Positions 1 through 64,000 of a stretch of 64,000 nt of DNA are shown here, in pieces. The position numbers were made by a program, and so were the translations under genes. The number at the start of each line of letters is the position of its first letter. Position 1 is the stretch's first letter. The stretch covers positions 62,001-126,000 of the forward strand of contig WHVD01000207.1 of assembly GCA_015178975.1 (NCBI GenBank), in the 5' to 3' direction. The DNA is from Hysterangium stoloniferum. Lineage: Eukaryota; Basidiomycota; Agaricomycetes; Hysterangiales; Hysterangiaceae. The notes under the pieces were generated by a model. That model was not told the DNA's origin. It did no database searches and was given only the letters and a program-made list of their open reading frames with translations.

Positions 1-190
1 CAAAGAAAGAGGAAATGGTACATGCACCAGCTGGATGGAAGAGAGAAGAGGTCAATTAGAGGAGGACAGAGACAGAAGGAAATGGTACACACACTGGCTG
101 GAGGAAAGAGAGAGGAGGCAGATTAGCACAGGATGGAGGGAGAAGGAAAGAGTACATGCATCACCTGGAGGAAAGAGAGAGGGTGCACTG
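1..190. repeat. Degenerate tandem repeat, unit about 50-72 bp (array part 1)
   Basis: Purine-rich units recur with the recognisable pieces ggaaatggtacac, ctggaggaaagagagagg and a middle part like gaggaggac. The same unit fills 2615-3157 and 3787-4250. Units differ in length and sequence, so the array is old. No gene is visible; open frames through it are a by-product of the repeat. Confidence 0.75.
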
Positions 191-214
191 TGAATGGGAG
201 TGGGTGCACAGTGG

Positions 215-480
215 TGGATGGGTGCGGGTGGATGGGTGTGCAGTGGATGGGTGCAGGTGTGCAGTGGATGGGTGCAGGTGTGCGATGGATGGGTGCACAG
301 TGGATGGGTGTGCCGTGGATGGGTGCATGGTGGATGGGTGCATGGTGGATGGGTGCGCGGTGGATGGGTGCACAGTGGATGGGTGCACAGTGGATGGGAG
401 TGGGTGCACAGTGGATGGGCGTGCGGTGGATAGGTGCGTGGATGGGTGCGTCATGGATGGGTGCACCGTGGGATGGGTGC
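215..480. repeat. 15-bp minisatellite
   Basis: About 17 imperfect copies of tggatgggtgcacag lie head to tail, with occasional insertions such as gtgcaggtg. The period is a multiple of three, so several frames stay open on both strands. I regard these as non-coding. Confidence 0.9.
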
Positions 481-748
481 GCTGAATAAGGAGGTGACTA
501 AGCTGATGGTACCTTTTACCTGCCTTTTACGGCCCTCACAGTGCCTAAAAACACCCACGGACCCACCATGCTCCTTTCACTTATTGGACAAGCCTGGGAA
601 CCCTTGCTACACTGTGGGGCGGTCACTTGGTGACCTGCCCCACAACCTTGCTGTGGGCTCCGGCTTGTTGGGGGGCGAAGCCCCCCAAACCCCCCTGCAT
701 CGACAACTCTTAAGTATTTCTGAGGCCCATTGTTCTAAAAGGGAAGCT
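481..748. other. Spacer with two adjacent GC-rich hairpins
   Basis: No gene is recognised. Positions 613-644 form a near-perfect inverted repeat (TGTGGGGC-GGTCAC against its complement with one bulged T). Positions 668-688 form a perfect 9-bp stem, TTGGGGGGC, with a GAA loop. A similar G-run/C-run hairpin occurs at 34902-34920. Confidence 0.6.
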
Positions 749-1066
749 GTTAGAATGGAAAGTCATGTTAGAATGGAAAGTCATGTTAGAATGGAAAGTC
801 ATGTTAGAATGGAAAGTCATGTTAGAATGGAAAGTCATGTTAGAATGGAAAGTCTTGTTAGAATGGAAAGTTGTGTTAGAACGGAAAGTTGTGTTAGAAC
901 AGAAAGTTGTGTTAGAACGGAAAGTTGTGTTAGAACGGAAAGTTGTGTTAGAACGGAAAGTTGTGTTAGAACGGAAAGTTGTGTTAGAACGGAAAGTTGT
1001 GTTAGAACGGAAAGTCACTTTAGAATGGAAAGTCACTTTAGAACGGAAAGTCACATTAGACGGAAA
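749..1066. repeat. 18-bp tandem array a
   Basis: About 17-18 copies of gttagaatggaaagtcat run without gaps. The left half has the tgg/cat variant and the right half the cgg/tgt variant, so the array expanded as two variant blocks. Open frames exist on both strands because the 18-bp unit lacks stops; no coding is inferred. Confidence 0.92.
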
Positions 1067-1190
1067 GTGTTATAAAGGAAACACCCATTACAAAGGAAAT
1101 ACCCATTACAAAGGAAGGAAACAACAAAGGAAGGAAACAACAAAGGAAGGAAACAACGGTTACAAAGAAAACACCAGTTACAAAAGAAAT
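1067..1190. repeat. Transition zone of short degenerate repeats
   Basis: Three copies of an acaaaggaaggaaacaa-like unit and scattered cacccattacaaagg units join arrays a and b. Nothing else is seen here. Confidence 0.6.
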
Positions 1191-1975
1191 CAACAGTTAC
1201 AAAGGAATCAAGGGTTACAAAGGAATCAAGGGTTACAAAGGAATCAAGGGTTACAAAGGAATCAAGGGTTACAAAGGAATCAAGGGTTACAAAGGAATCA
1301 AGGGTTACAAAGGAATCAAGGGTTACAAAGGAATCAAGGGTTACAAAGGAATCAAGGGTTACAAAGGAATCAAGGGTTACAAAGGAATCAAGGGTTACAA
1401 AGGAATCAAGGGTTACAAAGGAATCAAGGGTTACAAAGGAATCAAGGGTTACAAAGGAATCAAGGGTTACAAAGGAATCAAGGGTTACAAAGGAATCAAG
1501 GGTTACAAAGGAATCAAGGGTTACAAAGGAATCAAGGGTTACAAAGGAATCAAGGGTTACAAAGGAATCAAGGGTTACAAAGGAATCAAGGGTTACAAAG
1601 GAATCAAGGGTTACAAAGGAATCAAGGGTTACAAAGGAATCAAGGGTTACAAAGGAATCAAGGGTTACAAAGGAATCAAGGGTTACAAAGGAATCAAGGG
1701 TTACAAAGGAATCAAGGGTTACAAAGGAATCAAGGGTTACAAAGGAATCAAGGGTTACAAAGGAATCAAGGGTTACAAAGGAATCAACGGCTACAAAGGA
1801 ATCAAGGGTTACAAAGGAATCAATGGTTACAAAGGAATCAACGGTTACAAAGGAATCAATGGTTACAAAGGAATCAACGGTTACAAAGGAATCAAAAGTT
1901 ACAAAGGAATCAACGGTTACAAAGGAATCAATGGTTACAAAGGGAACAACTGTTACAAAAGGGAACAACCATTAC
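1191..1975. repeat. 18-bp tandem array b
   Basis: About 42 copies of ggttacaaaggaatcaag lie head to tail; roughly the first 33 are identical and the last 9 carry point changes. The homogeneous block suggests recent expansion or gene conversion. The frames that would give a hexapeptide repeat on the plus strand and another on the minus strand follow from the period and are not evidence of a protein. Confidence 0.95.
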
Positions 1976-2033
1976 ATAACTTTTAAGTATATCTGGGGCT
2001 TTGCTGTTTTAGAACTAAAGGCATTTAAAGAAC

Positions 2034-2228
2034 GGAAAGTGTTCTAAGAACGGAAAGTGTTCTAAGGACGGAAAGTGTTCTAAGAACGGAAAGTGTTCTA
2101 AGAACGGAAAGTGTTCTAAGAACGGAAAGTGTTCTAAGAACGGAAAGTGTTCTAAGAACGGAAAGTGTTCTAAGAACGGAAAGTGTTCTAAGAATGGAAA
2201 GTGTTCTAAGAACAGACAGTATTCTATG
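2034..2228. repeat. 18-bp tandem array c
   Basis: About 11 copies of gttctaagaacggaaagt. The core agaacggaaagt is shared with array a, so the two arrays are related, and the period equals that of array b. Confidence 0.92.
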
Positions 2229-2249
2229 AATGGAAAACTTTACAAAAGG

Positions 2250-2435
2250 AAACATCAGTCACAAATGGAAGCCACAGCCACAAAAGGAAACAATGGTTAC
2301 AAAAAGAAACAACAGTTACAAAAGGAAACAATGGTTACAAAGGAGACAATGGTTACAAAAGGAAACAACAGTTACACAGGAAACAATGGTTACAAAAGGA
2401 GACAATGGTTACAAAAGGAAAGAGTGGTTAAACTG
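2250..2435. repeat. Degenerate ggttacaaaaggaaacaa repeat
   Basis: About ten imperfect units resembling array b are present, with altered length (18-20 bp) and many substitutions. It looks like an aged relative of array b. It is followed at 2455-2610 by AT-rich low-complexity DNA made of ttatttt-like words, where I see no gene. Confidence 0.75.
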
Positions 2436-2614
2436 ACTCTCAACTGCAAGTAATTACTGTGGTCACTCAATTTATTTATTTTGATTTAATGTATTTTATT
2501 TTGATTTATTGAATTTTATTTTATTTTATTGGTTTTCATTTCATTTCATTTTATTTTTAAACATTTTATATTCATTTATTATATTTAATTTGAATTATTC
2601 TGATTTTATTGAGG

Positions 2615-3157
2615 CCGATCAGAGGGGGACGGAGGAAGAAGGAAACAGTACACACAGCAGCTGGACAAAGAGAGAAGGAAATAGTACACACACCACCTGG
2701 AGGAAAGAGAGGGCTGGTCAGAGGAGGATGGTGGAAGAAGGAAATGGTAGACATACTGTAAGAAAGAGAGAGTAGGCCAATCAGAGGAACATGCACTGGC
2801 TGGAGGAAAGAGAATGGAGGTGAATCAGGGCAGGATGAAGAGAGAAGGAAAGGGTACACAAACCACCTGGAGGGAAGAGAGAGGGCCGATCAGAGCAGGA
2901 TGGAGAGAGAAGGAAATAGTACATGCACTTGCTGGAAGAAAGAGAGAGGGGGCCAATCAGAGCAGGATGGAGGGAGGAGGAAAGGGGACACACACCTCCT
3001 GGAGAAAAGAGAGAGGAGGATGAAGGGAGAAGGAAACGGTAGACGCAGTGGCTGGAGGAAAGAGAGAGGAGGCCGATCAGAGGACAAAGAGAGAAGGAAA
3101 CGGTACACACACCTCCTGGAGGAAAGAGAGAGGACAGGAAATGGTACATGCACCGGC
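2615..3157. repeat. Degenerate tandem repeat, unit about 50-72 bp (array part 2)
   Basis: The same repeat family as 1-190, about eight units. The array is interrupted at 3158 by a solo LTR and resumes at 3787 in register with a 5-bp duplication of ccggc, which belongs to the repeat unit. Confidence 0.85.
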
Positions 3158-3786
3158 TGTGAGAGGTATGGCAAAATACACTCAGGAAATATAGTCGGAT
3201 GAGCTCCTACTATATCTCCTTTATTATTTCTATTTTCTCTCTTTTATTATATCTATAATTAGTTCGACGACCTATGTATGCAGTACATCGACTCTTGTGG
3301 GCGCACACGCAGACTTATGTATTCTAGCGCCCGTAGTTTAGAACTCAGACACTTTTTACACCGCAACCACGACTTACCCAGACACCCATTATAGTGTCCT
3401 GTAAGTTGTGATTGGTGTATCGTCTCGACTGTCACAGATGGGCTTTAGCTATCTACTCTATCAGAGTTTCGAACTGTACCAGTCGAAACTCAATCTTTAT
3501 CTCAACTTGTGTGGACCACATCCACGCTACTCTATTATTCAACTCTCTAGTACTCTACTTTACTCTCGAGTAGTCGTTCAGAATCGCACTTGACAGTCGA
3601 TTCTACTTATTCGTTTTAGCTCTCTACCTTATTCTAGATAGCTACTTCCTTCTACCGTATTGAACTAAGTAGTCAATACACGTTCACTCTGTATTAGACT
3701 TCAACAGTCAATACATCTTAGTGTCATACCTAAATGGTCGATATTCTTCGTATATAGAACGGTTAGAACTTCCACTACTCTTCACA
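3158..3786 (+). mobile_element. Solo LTR (629 bp) inside the tandem repeat
   Basis: The segment begins TGTGAGAGG and ends CTCTTCACA, giving TGTGA/TCACA termini. It is flanked on both sides by ccggc (3153-3157 and 3787-3791), a 5-bp target-site duplication. Its sequence is unlike the purine-rich repeat around it and no coding capacity is visible. The orientation is arbitrary because the ends are symmetrical. I do not recognise the family; it is not the family of the other LTRs in the window. Confidence 0.8.
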
Positions 3787-4250
3787 CCGGCTGGAGGAAA
3801 GAGAGAGGAGGCCAATTAGAGGAGGACGAAGAGAGAAGGAAATGGTACACGCACCTCCTGGACAAAAGAGAGAGGAGGCCAATCAGAGGAGGACAAAGGG
3901 AGAAAGAAACGGTACACCCACCAGCTGGAGGAAAGAGAGGGGGCGAATTAGAGGGGGATGAAGAGAGAAGGAAACGGTACACACACCTCCTGGAGGAAAG
4001 AGAGAGGAGGCCGATCAGAGGAGGATGAAGGGAGGAGGAAACAGTACATGCACTGGCTGGAGGAAAGAGAGAGGAGGACAGAGGGAGAAGGAGCAGTACA
4101 CGCACTGGCTGGAGGAAAGACAGAGGAGGACAAAGGGAGAAGGAGCAGTACATGCACTGGCTGGAGGAAAGAGAGGGGGCCGATCAGAAGAGGACACAGA
4201 GAGAGAGGGAAATGGAACATGCACCGGCTGGAGGAAAGAGGAGGCAAATC
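3787..4250. repeat. Degenerate tandem repeat, unit about 50-72 bp (array part 3)
   Basis: Continuation of the array beyond the solo LTR, about seven units with the same ctggaggaaagagagagg core. It ends where the retroelement debris begins. Confidence 0.85.
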
Positions 4251-4252
4251 AG

Positions 4253-4326
4253 TGCAAACAATATAAATATATATACTTTAGTGGACAAATAACTTTTAAA
4301 GTTTTGGGGTATCCTCCAAAATAGAC
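4253..4326. repeat. Segment shared with 37410-37475
   Basis: About 65 bp (gcaaacaatat..., tatatacttta..., cttttaaagttttggg..., tatcctcc) recur with few differences at 37410-37475, just beyond the 3' end of a Tc1-like transposase. Here the segment abuts the truncated 5' edge of a Ty3 RT. It may be a terminal fragment of a DNA transposon or another dispersed repeat. Confidence 0.55.
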
Positions 4327-6017
4327 CTTAAACATGCCTATCATTTGGTCTGAATTGCCAAAGGTGACAAATGGAAGACTGCTTTCTCTACCCACTATGG
4401 ATCCTTTGAATAATTGATTATGCCTTTCAGCCTTACCAACACTCCTTCCACTTTTCAACATTTTGTTAATGATATATTTTCTGACATGCTGGATGCATGT
4501 GTTATAGTCTATTTGGATGACATTTTGGTATTTTCTGAGAATCCCACTCTTCATGATGAGCAGGTCTGCAAATTTTTCCAAAGATTCTGAAAAAATGGTC
4601 TTTTCGCTAACAGTAAAAAATGCTATTTTGACATGGATTCTATTGAATATTTAGGTTTCATTATCAGACCTGATGGGCTCTGCATAGATGAAACTAAGGT
4701 TCAAGTTATCTGCAATTGGCCTGAACCACCGATAGTCAAGGATATCCACTCATTTTTAGGTTCCACAAATTGCTACCATTGATTTATTTGGAACTATTTG
4801 GATATTACAATACTGCTCACTCACCTTACCCATAAATCTCAACCATGGGTTTTTGATGACAAATGCCACTCCACTTTTCAGATGTTAAACAATGCCTTCA
4901 CTTCCACTCCAATTCTTTCTCATTGGAAACCTGATGTTCTGATTATTGTGGAAACCAATGCTTCCAACTATGCAATTGCCACAATTCTTTCTATTCAAAA
5001 TTCTTATGGTGAAATTCATCCAGTCACATTTCTTTCTCGAACACTTTCAGTTTTCAAACTCAATTATGATGTTCATGATATGGAACTTTTGGCAATCTTC
5101 AAGGCTTTCAAACATTGGCAACACTACCTCAAAGGTTTCACAACTCCCATTGACATCATTACCGATCACAAAAATATTGAATATTTTTCAACTACTAAAC
5201 TTTTGACCTGACGGCAAGCCCATTGGTCTGAATTTCTCTCCATCTTCAACATGATTATCCATTTCCAACCTGGATGTCTTGGTGGAAAATTAGATGCCAT
5301 GACTCAATAATGGGATGTCTATCCTAAAGAGGGGGAAAGTAACTATGCCATTGTTAATCTGCACAACATGAAACCAGTTTTTACAACACAGCAACTTTCT
5401 GCATCTATCCAAGTGACTTCTCTCTACCATCCAATTATGCATAGCATTATAATTATGGACATTGAGCAATTACATTAAGACATCCTTTCTGCACTTACTT
5501 CCAATCCGGCTCTCAAGTCACACCTAAAGGTTCCTGATGATCCTGATCAACCCCAGTGGTCCCAAGACTCTCAAGGTTTCGTCTGTCTCAATGGATGTAT
5601 CTACATATGTTCCAGATTCTGACAATCTCTGACTCCATGTACTTCAGTACAAACATGATCATCCAATCTCCAGACATTATGGCATTAATAATACTCTTGG
5701 TTTAATCTGAAGGGAATATTCTTGGCCCAACCTCTGAGATTTTGTAACCCAGTTCTGTAAGTCATGCACCACTTGCTTATGTTCTACAGTAAATCCCAGA
5801 GACATAAGCTGTACAGCCTTCTCAAGCAACTCCTGATACCAGAAAAACCCTGGAGCTCAATTTCCATGGATTTTATCAAACAACTCCCAACTTCTGAAGG
5901 CTTTACATCCATTCTAGTTGTTGTAGACCAATTCTCAAAACAAGGAATTTTTATACCCACTCATGATACAATCACATCCTTGCAATTAGTGGAATTTTTC
6001 ATCATTCATGTATTTTC

Positions 6018-7037
6018 TGTCAGGAACCGGAAAACCCACCAGACCTCCGGGCTCCCGGACCCCATCCTACATGCTCCCAACCCTCTATATTGTATAGTTA
6101 AGCTGGAGTTCCCACTGGAGCCCACATGTCAACTTGTTTATGCTGTATGCACCCCACCCTATCTGCACCCAACTCCCTATACCCACTATCGGACAACCTG
6201 CCAGGACCCAGACTCTGCCTTATATGCACCCGACGCAATGTACGGAACCTAACATACAGTCACAACTGGAGTTCCCGCTGGGACCCCTGTCTGACACACC
6301 TGTCTGCACCTAACCCTCTGTGTCTCATGCACCAGTCCTCAGACTCCGCTGGACCCCCTGCACATCCAACCTGTCTATACCCAACATTGTCTCATGCACC
6401 AAGTCCCCAGACTCCTCCCGGACTCCCAGAGCCCTCTAACTGAGCCCCGCTCCAGTTATGGTCTAATGACCTGTCATGTTTCGTACCCTGCTCCCATTCC
6501 GTTCCATCCCTAATACCTAGTTTGGTATTTACTTGTTTTGTTTTATGTTTAATAGTTCTGCCCCTCATTAATACCAGATTTGGTATTATTACATTTCACA
6601 GTCTATATATAAGTCTCCTATATTTATGTACTTAGAATCCAGTTTGAATCTCGAACAAGTTACACCCTCGAACTAGTTACACCCTGAATATGTCCTGATC
6701 CAGTCTCTACTCTCTTGTCTGTCTGCACACTCAATTCCCAGAACTCCCATGGGAACTCCGGAATCTACATCTTCCTGTATGCATTCTGTCAGCTCAAAAT
6801 ATGGACACCTGAATGAGTGTACAAGGGCACAGCCTATAAGCTGAAGCCAAGTCCATCTCATCAGTACCATACCTTCTGGTAATTATTTTGATACCACACT
6901 CCCTTGTACTAATATCCCCAGAAACTCCCCCAGACTTATTACCCAGGGACTCCATGGGACATTTCCCAGAAAAGAGGTGTTCGGAATGATTACCAGAAAA
7001 TCCATGGGACTTCCAGATCTTTGTTCAGAACTTAACA
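6018..7037 (+). mobile_element. Solo LTR (1020 bp) in the integrase of the old Ty3 copy
   Basis: It begins TGTCAGGAACC and ends CTTAACA. It is flanked by ttttc on both sides (6013-6017 and 7038-7042), and removing it restores the integrase reading across the TTTTC site. The shared LTR box reads CATAAGCTGAAGCC-like at 6825-6854, which sets the orientation as plus. A degraded relative lies at 26793-27184 on the minus strand. Confidence 0.9.
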
Positions 7038-7781
7038 TTTTCCAAACATGGTGTTCCATCTCACATAACTTCCGATCGAGGTTCCAAGTTCATTTCCCAT
7101 TTTTTCAAGGCCCTCAGAAAAGCTCTTGATATGAAATTACACTTCACTTCAGGATATCATCCAGAAGGTGACAGACAAATAGAACATGTCAACCAAACTC
7201 TGGAACAATACCTCCATATTTACTGCAACTACCAACAGGACAACTGGCAATCCCTTCTTCTGCTCATGGAATTTGCTTACAATAACTCTCCAAATGCAAC
7301 TACCAGCATCTCTCCCTTCTTTGCCAATAAAGGATATAATCCTAATCTCACAGTATGTATATCCCAAACAAGATTTGGCATCTGCCCATGCTCAAGAATT
7401 TATTACTGATCTCAAGGAGTTACATCAAGAACTTCAGAAAGCTATTTCTTCCACTCAGGAACATTATCAACACTCTGTGGATAAAAACAGAATCCCACCT
7501 CCTAACTTCAAAATTGGAGACCAGGTGTTTGTAAAAGCTTAATTCTTCCAAACTACCCAACCTTCCAAAAAACTTGCTGAGAAATTCTTAGGTCCTTTCG
7601 AGATTATAGCACAAGCCGGTTCACTTTCCTGGACTCTCTGACTTCCCAAAAGTATGTGAGCAGTTCACCCCATTTTCCACATTTCCATGTTAGAACCTTG
7701 TGTTCCTAACAACATCCTGGAACATATTCAACCTCCACCTCCTCCAGTCATCATTGATGGAGAACCTGAATTTGAAGTTTC

Positions 7782-8622
7782 TGTTAGGATACACACACAG
7801 GCCAGGTCTCCGGAGAAACCCGCGGGATATCCAGTAGGACTTGGCTTCAGCTTATAGGCTGCACCCTCGCTAGATCGTGTTGTCCAATTTCAAACGAATG
7901 GACGGGAATCCCGGGGAGCCCGGGCAGGGTTCGTGGGTCGTAGGTCATAAGTCGGGGGTCATGAGTCGTGAGTCGGAGGTCGTGGGTCATGAGTCGAGTT
8001 GGTTGAGGGAGATAGATGCGCCGGAGCCCGTGGGCTCCGACTAGTGCGAGCAATGTGAATCAAGTAAGGTTTTAGAGTGGAAAATGTAATTAGATTACTG
8101 GGGGGAATCTAAGCTAATTTTCTGACTGGATTGTATGTACAACATCTGCCAGTTTATATAGACCATGGAGTGAATGACATACCAAATCCAGTAATGGCGA
8201 AACGAAACTAACAAAAACATGAAACGGGAATAGTAAACACCAAATTGGTGTTAGGAACGGAACGGAACGGAGCGGAGTCCAAATCATGACAAAGCATAAC
8301 CCATAATGGGAAATGGAGCAGGAGTGGAGTCCTAAATCGTGACAGGTCATTTGACTAAAATGGGAACGGGGCTCGATTAGAGCGGTGACGGGATTCTGAG
8401 TGGGGTCTGGTGACTGATGCATGGGACGAAGACAGACATAGACAGAGATGGAGTCCGGGGGAAGTCTGGTGACTGATATGTGTCGTAATGAGGTCGAACG
8501 TAACGAGTCTTGACGTGACGGAGTCTGGGCGGGAAATCCTATAAACAGACGATTGGTGCTTGTAGCACGTGAGGGCATACGGGTTAGTGCCCGGAGTCCG
8601 GCGGGATTGTCCAGTCGTAACA
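7782..8622 (-). mobile_element. Solo LTR (841 bp) in the chromodomain of the old Ty3 copy
   Basis: On the plus strand it begins TGTTAGGATAC and ends GTCGTAACA, flanked by gtttc at 7777-7781 and 8623-8627. The shared LTR box on the complementary strand (about 7839-7872) gives a minus orientation. It is rich in CpG while the surrounding Ty3 copy is CpG-poor, so it arrived after most of the host copy's decay or escaped it. Confidence 0.9.
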
Positions 8623-8922
8623 GTTTCTGAGATTATGGATTCTAAAATTGACAATCACCAACATACTTGTAAACTGATTTATTTAGTCAAATGGGCAGGC
8701 TATGAAGGTACTGATGAGGAAACTTCATGGATATTGGCCACAGAACTTGGCCATGCTATGGAAATTGTTACTGACTTCCACACTGCCTATCCTAGTAAAC
8801 CTGGACCTTTATCATCACTCTGATTCTTCTATCCTTCCTGTTCTGTTTTATGACACTTCTGATCCCACACTCTTTCATGCTGAAAAACAATTTTTGTGCA
8901 AGTTTTAAAAATAAAGATACAA

Positions 8923-10096
8923 TTAATGAAGTGTTTCCAGTACCCCAAATCCTTCCTCCATTCCATTTGCAATCTCTGCACTCTCCACCATTTCCTGCAC
9001 TTCCCCATCTTCATTTTCTGGCCTTCCTCCCAACACCCACCTTTTCCCAACAATATCTGCAATGGATCATTCAGCTCATCTTTCTCTTTATCAGCATACC
9101 TTTTGGAAACTGCAATAATACCAATGCTGACAATTACCCTTTCCAGGAACTCGTTTTGTTTCCAGAAGTTCTGATTCAATGCCTGGAAACTTTCTCTTGG
9201 ATGTCATTATGGTGCTCTAACATTTCCTGAACCTTCATCAACTCCATTCCAATAAACACCATCATATTGATGGTATCTCTGAGGAGTCCAATGCTGGTAT
9301 CATTGTCCATATTTGGCACTTCAGTTTCTGCAGTCTTGGCTGTTCCTGAGGTTTCCACAACTGCCACTTTTTCCACCTTCTCAATTTTTTCTACCTTTTG
9401 AGCCTTTTTGCCTTTTGGAGTCTGCTTCACAGCAAGAGTGCATGGAATTTTGTTTACTGTGCAAGGGAAACAAGTTTGGCCCCATTTTATGTACCTTCTG
9501 TCTCCAAAAAGTAATGCCCCAGCTTGCACATTGCTGACATGGAATCTCATGGGCAGTTTCCATCCATTCCAGAGCCCTGGTCTTTTGTTTCCATTTTGGA
9601 AATTAGTCATATTCTGGATCTTTTACAAAATTACTTACCTTTGGACTTGAAGGCCCAGCCTCTTCCTCCTCATCTACCTCATTGGCTTTCCACTGTTGAC
9701 TACCATTATCAGAGATACATGGAACATTACTGGCTCACTTACTTTTCCATCCCGCTTCTCTTTCAACCACTGTTCTTCCACCTCAGCATCCTGCTGCTTC
9801 CTCTCTGCCTCTTCCCATAACCTCTGATCTTCCATCATCTTCTGCAAAACATTCCTTCCTTTTTTCCACCACTTCCTTCTCCACCTTAATCCACTCCAAC
9901 TCACATTTTTCCACCTCTTCTGCCTCTTTCAATTCCCACATCAACTCTCTCTCCTCCTCCTCCTGTTTTCACTTTAACTCTTCCATCCTCTGTTGTTTAT
10001 GTTGAAGTTCTTCAACTTTCGACATTTTGGCAAGCTTGGCAATTTTAGCATCTGAATCTTCTGGAGTGGTGGCAAACAAAGGTAACAAATTGACAT
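8923..10096 (-). pseudogene. Convergent accessory gene of the old family A Ty3 copy (decayed)
   Basis: Antisense to pol and ending about 100 bp beyond the pol stop, this is a decayed homologue of the gene at 60099-61241. Matching parts are the ATGTC start (10094-10096), an E/K-rich coiled-coil exon (about 9870-10030), a cysteine cluster (about 9435-9540) and a C-terminus in which WVL..., VQEMVESAEIA and GFGVLETL match the younger copy. The third cysteine has become phenylalanine and frameshifts divide the exon. An in-frame TGA in exon 1 is at the same codon as in the younger copy. Function is unknown; as it stands the copy is dead. Confidence 0.75.
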
Positions 10097-10144
10097 GCAA
10101 GTCGTGGTTAAAGAAAGAAAATCATTATTTTGAATATTTGGAAG

Positions 10145-10152
10145 TTTTTATA
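10145..10152 (-). promoter_or_regulatory. TATA box of the convergent accessory gene (old copy)
   Basis: TATAAAAA on the minus strand lies 56 bp before the ATG. The same octamer is found 56 and 57 bp before the ATG in the other two copies. Confidence 0.6.
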
Positions 10153-10274
10153 CTCAGATCAGCAGCCAAAACTCTCCACTTCCAAATTTGCATAATTTCA
10201 TAACAAATAATGCATACTGTAACTGATGGTTCAACACTCAGCACCTAATTGCCTCTATGGGACTTTGGCCTAAC

Positions 10275-10284
10275 AGGGGGGTAC
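10275..10284 (+). promoter_or_regulatory. Polypurine tract of the old Ty3 copy
   Basis: AGGGGGGTAC immediately precedes the 3' LTR start TGTTATGACC. The identical tract precedes the LTR of the other family A copy at 59914 (minus strand), so it is the likely plus-strand primer. Confidence 0.75.
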
Positions 10285-11581
10285 TGTTATGACCCGTTCC
10301 CAGATACTTCAATATCCAATATTATCCGACACATTCTGACTTTTCACCTCAAGTCTCCCATCCGACTTCCCACCTCAATATCTGATCCTGACTTCCAACT
10401 ATGGAACATTTATAATTCCCATACTTCCAGATCTCATCCTTGTTCCATGTTTGGTAACTTGTTGGTTGACAAGTATTCACTCATTTGTGTATTGTATTCC
10501 CATTTCAGAATACTACCAATTCCATCTTATTGTGATCCTAGCTTGTAGTACAATAACAAGAAAACTTATATTAGTTTCTGTGAATTTGTACTTTACATTA
10601 GATCTGTTAAGGACTGAAAACTGACTAATGTCAGTGGCTGACAGGGACTGATCGGAAGGACTTGGCTTCAGCTTATGTGCTGTGCCCTCACAAATGTCCG
10701 TAGGGTGTCCTTAGATTTCGGACGGGTGAAGACTAATCCTAAAGAGTTCCTTTTGGCAAGATACCAATGGGAACCGAAGGACAAGTCGAGTGTCGGGCCA
10801 AGGGGTCAGGGCCGGGAGTGGGTGAGTGCACGCGAAGGTGGATGGGGGGATTCTTAGTATGAGATTGTTACAGACGTATGAGGGTATTCTGAGTTGATAT
10901 TCTGATTTCCTAGTAACTACAACTACAGCGGGTTCATATACAAGTAACAGGTGTCTAGAAAATACTAACGGGGAGAAGGGCGGAAAACGGTATTAACAAT
11001 AAGCTTGACTAGGAACGGGAAGTTTATGATTAGTTCAGAGGCCAATGATAACCGAGAGTGGAATTACGATAAAAGGAAATAGTTTGAGGACTACAAATAT
11101 AGATAGACATATGTGAAACATAGGATAGAACGGATCAACATAATGAAAGGGACGTATCAAAAGTTTAACCAGACAATACAAGTATTTTGACGTGGGTGTA
11201 AATGGAGTTTGATCATCACGAAAGCATACGTCAGCTTCGGGGGCCGATGGTTTCTGACGTGGTGACTTGAAAATGTTGATAAGTGGCGATAACCTCGGGA
11301 CCGATAGGGTTGCGACACGGTCGTAACAAGATCTGATATTGACTTAGTTTCTTACATATTCCTTCCTTCTCTCTGCATGCTTGATATTCAGAACTCTTTG
11401 GAACTCTGAATATCTGTATCCTCCAGTGTAAATCCCATCTCTGAAATTAAGGACTTCTGAGCATTTGCATAGAGGCACAGCACATAAGCTGAAGCCAATG
11501 TCCTGACCCTATTTGAAAGTTTCTGAGTTCCTGGTCACTTTCTGATAGTTCTGGAATAAGTTCTTGACACGGCACTTAACA
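10285..11581 (+). mobile_element. 3' LTR of the old Ty3 copy, interrupted
   Basis: It starts TGTTATGACCCG and ends GGCACTTAACA, as does the LTR at 59329-59913. The two parts, 10285-10604 and 11334-11581, total about 568 bp and are split by another solo LTR. The shared LTR box lies near 11470-11500. No matching 5' LTR is found because the 5' part of the element is lost. Confidence 0.85.
10605..11328 (-). mobile_element. Solo LTR (724 bp), family B, inside the 3' LTR of the old copy
   Basis: The plus strand reads TGTTAAGGACTG ... GTCGTAACA, flanked by agatc at 10600-10604 and 11329-11333. It is closely similar to the LTRs at 15131-15853 and 23483-24099. The shared box on the complementary strand (10654-10690) sets the minus orientation. 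Confidence 0.92.
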
Positions 11582-11604
11582 AACTCTTAGTACATATTGG
11601 CCAC

Positions 11605-11813
11605 CCAGCAAGCTAAGTGTTGTCTTTAGTTCTTATCATACTATCTGCTCTGTTCAAAATACTGGAGCACTTTAACAGTTTCTATGAGGGTGCAACACAT
11701 AAGTTGAAGCCAAGCTCCACCCATTTTATAGAGTCAGACCTCCTGACTAGTACAATCTCTATTATCAGCCCCCTGACATAGAGCCTCCTCTTACCCTCTT
11801 GCTTAGATCTTAA
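11605..11813 (+). mobile_element. 3' part of an LTR related to the one at 12141-13011
   Basis: It ends CTTAGATCTTAACA and aligns, as reverse complement, to the first 200 bp of 12141-13011 (cttatcatactat, ctctgtt..aaatactgg, the LTR box at about 11695-11725). The 5' part of this LTR is missing. Confidence 0.65.
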
Positions 11814-12140
11814 CACTATCAGCAGATGTCTTCGATATTTTAAGCAGAATATACAGCTTTTTGACAAAACTGAAGCATTCTCACTGCAGGTAATATAAAT
11901 GTCCTCTTTTTTTTCTGAACATAGTCAAAATAACATGATTTATGGCATTTTGACTATTCCAATAGTGACTCTTCAAGCACTTGAATAAAGGGACCTAAAT
12001 ATACTGTACACCCAGTGGGAGATGCCTGTCACTTCCCCAGAGGCTGTTGTACAGTATGTACTCCTGTACTATATACAACATCTTCTATCCAATGCTGCTG
12101 GTGGGGCATCAAATATTGTGGAGTGGCATTTGTAAGTTAT
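11814..12140. other. Unassigned AT-rich stretch
   Basis: No gene, repeat or element end is recognised apart from the gttat target-site copy at 12136-12140. It is probably the same locus as 13017-13677, separated by the solo LTR. Confidence 0.4.
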
Positions 12141-13011
12141 TGTTAAGATCTAAGCAGGGGGGGCAAAAGGGGATGATTTTGGAGGTCCAAAAATGGTGAA
12201 TCATACTAATTGGGAGGTCCAATTCTATAAGGCAAAGTGGAGCTTGGCTTCAATGTATATGTTATGCCCTTGCATGAACTGTTAGGGTGCCCCAGTATTT
12301 CAAACAGAGTGGATAGTATGATAAGAATGAAGATCAACACTTAGCTCAATCAACCAGAGGGCTGAAAATACTAAGAGTCATAGAGTAAGATTATTAAGAG
12401 TAATGTAAAAAGGACTTAAACAAGAGGAGGGTAATCTAGGTTGAGTTTAAAACTAAAGAACTGTAGCATACATGGTAGGAACTTTATACAAAGGTATGAC
12501 AGAGAGTTGGAGGTCCAATTAAGGAAGGAGAAGTAGTGATGGGTCAAAAATAAGTAGGGGGAGGAACAGGGATCCAAATGAGACTAAATACAACATACAT
12601 AGGAAAGTATTCTGAAAAGGTGTGAGGTGGCAATAATGTTTACATATAGAACAGATGAAGGGAGAGCATCAGAATGGAGATGGAATGGAATGCTTAAAGA
12701 GGTATTCTACAATGAAACAGGTTTTGGGATGCTGAGAAGGTACCGTGTTCTGGGGGCTCTAGTTTCAATTGATATTAAGGTATATTTTGTCTTGTACTTC
12801 ACATTTAAATATCTGATGTTGGGGTGTCAGAGGGTTACAAGGGTATGAACAAGTTGCAGGAGCTGCAAGATGGGGGTAACAACATACATAAACCAAGTGT
12901 TGGAGTCCTGAGGCAGTGGCTCCAGAGTCTGAGGCACTGATGTTGGGGTCTCAGAAAGGTTATAAGGGTAAGACCATGTTGTGGGGGCCTGAAAGGGTGA
13001 GGATCCTAACA
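12141..13011 (-). mobile_element. Solo LTR (871 bp)
   Basis: The plus strand reads TGTTAAGATC ... GATCCTAACA, with gttat on both sides (12136-12140 and 13012-13016). A degraded form of the shared LTR box is at about 12238-12270 (gcttggcttcaatg...), giving minus orientation. Its 5' end resembles the sequence starting at 43246. Confidence 0.88.
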
Positions 13012-13016
13012 GTTAT

Positions 13017-13677
13017 TTACCAAACATATTTGGGCATAGGTTAAATCATATTGACTCATTTAGCTTGCTACAAATGTGAGTTTTTCTTTATATCCTACAA
13101 CTTCTGCAGAAGTATATTAGAAATTATTAGTATCAATCAGGTTACTCTTACTAATGATCTGATGAATGGCAGAGTATTGGAGTGGAGGCCAATGTCAAGG
13201 GGTGTTAAAGTATTATCAGCTCTATGCATACCAACATTTTTGCTGCCACCACCACAGATTTTGACAGGCTCTTGGGACTTTGTTAGTCACATTGGATTGT
13301 TAACATAGTTGTTATTAATGTATTCCATCATTGCAGGACACATGGATCTCACAATAGGTCACTTTAGGTCTGATCAATCCAAGTCAGTCTTGTTCTACTG
13401 GGCAGCACAGCTAGTATTAATAATAAAAGAAAAGTGATAACACCCCCCATGGAAATCAAGGCAATTATTACAGGGCATAAGGTATATGACATTGGGAAAC
13501 TACAAAAAGAGGGTTAAATGTTACTTCAAATGCATGGCTGGAAAAAATATTGTGATGTTGCACATTGTGAGAACAAAAGAACTTTGGAGATCACCAGGCA
13601 GACTTACTCATAATAGGTAAATTTGAAACCTTATGTACCATTTACATTAAATACATCACTGTCTCCCTGTTATGACC
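13017..13677. other. Unassigned stretch
   Basis: I see no recognisable gene, tandem repeat or element end in these 660 bp. Open frames are short. Confidence 0.35.
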
Positions 13678-14264
13678 TGTTCCCAGTTATTTCAACATCT
13701 AATATTATCTGACACATCTGACTTTCTGCCCCAAGTCTCTGATCCAACTTCTCACCTCAATATCTGATCCTGACTTCTGACTACAGAACATTTATAGTTC
13801 CCATACTTCCAGATCTCATCCTTGTTCCACATTTGGTAATTTGTCTGTTGACAAGTATTCACTCATTTGCTTATTGTATTTTCCATTTCAGAAATAATTT
13901 CCTGAGCCAGTCTTATTGTATTCCTGTTTTGAAATACTATTGATTCTGTCTTATTGTGGTCTTAGTTTGTAGTACAATAACAAGAAAACTTATATTAGTT
14001 TCCACAATTTGTATTTCACCTTAGATCTGATATCAACTTAGTTTATTATCCCTTCTTTCCTTCTGTACACTCAATATTTGGAACTCTTCAGAACTCTGAA
14101 TATCTATAATCTTCTGGTGTAATTCCCATCTTTGAAATTAAGGACATTCTGAGTGTTTATATAGACATAAGCTGAAGCCAACATCCTGAACCTATCCCAA
14201 GGTTTCCAAGTTCCCAGACGTTTCCTGATAGTTCTGGAATAAGTTCCCAACATGGCACTTAACA
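13678..14264 (+). mobile_element. Solo LTR (587 bp), family A, CpG-decayed
   Basis: It starts TGTTATGACC and ends GGCACTTAACA, and aligns along its length with 59329-59913 (585 bp) read as reverse complement. Almost all CG sites are changed to TG or CA. The flanking 5-mers (ctccc and gaatc) do not match, so a rearrangement or truncated insertion is likely. Confidence 0.8.
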
Positions 14265-15130
14265 GAATCAATTAATGCTTTTATTTTCAGAATTTTCTTC
14301 AATTTAAGTTTAATCATTAAAGAATCAGAAATTGTTACCACTCATAATATTACATAGGAATCTTTTTCAATATGATCGAATTTCTTTCAATACTCTTCAC
14401 ATGTCTGAAGAGTATCCTTTTTCAATTTTCCAATTGGACTTCCGATGCTTGATTTGACTGATCGGATTGAGTTGTCAAATCTTGAACTTCAATGATTCTT
14501 CCTTTTGCTACTTGATGATTTTTTCTTTTTGAACAATTTCTCACTGAATGGCCTTTTTCTCCACATAATATACATAATCCTTCTTTAAATCTTCTCTCTC
14601 ATTTGGCAGGAAGTAATCGACTGTCGGGTCCTAGAATTGTTGAAGACAGTTTCACTTGAGTCAAAGGTCAAATTATTCTTGAGGTCAAAGTTGTCAGTCT
14701 TGAAGTCGAAGGTATTTATGATGTCAAAGAATAAGTTGAAGGCCTCATCGTTTGTTTCCTTTCAAATCTTTGTGGGGTCAAACTTGATTCTGTTTCACAT
14801 TGTCATTCATTTTCTTGCATCCAATAATAAGAATTGAGTTGAAGGGCTGCCATTCTAATTCAGTAAAACTTTCTGGTTGAACTTGAAGCTTCACAATTTC
14901 ACCCTTAATTTGATTTGGAAGTCCTTTGTAAAATCATTATTGTAAAGCAAATTTGTCATATCAAGTTTGAGCAGTGAGACTCATAAATTGTATTGAATAC
15001 TTCATAACATGATGATGAGTCTTCATTCAAAGATTTTTTCTTCAGCTTCTCCTTCTGCATTGATTTCTCCAAACTGAGCATACAATTCATCCAAAAAGTC
15101 AAGATAATCCACAAGGAAAGATGGAGGAGG
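14265..15130 (-). pseudogene. gag remnant of another Ty3/Gypsy element
   Basis: On the minus strand a Gag-like order is readable: FLDELYAQFGEINAEGEAE (about 15100-15040), a QGLPNQIKGEIVKL-like capsid part, and a CCHC zinc knuckle CILCGEKGHSVRNC (about 14550-14590). Stops and frameshifts interrupt it. It resembles the Gag of the family B element in order but not closely in sequence. The family B element begins directly at 15131, so that element landed in or next to this gag. Confidence 0.65.
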
Positions 15131-15853
15131 TGTTAAGAACTAAAAACTGACTAATGTCGGTGGCCGACAGGGACCGATCGGAAGGACTTGGCTTCAGCTT
15201 ATGTGCTGCACCCTCGCAAATATCCGTAGGGTGTCCTTAGATTTCAGACTGGCGTAGACTAGTCTTAAAGAGTTCCTTTTGGGGAGATATCGATTGGGAC
15301 CGAAAGACAAGTCAAGTGTCGGGCCAGGGGTCAGGGCCGAGAGTGGACAAGCGCACGCGAAGGCGGATGGGGGGATTCTTAGTATGAGACTGTTACAGAC
15401 GTATGAGGGTATTCTGAGTCGCTATTCTGATTGCCTAGTAACTACAACTACAGCGGGTTCATATACAAGTAACAGGTGTCTAGAAAATACTAATGGGGAG
15501 AAGGGTGGAAAACGGCATTAACAATAAGCTTGACTAGGAACGGGAAGTTTATGATTAGTTCGGAGGCCGATGATAACCGAGAGCGAAATTACAATAAAAG
15601 GAAATAGTTCGAGGACTACAAATATAGATAGGCATATGTGAAACATAGAGTGGAACGGATCAACATAATGAAAGGGACGTATCAAAGCATAACCAGACAG
15701 AAAGGCATAGTCGGGTTTGAATGACCGGAAAGCATACGTCAGCGTCGGGGGACCGACGGCCTCCGAGATATTGCCTTGATTGAAGAAGGATAACTACGAC
15801 AATATACCATCGGTTACCGTCGGCGTGCGAAGGGTTGCGACACAGTCGTAACA
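15131..15853 (-). mobile_element. 3' LTR of the family B element (723 bp)
   Basis: The plus strand reads TGTTAAGAAC ... CAGTCGTAACA. The shared LTR box on the complementary strand lies at 15186-15215. It is nearly identical to 23483-24099 over the shared part. Confidence 0.9.
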
Positions 15854-15866
15854 GTATCCCCTCATT
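15854..15866 (-). promoter_or_regulatory. Polypurine tract of the family B element
   Basis: AATGAGGGGATAC on the minus strand touches the LTR start TGTTACGAC. It is the counterpart of AGGGGGGTAC in family A. Confidence 0.6.
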
Positions 15867-15969
15867 TGGCTGAAATCCCAAGGAGGCCGAAAATCTAGAT
15901 CGTGTACGTAAAACAACATCAGTTATGGGTTGTGTGTCAAAACATCATGTGACCGGTAAAAATTTCACA

Positions 15970-15977
15970 TATAAAAA
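15970..15977 (+). promoter_or_regulatory. TATA box of the convergent accessory gene (family B)
   Basis: TATAAAAA lies 56 bp before the ATG at 16026, between the 3' LTR edge and the gene, at the same spacing as in both family A copies. Confidence 0.65.
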
Positions 15978-16025
15978 TGGAACGTTACAAGGCACTTGAC
16001 TATTCATCCTTTCCTCCCAACCACA

Positions 16026-16473
16026 ATGTCATTGAACACTGGGGCGAAAACCATCCCTGTCAGGCTGAGGGTAACCCCCTTGTCGGGTCCGAGCGGGACG
16101 CCAGATGCACAAGAACGTTGTCGCCAACTAGAGGTGAGAAAGAAGGTGCGTGAGGAGGAGGAACGTAAGGAGATGGAGGAGTTGAAAGTGATTGAGGTGG
16201 CCGAGGTGGAGGAGAAGAGACGGGCTGAGGTGGAAGCTACGTGCAAGCGTTGGGAGGCCGAGCTTGCGAGGAAAAAACAGCAGGAGGCCGGTCGGGCCTG
16301 AGAGGAGGAGGCGAGAAAGAAACGAGAAGGGAAGGTAAGTTTAGGAGGAGCATCGCACTGCGAGCATCTACTAATGTCCCCTTTTCAGCGAAAGGCAGTA
16401 TCGCCGTCGGTCTCCGATGAAGAGGACGAGGAAGACGATGATGAGGCTGGAGGGCCTTTGAGCCTGAAGGTGC

Positions 16474-16508
<35 letters not shown>

Positions 16509-18318
16509 TTTTTTGCTATTACTGACTTTTAGTGACAGAGACAAAAAGGGGCCCCCAAGGTGGGGCCCGAAAATTGTAACCGCTGCACTGCTCGGAATCG
16601 AGCTTGTCATCCTTGGGCAAACGGTCGGTGTAAGGTATCCGGCTATTTACTCTCTCAAATAATTAACAAGCGTTGACACGGCAAGGGATTCAAGAAATAA
16701 ACAAATAAAGGTCCAGTAATTTAAATACTGATAGATTAATTAGCTGCGCTATTAAGCTTAAACAACTAAAGTCAATATTTGTTTGGTCTCTTGACAAATT
16801 CAGATGAACTTGTAGTGATGTGCTCTACGAAAGTTAAGTTCTCTTTGAGAATAAAGGTTCGGGAGCTGAATGTATGCGCAATAAGTTGGCAGAAACTTGT
16901 CGTAAGCCTTCGCTTTCTTGTAGCCTTTTAGTTTACTATTTATAAAGATTTAACAAGCTGTTAAATAATTTATAAATAGAGAGATTGTCCGAGAGTCGAA
17001 TATCCAAGCGTTTGTTTAAAGATCGATTAACTGTGCTGTTAAAATGGGCTCTTGAATAACCTAAACGGGCAGGGATTTCAGTAATGAGAATTTAGATTTA
17101 CTTAAGTGATTAGTAAGCCTAAAGGTTTTCCGGGAAGCTGAGGGAACTTAGATGAATTAGCTAAGTTCAAGAGTTGCTGAGAAAGAGTTCAAAATGCTGC
17201 AAGTGTAGGTGCTTGCAGTTAGTAAATCAGACTAAGGCTATTTTTGTCCTTAGGATGATTAGATAAGCTTATGAGCTGGTGCTGTTGATAGTAGTAAAGT
17301 AGTAGTAATTTATTCAGTGATTTAGGCCTCCTTTTATACATGTAGAGATTTTTGCTTAATAATAGCTAAATAACTAATTAGGAAATTATTAGAAGCTTCT
17401 AAAAGTTTCTATAATTCCGCTATGATGTCATAGCTATCACCTGACTCGAAGATCCGAACCGAAGATCCGAACCGGTCAAGTCAGGAATTAAACCCGGGAT
17501 GGCCGAGGGTGGAAGCAAAATAAGCCATGGCGCCGAAACGGAAATAAACGCGGCTGGCGGCTGCGAAAACTACTCGCGACGATTTGTAAACACGTCGCGA
17601 CGTCGTCGTCACGTGATGTCACGTGATCGCACGATAATAATGCGCATATATGTACTAATATAATATAATAAAAACCCGGTCTCTCGAAATCAGATAACCC
17701 GGCTTTATTATACTTATATTTCGACCGCTCTAGGCTTCGATTACATAATATGATGTCATTCGAAGCTTTGAGTATTCGAAGTTAAAAGGAAATAGCCTAA
17801 TTCTTGAATTAATAAATAAAATAAAATAGAATAAAATAAATTGAAATAAATTTGGGAAAATTAAGGGAAAATTCGTGAATATATACTAGATACATCACAG
17901 TCGGGGCTGTACATGTCAAGAGTGTGCGGGTCAAAAACTCAGTTGTACCTTCCCTGGGGCCGATGTGGGTGCGATCTACGGGGAGCACCAGACGGACGTG
18001 ATGGAGGAACAAAACCGCCTTATGCGGTTGTACTTCTCGGAGACCACTTGGTGGCGAACCGAGTCTCTGCGACAGCAGGGACTCTTTCAAGAGCAAATGC
18101 GACTGCTGGGAGTTGCTATCAGAGAACAGATGGCCATGTTACAATGGGTCGGGGGGCAGCTCGAGCAGTACCTCGAGTTACCTAGTTCAGACGAGGTTGA
18201 GCCAGTTAGGGCCTTGGAGGAAGCTGGAGGAAAAGGAATATCAGTTGCTGTCAGTGAAGCGCGAGCTTTGGAGGCCGAGGAGGAAGGGGAAGTAGTGGAG
18301 GGTACTTTAGATAGTTGA
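16026..18318 (+). pseudogene. Convergent accessory gene of the family B Ty3 element (Zn2Cys6-like, split by a solo LTR)
   Basis: The gene runs opposite to pol and ends 141 bp from the pol stop. Exon 1 (16026-16334) encodes a charged E/K/R-rich coiled coil and carries one in-frame TGA (16299-16301) at a former CGA. Intron 1 is 16335-16388 (gtaagt, ctaat, cag); exon 2 (16389-16469) is acidic; intron 2 ends at about 16538. Exon 3 holds six cysteines in the order CX2CX6CX10CX2CX6C, but a 1271-bp solo LTR sits after residue seven of the central spacer. The reading frame is continuous when LTR and duplication are disregarded. The C-terminal part (17965-18318) is helical and glutamine/glutamate rich. 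The cysteine spacing suggests a zinc-binding, possibly DNA-binding, fold; the role is unknown. Confidence 0.75.
16629..17899. mobile_element. Solo LTR (1271 bp) inside the accessory gene
   Basis: It begins TGTAAGGTATCC and ends GATACATCACA, flanked by gtcgg at 16624-16628 and 17900-17904. The insertion falls between the two halves of the cysteine cluster. It does not resemble the other LTRs here. It contains E-box-like cacgtgatgtcacgtgat near 17610-17630. Confidence 0.88.
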
Positions 18319-18459
18319 CAAAAATAATAATTTTGACTTAATTCTCTTTTTCTTTTGAAAACGTGAATTGAAATTGAAAAGGCATCGGATAGTGAGACTT
18401 GATAGTTTAAGTTCAACTTGAGGTTTGAGGATCGGAGGCCGTCGGGTGCCGTGTGAAGA

Positions 18460-21400
18460 CTAAAGAGAGTCTAAAGGACTGGGTTTGTTCGGGTACATTT
18501 GATGGAAAACTAAAACAATTTCTGACGCATTGCCAAGTTCGGTGGCGAGGATCCAGGAAGTTTCTTCATCTGTACCTTCATAGCCAGTCCATTTGACCAA
18601 ATAAAGTAACTTGCACGATCGCCTGCGATTGTCGATCTTGGAGTCTAGGATTTCCAATATTTCAAATTCGGGTTCCCCATCAATGATCACGGGTGGTGGT
18701 GGTGGTTGTATACGATCTGGTATAGCGTTAGCAATGTAGGGTTCTAACATAGATACATGGAAGACCGGGTGGACTGCACGCATGTTGTCGGGAAGCTGAA
18801 GCGTCCATGAAAGTGTGCCAGCTTGTGCTATAACTTCAAAAGGACCTAAATATTTTTCAGAGAGCTTCTTAGAAGGTCTAGTAGTTCGGAAAAACTCGGC
18901 TTTAATGAAGACTCGGTCTCCGATCTTGAAATCAGGAGGCAGAAGTCGGTTTTTATCCGCAGACTGTTGGTATCATTCTTGAGCCATTGCGATAGTTTTA
19001 CGAAGTTCTTGATGTAGCTCGTCAAGGTTTGTAACAAAGTCTTGAGCACGGGCGGATGTGAGATTGCATTCCGGGTGGATTGCGATGTTGGGATTGTAGC
19101 CTTTATTTGTGAAGAAAGGCGAAATGCCGGTAGTGGCATTTGGTGCATTGTTGTATGCGAATTCAGCTAATGGTAGTAGTGATTTCCAATTGTCTTGTTG
19201 ATAGTTGCAATAGACACGGATGTATTGTTCCAAGGTTTGATTCATGCGTTCGGTTTGGCCATCGCCTTCTGGGTGATAGCCCGAAGTGAAATGTAGCTTC
19301 ATGTCTAGTGCTTTTCCGAGTGACCTAAAGAAGTGAGAGACAAACTCAGATCCGCGATCGGATGTGACATGCGACGGAATGCCATGCTTGGAGAATACAT
19401 GGGTGACGAATAATTCAGCTAACTGTACAGATGTTATCGTGTCATATGTTGGAATGAAAATACTTTGTTTCGAGAGCCGATCTACCACAACTAGGATTGC
19501 TGTGTGACCTTCGGATGCCGGTAGGTGCTCGATAAAATCCATAGAAATTGAGTTCCAAGGTTTTTCCGGTATTGGTAATTGTTTGAGTAGGCCATATGGT
19601 TTGTGTCGCTGTGATTTAGAGCGTAAACACGTAGTACAAGATTTACAATAGTGCTTAACGAAATCTCAGATGCCGGGCCATGTATATTCTCTTCTAATGA
19701 GTGAGAGGGTCTTATTGAGGCTGAAATGTCCCGAGATTGGGTGGTCGTGCTTATGTTGTAGAATTCGCAGCCGAAGGGTGTTGGAGTCCGGTACATAAAT
19801 GCGATTGTCAAGTCTAATGAAACCTTGTGAGTCTAATGACCATCGGGGTTGATCGGGGTCGGACGGGTTATCGAGGTGTGCTTTGGTGACTGGGTCTAAT
19901 GGAATTGCCGATAGAATGTCTTGATGTAACTTTTCGGTATCCATAAGGATAACACTTCGCAAGACTGGATGAATGAGGTAAGTGGCTCGGATAGACGCAG
20001 ACAGTTGTTCCGATGAAAACATAGGCTTGAAATTATGCGGATTAACTGTGGTGTAGTCGCTACTCCCCTCTTTAGGATAGATGTCCCATCGTCTAGTCAT
20101 AGCGTTGGGTTTTCCACCAAGGTGGCCAGGACGGAACCAAATTACCATGTTGAAAGCAGAGAGGTATTCGGACCATCGAGCTTGTCGATGGGTGAGAAGT
20201 TTTGTGGTTGAAAAGTAAACTAAATTTTTGTGGTCTGTAATAACATCTACCAGGTGGGCTGAGCCTTCCAAATAATGTCGCCATGTCTTGAAAGCTTCAA
20301 ATATTGCAAGTAGTTCCTTATTGTGAACGTCATAGTTGAGTTCAGGCGTTGAAAATGTGCGAGACAGAAGAGCTACTGGGTGTACTTCACCATCGGTGTC
20401 CAGAATGGACAATATCGCAGCAAGCGCATAGTCCGAGGCATCAGTTTCCACGATGAGTTGAACATCTGGCTTCCAGTGCGACAAAATAGGGGCAGATGTA
20501 AATGCACTTTTCAATTCCTGGAATGCCGATCGGCATTCTTCGGAGAAAATCCACGGGGCATCTTTGCGAGTAAGATGAGTGAGCGGAATGGTAATTTTTG
20601 AGTAGTTGTGAATGAAACGACAATAAAAATTGGCGAAGCCTAAAAAGGATTGAATATCCTTAACCTTTCGGGGTTCCGGCCAATCTTGAATGACTTGAAT
20701 TTTAGAGTCGTCCATGCGAAGACCGTCAGGTTCCATCATGAACCCTAAATATTCAACTGTGTTGACATCAAAAGAACATTTTTTACCATTCGCAAAAAGA
20801 CCATGTTTTCGGAGTCTTCGGAGAACTTCACAAACGTGTTCATCATGAAGTGTAGGATCTTCGGAGAATATGAGGATGTCGTCTAAGTACACAATGACAA
20901 AAACGTCAAGGAGGTCGGAAAAAATGTTGTTGATAAAACGTTGAAAGACCGACGGAGTGTTGGTGAGGCCGAAAGGCATTACTAACCATTCAAAGGAGCC
21001 ATAGCGAGTGCGAAAAGCCGTTTTCCATTCGTCACCTTCGGCGATCTGAACCAAATGATAGGCATGCTTGAGATCTATCTTTGTATAGATTCGGGCCTTC
21101 CGAGGGGCATCGAGTAAATCGGAGATTAGTGGTAATGGGTACTTGTCTTTTTGAGTGATCGCATTTAGTCCTCGAAAATCAACGCAAAGTCGAAGGGAAC
21201 CGTCTTTTTTCCGAACGAATAGGACAGGGGCTCCATAAGGAGACTTTGAGGGTCGGATAAAACCTATAGCCAAATGTTCGTCCAAGAAATCTCGGATAGC
21301 CGATAATTCGGACTGCGAGAGAGGATAAACTGGGCCTAGGGGTGGATGTGAACCATCTTCAATATCAATTTTCAAATCATAAGGCCTGTGAGGGGCGAGT

Positions 21401-22157
21401 CGATCTGCTTTTTGTTTACTGAAGACATCTGCAAACTCATGGTATTTTTTGGGAACACCTTCCAAATCTGCAATCGGTTCGGCCACCGGGGATGCAAAGT
21501 GACCGGTGACTTCATCAAATTTAAGATTGACTGTAAATGCTTGGGAGCCATCCAACTTGATGGCTCTCATAAAAGCTGCGGCGTTTATTAGAGAGACGGG
21601 CGGCGGAGAGCTCGGATTTGCCACGAGGGCCAGAGGTGCTGTAGAGGCCATATTTGCCAAAACAGGCGGAAACGGACCAGTCATATCGGGTGCCAACGGG
21701 GTTCGGAAATGGATACTGCCCAGTACCCAATCAATCAACGGATTGTAGCAGGTGAGCCAGTTATGTCCTAGAACCACGGAGCAACTCGGGTCCAACTGTG
21801 TTACAAAAAACGTAACTGTCTGAAAGGTTCCACACGAGAACTGAAGTCGGAGTTCGCAGGCTTGCGAGATTACGGAGTTTGAGGTACCATCAAAGAGTCA
21901 GAGTGGGATCGGGTCTATTGCATAGGTTTTTAACTGATTTTTTTGGGAAAAACTTGTATCTATAAAGCAATGGGTTGAACCTGAATCTATGAGGGCTCGA
22001 AAAGTGAGATTCCCGAGAGGTTCTGAAGTAAGATTTATGAACAAAGAATTAGGATCATACAAGGTGGATGCATTAAGGTGACAATTTTCCAGTGTGCGAG
22101 GAGATTCAACGCAACTCTCCAATCGCACAGAATCCAGAGAGTTGCTTAGTCTTTTTT
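18460..22157 (-). pseudogene. pol of the family B Ty3 element (PR-RT-RNase H-IN-chromodomain)
   Basis: The polyprotein is almost continuous. The protease carries ALIDSGSTHCFID (about 21960-22000). RT carries YLDD with the flanking [15 protein letters not shown] (about 20870-20910). RNase H contains TDASDYALAAIL (about 20410-20450). The integrase zinc-binding region contains HDHPISGHF; its core has SMDFIEHLP, TSDRGSEFVSHFF and the glutamate of GYHPEGDGQTE. The C-terminal chromodomain (18460-18680) reads YLVKWTGYEGTDEETSW. Stops at 21898, 19666 and 18973 interrupt it; the first two are CGA-to-TGA changes. It is reached from gag by a probable -1 shift near 22152. The chromodomain is expected to direct integration to marked chromatin. 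Confidence 0.9.
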
Positions 22158-23444
22158 CAACTTGGCAGCCAGCTTGGCCAGTGGTGAGGTCGTGGCCGTA
22201 TTGGCCAATTGGGCTTTTGTGGCTTTTGGGCATGCAGCGACTAGGTGTCCAGGATCTGCGCACAACAAACAAAGGTTGTTGTCCATTTGGCGTTGCTTTT
22301 CCTATGGTAGGAGCTTGCCATCGGAGCCGAGTTTGCCAGTTAAGTCGGGTTTGTCTTTGTCTTGAGACTTATTTGACTGTTTTCCCTTGCCTTTTTTGTC
22401 GTTAGCCCCTTTGTTTTCGGACTTCTTATCGGATGTCGAGTTGCCACTGTTGTTGGTGTTTTGATTACCAGACTTGTTGGTGTTCTTATTGTCCGATGAT
22501 TTCTTGTCCGAAGGGTTTTCGCGACTAATTTCCGAACGTCGTTCCCAGTATCGGGCATCTGTGTTTTGCGCTTTCAGATGCATGAGAGGGAGGGTCTTCG
22601 GCTTGCCGGTTTCTCCTTTGGAAACTTCATCTTTGAGGCAAGACGGAATGCCAGAGTAAAACTGGTAATGGAGGGCCGAATCGCCCCAGTCGCAACACGC
22701 GGCGAGGTTGTTGAACTGGACGATGTAATCGGTGATGCGCTGAGTGTCTTTCATTTTGAGATTAGAAAGCGCAGTTTCGGCATCACCGGTCTGGTCGTAG
22801 GGACCGAAGTTGGTTTTGAGTTCCTCGACAAAGGCATCTCAATTGTGAAGCCAATCGGGGTCTTTGGAGGTGAGGCCAGAGAATGCGGGTTCAAACCAGG
22901 CTGCTGCAGAATCCTTAAGGTACGAGAGTGCAAAGTTTACCTTTCGGTCATCCGTTGCGAATGCAGCCGGGCGGTCCCGAAAGTTGAATCGACATTGCAT
23001 AAGAAATGTCGGCAATTTCTTTGGGTTTGAGCCAGTGAATGGCTTGGGTTTGTTGACTCAGGTTTGCCCAGGTTCCTTTTCCTTGATATTGCTTCTAAGG
23101 AATTTGTTAAGGGATCCTAGAGTACCTGAAAACAATTCCCATGTCTCTTCAGGGTCGAGAGCCGGTTTCTTTTTTGTGGACTTCTTGGAGCCACTAGCCT
23201 GAGGTTGGTCGCCACCCTCGGGTTCGTGTTCTGGAGCTGATTGATTGTTAATCTCTTCAGTTGCTTCGGGTTCGGTTGCTTCAGTTACTTCTTCAGCATC
23301 GCTGGTAATCACCACAAAGTGAGATTCTTCGGAGGTTTCTGGTATCAGGGTTCTCTGAGTAGCTCAGGCTGTATACAGGAAAGGAGACTTGAGAGTGGAA
23401 GATTCTGCTTCGCTGCTTGGCTTGGCATTTCTTCTCGGAGGCAT
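22146..23444 (-). pseudogene. gag of the family B Ty3 element
   Basis: It starts at the ATG at 23442-23444 (MPPRRNAKP) and ends with TAA at 22146-22148. The capsid-like region includes the DARYWERR segment, followed by a lysine/asparagine/serine-rich linker and the zinc knuckle CLLCADPGHLVAAC (CX2CX4HX4C, about 22220-22265). In-frame TGA codons at 23364-23366 and 23058-23060 are former CGA codons, and another near 22840 is a former TGG. A run of six A just before the stop allows entry into the pol frame. Confidence 0.85.
22150..22157 (-). promoter_or_regulatory. Candidate -1 frameshift site between gag and pol
   Basis: On the minus strand TTG AAA AAA GAC TAA ends gag; pol continues in the -1 frame through the A6 run (22152-22157). 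The placement five bases before the gag stop fits ribosomal slippage as used by many LTR retroelements. No downstream structure was computed. Confidence 0.45.
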
Positions 23445-23482
23445 GATTAAATGGAAAATGCAAGTGTGAAATCAGAATATAC

Positions 23483-24099
23483 TGTTAAGAACTAAAACTG
23501 ACTAATGTTGGTGGCCGACGGGGACCAATCGGAAGGACTTGGCTTCAGCTTATGTGCTGCACCCTCGCAAATATCCGTAGGGTGTCCTTAGATTTCAGAC
23601 TGGCGTAGACTAGTCTTAAAGAGTTCCTTTTGGGGAGATATCGATCGGGACCGAAAGACAAGTCGAGTGTCAGGCCAGGGGTCGGGGCCGAGAGTGGACA
23701 AGCGCACGCGAAGGCGGATGGGGGGATTCTTAGTATGAGACTGTTACAGACGTATGAGGGTATTCTGAGTCACTATTCTGATTGCCTAGTAACTACAACT
23801 ACAGCAGGTTCATATACAAGTAACAGGCATCTAGAAAATACTAATGGGGAGAAGGGCGGAAAATGGCATTAACAATAAGCTTGACTAGGAATGGGAAGTT
23901 TATGATTAGTTCGGAGGCCGATGATAACCGAGAGTGAAATTACAATAAAAGGAAATAGTTCGAGGACTACAAATATAGATAGGCATATGTGAAACATAGA
24001 GTGGAACAGATCAACATAATGAAAGGGACGTATCAAAGCATAACCAGACAGAAAGGCGTAGTCGGGTTTGATCAACCGGAAAGCATACATCAGTGTCGG
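23483..24099 (-). mobile_element. 5' LTR of the family B element, incomplete
   Basis: It matches 15131-15747 closely, including the LTR box at 23538-23570, but similarity stops at 24099 after cagtgtcgg. About 105 bp of the U3 end are missing, and single-copy sequence follows. Confidence 0.85.
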
Positions 24100-24594
24100 T
24101 CAATGTGAGTGAAGACTTACCCAAAATGGGCAAGCGTTAGGGCTGACACATCCTGCTTGGCACTCTTGAAACACTAATGTCAAACCCCAGATTCAAAATT
24201 CAAAATTCAAAAAGAAAATAGACCTGATACAGTTGGGACACCGTAAAGGGAGAACTGTTGTAAAAAAAAATATCTAGGCGAACGAAGATGGGTGCCAATA
24301 CGTAGTTCTATTACATAAATTCAAACCACTGATTGGGCTGTCTCCGCTGCTTATTTCAACAACAAAACGACTCTGTCTTTGACCAGGTGGGTACTTGTAA
24401 AACTTTTTTGAAACATATAATGAATAAACGGAATCTGTCTTGATGCTCTGACGCTTTTTTGTTTGCTGAACAATTGTGATCCACTTACGCTCGATATTCG
24501 TAAATAGATAACTATTCTTCCCAAGTCTCGTTGCCTTTATGTGCCTTGAATAATATCAACCAATCAGATAAGGACCAGACTTCCATTCCCATTC
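24100..24594. other. Non-repetitive stretch, no gene recognised
   Basis: Base composition changes to ordinary host DNA after the broken LTR. I see no gene I can support. It could be the promoter or 5' region of the coding remnant that follows. Confidence 0.3.
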
Positions 24595-25690
24595 GTGGTA
24601 ACAATAAAGCCCCAAATTATTCGTTTTGCTCCTATCGTATCAGGGATTCTCCCAGTCGGCAGAGAACGCAGATCACCTACTTTTGAACCAGCCCCTGAAT
24701 TCGCCGTTCCTGTTGGTTTTGTTGCAATAGTAGAACCTGCACCCCCCACTGGCACGGACGAGCTCAGTGACACATCCTCTCCACACTCCAACGACAATCT
24801 CGAGTTCTCACCAAAATCAAATTTGGCCAAGTCCAGCCCTGGTACTACTCATGCCCCTGGTGAGGATAATACCCATTCGCAAGATAAAGAGGAAGAGGAA
24901 GACGGTGGTCATGGAGCTGAACCGCCGGATGATGAGGAAGAGGAAGAGGATGATTATGAAGGCGAGCCTCCTGATAACAAGGGGTGGCATGTCTTCCCAA
25001 TCCACCCAAAGTCCAAGAAGGCTACGATTTACGTAGCTCACAATGGGGATTTTGAATGGCTTAAAAGTCTTAATGGGAAATTTCCTCCGGGATTCGCACC
25101 CCAGAGGGTTATATGTGGGGTCATTCGCGGGATGAGCTTTTGTGGATCGAGTATGTCTCCACCAAACAACCACTTTTATTCTGGTCAAAAGAATTGAATC
25201 TTACGCTATCATCCACAGATCTGCTCCCAATTTCGTCTCTTGGTGTACAGTAAGCCAGATCTGATTGCTGGACCCCACAGTCACATGCAAACTCTTCAGC
25301 GAGGATGGAAAACCCTTGTACTCTGGAACTCAATCCGCCGATGAACAAATGATGGAACTTATGTTAGGAAAGCCTACTATTGTAGGGCCGAGGGGTTACA
25401 ATCCAGCAAATCACCGTATAGCGATGCTTCTAGGAATAGGGCCAGATCGATTGGACATCCATATTACATATTCTGATCTTCCTCGCATTCTTGATGTGTA
25501 TGATGAAGACGATGTGACAAATCCATTGAGCGAAAGGACGGATAACGATTCTGGCCCTGCGGGTGTCATGTTTGACCGATTAGACCAGAAGAAGTGCCTG
25601 AGGCTATCGAAGTCTCCTTGTTAGGTAATCGAGCCTTGAAGAATGTGCAAACGGAAAAATGAGACAGTGTATGTCTCAAAATGACATAAT
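24595..25690 (+). pseudogene. Hypothetical protein remnant with acidic linker
   Basis: An open frame from 24595 encodes a Pro/Ser/Thr-rich N-terminus, then a strongly acidic stretch of Glu/Asp (about residues 95-130), then HVFPIHPKSKKATIYV and FEWLKSLNGKFPPGFAP. The coding signal shifts frame near 25130 (ELLWIEYVSTKQPLLFW), then passes a possible short intron (about 25260-25290) into TCKLFSEDGKPLYSG and ends with RALKNVQTEK. Frame shifts suggest either unrecognised introns or a broken gene. I do not recognise the family. It may belong to the kinase-like sequence downstream. Confidence 0.35.
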
Positions 25691-25754
25691 TAACTTCGGT
25701 TTGAATCTCCTCTTAAAATGTATTGTTATATACGTGTAGTATAGTAAGGTGGAA

Positions 25755-25915
25755 CTCTCAGCGAATCGCATATCGCTGAGAGTAAGTACTTATGTAGGTG
25801 TTATCATTTACAAAAACAAACAAACTCATGTATTTGTAGCTTAAAGTTGCTATTAGGTAACGTATATATAGCGAATCACATATCGCTGAGACTTAAAGTT
25901 GCTATTACTCCTGGA
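25755..25915. repeat. Inverted repeat and 50-bp direct repeat
   Basis: CTCTCAGCGA and its exact complement flank an 8-bp loop (25755-25782). A second, shorter agcga...tcgct inverted repeat lies at 25871-25890. The words cttaaagttgctatta occur at about 25840 and 25891. This could be a small palindromic element or a terminator-like structure. Confidence 0.55.
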
Positions 25916-26703
25916 GTCAAGCCCCATCGATATCACCTCATCAACCCCAACCGCAACGGAGCAGCTCGAGTGTAACCCGATAATGGATCTCATGCGACAC
26001 TCATTATTTCAAAATCATGTCGATTTGGATCTGGAACAACAGGCCACATTTATGAGGAACAGATTGAGCTGGAGATTACATAAAACTGAAGAAGAAGTTT
26101 CCAGATTTCCTCTCATATTGAGGGTTATTGCTAAAGTCAGGAGACATCGGAACCCGATTCCTGCAGAATGAGGCAAAGATGTATCATTCTTTCCCGGAAC
26201 ATTTTAAGCATGAATACATGGGTTATCAACTCGTAAAACCCTGTCATATCCTTCAGAAACTATACCAACTTGTTCCTCATTTCTATGGATATTATGAGCT
26301 GGATGACAGAACGCGCACGCTGCTCCTAATGATGGAGGATTGTGGTTCTCCAATAGACTCTAGCTCTCTAACGCAGTATCAAAAGTAAAATATACACTAT
26401 CATGCTTTGTACATTTCTCACTCAATTCATTTCAGGGCAAAAATCATGCTCATGTTTTAACGTTTCCACGATGCCAATTTCCTACACCGTTCAATTGCCA
26501 ACCACAATATCCTCACTCAGCCTGGACCACCCAAAGAAAAAATGAGGTTAAGTATGTGTCCTCTATGGGGCCGTTCAGCGGATAAGCCCTCTTTTCGAAT
26601 TGTGGACTTTGGCCGCACGATCAATCTTAATGAGGAAAATACCAAGGAGGATATGAGTACATGGAATGAGCAACATGCATTGAGTAAACTTCTTCAAATG
26701 CAT
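25899..26703 (+). pseudogene. Fungal protein-kinase-like gene, probably inactive
   Basis: The parts follow the order of a kinase fold: a VIAK-like beta-3 segment, GTRFLQNEAKMYHSF with the alpha-C glutamate, PHFYGYYELD, a hinge LLLMMEDCGSPI, the loop FHDANFLHRSIANHNIL and FRIVDFGRTINL (DFG). The aspartate of the HRD motif is replaced by serine. This resembles a basidiomycete kinase-like family in which that residue is often lost; the family link is from general knowledge. A frame change near 26130 and a probable intron (about 26386-26435) occur, and a TAA at 26458-26460 interrupts the frame before the catalytic loop. I call it a pseudogene with moderate confidence. Confidence 0.55.
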
Positions 26704-26792
26704 ATGCCGATTTGATTTTTGTACTTCAGATTGATTGGTGGTGCATGCTAATGGTCATCTTTCCTGAGTTTTTTTTTTAAATCCTTGCTCTG

Positions 26793-27184
26793 TCACACCC
26801 ACTCAGCAGAGTCTGAGGACTGGTGTATATGACACAGTGTCAGATATAGACAGGTTGAGGTGGAAATCCAGTGGAGTCCGACAACTGTGTATATAGGGTG
26901 ATGTGCAGGTCCCAGGAGTCCAGTCGGAGTCTGGTTTGGGAGATGACCAAGAACATGTAGAAATGTCAACTGTGAATGGGTGGACTCTGATGGATTCCAG
27001 GTCATAACAGATGGTATCTAGTTGGGAGCAGACAGGGTGGGGTACATACAGAGAGTCAGGCATAAACAAGTTGATGTGCAGACTCTGGCAGGACTCCAGT
27101 TGTAACTATGCAATATAGAGGGTCAGGAGCATGTAGGATGGGGCCCAGGAGCCTGGAGGCCAGCAGGTTTTCCAGTTCCTGACA
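26793..27184 (-). mobile_element. Partial LTR related to the solo LTR at 6018-7037
   Basis: The reverse complement starts TGTCAGGAACTGG and matches the first 340 bp or so of 6018-7037 (gggccccatcctacatgctc, ccctctatattg). The 3' part is missing. CpG sites are mostly lost. Confidence 0.75.
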
Positions 27185-27186
27185 CC

Positions 27187-27470
27187 AGCTTAAGGAGAAT
27201 ATCTGTCAAGGCAATGGCAAGCCAATTGCTCTCATCAATATACATATCAAAGCTCAGCAATGTGATGCTCACTATTAGAAATGCTGTGCCAAAATCATTC
27301 ATGAAACATCCTCAGACTGCCTGACACAAGGCACCCAAGACAACAAACCAGCAACCACATCTATTGGCAATACCACTAACACTGGCAATCACTCCTCAAA
27401 GAAGTGCAAGAAGAGACAGACTCAACTTCTAAAAATGCTGCAACTTCTAGCAACAACACTGGCACCTCCG
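27187..27470 (+). pseudogene. Ty3 gag fragment next to the Sec2 gene
   Basis: Translated pieces LKENICQGNGKPIALI, IKAQQCDAHYW and DNKPATTSIGNTTNTGN align in order with the family B Gag (LKDEVSKGETGKP, LKAQNTDARYW, and the Asn/Ser/Lys-rich linker). The fragment is CpG-poor and ends where CpG-rich Sec2 coding sequence begins. Confidence 0.6.
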
Positions 27471-29019
27471 CTAGTCCAGTCGTATGATCACATATCAGAC
27501 CTGGAGAACAACATTCACATCATCACCTCGTCCGCACAGCGTGCCGCAACACTTCAAATTTCAGCGCTAGAACTCAAACGCACGCAACATTTAGCTGCAC
27601 TCAACACCGGTCTTCTCGTCGAAAAGACCCATGTTACGAGTGAGCTTAATCGACTCATGGGACGAGCGACTGAGGAGGCCGCTAGGCGGGGTGTCGCCGA
27701 GAGTGTACAGCAGGAGATCGAGCGGGACTTGGACGGTCTGAGTGCCAAGCTGTTTGGAAGGGCGAATGCGATGGTTGCCGAGGCAAGACTTGCAGCCGCG
27801 AAAAGTGAAAGAAAGGTGCAAGAGGCCGAGGCGGGGTTGAGAGGTGCCGAAGATGCCGTCAGGGCCATGCAGGAGAAAATGCAGGCGTTGCAGGCTGAGA
27901 AGGAACGCGTCGTGGGTCGAGAGAGACGCAGTTGTTGCCCCCTCCGTCCGTTTACTGAGCGCCCATGCTCCATCTCACGATTTTTTGTTATTCGTCGTTC
28001 ACCTGAGGGCACTTCGCCCGACTTCATCACAGCCGCCTCCGATCGCGACCCTGTTACCACTTCCATTTCTCACCCGTCTCGTCGCAGAAGATTCGTGAGT
28101 GTGAATAATATTTCTTCCGCCTTGCACGTCTAATCATCTTTTCCCTAGTGACCCAACTCTACGCCTTGACGCCGCCCCCGCATTAAACTGGCTCACCCGT
28201 CGCACCGTAACCGCCGCAATTCACACCGCTCAACTCACGATCGAACCTCTCCCCGTCAATGCCATTCTCCAGACATCCAGCTCAGACCAGCATTGCGCAC
28301 TCTGTGGCAAATCTGTTCTACCAGCATTAGCACCAGCGACGATTTCAACGCCCACGCAATCTCAGGCATCAAACGGACCAAAATCCTGGCGCCCTGCGTT
28401 CCTTAAGAACCAGAAACAGGACCAGAACTCTTCGAGTCAAGGCCAGAGCCATTCGATACATAGTCCAACCCCATCGATCGCCACATCCGCGTCCTTTTAT
28501 CCCCCTTCGACGTCCACGCCTCCCCTCACGCCTCCCCCTACAACCACCTCCCTCCCCTCAATATCGACTGCGAACACGAACACGTCTTCCCCTGCGGTTT
28601 ATGTATTCCGTCTTCAAACACCCACCGCGTGTTCAAGCCCCTTCCTCGCCCTTCACAAATTCAACACTACGAGCTCGACCTACTATACCCTCTGCAACCC
28701 GGGGTGGTGTCTCTCGAGGCTCAGAATGACATGTGAGTTGTGGCGCTTTGTGAGAGTTGGTATAGTGGGAAGCGTGTGGGAGGAGATGCCCACTTTTTCT
28801 CCTCCGCCACAACATCCACAGACGATGGAAGTGACACGTACTGCCTCTAGCTCGATCTCGTCCTCTCCCACCAGTACCAGTCCGAGGCCGCCTGCTGTTC
28901 CCCCCAGGCGGAGAGTAGGAATGGGTATGAACATGAGCGTTGGGAAGTTGTTTGGAATGGCGCTAGGTAAGGGTGCTGTTAGTGGAACCGCGACCTCGAC
29001 GACACCCACTAGCACGTAG
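27471..29019 (+). CDS. Sec2/Rabin-type Rab GDP/GTP exchange factor, 5' end missing
   Basis: The protein is expected to activate a Sec4/Rab8-type GTPase in exocytosis. The Sec2 coiled coil is clear: SYDHISDLEN, TQHLAALNTGLLVEKTHV, TEEAARRG and LSAKLFGRANAMVAEA. After an intron (near 27887-27959, exact donor unresolved) comes HAPSHDFLLFVVHLRALRP and FLTRLVAEDSDPTLRLD across a clean 54-bp intron (28095-28148: gtgagt, ctaat, tag). A CALCG motif, a Ser/Thr/Pro-rich linker and CLSRLRMTCELWRFVRVGIV complete the conserved C-terminal domain, and the frame stops at 29017-29019. Upstream of SYDHISDLE only gag-like transposon sequence is found, so N-terminal exons are absent or far away. The gene may be truncated, or use a start within the remnant (ATG at 27435). 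Confidence 0.8.
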
Positions 29020-29249
29020 AGTCCATTGACGCCGTTACCAACGAGGGGTGTGAGGAGTGGATCGATTACGAGTGGGATGTCGCCGCCACCGTTGCCGAGG
29101 AGGAGTGAGACGCGGGAAAGGATGAGTTTTAGTTTAGGTTTGGGGGGTGATTTTTGACTTTCCATTCACAAGGCTAATAAGTCGTGTGTTAAAGCTTATT
29201 ATCAGAAAAGACAAGTCCCCGTCAATCGCGTCTCCTATCCAGCGTGTTA
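29020..29249. other. 3' flank of Sec2, no gene seen
   Basis: GC-rich sequence directly after the Sec2 stop, then AT-richer DNA up to the solo LTR. It is probably 3' untranslated sequence. Confidence 0.35.
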
Positions 29250-29485
29250 TGTTAGAATATAGGGCTGTGCGAGCATGCATAAGGTGCCACACCGGCAATT
29301 TGCCACCCCATTGTTCAGCGTAACCTTTTGTTGCCATACGTCTATTGTTCTCAAGGCGTATATAACTCGTATAGATTTTTGTATTTACGCTATCCGTTTG
29401 CCTCCTACGAGACACAGAGGATCAAACGGAAATCACATTCGTCCTTGTTTCTGATTGTTGCGAGCTTCGAGATTTTATTCCAACA
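29250..29485 (-). mobile_element. Solo LTR (236 bp), same family as the TRIM-like element
   Basis: The reverse complement begins TGTTGGAATAAAATCTCG and ends TATATTCTAACA, the same length and sequence as the LTRs at 30884 and 31698. The flanks tgtta and tgcta match at four of five positions. Confidence 0.88.
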
Positions 29486-30883
29486 TGCTACCCCTTATTT
29501 TTGGACACGAAAAGCTCGGGGTCTGCTGTAAAACCTGACGTCGAGGCCAACCCGGCTTCTCTCACTAAACCCACTCAGGGCCTTACTACTTCAGAAGCAC
29601 TACCATTGGGGGGCGTAGACCTCGCGTCCGTCTCATTACCGCCCTCACCTATCAAACCCGAAATGATTTTTGACCATGACGAGCATGATCATGATCACGA
29701 TCACGAAGATGAACATATCAAGGCAAAAACACAAAACCACCCGTGCAAGATAAAGGCACCGGTGAGAACACGAATACCAAATTGGAAGCATCGGAGATAC
29801 CCCCCGCGACGCCGGATTGGTTCCGTTGAAGAAGCCCGCCCTTTTGCCGATCAAGTATTCAAGTATACTTTTTAGAAGACATGGTGGTTGCTCCCTGGCA
29901 CATGATTTACTTACCGTGGGGATTCTGTTTTCAAAGTTCACACGGCCGTTGACTTTTCGAATTTGACTTAAGACGCGCGAAAGTATTCGTATTAGGACCA
30001 TATCCTCGCAAAGAAAAAAAAATGCAATGGATTACTTGTAGCTTGATCTCCATATCAATGGTGCATGTTGATTTACTGATACGCCAACTGCGATGAATTT
30101 TACTCAAGATTTCCAGAAACATCACCCATGAAATGTTTGTATACTTGCTGAACGCTTGTTAACTAGCTTTTAGTATTGTTGCATTTCCTGAAATCCTCTC
30201 GCCGCGCCCCTGGAACCACGATCACACCATGGATCTGTTTATCCTATCATTATTTTCGCAGTCCCATCGACGATACTCACGGATCACAGATGCATTGCAC
30301 TATGCGACAACCACGTACAATCAACATACCGTGGTCGCTCCTTACAGGGTCAGTTTGAACTTCCTGTCCTTGAAGGTAGACTAAAGCTTATCTACAGCCG
30401 CCCTGATATCCATATTTTTAAGGATCTTTTGAGTGTTTCTCTAAGGTCAAGGACTGCTGATTTCTGTAATGTGATTGTATATTCAGTTTTACATATATTC
30501 AAGAACTTTTATTGATTTCGTCTGTTATAGATAGGAGGGTCATTCGGTGGCTGCCGCACTGCCGCGTTGTTCCTAATGGCATGTTTTTTACTACTGTTTA
30601 AGAAACTTGGGCAGTGAACGTTGTATTACAAGAACTTGTCGAAAGCCTGGACATGGAAGACAGGGAAGAGCCATCAATTCGGGGGGCTCACATTGACATT
30701 AAGGTTCAAACCGTCGGCCTCCTCTCTCTGTGTGTAGGGAACCACGGAAGTAAATATGGCTGATGGGGCTCATAATGATGATGCTTGACTATAACTGTTT
30801 CAAGACTTTCCGCACTGATTCATACATGTCCACTGGCATGACAGGTCGTCCGACAAGGTAAGTTGCCTACCTCTATTAGGATA
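29486..30883. other. Stretch without a recognised gene
   Basis: An open frame at 29501-29875 contains an Asp/His run (about 29675-29715: alternating gat/gac and cat/cac codons) with coding-like composition on either side, but no family is recognised and the frame is not closed by splice signals I trust. The rest, up to 30883, holds no identifiable feature. Confidence 0.3.
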
Positions 30884-31933
30884 TGTTGGAATAAAATCTC
30901 GAAGCTCACAACAATCAGAAACAAGGATGAATGTGATTTCCATTTGACCCTCTGTGTCTCGTAGGAGGCAAACGGATAGCGTAAATACAAAAATCTATAC
31001 TAGTTATATACACCTTGAGAACAATAGACGTATGGCAACAAAAGGTTACGCTGAACAATGGGGTGGCAAATTGCCGGTGTGGCACCTTATGCATGCTCGC
31101 ACAGCCCTATATTCTAATACACTCCCTCGAGCAAAACAAGGTGCCAAAAGCACTCCCTGAAATTCTGAAAATTCTCCAAAAATCTCTCAGCTTCTTCAAT
31201 GCTTCCCAAATCCCTCTAAAATCTTCTGGAGGCCCGCTCAAGGCATTTCTTCGATGGTCTTCTGGAGGCCCGCTCAAGGCACTCCCTTGTCGGTCTTCTG
31301 GTGGCTCGCTCAAAGCACTCCCTCGATTCTTCTTCTGCTCAAACGGCATAAGGAGGCCCGCTCAAGGCTCCCTTCTTCAGTTCTTCTGCCCCCAGGCTCA
31401 TGGAGGACTTCCTCTGCAAGTTTAGAGGCATTGCAGGCCTTCTTCTGCAAGTTTAGATGCTGCGCAAGCCTTCTTCTGCCTCGGCGACAAGAGGACTTTG
31501 GTCTGCGCTCCGAGTGAGCGGCTTTCTGCGGCGTGATGGACAACGGCAGGAATTGGACATCAGAGCGTGAGTCTTCAACTCCAGCGGCATCTGAGAGGTC
31601 AAGAAGTCGAGTTGGCAGCGGGGAACGAGAGCCAGCGACGACGACAACTACGAAGTGAATATGTTACTGACCCACTCGAAAGGACAGGATCCGTTTGTGT
31701 TGGAATAAAATCTCGAAGCTCACAACAATCAGAAACAAGGACGAATGTAATTTCCGTTTGACCCTCTGTGTCTCGTAGGAGGCAAACGGATAGCGTAAAT
31801 ACAAAAATCTATACTAGTTATATACGCCTTGAGAACAATAGACGTATGGCAACAAAAGGTTACGCTGAACAATGGGGTGGCAAATTGCCGGTGTGGCACC
31901 TTATGCATGCTCGCACAGCCCTATATCCTAACA
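30884..31933 (+). mobile_element. TRIM-like non-autonomous LTR retrotransposon, complete (1050 bp)
   Basis: Two 236-bp LTRs (30884-31119 and 31698-31933) flank a 578-bp internal region, and ggata occurs on both sides (30879-30883 and 31934-31938). The LTRs begin TGTTGGAATAAAATC and end TATATCCTAACA (CTAATA in the 5' copy), and differ at about six sites. The internal part has no gag or pol and consists largely of repeats around cttctggaggcccgctcaag. Size and structure fit a terminal-repeat retrotransposon in miniature mobilised in trans. The LTR termini look more Copia-like than like the Ty3 LTRs in the window, which is only an impression. Confidence 0.88.
31218..31480. repeat. Internal repeats of the TRIM-like element
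   Basis: About five copies of a unit with cttctggaggcccgctcaagg, spaced about 35-40 bp, then two copies of a ttcttctgcaagtttag unit. Open frames through them are not considered coding. Confidence 0.75.
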
Positions 31934-32698
31934 GGATATTACATCGTGCTAACATCTTTCACCAAGGGCTCTGATAGAGTTCGCGAGACATCTGAGTGCG
32001 AAATGATTGCTGTTTGGTGGGGGGATTTGCTGCTTAGCAGGAACACTTGCGTCTTACATGTACGGAAAGAAATGCGAATGACTGAGTATTGAATGTTATT
32101 TGTGTCGGCGGTATGGGGGTTAAATGTAAGAAATATATGACGGGTTTTTATGTGTGACAAAGTCCCTACTAAAATACAACTGATGACTAAGCTACTGTAA
32201 AGTACTACTTAGCCAAGCATCAAATAAACTATGTTAAAACAAAGAGCATAGAACGGCTTGCAACACAACAAGTTTTAATATTAAATTGCTCCCGCTGTAT
32301 TGGTACCTAATAGGTAGAGGCCGTACTACTAAGTGGCAATTTGGTGTGACGTTTAGAAAAGGAAACGTGTAATATGGCTGCTGTCGGAGACTTCGGCTCC
32401 AAAATAGCTATCCTATCATTTCAATCACACATCGACTGTGCCCAAGTATAAATGGGGTGATGATGGTACTAGGTCTTGTCGGCAGTTGATCTGACACGAT
32501 GAGTAATGTTTGCAGCCTGGAAAGTGGGCGCAAATGGTGTCATAATTGATATATTCGTCAACCTATGAGACAGCATAGTGTAGATAATTTTGAAAAAAGT
32601 CCTCCCAAATCCAAAATAGAGCAGAAGCTAGGTGGCAAATTGTGACCATTGTCCTCACGTCACGCCACGATCGATGGAGCATTTTGCCTCCAGGTGTT
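31934..32698. other. Stretch without a recognised gene
   Basis: The second ggata target copy is at 31934. Beyond it I see only ordinary AT-balanced DNA; the last part is probably the 3' flank of the zinc-finger gene. Confidence 0.3.
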
Positions 32699-34250
32699 TC
32701 AGCTCCCCGCTGGCAGAGGTACATAGGACGGTCCCTCTGGCGAATCTGGACATGGTTCTTGCATGCGGGCTATGGCTGCTGTCCAATAGGCTGGTCCCCA
32801 TAAGCATATGTGATTGGCAGGGTATAACGGCCTTATTAATGCTTCAGCGTCTGTCATAGTCATTCTATGCACATTGATCAGGTGCCTCTGGAGACCTCTC
32901 GGGTCAATGAAGGTTTTGTCAGGTTTTGGACAATCCTGTCCTGGACAAAACGGTGTGTACTCCAAGAAGCGTTTTAGCTTTTTCTTTGAATTGACCGTTT
33001 GGCCAGGTAAAATTTGACCCTTGAGAAACAGCTTAGCTTCTTTTGAAAAATGGGTGAAGTGGTGGGCTTGTTGGTGCTGAAATGTAGTGTATCCCTTGAT
33101 GCATCCAGGGTAATTGCACTTAGCCTTTTTTTTCGCCGGAGTCGCGGGTCCTTGCATATCGAAGTTCCATTTGCTGAAATGGGACTGCATTGAAAATGCT
33201 GTTCGCCTGGACGCTAATGATGTTACTACCCTCGGCGTGGGCTCGGATCCTAAGAGAGAGACGGCACGGTTTCCGTGGCTCATCATTGTGGCGGAAGCGT
33301 CCTGGCCATTAGTATTCAGTTCGCCGTCCGCATCAATCATCACGGACTGTGGTACCGGAGTGCTATACCACTCCGTATCGTAACCGTGATTTTCAAAATT
33401 TGATTGGGATGGTGAGTTGTTATGCACCGGTGGCCTATGCAGTCGGACCGTCAGTATCTATTGTCAAATAATCTCAATAATAATATCTTACATATTCAAC
33501 CCCCAATCCATGCGTGACATTTGATGGATTCCCGATAGACCCAACTCAAAATCAATCTCGCGGTGAAGTTGTCCGTCAAATACCTCATCACATTTATTAC
33601 TGGTAGATTGAGGATCAGAGAAGGGGTGCATTGAAGAAGGGCTAAGGATTTCATTAAGCAACGACGTTTGGCCAAAGAGAAGTGAGTGTTACCCATGCGA
33701 GTCATCCGGTTGAGTCGTCGTTTTCTGCACAGGGAAAATTTCTTCTCGTCTGTTAAGTTGACCGGTGAGGGAGTGCCCCACACTGACATGGTATCCGGTT
33801 GAAGAGGGTCGCTCTCCAAAGTATCCTGTGAACAAGGCAGACGGGGTGATCGCCGGACCTGTATCCCATCTGGAAGAAAAAACGACGTCAATCGTGTCTT
33901 TGCTCTGACCCAAATGACTCTTACCTTGGCGAGTCATCCTGTAGCGTCGTCGCTTCATGAACGGGCAAAAATTCGCTTCGATAATCGAGCTGACGGGCCA
34001 GGGAGTGCATCGGACCGGTATCGTGGTGTCTTGTTGCTAGATGGTCCCTCAAGAAATTTGGTATTGAAGCCGCTCGCTCTGCAGAATACTCAAACTCGTC
34101 GTTATCTAAGACATATATTTGTCTGTGGATCCTATTCAGAAGGTCTTGAGCACTGGAGAACGGAGAAGGATTACCTCAAGTCTGACATGTATTCTGTGAT
34201 CTGCGCACGATCGTTGTTGCCGCTTTGCTCATGATCGGCGGTCGTCGTAA
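32699..34250 (-). CDS. C2H2 zinc-finger protein with duplicated upstream exons
   Basis: The last exon (33427 to 32699) has 242 codons with two C2H2-type fingers at about residues 104-126 (CNYPGC...HHFTH) and 161-187 (CPGQDCP...RHLINVH). It is a plausible nuclear DNA-binding protein. Upstream on the same strand lie exon-like blocks with good splice signals: 34040-33925 ending in DDSPR before a gtaagagtc intron, 33890-33690 ending in DDSHG before a gtaacactc donor, and about 33590-33490. The first two share the pattern HSL..QL..R.E..PV..TT..DDS, and the third is a weak match (GQLHREIDF). I infer one multi-exon gene, but the 5' end and the joining of exons are uncertain. Confidence 0.55.
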
Positions 34251-36039
34251 GACCTGGGATGTAGAAATGGGGAGGAAACGCGGAATAACCAGTATTCATC
34301 GAGCAAAAAGGTCGGTGGACTGCTTGAAATGAAGTTTTACCGTATTTCTGAGAGGTAAAGATGGATATGACGGAGATTCAAATGATACTTTCCAATTTGC
34401 TTGGGCTCATCGATTGGGCGTATTGTGGATCCGAACCTTATTGAAACCAGCACCTCGAGTCCAATTCAATTGATTGTAAATGCCTGTCATTTTAGCCGGG
34501 GAATTAATATTCTTAGTCTGACATGTAAAAGGCGTTGTATTTTCTCTAAGTTTGGAGTATGTCTCGGACATTAACAGAACTTGAATGAGATGTTCTGTTT
34601 CCAGTAGCGATGAGTTCCCCAACCGGGAGACCCCTTGGTCATTCCGAATCCGACCATGTCAGACGCAGCATTGAAACATCATTGAGGGGATTTTTAAAGT
34701 CCTTGGACGACCCGGGAAACCTCACTTGTCAATACACAAGTCTCCGATGCGTAAACACTCTGTGAACTCCTTCCAATATGTTCAAAGAGAAGCCGCCAGT
34801 GGCGGGTTCTAATCCATTGCTGACATACCCGAGAACTCGGTTTCGAGATTGTCGATCTCGCATTACACATGCTGACTCAAGTTCCTCACAAGGGGTGAAC
34901 CGTGGGGGGCAAGCCCCCACATACCCACCCCCAGCTTTACTCTGTATGGACAATTTTAATTAATTTAAAATCATTTAAAATCATTTGAAAGGATGAAAAA
35001 CTGTTCAAAATCATTTAGAAACATATAAAAAAACTTAGTTCACCAATTTTAAGGCCTCTCTCAGGATACTCCGGGTGCTCAGCTCCACAGGATACCCCCA
35101 CGTGTGTTCCTGATTAGGTATCACTTTCCTACACTTTGTTGCACCTGGCTGAAATGTAATATATATATATGTATGTATGTATATATATGTATATATACAA
35201 TATTTACAATATAATTACAAGAGACCATCAACTTGATGCTTGATGAAACAATGTTTTCAATATTATATATAAAATATCAACTGGGGCACATCTTCAAGGT
35301 AAGTATGAATCCTCATCCTTCCTCAATGCATATTCTAATTTTTAACTTTCATTGTTGACTATGGGTATCTTGCAGGTGTGTTTATATGTGATTTGTTGAC
35401 ATTGGCATTATGAACAAGGTCATTTTCCTGTGCATTGTACTGACTTCAGATTCCATTGTAATAGGGGTGAGTACTTTAATCAAACAAAAAATATCAAGTG
35501 GTGTTGTGATGTATTAGCCTTACTTTAATACTATTTTCTGAAAAAGGAGTATCAAAATGTGCAAATACTCAATTCACTGCAAGGTAAAATAATTTAAGTA
35601 TTTGATATTAATCAGTGGCAGCCTGAATAGACTTAGAACCCCAGAAGTCAAGAGTTTACTTGAATATATGCACCCTACTTCGCAAAGAAGGTTTTGAGAG
35701 CTGCTTGTGCAAGCTTGTTCTTTTTCTGTGAAAACAATTACTAAAATATGAATAACAATTCACTGATTCAGAATCTAGATTCAACTTTGATTCTAGCTAG
35801 TTTATATATATATTATACTATTTATCAAACAGTAAAAATATTTATAAACAGGTCAAAAGATTAGATATAGAATAAAACACTATTTGGCTAATATATGCTT
35901 TATTTACACTAACCTACAGAGTCTACTGTGATACTAACTTATCAGGATCTTAATGTAGTCTTAAGGATTCTGCAAGAATATTCTCAGTATTTATTTATGC
36001 CAAAAACCAGGTAGAAATTAGAAATGTATTCCTAATCTC
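34251..36039. other. AT-rich intergenic DNA
   Basis: No gene is recognised. It holds a G-run/C-run hairpin at 34902-34920 (GTGGGGG ... CCCCCAC), blocks of tcatttaaaa near 34960-35030, and a TA/GTATGT microsatellite at about 35159-35200. Confidence 0.45.
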
Positions 36040-36310
36040 AATAATGATAACCAAGATTGTTTATTACTTTAATTGATAACCAACAACTCAACTAGAGGTG
36101 GATAAGTAATAAATGATAGCCAGCTACTCAACTAAGAGGTGGCAAAGGAGAACAAAAGTCAACAACTCAGATTGAGGTGACAAGGGGAACAACAGATCAG
36201 TCAACAGCTCAGATTGAGGTGACAAGGGATCTGATTGGGCCAACAACTCTGATAGAGGTGGCAAGGGTTTCCAACAGCTCTGATAGAGGTGGAATTAGAT
36301 GTCCAACTGC
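36040..36310. repeat. Degenerate tandem repeat, unit about 27-40 bp
   Basis: Seven to eight units of caacagctcagattgaggtg with variable tails (acaaggg, gcaaggg). Units become more alike toward the right end. No gene is visible. Confidence 0.65.
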
Positions 36311-36539
36311 CCAGATTGGGGTGGAGTAGGCTGCTTGCTGCAGTGACACACAGATGTGGTGTAAATGGGTTGATAAAATTTCATGGCTGGAGCAGAGCTC
36401 CTTATATACACTGAGATCTGAGACATTTAGAGACATTGAACTTTATTTCTATCCTATTTTAGCTAATGTTTTAGACATTTCCGCCATTCTCTATTGTAGC
36501 ATATATGATGACATAATATATGACATAATATTCCCGCAC

Positions 36540-36700
36540 TAGTGCGTGTGTGACACCCATCGCGCCTTGTGACTGTCCCGCGCCTTTTGTGACTGTCGTG
36601 CGCCCTTGTGACTGTCGCGCGCTTTTGTGATGATTGTCACTTGTTGTAATGACTGTCATTCATTGTGATGACTGTCACTCATTGTGACAAATATTGCGCG
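36540..36700. repeat. Tandem repeat of cgcgccttttgtgactgtc
   Basis: Four units of about 20 bp with a CG-rich start (cgcgcc, cgtgcgcc, cgcgcgc), then three relatives with CG replaced (tgtcactcattgtgatgac). The CG-rich and CG-free halves look like the same repeat in two states. Confidence 0.65.
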
Positions 36701-37409
36701 TTGTGTAATAAGCCCCAGGTGGCCGGTTTGAAGATATATTAGTTAAAAAAGAATAAAAGGTAGAAATTTTGTAGCTCCCTCAATTTATAAGATAAAAATG
36801 CAAAATAAATTACCTAAATTCAATATAAATCAAGAGAATATTGTAAAATTTTATAATTGCGATATAAGTACATTTAAAAGCTTTTGTTAAGAATTTTGTT
36901 TTGGGGAAATTGTGAAAAATAGAAAAAACCTTCAAAATACATGACAGTTGTTTATGAGCCTTCTGGTGTAAGGGCAACTCTCTAGCTCACACGACTCGCA
37001 TGACTGGCTAAGGAGGATGGTCACACTTTATTGAATATACAAAATTTTACTGAATAATCCTCATATTTTTTAAGTGAGACTATTCCTTCTGGCCATGACA
37101 ACTTATTCTATGAGTTTATATTTAATTATCTGAAATTTCATCTTTAAAATATGCATGCCCTTTTAAAATATGTATTTCCTTGTATACAAGCAAACTTTCA
37201 AATATATTTCATATAATTTAAATTTAGTTGGTTTAGAGAGTCAACCAGAACTATCTGGGGTACCAATCCCCATTGTGCAATTTATTCCAAAAGAATAATC
37301 TACAGATGATTGTTTGACTAAATTTTGTCAGATATAGGATGAATATTAATATTTTTGCATTCTTCAGAGTGATACCTAATCAACTGAATTTGATTAAATA
37401 TTAATTCTA
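36701..37409. other. AT-rich stretch, nothing recognised
   Basis: Very AT-rich DNA without open frames of note. It ends at the segment shared with 4253-4326. Confidence 0.4.
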
Positions 37410-37475
37410 CAGCAAACAATATGAATGTATATACTTTATTGAATAAATCATTTTTAAAGTTTTGGGTTATCCTCC
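37410..37475. repeat. Segment shared with 4253-4326
   Basis: See the partner segment. Here it lies about 60 bp downstream of the end of the Tc1-like transposase, where a terminal repeat of that element might be expected, but no matching inverted copy was found at the other end. Confidence 0.5.
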
Positions 37476-37536
37476 TAAGTGGGACACTAGCAGAGAGAAT
37501 CCAAAGTAAATATATTATGTGTGCCAGCACAGATAT

Positions 37537-38527
37537 TCAGTACTTGGTATAGCCACCCTTTGCCTTCAACACAGCTGCAACCCTCCTAGGCATACTCTCA
37601 ATCAAATTCTGACACACCTCTGCATCAATCTTGTTCCACTCCTCCACCCTTTCCCACAACTCCAGTATCCCTTTTGGTTCAACCTCATACTCCCTCAGCC
37701 TCCTCTTGATATGATCCCACAAGTGTTCAATGGGGTTGAGGTCTGGAGACTGTGCTGGCCATGGGAGGACATTGAAATTATTATTTTGAAACCAAGTCTG
37801 GGCTTTCTTGCAGGTGTGTTTGGGATCATTATCTTGCTGGAAGATGACATCAGCCACAGATTTTCCATAATAGCTGAGGCTGGCTTGAAGGTCCTCCTCC
37901 ACAATCTTAAGATAAAGGTCCCCATCCATCCTCCCATCTATCTTGAAATAAACAATCAACAAGGTCACATGACTGTAAGCACTTAAAGTCCTCAAGGCTG
38001 CCACCAAAAAAACCATTCCAATGAGTCTCCTGTATATAAATATTTGTAGTATTTCCATATTTGGAGCTTATGTAATGGCATTGTATCTGCACAATCTAGA
38101 TATGATAGAGCATATTCATAAATATTCTTGATATTTTCACATTTTTGTTCTCTGAGTTATCAGGGATGTAAGTCTGAAGTACCAAACATTGGAAGAGTGT
38201 TTTGAGACACTCTAACCCTCTTGAGACCATTACACACAATTTGGGTACAGATAGACTGGTTGGTGACATTCCTAAGGGCTTTGGCCACATCAACAGCAGT
38301 GTCAGCCTTCCCAGAGCTGATGAGATACTGTGCATAGTGAATATTGGTAGGGGAAAGCTTTGGGGGACAACCACCAATGGACTTAGGGAGATGAGAACAA
38401 TGCTTAAGTGAAGCTTTGAGACTGTGCCAATGCTATGACCAGTAGAAACTGCAATGTGGCTAGCTGAATGACCAGCATCAAGCAGTGAGAGGATATGATT
38501 CTGGCTGGCAAGAGACAAAGTGCGCAT
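37537..38527 (-). pseudogene. Tc1/mariner-type transposase, internally disrupted
   Basis: Cut-and-paste DNA transposase. The N-terminal helix-turn-helix is at 38527-38430 (ILSLLDAGHSASHIAVSTGHS). The C-terminal catalytic part (38000-37537) has FQQDNDPKHT and PDLNPIEHLWD, with 34 residues between the aspartate and the glutamate, that is the DD34E type, and ends GGYTKY. The region that should carry the first catalytic aspartate is missing; in its place lies sequence (38033-38205) duplicating the element's outer flank at 38597-38780. It cannot be active. Confidence 0.85.
38033..38205. repeat. Direct repeat (with 38597-38780) of a Tc1 flank
   Basis: About 170 bp (tatataaatatttg, ccatatttggagcttatgta, tctagatatgatagagcat, gagttatcaggga) recur at 38597-38780 with about 85-90% identity by eye. 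The outer copy ends ggttttttgagtcactgtag, which looks like a Tc1-type terminus. Confidence 0.75.
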
Positions 38528-38596
38528 CTTGGGAATTAGGGTATTACTAGTTGCTAAAGGTGATATATTTATACTCCAAAAACCCCTTCACATCTC

Positions 38597-38780
38597 TTGT
38601 ATATAAATATTTGTAATATCTCCATATTTGGAGCTTATGTAATGGCACCATACTTCCATAATCTAGATATGATAGAGCATATTCACAAATATTCTTGATA
38701 TTTTTGCATTTTTATTCTTTGAGTTATCAGGGATATAAGTCTGAAGTACAAAACATGCAAAGGGTTTTTTGAGTCACTGT
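38597..38780. repeat. Outer copy of the Tc1 flank repeat, likely right terminus
   Basis: Lies just upstream of the transposase start. Its reverse complement begins ACAGTGACTCAAAAAACC, typical in style of fungal Tc1-like ends. No inverted partner was found on the left side. Confidence 0.55.
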
Positions 38781-39002
38781 AGCTACAGACTTAAATACAT
38801 AGCAAGCCACCCTACCCTTACCAAGGACCAGCCATGGAAGACTGACCAGGTACAGTCTGAGTCATGCATGGCCTTAGGTGCCTGGTCGATCTAGATCCCA
38901 ATCAATGAAGTTGAAGAGGGTTCAACATGTCAAAGAGTGATCCCGATGATCGAAGATGTTGGCAAATAAGTCAGAATGTGAAAACATGAGAGTGTCCCCT
39001 CA

Positions 39003-42000
39003 CATCACCCCCTTTTTTAAGGTGTGGCATCTCAACACATGCAACAGTCAGGATTGTAGTCGAAGGTTAGTTCAACATTGTGATACCACCCCCCCTTCCA
39101 AGGAGTGGTGTCCCGACACACCATGAGGGGCCATAAAGGCCTGGTTGAAGCAGTCACATCAGGAGGGCAGAGATGGATCAAATGGCAGTATTGCATCACC
39201 TGGTCAATGGGTGTCCTGTAGGGGTGGCAGTGTCAGGGTGGTGTAGGTGGAAAACACTAACTAATTGAGGAGCGAAGACATTGGCTGCTGGCTCCCAACT
39301 ATTGTGCTCTGTGCCAAACCCTCACCACTTGATGAGATACTCAATCCACCCATACCTCTGCCTGCTGTTGAGTACCTCCTCCACCTTGTATCCAACCTCA
39401 CCTTCCACCACAACTGGATCCAGAGGGGGCTCTGAATGATGCCCTAAAATCAGATCAGTGACTGCTGGTGTCAGTTTCACAATGTTGAATATGGGGTGGA
39501 GCCTGCTCATTGACTTGGGTAGGTTGAGATGATATGTGATTGCTGAAACACGATCGAGCACCTTGAAGGGTCTGAGTTGAAGGTGCGAAAGTTTCTTAGA
39601 TGGTCAATCTGTATGAATGTTGCTTGCATCAAGGAAAACATGATCACCCTTCTCAAAAACTGGCACAGGGTTTCGGTGACAATTGTAGTGCTTTGCCATC
39701 TCATCCTTAGCCTCTGTGAGCACGGCTTTGGCCTCATCGAGAGTGTCAGACATATGATTGCATAATTCATTTACCGATTCGACTTGTCAGAGTGGAGGTT
39801 CAGTTCAAAACCCATTCACAGGTTGTGTCCCTGGTCAAGTATAAAGGGTGTATGCTGGGTAGACAAGTGAATGTGGTTGTTGTACTGGAACTCTGCAAGT
39901 GGCAGAAGGTTGACCCAGTCAGATTGATGCTGATTAACGAATATGCGTAGATAGGTCTTGAGTTCCTGGTTGACTCGCTCCTTTTGTCCATCAGACTGGG
40001 GGTCATCGGCTGTTGAATAGAACAGTTGGATGCCAAGAAGCTTGTACAACTCCCAATTGAACTGACTTGTTGTTACAACTGTGTCGCGACCCCTCGCAAG
40101 CTGACGGCCCCCGATGGTATAACATCGTAGTATTTGTCTGTCTTCAATCAGGTCGACATCTCGGATGCCATCGGCATCCCGACACTGACGTATACCCTCC
40201 CAGCTATTCAAACCCGACTACGCCTTTTCTGTCTGGTTATGCTTTGATACATCCCTTTCCATTATGATGATCCGTTTTACACTATGTCTCACCTATGTCT
40301 ATATATATATGTACCCTCGAACTATTTCCTTTTACTGTAGTCCCGCTCTCGGTTATCATCAGCCTCCGAACTAATCATAAACTTCCCATTCCTAGTCAAG
40401 CTTATTGTTAATACCGTCTTCCGCCTTTCTCCCCATTAGTATTTTCTAGAGGCCTGTTACTTGTATATGAACCGGCTGTAATTGTAGTTACTAGGCAATC
40501 AGAATATCGACTCAGAACATCCCCCTAGCTCTACTATAAGTATCCCGCCGTCTGTATCCCTTGGTCTTTGACCTCGGCCTCCAACCTTCACCCGCCTGAA
40601 ATCTAAGGACACTCAATGTGAACTGGTGAGGGCGCAGCACATAAGCTGAAACCTAGTCCTTCCGTTCGGCCCCCGTCGGTTACCCGGCATTTAGCCCGTC
40701 AGTCAGTTCTTAACACTTGTGAATTGGGGCCCACGATCGGAAAGGATGTACTGAGGTAGCCCATTGTGTTTCCACACATCATTGAAGAAGACTCTGGCTG
40801 CTCCCACAGAGTCTATGGTCGTTTGTGTCAGGAGGAAGTGACCCCATTTCATCATAAGATCTACGACCACCATGATTGAGTCATATCTCTGAGATTCCAG
40901 TAGGTTGATGATGAAGTTGACACTGGTCGTCTCCCAATGATCAGTTGGGGTGGGGTTCAGGTGCAGTTCTCCGATCAGGAGTCACCATTGAAACTTGGTA
41001 TGCATACATGTGTCACATGTCTTCATGTACTGTCTGATGTAATGAGACATGCCTAGCCACCAAAAACTTTGGCTTACAAGTTCCAACATCTTCCACCAAC
41101 CAGTGTGGCCTGCAATCTGGGAATTGTGGTGTTGTTCAATGATTCTATATATCTCAACTCAGGGTCAGTTGGGATGTAGATCTTACCCCAATACAGCACC
41201 AGCCCATCCTCTTCTGACCACTCTGCTGACTGAATTGAGCACCCCTTTGACTTGCACAGTTTTTTCACCACCTTCATGACCAATTTGTCTTGTTCACCAT
41301 CCTGGTTCCCTTGACGAATTGCTGTGAGGAACTTTCACTCTGGCCCACCAATAGAGACTCCTTCCAAGGCCTGAACTACAAGTACTTCCGGCTTGAGCAG
41401 GGTGAGGTTGGAATTGTTCCCCTCACCTGAGCCATGGTCAGATCAGCAAGACAGTGCATTGGGTTTGCCCATCGAATGACCCAGTTGGTGGTGCAGTTTG
41501 AAGGTGAAGTGTGCTAAAAACAATGACCACCATGCTTGTCTGTGGTTGAGTTTCTTCAACAACATGAAATACTCCAAGTTTTTGTGATCTGTCCAGACTT
41601 TGACTGGGAATTGTGCTCCTTCAAGGAAGTGTCTCCATTCCTCGAAAGTGCAGATGATGGTGAGCATCTCCTTGTCATGGATCTCATAGTTGCATTTGAT
41701 GGGTGATAGACTCTTTGGGTAGAAGGCCATCGGGTCAGGTCCTTATGTTGTTATGACAAGACAGCCCCAGTGGCATAGTTGGAAGTGTCCGCCTCTACTC
41801 AGAATGGCTTAGAGTTGTCCAGTGTCATCAAGATCAAGGCATCATTTTCAGCTGAGGACCATTTCCATGGAGTCTCCTTGCGAGTTAAATCAAACAGCAG
41901 TTGGGCATGGTGGGAGAAATCGCAGATGAATTGTTGATAGAAGTTGATGAACCCCAGAAAGGCTTGTACCTCCTTTCAGTTTGTCAGGACAGGCCACTCT

Positions 42001-43040
42001 TGCACACCATCTACCTTGACTGGATCCATTTCAGCTCGATTTTCTGGGATGATCAGGCCAAGGTATTCGACCCATGTCTTTTTGAACTTGCACTTCTCCA
42101 GCTTCAGATACAGCTTGTATGCATGGAGACGGTCCAAGACCAGCATGAGAACATGTCGATGTTCTTTGAGTGTCCTGGTGAAGATCAGGATGTTGTTGAG
42201 GTAGATGCAGACCACCCCTTCCACAATCAGATTGCAAAAGATGTCATTCATTATGATCTGAAACATCGCCAGGCTGTTAGTGAGTCTGAAGAACATTACC
42301 AGTGGTTCCAATAGACCTCGATTGGTGTGAAACACCACCTTCCACTCGTCTCCTTCTGTAATTTGAAGGTTGTTATACCCCCAGTGGATGTCAAGCTTTG
42401 TGAAATACTGCATGTCCTTCAACCGATTTACCAGCTCCAAGATGAGGGGGAGTGGGTATTGATTTTTAATGGTCATCGCATTAAGAGCCCTATAGTCCTG
42501 TACTACTCAGAGGGAACTGTCCTTCTTCTTGATAAAGAAGACCAGAGAGGCCATCAGCAATTTCGACAGGTGTATACAACCAGTCAAGATTCATCGCAAG
42601 GAAGGCATCGAGTTCCACTTGTTCATTCAGTGACATAGGATAGACCTTGCAGTTGGGTGGCTTGGCATCAGGAACCAACTCAATCACATGATCCCAAGGC
42701 TTTCAGTCTGGCAGGGAGTCAAACGACTCCTTGGAGAACACGTCTTTGAAATCAGGATGACCTCACAAAAGCTTTTTGGAGATGGTGCATGAAACCTCAC
42801 CTCTGCCTCCACGAGTTGCTGTGAGGTGGTTGTGGTCATGCAAATTCTTTCTGACCTCTGATCGGGATGAATAGCGGTTGTGAATAGGTGATCACCATCC
42901 TCAAGGGATTCATCTGGCCAGTCCTCTTCATCATCCGAGTCTACAACAATCGAATCAGGGATCCCCTCTGATTCTTTGATCATGAAATCTGGGGCAGGCA
43001 CATCTATTATGACTTGCAGCCTGCAGAAACCACATAACAT
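39003..43040 (-). pseudogene. Ty3/Gypsy pol remnant of a different lineage
   Basis: Read on the minus strand the order is a broken protease-like region (43040-42690), RT (42690-41976; QYPLPLI, FTKLDIHWGYNNL), RNase H (41730-41443), integrase (41300-39510; SDRGPQFT, DPQSDGQKERVNQ) and a chromodomain start (39561-39322; VEEVLNSRQRYG). The RT core reads YLNN instead of YLDD. CpG sites are nearly absent, consistent with the decay seen in the old family A copy. A solo LTR is inserted right after SDRGPQFT. A C-run at 39004-39015, read as a purine tract on the minus strand before TGATGTGAGG, may mark the lost 3' LTR. The element is dead. Confidence 0.85.
40071..40715 (+). mobile_element. Solo LTR (645 bp), family B, in the integrase of the dead Ty3
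   Basis: Begins TGTTACAACTGTGTCGCGACC and ends AGTTCTTAACA, with cttgt at 40066-40070 and 40716-40720. It matches the reverse complement of 15131-15853. It keeps many CpG sites while its host element has few. The LTR box lies at 40625-40655. Confidence 0.92.
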
Positions 43041-44549
43041 GGCAAAAAATCACTACATACACAGGTTAATATCTATAATAAAGACAAGACCTTGGTTTAT
43101 GGCTTAATTATTCACCTATAATACTGTAGGATGTATGCATCATACATCCAAAACAGATGAGTGGTGGAATGAAGAGAGCTGACAAGTTGGTGGATATTGA
43201 TTGCTACAAAATGGACACTCATTTTTCTTTGCCACACAAAACCATTGTTAGGATCCCATCATTTTCGACCCCCATGACTTGTTTCTTACTAGAAAACCCT
43301 TGTCATCTCATTATCAGAGTCCCCACCTACATCATTACCCTTGGTGGTGCCCCTGATACTTGTTTATAGTACATCCTGACCCATTTCCATCTCCACTCCA
43401 CCCATTCCTCCATTTCTATCTCCATGTATACTCTTATTTCCCACTAGTATTTTTTCTTAGTATCATACATTAGTTTCTATATCTCCCCACCTCATCATCA
43501 CTTCCCTCTGATCCATCCTACATTTTGTTTCTTTGATCAGCCTTCTGATCACCCATCTCAATGTAGTATAAAGTTCTTTCCATGTACACTACAGTTCTTT
43601 AGTTCAAATATTACTTAGATTAGCCCCTCTTATGTAGTTCTTTTGCTCTTCCCTCATCGCTACACTTATAAGAGTGGTCCGCACCTTTCATTTCAAAGTT
43701 GTTCTTTTCATGAATAGAGACTGAATAAATCATGTCATTCTGTGCATAATTTTTGCTCTGCAGTAATGTCCTTATCATTGATTCATTGTTACGATGACAA
43801 CTCATTAGCTTTTTCCAGGATATGGCTTGTTACAACTCCGGGAATTCAAGGCTTTTGGACAGGTTAGTAGAGCGAAAGCGAAGTGAGGATTCTTACATTA
43901 CCTAGATATGCCGCGCTAGCGAAAGTAGGCCCCTTCTTGCCTTCGACAAAATTTGTTTTGTAACGTGTAAAACCAAGGGAGAGACACCGTTCCACTATGT
44001 GATAGCCCGTCAAAAATATTGAGTGCAGCGACACAAGATGAGAAGCCAACTGCCACAGGAAAAATTTACCTTCACAAATCTTTTGTTGAATGAGCATGCC
44101 ATACCGGCGTTGCTCCGCTATGTGGACGAAACATGGAAAGAGCCCTCAAACCGTACAGCAGAACAATCAGGATTGAACGTGCAGCGACTGCTTAACCTAA
44201 TAACAGCTCTTTAGATCTAGAAGACGTGCACGCCTTTGGCCATTGTAAAGGGACATGGGACTATGAGGTCAGCGAGGAGAAATTAACGTTTTTGTATTAT
44301 CTTGCATAGGGCATGGCCCTCAATAGATAAAAGGAGAGAGGGAAGGAAAAGACCAAGTGTCTGAATGCCAAGTTATGGTATTTCGCCCTTCATCAAAACA
44401 TGATCACACTTAGCAGCCAGCCATAATGTCTCATATATACTACATGGTTACAACCCTTGAAGCAGTCAGAATGCCTATGGAGAGAAAGAGACGTACCCTC
44501 GGATCCTGTTCTCTTGTTCATGCTTATCCTGAAGGCAATGTGTGGCCTT
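43041..44549. other. Transition from retroelement debris to the gene island
   Basis: Positions from 43246 begin TGTTAGGATCCC, like the 5' end of the LTR at 12141-13011 (minus), so an LTR fragment is likely, but I find no end or target duplication. From about 43860 CpG reappears. An open frame at 44023-44217 (FTFTNLLLNEHAIPALLRYV) looks coding-like, but it is preceded by a stop and I recognise no family. Confidence 0.35.
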
Positions 44550-47104
44550 TCATTGAACTGCCGCCTCCTCCCTGTCCGTTGCCACCTTTCGCGGCTGTGG
44601 GGAAAGACGTATGAGCAACATCAACGCGATCGCACAACCGATCAAAATAGTTGTTGCGACGAGAAATCCCTGGGGAAGTGCATGCTTGATCAAGCGGTTC
44701 TGAAAGACTGAGATTACATACCTTAGGGAACTGATCTACTGTCATAATATAGATAAATCCCAGCAACGCGGGGCCAATTATTTGGTTGCTATATCAGTTT
44801 GTCAGTTCAGGTAGCGTTCGTGGTGTTAATTATTCAAATACCTAGCAGCCTCCGCCACGCTCAATGCTCCGAACAAACGGCCAGTTTCAAGGCCTTGCTG
44901 TGGCCCTTGCTCATAGAGAGCAAGTGCTACACTCTTCACCGCAGGTCCGAACCCTGCACCAAATCCTCCGATCATGGTGGCAACAGTAAACTGAGGGGCA
45001 GTGCTTGAAAAGCAGACGGCGATGTAAGAGGTGAACTCTATTATGAGAGCGGTTAATGTAAGTTTGTAATCGAAAGTTGCCACATGACTGGATGCCGCCC
45101 TCGCTCTGGAAGGGGAGCGAATCAGCGGAGTGGTTTCCATAGCCTCAGAGTGCAAAGGTTCCTCTTCTGATATAAGAACTCGAACAGGTTGCGCGGCTTT
45201 AGGTTTGAATAATTGAATAATGGCTTTATATTACTGTTTCAACTTGAAAGCATGTATGATATTTGTGGATAAACTCACTGGGAAGAATTAAAACGAGATA
45301 GATAGAACGGATGCTACTGACAGCTGTAAGCCAATACCCCGTCTAAATATGTAGTCTATAAATAATATGTTTACATATGGCATAATTTTGCTCACCGTGC
45401 TGGAGTCCCACCCAAACATCTTCTGTACGTATTGGAATTTAAGAGCATGAACCCCCTGATAATCTGTAAGTGGAAAAACTTCCCCTCACAGATGAGAATT
45501 ACTTACGAATACCAAAGAGTGAGTGCAAACAGCTAAAACCAAGAAAAGAAGGTTATAATCCTTCCCTTTCCCATCCGCTCGGATATGAGGAGCAAATATC
45601 GCCAAAGGCTTGAGAGGGACCAACAATTTCCCAAATAAAACGCTGGATCTCCATTTAACGACCGCCCAGCGAGGCTGATTAGAAGCGATTTTATTCGTCG
45701 CATTGTCTACCTGCTGCAGTGCTTCACGGCGGTTACGAGCTTTCCTCATAGATGATTTGGTGAGAGATTCGGGAATTACGAAGGCGACAAGCATTATAAA
45801 AAGCACATGGGTTATTAGCGCGATGTAAAATACCGAAAGCAGATCTCCAGTAGCGCGGATGAGACTTGACCCAAAAGCAGGTCCGAATGCCTGGTGAAGA
45901 GATCAGTGTAAGCTCAATGGTCACACAGGAATGGCAGCGTACAGCGCCACACATGACCAGTCCTATGTTAAGCGCAAAGTTGCGTGACCTGTAAATGCAC
46001 ATTACATTATACTCGAGACCAGATACCACGCATTACTCACCGAGTTTCCGGAGAAGTGGTGTCACTGACATATGCATGTCCTGTTGAAAAAGCAGTGGTC
46101 ATGCCTATTGTGGGGGTTAGGATATGATTCTTCACTTGAACTAGAGCAGTTCACCCCCTAGCAATCCACTAATGACGGGGCCAACCACTAAGAAACGGTA
46201 CCCTCCTGGGAGTAACCCTGTGGCTTGGGGGACGAATATAAAACTAAGGTCGCTGAAATCGGGAGGATACCATAATGAGCAATGGCGCGCCATTGTACAA
46301 ACCTTCTACTGACCCCACTAAAATACCAATGGAAGATATTGCCATAACTCTAGTCCGGCCAATTCTATCTGACAACTGGGTGAAGGCAGTCGTGTGAGAA
46401 AAATTCAGTCCCCACAAAAAGTGTACGAACTTGTCCCCACCAGCCAGCAGTCACACATGTCAAAAATCCGGATGCAACAGTCATCACTGTTTTCAAATTG
46501 TTAATAAGTCGGTGATCATGAATATTTTGACGGCATAAGGATAATGGACTTTCGTGATACACGCACCTGTTATAAAACCAGCTACCGAAGCCTGTATGCC
46601 AGCATCCTGGCTGCACGACTTTGAGGGAAGGGGAAGTTTTCGCCACATCCAATTAGTCGTTTCATAGATAGATAAGGTCTCAGACTCCGTTTGGAGAGCT
46701 TCACAGGCCAGCCTGGTGTAGATATCAATTCGAGGTGCCCAAGTAGTGGACCCAACCACAGAGGCCAAGAATATCGTAGACAGTATCCTAAGAAATAAGT
46801 TAACTATATGGTAGAGCAATTTGGCATGTCTTGATAAGCATATAATTACTAACCACCAAGGGGAGGGCCTTCTATGGATCGGTCTCTGGGCTCTTTCTGC
46901 CAGTTCTAACCGCTCCTCCTCGTCTTCCTTGCTTACAATGTTACTTGGAGCCACCCCATCGCCGGAGGTACTCCTTTCAATAGCCGGTATTTCAGAAGTT
47001 GATTCGCCCGAGACGTGGCTTGGAGGTGTTTCTCCTTGGAACAGATCAATGGGGGAGGCGGTTGTTGTCTTGGTTGAGATTTCGGATTTCGCTGGTCGAG
47101 CCAT
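44550..47104 (-). CDS. Major facilitator superfamily transporter
   Basis: A multi-exon membrane transporter; substrate unknown. It starts at the ATG at 47104 with a hydrophilic N-terminus rich in Ser/Thr/Glu, then RRPSPW and the first membrane segment around WAPRIDIYT. Motif A is split by an intron: GWWGQ before it and DRIGRTRVMAISSIGILVG after it (about 46320-46450). Later segments include RNFALNIGLV, LLSVFYIALITHVLF with the conserved IPESLTK end of helix six, a cytoplasmic loop (KARNRREALQQ), VLAVCTHSLVF and FGALSVAEA. The C-terminus ends LMLLIRLSPQPRKVATD with the stop at 44550-44552. It resembles basidiomycete MFS proteins of the Tpo/Zrt-independent drug or metabolite type only in general layout. 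Confidence 0.8.
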
Positions 47105-47433
47105 TGCTACTAGTACAACGCTGGTAGCAGATGTTGAAATAAATAGGCCTGAAATTTTCCAGTCTACAAATAGGGAACATCTTATATTTATCCACTTTTT
47201 ACACCTGCAACAGTCAGCGTGGGGGTCATGGATATATATAATTCCCCGGCATCAGCCGTATTTGGACACCCCTATTGCTCTCTTGGTAATGGTTTGCATG
47301 CAGCGTAGTAAGACATAAGCTGAGTAATGGTAACACTATTTATATATACTTCTATATTCTCAGAATCAAGCTGGAGCATAAGCGAAAGAAAAGAAATCAA
47401 TTAAGCAAGGGAATGACAAAACTATGTATAGAA

Positions 47434-48948
47434 TCAAGCATACGCCCCAGATAACATTTTAACAAGTACCCAGGAGTTCCCTGCCAAGAACACCATACTG
47501 GCTAACCATAGCGGAAGATAAACCTGTTCACCTAGGAATTCCAGCCTATAGGCAGTAGAAAGCCATATGGCCTGTGGGAAGATATAGGAAATGGTGCCTT
47601 AACATTGATAAGAAACTTTTACGTACTTGGGACCCTACCCATATTGCGACCATTAATGATGCATCGCGAATCGAGAGTTTTAAACGAGGAAGGACCAGGG
47701 GTAAGAACCAAATATACCAAATGAAATACTTGAAACGGAATATGGGAGATGAAAAATCAGTGGTGAGAATTGAAGGAAGGGGAAAGGACAGACTTGTGAG
47801 GTACAAACTTTATTCAAAGTCACAAATATCATAGTCTGGATAAACCAAGTAAGTGGCAGCTCAGACTTCGATTCCGCTAGAAGAAAGCCCGATACGAGGG
47901 ATAGAGAAATCTGGGGGAGAAAGGATACTAGCGGGTGAGAGATCAGAGCGGAGGAGACTAGTTGTTCAGAATGAGCAGAAGGATATGCCAAGTATGTGGC
48001 GTAGAAATATGACGAGAAATTATGACGATGGTCAATACGGCCCAAGTGATACAGATACGAATGCCAAAGAAGAGGATAACCCCACCTAACAAGGATGTCA
48101 GTGCATACGAATAATATGTATCGAACCACATTACACAAGATACAAGGCACCAGTTACTACAACAAATGTGCTAGCGCTGATCACTCCAAAACATAATCCA
48201 TGGTAGTTGGTCAACCTCAAAAACCAGTTTTTGGAACGCGACGCATCCGAAATGGCCCCGTAGAAGGCTAAAATGCTTGCGCTATATATGATGGGATATA
48301 TTTTCCAGTGGACGCTGATCCCGAACAGCACGGCTGCTAGGTGTCGATGGTCTCTCAGAATGAGGTACAAAGTGCCTACGACAAGAAGTCCTAGTATCGA
48401 CTCGGATGATCCACGAGTGGAAATCGTGAACACAAGCGGATTCAACAACCATAGTATTGAGACCCATATGACAGCCTGCTGCTCAACCACATGTGCCTTG
48501 GCAGATGGCTTGGGTGGGACGGAACAGAATAGTTCGTAGAGCATGATTCCAACTATAATGTCACATAACGAGAAGATTATCTTGCCAAAGGAGGGATGTA
48601 ATGTAATATTTGGAGTCATGATGAGGGCAAGAAGAGGTGTATATCGGTATGTGTCCCGCAAATAAGGACTGTCATGATTATTAGTATGAAAATAAAAATA
48701 AGAGGAAGAAAAAACTGCACTGACTCTCCCAAACCAACTACCGATGCTAAAGGGCCTTGGGCTGCGCCAGCGCCATCTCTATGCTCAGACGACTTCAAAA
48801 TGAACCGAGCTGCATCGGTGAAGACGCGATAATCAACGTCCGTATACTTGACAATAGAATGTGCATCGTGGTACTCGCTGTAGATAACCAAAGCAACTCT
48901 AATTACGGCTGACAAGGCAAGGACATGGTTGAAAGTAGGAACTCGCAT
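47434..48948 (-). CDS. GPI14: GPI mannosyltransferase I catalytic subunit (PIG-M/GPI14 type)
   Basis: Adds the first mannose to the glycosylphosphatidylinositol precursor in the ER lumen. The conserved N-terminal part reads YHDAH, VKYTDVDYRVFTDAARF; after an intron (48669-48741) follow DTYRYTPLLALIMTPN and FGKIIFSLCDIIVG. Further motifs are RGSSES, HWKIYPIIYS, HNFS-YFYATYL, NKVCTSQ|YFIWYIWFLPLVLP across another intron, and AIWLSTAYRLEFLGE near the end. The stop is at 47434-47436. I place the start at 48948 (MRVPTFNHV); an upstream ATG at 48999 is possible. Multiple hydrophobic segments fit an ER membrane protein. It is tightly packed between the MFS gene and SAR1 on the same strand. Confidence 0.88.
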
Positions 48949-49121
48949 CAGAATCGGGCAGCTTACATCAGCAACCATTATATGGAATATTATATCCACA
49001 CTCGCTCAGACCAATAATATACAGACTAAGAAAGAAAATATATTTATTCCACCCAAACTAAGGACAATGCTGATAGTCTCCACTCGAAAAAGTCTGCTCG
49101 GTGAACTGGCTTATGTTGTAC

Positions 49122-50104
49122 TCAGATCTGCAAGGTGTTGGGTTTAGAAAGCGTGTGACGATTAATGGAGTACATACATATTGCGACAACCATCGGAAAC
49201 CTGATCAGAAATTCCATCAATCATCACACGAAAAGCATTTTGGTCTTCCACTCTCACTCACCTTCACCATAGCCCTGTCTCTGCACGACTGAGCACATGA
49301 AAATCTCGATAGGACGGATGTCCTTGAGAGGAACTTTACCCTATTCACAACAAGTGTAATGCCAAGTTAAGGTTTATTCGAGGATAATAAACTCACCTTG
49401 CCAGTCGTTTGATAGAGTCCGAGGTGATGCCTCAGTTCTTCCTCACTTACAGCTGTCGGAGCATCGATTTTGTTGCCAAGGATCAAGAATGGTACTTTGC
49501 TTAATGCTTCAATCGAGAGAAGAGAGTCTAGCTCGGCTTTTGACTCCGTGAACCGGACGATATCTGCGCTGTCGACAAGAAAAACGATTCCATCCACTTC
49601 GGGGAAGTAATCACGCCACAATCGGCGGGCTGAATACGGCATATCAGATGGTGTTGTAAGTCTCGCTGGCGACCAAGCTCACCTTGTTGATGCCCACCCA
49701 AATCATAAGTTGTGAACTTGACGTTACCAATTGCGAGCTCCTCGGAAGCTATACGATAATAAGCATAGCCTACGCTACACTTTGTTTAATAGCACTTACT
49801 GGGGTGAAGTGTTGGTTGGAGAGTTGCTAGTCGGTCATTCTTCAACATGTGCAATAGTGTCTGCAAAGATAGATGAGCCATATTTGACGCATTTTCAGCG
49901 CAAGAAAGATTACTTACAGTCTTTCCTGCATTATCGAGACCTAGAAAAAGGATTTTGGCGTTCTTGTGTAGAAGGCCTACAAGATAGCAGTGAGCGTGTG
50001 CATGACACGTTGCCCAACAACCCAGGATGCTGTATTGAAAAAATCAAGGAAACCGACATACCCAGCTGACTCAGAACATCCCAAAACCAGTCTAAAATCC
50101 ACAT
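49122..50104 (-). CDS. SAR1: Small GTPase SAR1 (COPII coat assembly)
   Basis: Controls COPII vesicle budding at the ER. Exons give the SAR1 order: amphipathic N-terminal helix [15 protein letters not shown]1 GLDNAGKT (about 49940), switch I threonine in LQPTLHP, G3 DLGGHQQ, then [20 protein letters not shown]4 NKID and the C-terminal [17 protein letters not shown]. The protein ends GFRWLSQYI only if a 50-bp intron (49128-49177, gtatgt ... ttgcag) is removed, leaving a six-base last coding exon (ATCTGA, 49122-49127). The start at 50102-50104 gives the expected length of about 190 residues. Neighbouring genes lie within 200 bp on both sides. Confidence 0.95.
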
Positions 50105-50260
50105 GTCTTTAAAGGTACTGTAAGATGGGCGAAGAAGTAAAGTGTTATAGGGATACGAGAACCTGGAAAGAAAGTTACAAGAAGTCACACGTGACGTGGC
50201 GCTGAGTTGCTCGAGTCTCATTAGTGGCGCACTTTAATAGAGTCAAATTTAATATGTATT

Positions 50261-51410
50261 CTACGAATATGGTAAAAATGGACTACGACGATTCGACGGA
50301 GCTGCAACAACAGGCGGAAGTTTCGCTGCCAACTCCTTTGTTCCAGCGGGGAAGGGAAGATCCAGGACGCCCTTCGGAAGTATTTTCTCTGTCAACCCTT
50401 GGTCGTTATTTTGTTTGGCAAGCTGCCTTAGCCTCTTCTTTGCATCGCGAACTAGAACATGGGCATCATCAATACCTGGGACGCATCCTCGCACATATAT
50501 AAGATTGAGTTTGTTGTCGATTCTGGCGACGTAGAGGTTTTGTTGAGTAGTTCGTTCACCACCCAGACGACCTGCCATCTTTTTTCCTGGCCATACACGT
50601 CCAGGATCCTTAAAAAGTTAGATTAAATCAATCGAAGCTGGGATTAGGGGATAGAACCTACTTGATGTTGACCAGTAGAGCCTGCGGATCGATGCGAACG
50701 AGATGTACCGTGACTTTCATGTTGACCGTGGAAGTTCCAGCGTTTCATAACACCAGCAAAACCCTTTCCAATGCTAGAAAAACGTTGTTAGTGTCCACTT
50801 TAATGTTAGGTACCGACATACGAGTTTGCTACAACATCAACATACTGGCCTGGAACGAAATGCGCGGCAGACAGTGTCGTTCCTAATCATACATAAGACC
50901 AAACGGCACGACGAAAGAATAGCATTACAATTCTCACCGATTGGAATGTGTGCATCTTCTGTCACAGGAAATTCTTTCACCACAAATTTGGCAGGCACAC
51001 CAGCCTTGGAGAAATGACCACGCATCTGATGGGTAGTTGTTTTCCATGGACGATCGGATGCAGCAACCTGAACAGCATGGTATACGGATTCATCCTTCCG
51101 CACTGTCTTTATATTGGCTGTGACCTGGCAATTCTCCAGCTATAACAATGTAATCAGACGTCAATATATAACTCTAACACATACTCACCTGCAAAATCGT
51201 AACAGGGTAGAAAGCTCCATGGTCATCCCAAAAGGTGGTCATACCGCGTTTCCGTGCGATAACTCCCGTCCGTATCGAATCTGGTGTCCATTTCGCAGGA
51301 GCTTCTGGTTCAGAAGCATTAACTGACTGTTCAGCACAGCGAATCACCGAAGTATGCAGCTGTCGACACCTCGTTATTGTCCCAGGTTTTATCGTTAAAT
51401 GCCTAAGCAT
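50261..51410 (-). CDS. MRPL9: Mitochondrial large-subunit ribosomal protein uL3m
   Basis: Part of the mitochondrial ribosome. The N-terminus (from 51408-51410, [17 protein letters not shown]) is basic and hydroxylated, as expected for a mitochondrial presequence. uL3 signatures follow: [49 protein letters not shown] and [18 protein letters not shown], and the protein ends PFLPYS with TAG at 50261-50263. At least four short introns separate these blocks. The gene is divergent from the RRN6-like gene, with 126 bp between the starts. Yeast naming is used for the symbol. Confidence 0.9.
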
Positions 51411-51536
51411 CGAGGATTGTTTTTTGGCGGAGTTTGAATTGAACTTTTCTTCCTCACTACTGTTACCCGCCCAAAATTGACATCGTACAAATAGAAGCAT
51501 TGTCAAGCCACCAAGAAATAAAAGTCGTAGAATGGA
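51411..51536. promoter_or_regulatory. Short divergent intergenic region (uL3m / RRN6-like)
   Basis: Only 126 bp separate the two start codons, so both promoters must overlap here or extend into the coding regions. No TATA box is evident. Confidence 0.55.
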
Positions 51537-54500
51537 ATGGAATTTTGGCCGGCAGACTTCAGAGCTGATGCTACCCCATCGAAGAGGAAAAGACGCAAGG
51601 GAAAGGACATCTACAAGCTGAATGAGCAAGCTATTGAACATGGCACTTTGGGTGCTGCTACTCTAACTACGGGAAAAGATGCCCTGAAATGGATAACACT
51701 TGTACAGCCAAGCTCTGGTTTTTCATTTTGGTCACTAGGCGGACCTGTTGAGGTGTTTCCTCCCACTCGATCACCGCCTGTTGTTGTTCCTAAGTTATCG
51801 CTTCAGCAAAGGGCAGAACAAGGCGTAGGACTTTTTTTCACTAATTAACCTTGACTATAAATTTTGATTGCCTAAATTTTATAATCCACAGCTTCAATTT
51901 TTGCAAACATATCATCCCGATGTTGAGGTTTCGCTTCATCTTTTGAAGGATGAATTGGAATCCGACGACGACTATGCTGCTGCTGCTGCGGCTATGGATC
52001 CATATGTCGGGAGTCGTTTGGCTCATTTATCATTTATCACAAAACGAAAAAAAACGTACTTTCTAGCATTTGTAACTGGCGAGACCAGTGCACAGCTTAG
52101 TTAATCTATATCCTGAACTCCTGATGATGTAACGTACTAATACGTTTATTGCAGATATATCAGCATTTCGCTCTGACCATGATGGTCGATTTGTATTCTG
52201 TCCTTCTGCTGAGCCCGTTTTGACTTTTGATACACCCATACTCCAGCTTGCTCCTTTCACGACAAAAAGTATTGCTACTCAGACATGTAAGATTATGCAT
52301 GCGATGTAAATCTCTTCATTTTATTGATATCTTCACAGTTTGCCTTCTGGCAGTTCGTACCCACGCTGTCGTCTCCATTGTCAAAGTTCAAGGGAAACCA
52401 AAAGGCGCGGATGGACAGATAATTGCGAATGTAGTCACGATGATATCTCTGTCTGAGACAGCAAATCGTCGTATAGTTGACATGGCCCCGGGCTTCCAAT
52501 CATCTTCTAGTACCAAGATACTTCTTGTGAACGATGTAGGTGTTGTATATAACTGCAAGATACAGGGAGAGAAGAAGATTATGTATGTCATACTGACGTC
52601 TTCCCCTGTCTTATGACTGATATAGCGATAGTGCATCTCCGCCGGATATATCCATAGCTGGTGGTCAGGAATTAGACGATTTTTGGCGGATTGCCTGGAG
52701 GGACCCTAATTCGTGCATGCGAGCCTCTTCGAAGAAGGTTGATCTATTTGACTTACGCGTGAATATCCCATGTTTAATAATCGATAATCGACACATTTGC
52801 TAATCATTTATTAGGCACGCTCATCGCTTCCCCGAGAACTACTTCACTTGGGGCATTCAAACGAATTTGTCACGTTTATCATATCTCTTCCCGGGACCAA
52901 TCCCATGACGTGCGTTGCGACCACGAGCAGATTACTGTGGTTCGACGAGCGGAATATCAATCGACCTCTGATATCGTTGAAGCATCAACGCGCCTTTGAC
53001 AGATCATTGCGACTGAGTTCAGTCACTATTGATTCATGTAAGTATGCCATGTATCCAATGTTCGGGCGGCATATCTGATTAGTGGTGCATTCAGCCACCT
53101 TTGTCGCTTTGTCCTCGTCGTTAAATCCGTTAGTGACCATACATGAAACTTCTGTCACACCATGTGGTCACCTTCAACTACGAGGGATGCCCTCTATCTT
53201 GCCTGGGGCCCCGGCCATTGAGTCTCCTCTCGCTGGATCATTGCTTTACTCGCATTCAGAAGAAATTAATTCAATCTTTTGGCATTTTCAATTGTCCTCT
53301 CGAGGCAGCTTATGGAAAACGGACCTCAGTTTATTAGATTCGTCTGTGTCTCAGGTGCCGGAACCAGCTTCTAACGGATTTGAATGGAACGAAGAAGTCA
53401 ATTTGCTGGCCAAAAAGGCAGAGAATATGGTCGCTGAGGTTGGCAAGTTGGGGGAAAGAGAGTATATTAATGCAAATTTACGTGACGTGTATGACAGTAA
53501 GCATCGTTATTTTGTTCATTTGTTTATCCTTATTTAGACTATTGCAGAGGTATTTAATATGCGAGATGTTTCGCCTCCACAGTCCGAAGACACGGAAGCC
53601 GTATACCAAGTGCTGGATAAAATGCCATTCTTTTGGCAGGACATGAACGAACCGATGGAGTATATGCTGACGACGTGAGCATCTCAAGTTCGCCTACTCA
53701 CCACAACAAATAACGATTGTTTTTTTAGATTTGATATAGCATTCCAATCCGGGAGCAAACCCTTGCATGAATTCCGTGCAGATTTCTTGACTGGAAGCTT
53801 GTTGAATCTCCCCAGAGGCTTTGTGGCGCTGACCAATGGCCGTGTTCCAATTCATTGTTTGACATCAACCGCGTTGTGGTACCACGACATTTCCACACTA
53901 CCGAGGAATATGACACCCGATTTGAACATCCCATCGCATGTCCTGATTGACAGGGTTCGGCAAGCAGCTCTTGCATCCCTTGAGGGACCGCATGGAATAA
54001 CGCGAGCCATTGATGCATCCCAACAACTTGTGTTAGACTTAGCCCTGTCACGTCATGTCTACTCGCCACACCCGTTTACGAAGAGCGGTTCACTGAGGCA
54101 CAATAAATCTGATTCGGATGAACTATCAGAGGCTACAGAGGCTATGTCTTTGGGCGGCCGCAGCACCCGATATGCTTTCGGTTTTTTCCGACCAAGGGAA
54201 CAAGTCCCGTACCAGGACAACGAACAGATGATGAGCGATGACGAAGACGACGCTGGGGGTGCCCCGAAACTGCCGGCGGGCATTCATACACTCTTGTCAG
54301 AGTGGGAAATTGGGTCGAATCCTGCCGAGTATCTGTACAAAGACCGTTATTACGTCCAAGAAGACCTATTTGACCCTACCATCAACAATGCCCAGGGCAT
54401 GCATGTACCCGCCAAAACGGCCACAATCCCACCTGTTATCGACTCTAGTGCCATGCGACCACCTGTAATCCTTCCGTCTTCGTCCAGGCCATCGCTTACT

Positions 54501-54743
54501 CAATTATCACGGCCTGGTCAGACCGATCGCACTCGGGGGAGCCATATGGTGTCCGACTCCTCTCCTCCACGGCCGTTGTATTCCATTGACGAGTTGGCTT
54601 CTCAAATGGAGCATTCATATCTGTTTTCCCAAGAGTTAGTAGGCCCGAGCACTCAACCTCTGCCTGGGCCGTTTGGAGGTGGCGGTAGGCAATTAGGTGT
54701 AGCCAAGAAAAAGGCTGTGAAGAAAAGAATGGGTGGATTCTAG
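51537..54743 (+). CDS. RNA polymerase I-specific initiation factor, RRN6-like
   Basis: Likely subunit of the core factor that recruits RNA polymerase I to rDNA promoters. The first exon encodes MEFWPADFRADATP and a basic RKRRKGK stretch. The middle has beta-propeller-like repeats, for example LVNDVGVVYNCKIQG, then LGHSNEFVTFI, and CVATTSRLLWFDERN-NRPLISLKHQR, the segment most characteristic of RRN6 proteins. The last exon (53763-54743) has a helical part, an acidic patch MMSDDEDDAGG, Ser/Pro-rich sequence and a lysine-rich end AKKKAVKKRMGGF, again typical of the family. Eight or more short introns are needed. The family call rests on remembered features, not on a search. Confidence 0.7.
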
Positions 54744-55029
54744 ACAGTCGATTATGGTTATAACTTAGTAGATAAGAAATAATATTGAGTGGGGGTGATT
54801 CGATTTACCACCTTTTGGGTATCAGGCGTGGGAGTCCTGAGAAGGAAGGCTTCCATTCCAAGGGCGCTTCCAAGATAATTTTCGTGTCTCGTTAGCGAAG
54901 TGGGCTTTGAGCCTTGATCTGAAACAACCACTAGCTACTTCGATACCCATTCTGCCCCATCCCTAAATACTGTGTTCAATTTCAAGCCTTGTCATCGTTC
55001 AAAGCAATACAGAAAGCTACAAACGCTTC
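54744..55029. other. Intergenic region
   Basis: No gene seen; it carries the 3' flank of the RRN6-like gene and the 5' flank of the carrier gene. Confidence 0.35.
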
Positions 55030-56552
55030 AGGTAGCGTTGCATGGATGGGGCAAAGTATGGCCAAAATTCGTTCTGGTGCTGCTTGCTCTATTTTCTGAC
55101 ATAATGTACCATATCCATCCTTCAGGCTTGACAATTTCGTGTTGTATCGCGATGCGATTAATGAGCAGCTCAAAAAGAACAAACCGGTCGTCTCTGCCAT
55201 AACCGCGAGTCTGGTGTCTACTCTTGCAGGTTACCCTTTGGATTCCCTGAAAAGTCGAATGCAAGCTTCGCGTAAAAAGTTTACCGTTCCCGGGCTGGCT
55301 GCACATGTTTTTCGAGAAGAGGGTATTGCTGGGTTCTACAGGGGTTTCTGGATACCGCTTGTAACGATATCTTTTGTCCGTTCGTCCGAGTTCCGTTCTT
55401 TCGCTTCGGTGTTATCAGAATGTTCTAAGCTGATACTTATTTGAGTAGGGGCTGCTTCGTTTACCATTTATAATGGGACGAAGGAGGGTTTGCATGAACG
55501 GGGACTTCTCACACGAGCACGGCTCCAAGACGTTGCGGGGTCAGGTGCGTTAGGGGGAGCTTTTGCCGGAGCCTTGATATCATTTGGAAGTGCCCGTTAG
55601 TTATATGTCACTTGCTGTTGAAGAGTGTGCGTTTTTACTAATTTTGGAGCCAGCATTTGAGCTTGTTAAGGCACGTCATGTTGCGTCCAATTCAAGTGGA
55701 CTTCTTTTCCCTTATACCCAGCTCCCAGGTCCGTCGACAGCTTGAATATAGCATTGCTGAGGCAAAAGGCGCACAAATTGATACTAAACCACCGAATACC
55801 TTACAAGGTAAATTTGGCAAAACGCATGCATTTCTATGCTTAGACACAGTTCTATATAGCCGTCCGTGACATTGTCCGGACATCTGGCTTCAGTGGCCTT
55901 TATACAGGGTTTCCATTACATTTTGGTTAGTAAAGTGGCTTATTCAATGTGCGAATAGCCTTAATGATTACTTACTGTTTATGCGTGTCAGTCCGCGATA
56001 CTGCCGGTACTGCCCTCTACTTCCTGGAATACGACAGCTTTCGACATTTATGCGGTCGTCTACCCTCTGGCGAACAAGGTAGACTGCCACTTTGGTTACC
56101 TATTTATCCCTCTCTCCTTCCATTTCTGTGCGGGTCGCTGGCGGGCGTGTCATCGTGGGCCATCATCTATCCATTAGACGTGTGAGCCCCATATGTACAT
56201 CTTTCATGTCTCTCTTTGGAAGTAATGTTGTGAATCAGGGTGAAGACCAAAGTTCAACAGCGGGCCTTATCTGGATCTTCACCGAGAAGTTTACTGGTGA
56301 CGCTCACGCGATTGGTACGAGGTATGGGCTTCGTTGTGTTAGATTTTCAGTGGTCACGCTGACGCTTGATGTTTGATGCAAGGGCCAAATCCCGATGAAC
56401 CTCAGCCAATTCATGTTGGTATCGGTCGACTGTACCGCGGTCTTGGTGTGAGTGCCGCTCGGAGCGTGATCACACACGGTCTGCTATGGACGGTCCTCGA
56501 CTATATATCTGCATGTATTGATGTTCTCCCGCAAGGACGTTCGGAATCCTGA
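55030..56552 (+). CDS. SLC25 mitochondrial carrier family protein
   Basis: Solute carrier of the mitochondrial inner membrane; substrate unknown. The three-repeat layout is visible: repeat 1 with ITASLVSTLAGYPLDSLKSRMQA (about 55200-55265) and GIAGFYRGFW; repeat 2 with GALGGAFAGALISF and FELVK; repeat 3 with FLCGSLAGVSSWAIIYPLDVVKTKVQQ (about 56120-56255) and the tail GRLYRGLGVSAARSVITHG. The stop is at 56550-56552. At least six introns of 50-70 bp interrupt it. The first exon is uncertain: coding is sure from LDNFVLYRDAINEQL (55126 on), with a possible ATG near 55030-55050. Confidence 0.78.
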
Positions 56553-57255
56553 CCCGTGGCACCTATCCAAGAGCATTCAGGCTCAAACTAATATAGAAGT
56601 ATATTCGGCACTTTCTCATCCACTCATTGTAACTGCATCTTGATCCTACTCTATCATCTCAAGCCTAGACATTTGGCCAAATCATACGCGCGGGTTACGT
56701 ACGATAGATTGTACCTAATATAATTCTTGTGATACTTACTAGGCCATACCAGAGGACTAAAAATGGAATACGAATACAATATGCGAAGTTTCCTTGTTGT
56801 CCTCTAATTTTCCTCCTCTATCATGGGAGACCGGGATAGTTAAACATTCAACGTGTTTTTTTTTCAACAATTGAGAAACAACAAGCCATGAGGGAGTGGC
56901 ACCTCAGCAGTATATATTTTCCTAACAAGAAAACATAGAACTATTTGTTCTTGTACATTGTAATGATAGCTTCATTATTACATAGACGACTGTAGTGGAC
57001 GTCTAATGGATACTCAGGCCCTGGTTCGTTCGTGAGTCGCGGGTGGGTAGGCAACATTAATAATTTTAACTTGACATTGGAACGCGGACGGACATGGCTG
57101 CTGAGCCCGGGTTGGCTCTGAAACTTGAAGTTGCATGCAATGAAAGAATCCGTGAACTCCTCTAATCGAATTATCCATCTATCTAGGAAATAAAAAATAC
57201 AGGTGCGCCATTTTCTAGCAAGACGCCTACAATCCATAGATGCCATGTCCAATAC
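56553..57255. other. Intergenic region between convergent genes
   Basis: Contains the 3' flanks of the carrier gene (plus) and the membrane protein gene (minus). No further gene is recognised. Confidence 0.4.
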
Positions 57256-58650
57256 CTAAACAACTCTCTCCATCATAATGGACCTATCGTCCGAATTGTG
57301 TCCTATTTGGGAAATGCGCGAAGAATCGTCTGTCAACCTAATTTCCTCAGCCAGTTGTTGCTGCGAGTTCACCCAGAGTTTATATAGCTCGTTTTCGATG
57401 CTGTGGAACAGTGAGTCCGAGTGAGAAAGGGTTACGTCGGTAAGGACAGGAAGTGTAGCAGTCTCGAAGGTATACCGATTCTCCTTGTCGTAATTCGACG
57501 ACACCAACGAGTCAGCAAAAGTCTGTTTTCGAAAGGAGGGGGAAAAAGTAAGAACAGATGACCATCCTAATCTTTCCGAGTTTTGATCTATATTGAAATT
57601 TTTTTGGCGATGTACTGTAACGATAGAGGACAAAGCCCCATGTCCCTCGGAATTACCAGCGCCAGATATTAACGACGGAGACGCAAGATAAGCTAGCCCG
57701 GTACTTCTAGATGTGGTGGTCGGAATTGTGGTAGGCAGATGTGTCGTCGCATTTCCCAGGTTGAAAACATCTTCCGTCCAAGTTTCTTTAACTCCAAAAA
57801 ATTTTCTCGTCATATTTTTTCGAGGGGATATATGCGGAGGTAAAGTATATCTCGGCCGCGAAGGTTCAATCATTGGCGTTGCGGGACACTCCAGCATAGC
57901 AAGACCAATTCCATGAGACGAATTTCGTAGGTTTATTTCGGCATCTTCCATTGCATCATCAGGAATCAGAGGAAATGTGGGCTCAGTGTTGCTGGCGGCG
58001 AGTGATTCTGTTGCAGAATGAGATGCCATTCGTTCAAAATCATGTGGAAAACATTGTCGATCGGTTGAAGTCACAGGTTCGTTTCCACGGATAAAACTCG
58101 TAGGGCCCAGCTCCGATGCTTCCATGTGCGCCACTGGATAGTCGCCTTGCAAGGACAACCTTGACCGAGGTCTCTGCGATACGTGACAACCATCTACCTT
58201 TCTTGGACCTTGGCGAAAAGGGAGGAACCAATTACGCGTTCTCTTCACAATGCTTTCTTTGTCTCCTATGGGATCGGTATTCGATGGATCATAGATAGGT
58301 AGACGCGGTTGTCGGATTTCAAGACAAAATTTTGTGATCCAATATATGGCGCAAGTAAGGAAGAGAAGTGTTATGGCAACAGAAAGGACTATGGAAACTA
58401 AGGCCTTGGATGCGGATGCGGAATGGCTAGAGACAGGTGCAGATGGTGTAGATATAGGGGCCGCAGAATTAGTTGGAAGTGCATAATTAGTTCCATCCGC
58501 AGTCGCAGAACCATCCAACAAAGTGGTGGAGACGTCAGCCCAAACTCCAACAGAAATGGAATGATGTTTCCTTGTCCCTATGGCCATGACTTCTCCCGTT
58601 ATTTCTTTCGTTTGTGCTGCTTCTTGAAATGATTCTGAGTCAACGACTTC
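57256..58650 (-). CDS. Single-pass membrane protein of unknown function
   Basis: A 443-codon open stretch from the ATG at 58587 ends at 57256-57258. Residues 30-60 are Ser/Ala/Pro/Thr rich; residues 62-86 form one strong membrane helix (VSIVLSVAITLLFLTCAIYWI); the remaining 350 residues are hydrophilic and Ser/Thr rich, probably cytoplasmic. The same frame continues upstream with LFREVVDSESFQEAAQTKEITG, so at least one 5' exon precedes it (candidate pieces at 58700-59145, including MPSVAIYLKYEDAVFTHLSD before a gtaagt). The layout, an extracellular part, one helix and a Ser-rich tail, is common for fungal surface sensors, but no family is recognised. Confidence 0.65.
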   Translation of the reverse strand, partial: EVVDSESFQEAAQTKEITGEVMAIGTRKHHSISVGVWADVSTTLLDGSATADGTNYALPTNSAAPISTPSAPVSSHSASASKALVSIVLSVAITLLFLTCAIYWITKFCLEIRQPRLPIYDPSNTDPIGDKESIVKRTRNWFLPFRQGPRKVDGCHVSQRPRSRLSLQGDYPVAHMEASELGPTSFIRGNEPVTSTDRQCFPHDFERMASHSATESLAASNTEPTFPLIPDDAMEDAEINLRNSSHGIGLAMLECPATPMIEPSRPRYTLPPHISPRKNMTRKFFGVKETWTEDVFNLGNATTHLPTTIPTTTSRSTGLAYLASPSLISGAGNSEGHGALSSIVTVHRQKNFNIDQNSERLGWSSVLTFSPSFRKQTFADSLVSSNYDKENRYTFETATLPVLTDVTLSHSDSLFHSIENELYKLWVNSQQQLAEEIRLTDDSSRISQIGHNSDDRSIMMERVV

Positions 58651-59328
58651 ACGAAAGAGTCTCAGCCGTTTCCCTCGTAGAAATCTCTCGGAATGCTATT
58701 AGGTATAACGAGTATTGCAGAAGTAAGCGCTCGTATGAAATCGAATTTTTCTTCAGGAATATAATAAGAGATTGGAGAATTGGATAGAATGGGACTATGG
58801 TTGTGAGCTGCGATACATATCATTTTAACATTAACCATATGATACTCCCACACAGAATTCGTGAGGGAGTCTCAAATCTGATAAACCTTTATCCTGTCAT
58901 ATTCAATACAAGCCCAGTCCTTTCGTTAAGATGGTATTCCAAGGGCTTATGAGTGGGATAAAAAGTGTGAGATGTGACTACTTCATTTTGACAGAGTTTT
59001 CCATCGACCACACCAAGAATGTAATCAAGTTCCATTATAGGAGGAAGATCCATCAGAGGACAAACGGAGATGGACACACGGAAATGTTTGCACTGGTAGT
59101 GAGAAATAACTTACATCACTCAGGTGGGTGAAGACTGCATCTTCATACTTCAGGTAGATGGCTACAGATGGCATAAAGGCTGCCAAATGGTGAACTTAAC
59201 TTGTCGCAGGTATTTGTGTCTCCATGGCCACGCAGCCACTGCTATATCAAGTGTAGATGAGTGAAGAGACCTGAAAAACTCTGAGCTTATGCCGGGAAAC
59301 AAAAAATCAACATTGAAGAGTGGACATG
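58651..59328. other. Probable 5' exons of the membrane protein gene
   Basis: Minus-strand coding-like pieces (MDLPPIMELDYILGVVDGK, IPEEKFDFIRALTSAILV) occur with gt/ag signals, but I cannot join them into one frame with confidence. The Ty3 element begins at 59329. Confidence 0.35.
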
Positions 59329-59913
59329 TGTTAAGTGCCGTGTCGGGAACTTATTCCGGAACTATCGGGAAGTCACCGGAAGGTCGGGAACAACTAGATA
59401 GGGTCAGGACGTCGGCTTCAGCTCATGTGCTGCGCCTCTACGCAAACGCTCAATGTCCTTAATTTCGGAGGTGAGACTTGTGATGGGAGTTACGGATATT
59501 CAGAGTTCCGAAGAGTTCCGAATATCGAGCGTACAGAAAGACGGGAGAAGGAATAAGAAACTAAGTCGATATCAGATCTAAGGTAAAGTACAAATTCGCG
59601 GAAACTAATATAAGTCTGCTCATTATTGTACTACAAACTAAGACCATAATAAGACGGAAATGGAAGTGTTCTTAAAACGGAAATACAATAAGACATATTA
59701 GGAAGGCAATATTCCGTAACAGGAATATAACAAACAAACGAGTGAATACTTGTCAACGGACAAATTACCAAATGCGGAACAAAGGAAGCATGCGGATGAT
59801 ACGGTAACTATGATGTTCCGTAGTCGGAGGTCAAAGTCGGAAGTCGGGGATCGGAAGTCGGGAGTGGGAGACCGGAAGTCGGATATTGAAACATCCGGGA
59901 ACGGGTCATAACA
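59329..59913 (-). mobile_element. 3' LTR of the younger family A copy (585 bp)
   Basis: The plus strand reads TGTTAAGTGCCG ... GGGTCATAACA. The same LTR is present decayed at 13678-14264 and interrupted at 10285-11581. Confidence 0.9.
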
Positions 59914-60041
59914 GTACCCCCCTGTTAGGCCGAAATCCCATAGAGGCGATTAGGTACTAAGTGTTTGAAGCGACGGCTGATTGTTATGTGTCGTGAAATT
60001 TACGCAAATATGGAGGTGAGAGTTTCGGCTGTTATTCTGAG

Positions 60042-60049
60042 TATAAAAA
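60042..60049 (+). promoter_or_regulatory. TATA box of the convergent accessory gene (younger copy)
   Basis: TATAAAAA lies 57 bp before the ATG at 60099; see the matching boxes at 15970 and 10145. Confidence 0.65.
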
Positions 60050-60098
60050 CCTCCAAATATTCGAATTTAACGTTTTTGTTTCTTCAACCACAACTTGT

Positions 60099-61241
60099 AT
60101 GTCGATTCGTCGGCTGTTGTTCATCACTACCCCGGAAGACTCAGATACCGAAATATCCGTACTTCAAAAGATGTCGAAGGTCGCAGAACTTCAACAAAAA
60201 CGCCAGAAAATGGAGGAGTTGAAGTGACGACAGGAGGAGGAGGAAAGAGTGTTGATGCAGGAGTTAAAGGATGCGGAGGAGGCGGAAAAGCGGGAATTGG
60301 AGCGGGCGAAGGCGGAAAAAGAAGCATGGATACGGAAAACAGCGGAGGCGCAGAAAAAGAAAGAGGAGATGGAAAGATTACAGCGGGAGTCGCAGGTGGC
60401 GGAAAAACTGAAGGAGATAAGGGAAGGAAAGGTAAGTTTGACCCATACATTCCGTGATTCCAACCGATAACTATTGATGCAGCGAAAAGCCGTGGAGGTG
60501 GACATAGAGGGCGAAGCTGGACCTTCGAGTCCTAAAGTGAGTGTATCTGTAACGGGAATGGTAGTCGTTTAACTTCCGAAACAGAAACCAAAGGTCAAAG
60601 CTCCGGAACAAATGGAAGTCGTCCATGAAACTCCGTGTTATCGATGTTCCATATGGAACATGACATGTTGGAAACAGAAGGTAAAATGGGGCGGAACTTG
60701 CTATCCCTGCGCGGTTCTCAAACTTCCGTGCACCCTTGCCTCAAAAAGGGTTCCGAAAGGTGAGAAGACTCCGAAAACTAATGACGTGGGAAGTTCAGGA
60801 GCGACCAAAGCTACGGAAACTGAAACGTCGAAAACGGATAGTACAGGCATTGAGCTTCTCAAGGAAACCGTCGATGTGTTGGTTTTTATCGGGACGGAAG
60901 TCATGAAAATGCGGGATACAATGGATCGTCATAATGATATCCAGGAGAAAGGTTTCCGTTCGTTGGTCCGGAATTTCCGGAGGCAAAATGATTTCCTGGA
61001 GAAGATAATGGTTAGCATTGGTGTAATCGCAGTATCCGAGGGGTTTTCCGATAAGGCATGGGAAAAAGCTAATGATCCGTTGGCGGAATGTGTTGAAAAG
61101 AGGTGGGTGTCGGGAAAAGGGCCGGAAGAATCAGAGAGTGAAGATGAAGAGGTACAGGATATGGTGGAAAGTGCGGAAATTGCTGAAGAGCCGGAGGTTG
61201 GGACGGAAGGTAGATTTGGGGTGTCAGAGACTTTGAGATAG
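60099..61241 (+). CDS. Convergent accessory gene of Ty3 family A: coiled coil plus Zn2Cys6-like cluster
   Basis: The gene lies opposite to pol, between the pol stop (88 bp away) and the 3' LTR. Exon 1 (60099-60431) encodes an E/K-rich coiled coil (EEAEKRELERAKAEKEAW); intron 1 60432-60482; exon 2 (60483-60536) RKAVEVDIEGEAGPSSPK; intron 2 60537-60584; exon 3 (60585-61241). Exon 3 begins with six cysteines at residues 147, 150, 157, 168, 171 and 178 (CX2CX6CX10CX2CX6C; 60636-60731), then a Lys/Thr-rich linker, a helical region (DIQEKGFRSLVRNF) and an acidic tail. A TGA at 60225-60227 interrupts exon 1; translation may start downstream (ATG 60255) or the copy may be inactive. The cysteine spacing is that of fungal zinc-cluster proteins, which suggests zinc and nucleic-acid binding; the role is unknown. 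Confidence 0.75.
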
Positions 61242-61329
61242 ATTTAATAATATTTTTTTTTGACTTGCAAAACCTAAAACGAGTGTGAAAACGGAAGTGT
61301 CGGAAACTGAACAGAAAAGAACAGAAGGA

Positions 61330-64000
61330 TTAGAGTGATGATAAAGGTCCGGGTTTGCCTGGATAAGCCGTGTGGAAGTCAGTAACAATTTCCATAGCAT
61401 GTCCAAGTTCCGTGGCCAATATCCATGAAGTTTCCTCGTCGGTACCTTCATAACCTGCCCATTTAACTAAATAGAGCAATTTACAAGTACGTCGGCGATT
61501 GTCGATTTTAGAATCCAAAATTTCGGAAACTTCAAATTCGGGTTCTCCATCAATGATGACCGGAGGGGACGGAGGTTGAATACGTTCCGGGAATGAGTTA
61601 GGAACACAAGGTTCTAACATGGAAACGTGGAAAACGGGGTGGACTGCTCGCATACTGTCGGGAAGACGGAGAGTCCATGAAAGTGAACCGGCTTGTGCTA
61701 TAATTTCAAAAGGTCCTAAGAATTTCTCAGCGAGTTTTTTAGAAGGTCGGGTAGTACGGAAGAATTGAGCTTTTACAAAAACCTGATCACCAATTTTAAA
61801 ATTAGGAGGCGGGATCCTGTTTTTGTCCGCGGAACATTGATAATATTCCTGTGGGGAAGAAATAGCTTTCCGAAGTTCTTGATGTAATTCGTCGAGATCG
61901 GTAATAAATTCTTGAGCACGGACCGAAGCCAAATCTCGTTCGGAATGTACTGTGAGATTCGGATTATAGCCTTTATTGGCGAAGAAGGGAGATATGCCGG
62001 TGGTTGCATTCGGGGAGTTATTGTAGGCGAATTCCGCGATCGGAAGAAGGGATTTCCAGTTGTCCTGTTGGTAATTACAATAGATGCGGAGATATTGTTC
62101 CAGTGTTTGATTAACGCGTTCCGTTTGTCCATCACCTTCTGGGTGATATCCCGAGGTGAAGTGTAGTTTCATGTCGAGGGCTTTTCCGAGGGCCTGGAAG
62201 AAATGGGAGACGAACTTGGAGCCTCGATCGGAAGTTACGTGAGATGGAACTCCGTGTTTGGAAAATACGTGAATAATGAAAAGTTCCACTAATTGTAAGG
62301 ACGTGATTGTATCATGAGTGGGTATGAAAATGCCTTGTTTCGAGAATCGGTCCACAACAACTAGAATGGATGTAAAGCCTTCGGAAGTCGGGAGTTGTTC
62401 GATAAAATCCATGGAAATTGAATTCCAAGGTTTTTCTGGTATCGGGAGTTGCTTGAGAAGGCCGTATGGCTTATGCCTCTGGGTTTTGGAGCGTAAGCAG
62501 GTGGTGCATGACTTACAGAACTGAGTTACGAAATCTCGGAGGTTGGGCCAAGTATATTCTCTACGGATTAAACCAAGAGTATTGTTGATGCCGTAATGTC
62601 CGGAGATTGGATGATCATGTTTATACTGAAGTACGCAGAGTCGAAGATTGTCGGAATCTGGAACGTAGATACGTCCATCGAGACGGATAAAACCTTGAGA
62701 GTCTTGTGACCATCGGGGTTGGTTGGGATTGTCGGGAATGTCTAAATGTGGCTTGAGGGCCGGGTCGGAAGTGAGTGCGGAAAGGATATCTTGATGTAAT
62801 TGCTCAATGTCCATAATCATGACGCTACGCATAATTGGATAGTAAAGGGAAGTTGCTCGGATAGATGCAGAAAGTTGTTGCATTGTAAAAACCGGTTTCA
62901 AGTTATGCGGATTAACAACAGCGTAGTTACTTTCCCTCTTTAGGATAGACGTCCCATCGTCGAGTCATGGCATCTGGCTTTCCACCAAGGCGTCCGGGTC
63001 GGAAACGGATAATCATGTTGAAAGCGGAAAGGAATTCAGACCAACGGGCCTGCCGGCGGGTTAAAAGTTTAGTGGTAGAAAAATATTCGAGATTTTTGTG
63101 ATCGGTAACAACGTCAACGGGAGTTGCAGAACCTTCGAGATAATGGCGCCAATGTTTGAAAGCTTCAAAAATAGCCAAAAGTTCCTTCTCATGAACGTCG
63201 TAATTGAGTTCGGATACTGAAAGTGTCCGAGAAAGAAATGCGACCGGATGAATTTCACCGTCGGAATCTTGAATGGAAAGGATCGCGGCAATTGCATAAT
63301 CGGAAGCATCGGTTTCCACAATAATCGGAACATCAGGTTTCCAATGGGAAAGGATCGGGGCAGAAGTGAAAGCATTTTTTAAAGTCTGGAAGGCGGAGCG
63401 GCATTTATCGTCAAAAACCCCATGGTTGAGTTTTACGGGTAAGACGAGTGAGCGGTACTGTAATATCCGAGTAGTTCCGAATAAAACGACGGTAAAAGTT
63501 GGCGAAACCTAAAAATGATTGAATGTCCTTGACCTTCCGTGGTTCGGGCCAGTCACGGACAACTTGAACCTTGGTTTCATCCATACGGAGACCATCAGGG
63601 CCGATGATGAAACCTAAAGTATTCAATAGAATCCATGTCGAAATAACATTTTTTACCGTTGGTGAAAAGACCGTTTTTACGGAGTCTTCGGAAGACTTCA
63701 CGGACCTGTTCATCGTGAAGGGCAGGATCCTCGGAAAATACCAAAATGTCGTCCAAATAGACTATAACACATACGTCAAGCATGTCGGAAAATATATCAT
63801 TAACAAAACGTTGAAAAGTGGAAGGGGCGTTGGTAAGGCCGAATGGCATAACCAACCATTCAAAGGATCCATAGCGAGTCCGAAAAAGCAGTTTTCCATT
63901 CGTCGCCCTCGGCAATTCGACCAAATGATAGGCGTGTTTGAGGTCTATTTTGGTGTAAATCCGAGCTTTCCGTGGGGCATCGAGTAAATCGGTAACGAGT
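61330..64000 (-). pseudogene. pol of the younger family A copy (RT to chromodomain)
   Basis: The integrase-chromodomain part (62901-61330) is a clean 523-codon frame: HDHPISGHYGINNTLG, CKSCTTCLRSKTQRH, SMDFIEQLPTSEG, TSDRGSKFVSHFF, GYHPEGDGQTERVNQTLE, and a chromodomain YLVKWAGYEGTDEETSW. RNase H (63319-62927) is followed by a frameshift against the related copies at KEGK. RT (63924-63411) keeps [14 protein letters not shown] but is shifted in frame near 63615 and 63420. Small indels therefore break the polyprotein. The upstream part is outside the window. Confidence 0.88.

What the first reader, a model, noticed from the sequence alone, without database searches (positions are those of the whole stretch)
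16026..18318. A spliced gene convergent to pol is conserved in all three chromovirus copies
Between pol and the 3' LTR, antisense to pol, the copies at 8923-10096 (minus), 16026-18318 (plus) and 60099-61241 (plus) carry the same gene plan: ATGTC start, coiled-coil exon, a short exon beginning RKAV (clear in two copies), then a cysteine-rich exon; the stop is always about 90-140 bp from the pol stop. The two families differ strongly in the rest of this gene, so conservation of start, introns and cysteines implies past selection. A zinc-cluster protein made from an antisense unit of an LTR element could regulate the element, its silencing or host genes.
Basis: partly seen in the sequence, partly recalled or inferred. 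Interest (0 to 1): 0.9.

Follow-up and report, generated by a model that had tools for sequence, protein, structure and literature searches.

The report
Fungal retrotransposon's antisense zinc-cluster gene
A group of jumping genes in a truffle-like fungus carries, on its opposite strand, a spliced gene for a probable DNA-binding protein, and each family's own DNA is packed with a matching short CGG word, as if the element brings its own switch and its own docking sites.

Summary
The finding is real. Between pol and the 3' LTR, antisense to pol, these chromoviruses carry a three-exon gene (coiled-coil-like, RKAV and zinc-cluster exons). In the genome (probably Hysterangium stoloniferum) about 112 of 150 scored family-1 copies have an open exon 3; dN/dS is about 0.2, the other five frames are never open, and the six-cysteine pattern stands in 74 of 78 copies from three families sharing about 26% identity. 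A PDB profile and the family-1 fold put Zn2Cys6 factors first, but no single match is significant and searches with the other families alone found none. No window copy is intact; the one at 16026-18318 is split by a 1,271-bp LTR-like insertion, not an intron.

New: gene-bearing families are saturated, in LTR and coding DNA, with their own CGG word (family 1 CGGAA; 2 and 3 TCGG; 4 CGGAG/CGGAC). Five control elements and neighbouring DNA are not. CGG is the Zn2Cys6 triplet. Best reading: an element-encoded factor that binds its own family throughout, activating it or shielding it from silencing (compare plant VANC; HBZ for anatomy). Expression, binding and effect are untested.

The parts
59329..59913 (-). 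3' LTR of the family-1 element (copy 3); start approximate; 14 CGGAA in 59340-59912 against 1.8 in dinucleotide shuffles; holds a short degenerate array of AGTCGGA (59822-59883)
60042..60049 (+). TATA box of the antisense unit, 57 bp before the ATG
   Evidence: sequence; TATAAAA present in 29 of 30 family-1 loci
60099..60431 (+). copy 3 exon 1, coiled-coil-like (by composition, not predicted by a tool); one in-frame stop in this copy (22 of 27 family-1 loci assessed have none)
   Evidence: dN/dS 0.25
60432..60482 (+). copy 3 intron 1 (GT...AG, holds a stop if unspliced)
60483..60536 (+). copy 3 exon 2, RKAV...PSSPK
   Evidence: 54 nt in 28 of 28 copies where both introns were matched; 40 examined
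60537..60584 (+). copy 3 intron 2 (GT...AG, holds a stop if unspliced)
60585..61241 (+). copy 3 exon 3: zinc cluster C-x2-C-x6-C-x10-C-x2-C-x6-C, long helix, acidic tail; intact exon
61330..62901 (-). pol C-terminal part: integrase, SH3, chromodomain; convergent with the gene
15131..15853 (-). 3' LTR of the family-2 element (copy 2); TCGG 16 against 5.5 in shuffles
15970..15977 (+). TATA box, 56 bp before the ATG of copy 2
16026..16334 (+). copy 2 exon 1, coiled-coil-like, one in-frame stop
16389..16469 (+). copy 2 exon 2
16539..16628 (+). copy 2 exon 3, first part (first three cysteines)
16629..17899 (.). 1,271-bp LTR-like insertion (TG...CA, duplication GTCGG) inside exon 3; not an intron; its own family was not identified
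   Evidence: uninterrupted relative L043
17905..18318 (+). copy 2 exon 3, second part with stop
8923..10096 (-). copy 1, decayed relative of family 1 (frameshifts, stops, CpG decay: TGGAA enriched, CGGAA absent)
19669..21795 (-). family-2 pol (reverse transcriptase, RNase H); CCGA/TCGG its top 4-mer against synonymous-codon shuffles

Best explanation
The gene encodes a sequence-specific, Zn2Cys6-type DNA-binding protein of the element itself. It is transcribed from its own TATA promoter just inside the 3' LTR, antisense to gag-pol. Its introns survive retrotransposition because the sense genomic RNA carries them only as reverse complements. The protein (coiled-coil-like N-terminus, zinc cluster followed by a long helix, acidic tail) binds a CGG-centred word repeated throughout its own family: CGGAA in family 1, TCGG in families 2 and 3, CGGAG/CGGAC in family 4. 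Acting in trans on family members, it keeps them transcribed, by activation or by shielding them from CpG methylation and heterochromatin. Shown here: the gene, its intron plan, selection on the protein, the cysteine pattern, and word saturation in the gene-bearing families and not in the controls examined. Inferred: expression, splicing in fact, zinc binding, DNA binding, and the direction of the effect.
Confidence: 0.55

Rival explanations
1. HBZ-like repressor: the antisense protein damps sense transcription and limits copy number, as HTLV-1 HBZ lowers 5' LTR activity. (Rival odds overlap and need not sum to one.)
For: Same anatomy: spliced antisense gene by the 3' LTR encoding a transcription-factor-like protein (HBZ: PMC10186651, passages seen). 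The LTR carries the words.
Against: Control at the LTR alone does not explain words throughout pol and the gene. Families bearing it reached high copy number (939 first-look candidates).
Confidence: 0.15
2. Ordinary transcriptional activator acting at the LTR only; the element-wide words are a by-product of something else.
For: LTR density of CGGAA is the highest of the segments (24 per kb). Acidic tail and helix after the cluster resemble fungal activators (recalled).
Against: Words are just as family-specific in pol, far from the promoter, and exceed synonymous-codon shuffles in family 1.
Confidence: 0.2
3. The CGG words come from context-dependent mutation, methylation or codon bias, or from shared ancestry, and have nothing to do with the protein.
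For: Gene-bearing elements are CpG-rich (about 40-70 per kb) and the control elements CpG-poor (14-29 per kb); sites are not specially conserved; the families are related.
Against: Dinucleotide-preserving shuffles hold CpG constant. The favoured word differs between related families in one genome, and neighbouring DNA with 36 CpG per kb shows none of it.
Confidence: 0.25
4. The product is the antisense RNA (decoy or dsRNA source), the protein being incidental.
For: Antisense transcription can itself regulate elements, as discussed for plants (PMC7264820, passages seen).
Against: dN/dS about 0.2 and conserved cysteines show selection on the protein.
Confidence: 0.04
5. The conserved frame lies on the pol strand (env-like reading).
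For: The mirror frame also gives low dN/dS, 0.29-0.30.
Against: That frame is open in 0 of 40, 0 of 24 and 0 of 14 copies; ATG, TATA and introns lie on the other strand.
Confidence: 0.01

Closest known systems
Antisense additional ORFs of plant Gypsy elements (maize Grande gene23, rice RIRE2, Retand)
   Same: Between pol and the 3' LTR, antisense, own upstream promoter in Grande, nuclear product in some (PMC7264820, passages).
   Different: There no clear protein similarity has been described. The word 'intron' does not occur in that review's main text, nor 'intron' or 'zinc' in the Retand paper.
brtn of Boty-like Gypsy elements in Botrytis cinerea
   Same: Additional antisense gene in a fungal chromodomain Gypsy element (title in reference lists and passing mentions only).
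   Different: Original paper not seen and sequence not compared; the mentions seen describe no zinc cluster, splicing or DNA words.
HTLV-1 HBZ and the APH proteins
   Same: Spliced antisense gene driven from the 3' LTR, product a bZIP-type factor (HBZ) or LTR regulator (PMC10186651, passages).
   Different: bZIP rather than zinc cluster; retrovirus; the passages seen describe no genome-wide binding word.
VANC anti-silencing proteins of Arabidopsis VANDAL DNA transposons
   Same: Element-encoded protein, short family-specific word accumulated in the element, related families with different words (PMC5735166 abstract and passages; PMC10398659 passages).
   Different: DNA transposons; VANC binds non-coding regions with tandem repeats, here words run through coding DNA too; no protein homology tested; demethylation not tested here.
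Fungal Zn2Cys6 transcription factors (PPR1, LAC9, LEU3, GAL4, Pho7)
   Same: Cysteine spacing, helix after the cluster, CGG as core word (CGG recognition recalled).
   Different: Pfam score below cut-off; encoded by a retrotransposon; Pfam lists no other fungal transcription-factor domain in exon 3.

Membership tests
Fungal Zn2Cys6 binuclear cluster | Six cysteines, C-x2-C-x6-C-x5-12-C-x2-C-x6-8-C (pattern recalled) | tested here: met
   40 of 40, 23 of 24 and 11 of 14 copies in families 1-3; x9 spacing in the two family-4 copies
Fungal Zn2Cys6 binuclear cluster | Score over the Pfam PF00172 cut-off | tested here: not met
   10.5, 10.1 and 9.7 bits against 21; not listed for families 2 and 3
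Fungal Zn2Cys6 binuclear cluster | Zn2Cys6 fold | tested here: inconclusive
Fungal Zn2Cys6 binuclear cluster | Zinc binding and CGG recognition | not testable with these tools
   indirect only: CGG words in gene-bearing elements
Antisense additional ORF between pol and 3' LTR | Position and orientation conserved across copies | tested here: met
   pol in 30 and LTR in 29 of 30 family-1 loci; 29 and 25 of 30 family-2 loci
Antisense additional ORF between pol and 3' LTR | Transcribed from an antisense promoter | not testable with these tools
   TATA box 56-57 bp before the ATG in the three window copies, no RNA data
VANC-like anti-silencing system | Short family-specific word accumulated in the element | tested here: met
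VANC-like anti-silencing system | Words gathered in non-coding tandem repeats | tested here: inconclusive
   family 1 has short arrays holding the word in the LTR (59822-59883 AGTCGGA, 59502-59522 AGAGTTCCGA), but most words lie outside them and in coding DNA; one 10-bp TCGG-bearing repeat at the family-2 LTR end
VANC-like anti-silencing system | Protein removes methylation from its own family | not testable with these tools
   no methylation data
VANC proteins | Homology to VANC | not tested
   no VANC sequence was compared
Chromovirus (Ty3/Gypsy) | Integrase followed by a chromodomain | tested here: met
   window 61333-62901 minus: rve, SH3_Tf2-1 and Chromo over cut-off

The most novel reading that the evidence does not exclude
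A fungal LTR retrotransposon lineage has evolved its own sequence-specific anti-silencing system: an antisense-encoded zinc-cluster protein and some 12 to 24 matching CGG words per kilobase spread over the element, coding DNA included. Protein and word have changed together between families (CGGAA, TCGG, CGGAG/CGGAC), and strongly diverged versions of the gene sit in otherwise near-identical elements as exchangeable modules. It would be a retrotransposon counterpart of the plant VANC system, reached independently from a fungal transcription factor.
Probability: 0.3. Interest if true: 0.95.

Novelty: new variant of a known kind. Interest (0 to 1): 0.82.

Why it matters
Antisense genes of LTR elements have been described in plants without an assigned function (PMC7264820, passages). 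Here the protein resembles a recognisable DNA-binding class, and the element's DNA offers a partner word that differs by family, so the function becomes testable with one purified protein and short DNA. If true, it would show a retrotransposon that writes the binding sites of its own regulator into its coding sequence, and would give a sequence-specific handle on silencing in fungi.

Tried and rejected
Rejected: sense-strand (env-like) coding, since the mirror frame is never open. Rejected: a long third intron in copy 2. Rejected: neutral cargo (dN/dS).

Led nowhere: three searches of the 5.8-billion-protein set. One search found nothing at E 0.001; two searches found one protein each at E up to 10, both annotated in Hysterangium stoloniferum, on contigs whose lengths equal C2 and C334 of the window's genome, which is how the organism was identified. 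So relatives in other fungi were not found at that sensitivity (shared 5-residue words). NCBIfam gave nothing useful. PDB searches with families 2 and 3 alone and with family 4 alone gave no Zn2Cys6 chain. The family-3 model gave no useful fold match. Whether CGGAA sites are better retained than other CG sites: no. Family 1 showed no word spacing; the host stretch returned a nominal P of 0.011 in the same test (a 21-bp TCGG spacing), so the family-3 P-values (0.018, 0.040) should be read cautiously; family 2 stands (0 of 2000).

In print: nine answered literature searches showed titles and abstract starts, in several cases only the top 6-20 of up to 307 papers; none listed describes a zinc-cluster antisense gene or CGG-word saturation in a fungal retrotransposon. 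The library lacks most subscription papers; Zhao et al. 2011 on brtn was not looked up and not seen.

Not done: genome-wide word counts (the genome gives no file), RNA-seq, methylation.

Full report
WHAT IS THERE. The window lies in a 111-Mb genome. The only annotated relatives found are two Hysterangium stoloniferum proteins whose contig lengths (1,501,424 and 1,976,920) equal contigs C2 and C334 of this genome, so the organism is very probably that false truffle (taxonomy; called ectomycorrhizal in PMC7550596, passage). The elements are chromoviruses: the pol strand encodes integrase, SH3 and chromodomain. The antisense gene sits between the pol stop and the 3' LTR.

CORRECTIONS. The copy at 16026-18318 looks long because a 1,271-bp LTR-like insert with TG...CA ends and a 5-bp duplication lies in exon 3; a relative is uninterrupted there. 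None of the three window copies is intact. Stop-free exons are common elsewhere: exon 1 in 22 of 27 family-1 loci assessed (30 loci; three could not be assessed), exon 3 in 26 of the 30 best family-1 matches.

HOW MANY. Exon 3 of copy 3 has 939 first-look candidates in the genome; 150 were scored, all 71-100% identical, about 112 of them without a stop by my count. Exon 3 of copy 2 has 332 candidates, 150 scored, about 88 without a stop, in two groups: family 2 (about 68-91% besides the window copy) and a distinct family 3 (about 49-60%). A fourth family was found by looking behind a reverse transcriptase hit: L104 and L107 carry the same gene plan, with pol about 75-77% identical in DNA to families 1 and 2. 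L108 is a piece of a family-4 copy cut by the contig end.

SELECTION. Nei-Gojobori dN/dS for exon 3 (40, 24 and 14 copies; six family-2 loci with indels or inserts were dropped first; 10 family-1 and all 14 family-3 copies had been picked from rows listed as stop-free) is 0.21-0.31 in family 1, 0.18-0.33 in family 2 and 0.11-0.41 in family 3 by divergence bin. In the other frames (pairs with dS 0.2-0.7) it is 0.90-1.54, except the mirror frame on the pol strand at 0.29-0.30, which is never open. Exon 1 gives 0.25 (32 copies) and the pol C-terminus 0.25 (28 copies), so the gene is constrained about as strongly as pol. Introns are of the GT-AG kind; in 28 of 40 family-1 copies both were matched by one pattern, exon 2 always 54 nt and intron 2 always 48 nt. 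Both introns of copy 3 hold an in-frame stop if unspliced; in copy 2 only intron 2 does. Introns on the strand opposite the genomic RNA would not be removed before reverse transcription, which explains their survival (established knowledge) and argues for a separate antisense transcript (inference).

THE PROTEIN. The six-cysteine pattern stands in 40 of 40, 23 of 24 and 11 of 14 copies of families 1-3. An alignment of 11 sequences chosen from four families keeps the six cysteines, a glycine and a lysine of the cluster invariant. Its profile ranks PPR1 first and LAC9 second in the PDB, LEU3 lower (E 0.02, 0.083, 2.4); with families 1-3, PPR1 was first at 0.059; with families 2 and 3 alone no Zn2Cys6 chain appeared, nor with one family-4 sequence. 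AlphaFold gave low-confidence models (mean pLDDT 55.7 and 65.8) with a long confident helix after the cluster. For the family-1 model, 11 of 12 Foldseek matches were Zn2Cys6 domains, all with E above 0.5, with rmsd of 1.8-2.3 A over 33-39 residues for the best-fitting ones; the best VIA row was vimentin, on the helix. The family-3 model matched none. Pfam's Zn_clus stays below its cut-off. I therefore call it Zn2Cys6-like.

THE WORDS. Reading the sequence, I noticed that family 1 is dotted with CGGAA. Tested: CGGAA ranks first of the 5-mers against a dinucleotide model in the window element and in two diverged copies (12-14 per kb), and level with TTCTG at the top in ten pooled diverged genes (8 per kb), against 1.3 per kb in neighbouring DNA and 0.4-1.1 in copia. 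In family 2 and two family-3 copies the top 4-mer is TCGG (13-16 per kb; 21 in L043); in family 4 it is CGGA (24 per kb), with CGGAG and CGGAC each about 3.1-fold. Neighbouring DNA has 4.5 TCGG per kb, copia 0.4-4.1. The specificity is mutual: CGGAA is only 1.2-1.9-fold in families 2-4, and TCGG 0.8-1.5-fold in families 1 and 4. Dinucleotide shuffles give z 12.6, 10.7, 7.1, 7.3 and 8.6 for the five gene-bearing sets, and -2.3 to 1.5 for two gypsy elements (L105, L106) and three copia elements; not every control was tested with both words. No six-cysteine frame exists in the fetched stretches of these five; for copia only part of each element was fetched. The words were chosen from the data, and controls have top words of their own (z up to 4.8 in copia, 2.7 and 3.5 in the two gypsy elements), none of them a CGG word. 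LTR or upstream pieces alone show the words too, and family 1 has short word-bearing arrays in its LTR. In family 1 the excess survives synonymous-codon shuffling in pol and exon 3; families 2-4 show this less clearly. In families 2 and 3 words pair at preferred distances (10 bp direct; TCGG-N2/3-CCGA inverted), in family 1 not. Copy 1, decayed by CpG loss, has no CGGAA but an excess of TGGAA.

GENE VERSIONS. The 290 bp spanning gene stop and pol end were 97-98% identical to the window in copies whose exon 3 was only 75-77% identical in protein: C517, C548, C301, C538 and C33, 5 of the 34 places (of 40) that I could pair by eye. Along C475 the promoter, post-stop stretch and pol are 96, 96 and 97% identical, LTR 92, exon 1 first part 91 and exon 2 93, but exon 1 second part, the introns and exon 3 only 70, 65-78 and 82%. 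The gene body behaves as an exchangeable module, most simply by recombination between co-packaged RNAs (inference; no breakpoint test was run).

MECHANISM. Zn2Cys6 proteins read CGG triplets (recalled). A CGG-reading protein encoded where CGG words abound, with words that differ by family, is most simply an element-encoded regulator acting on its own kind. Words in coding DNA as well as in the LTR suggest coating of the element rather than promoter control alone, which is why anti-silencing, as by VANC (PMC5735166, abstract and passages; PMC10398659, passages), is my favoured form of it. Activation and repression remain open. The four families are related, so this is one evolutionary origin with at least three word states, not four independent cases.

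KNOWN AND NEW. Antisense genes in this position are known in plants and in Botrytis, and a spliced antisense regulator is known in HTLV-1. What I have not found described is the zinc-cluster nature, the three-exon plan across families, and the family-specific words.

Noticed in passing
window 694-2258 and 42-4103: An 18-bp tandem repeat array (families of 44 and 26 overlapping copies, with an open frame 765-1979 of 404 aa) among a family of about 67-bp repeats.
   Followed up: no
window 10617-11095 and 40315-40532: Further partial copies of the family-2 LTR (one inverted), the first beside the decayed copy 1.
   Followed up: no
window 29250-29486, 30883-31117, 31698-31933: A 235-bp repeat in three near-identical copies (97-98%), one inverted.
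   Followed up: no
L106:655-1245 (minus): A chromodomain-type gypsy family in which no antisense gene was found carries a 197-aa frame in the sense direction beyond pol.
   Followed up: no
L101-L103: Three copia copies with long open frames are CpG-poor (14-16 per kb) while elements with the antisense gene are CpG-rich (about 40-70 per kb).
   Followed up: partly
L075, L077 and L093-L096 against window 59340-62500: Strongly diverged versions of the antisense gene body sit in nearly identical element backbones.
   Followed up: partly
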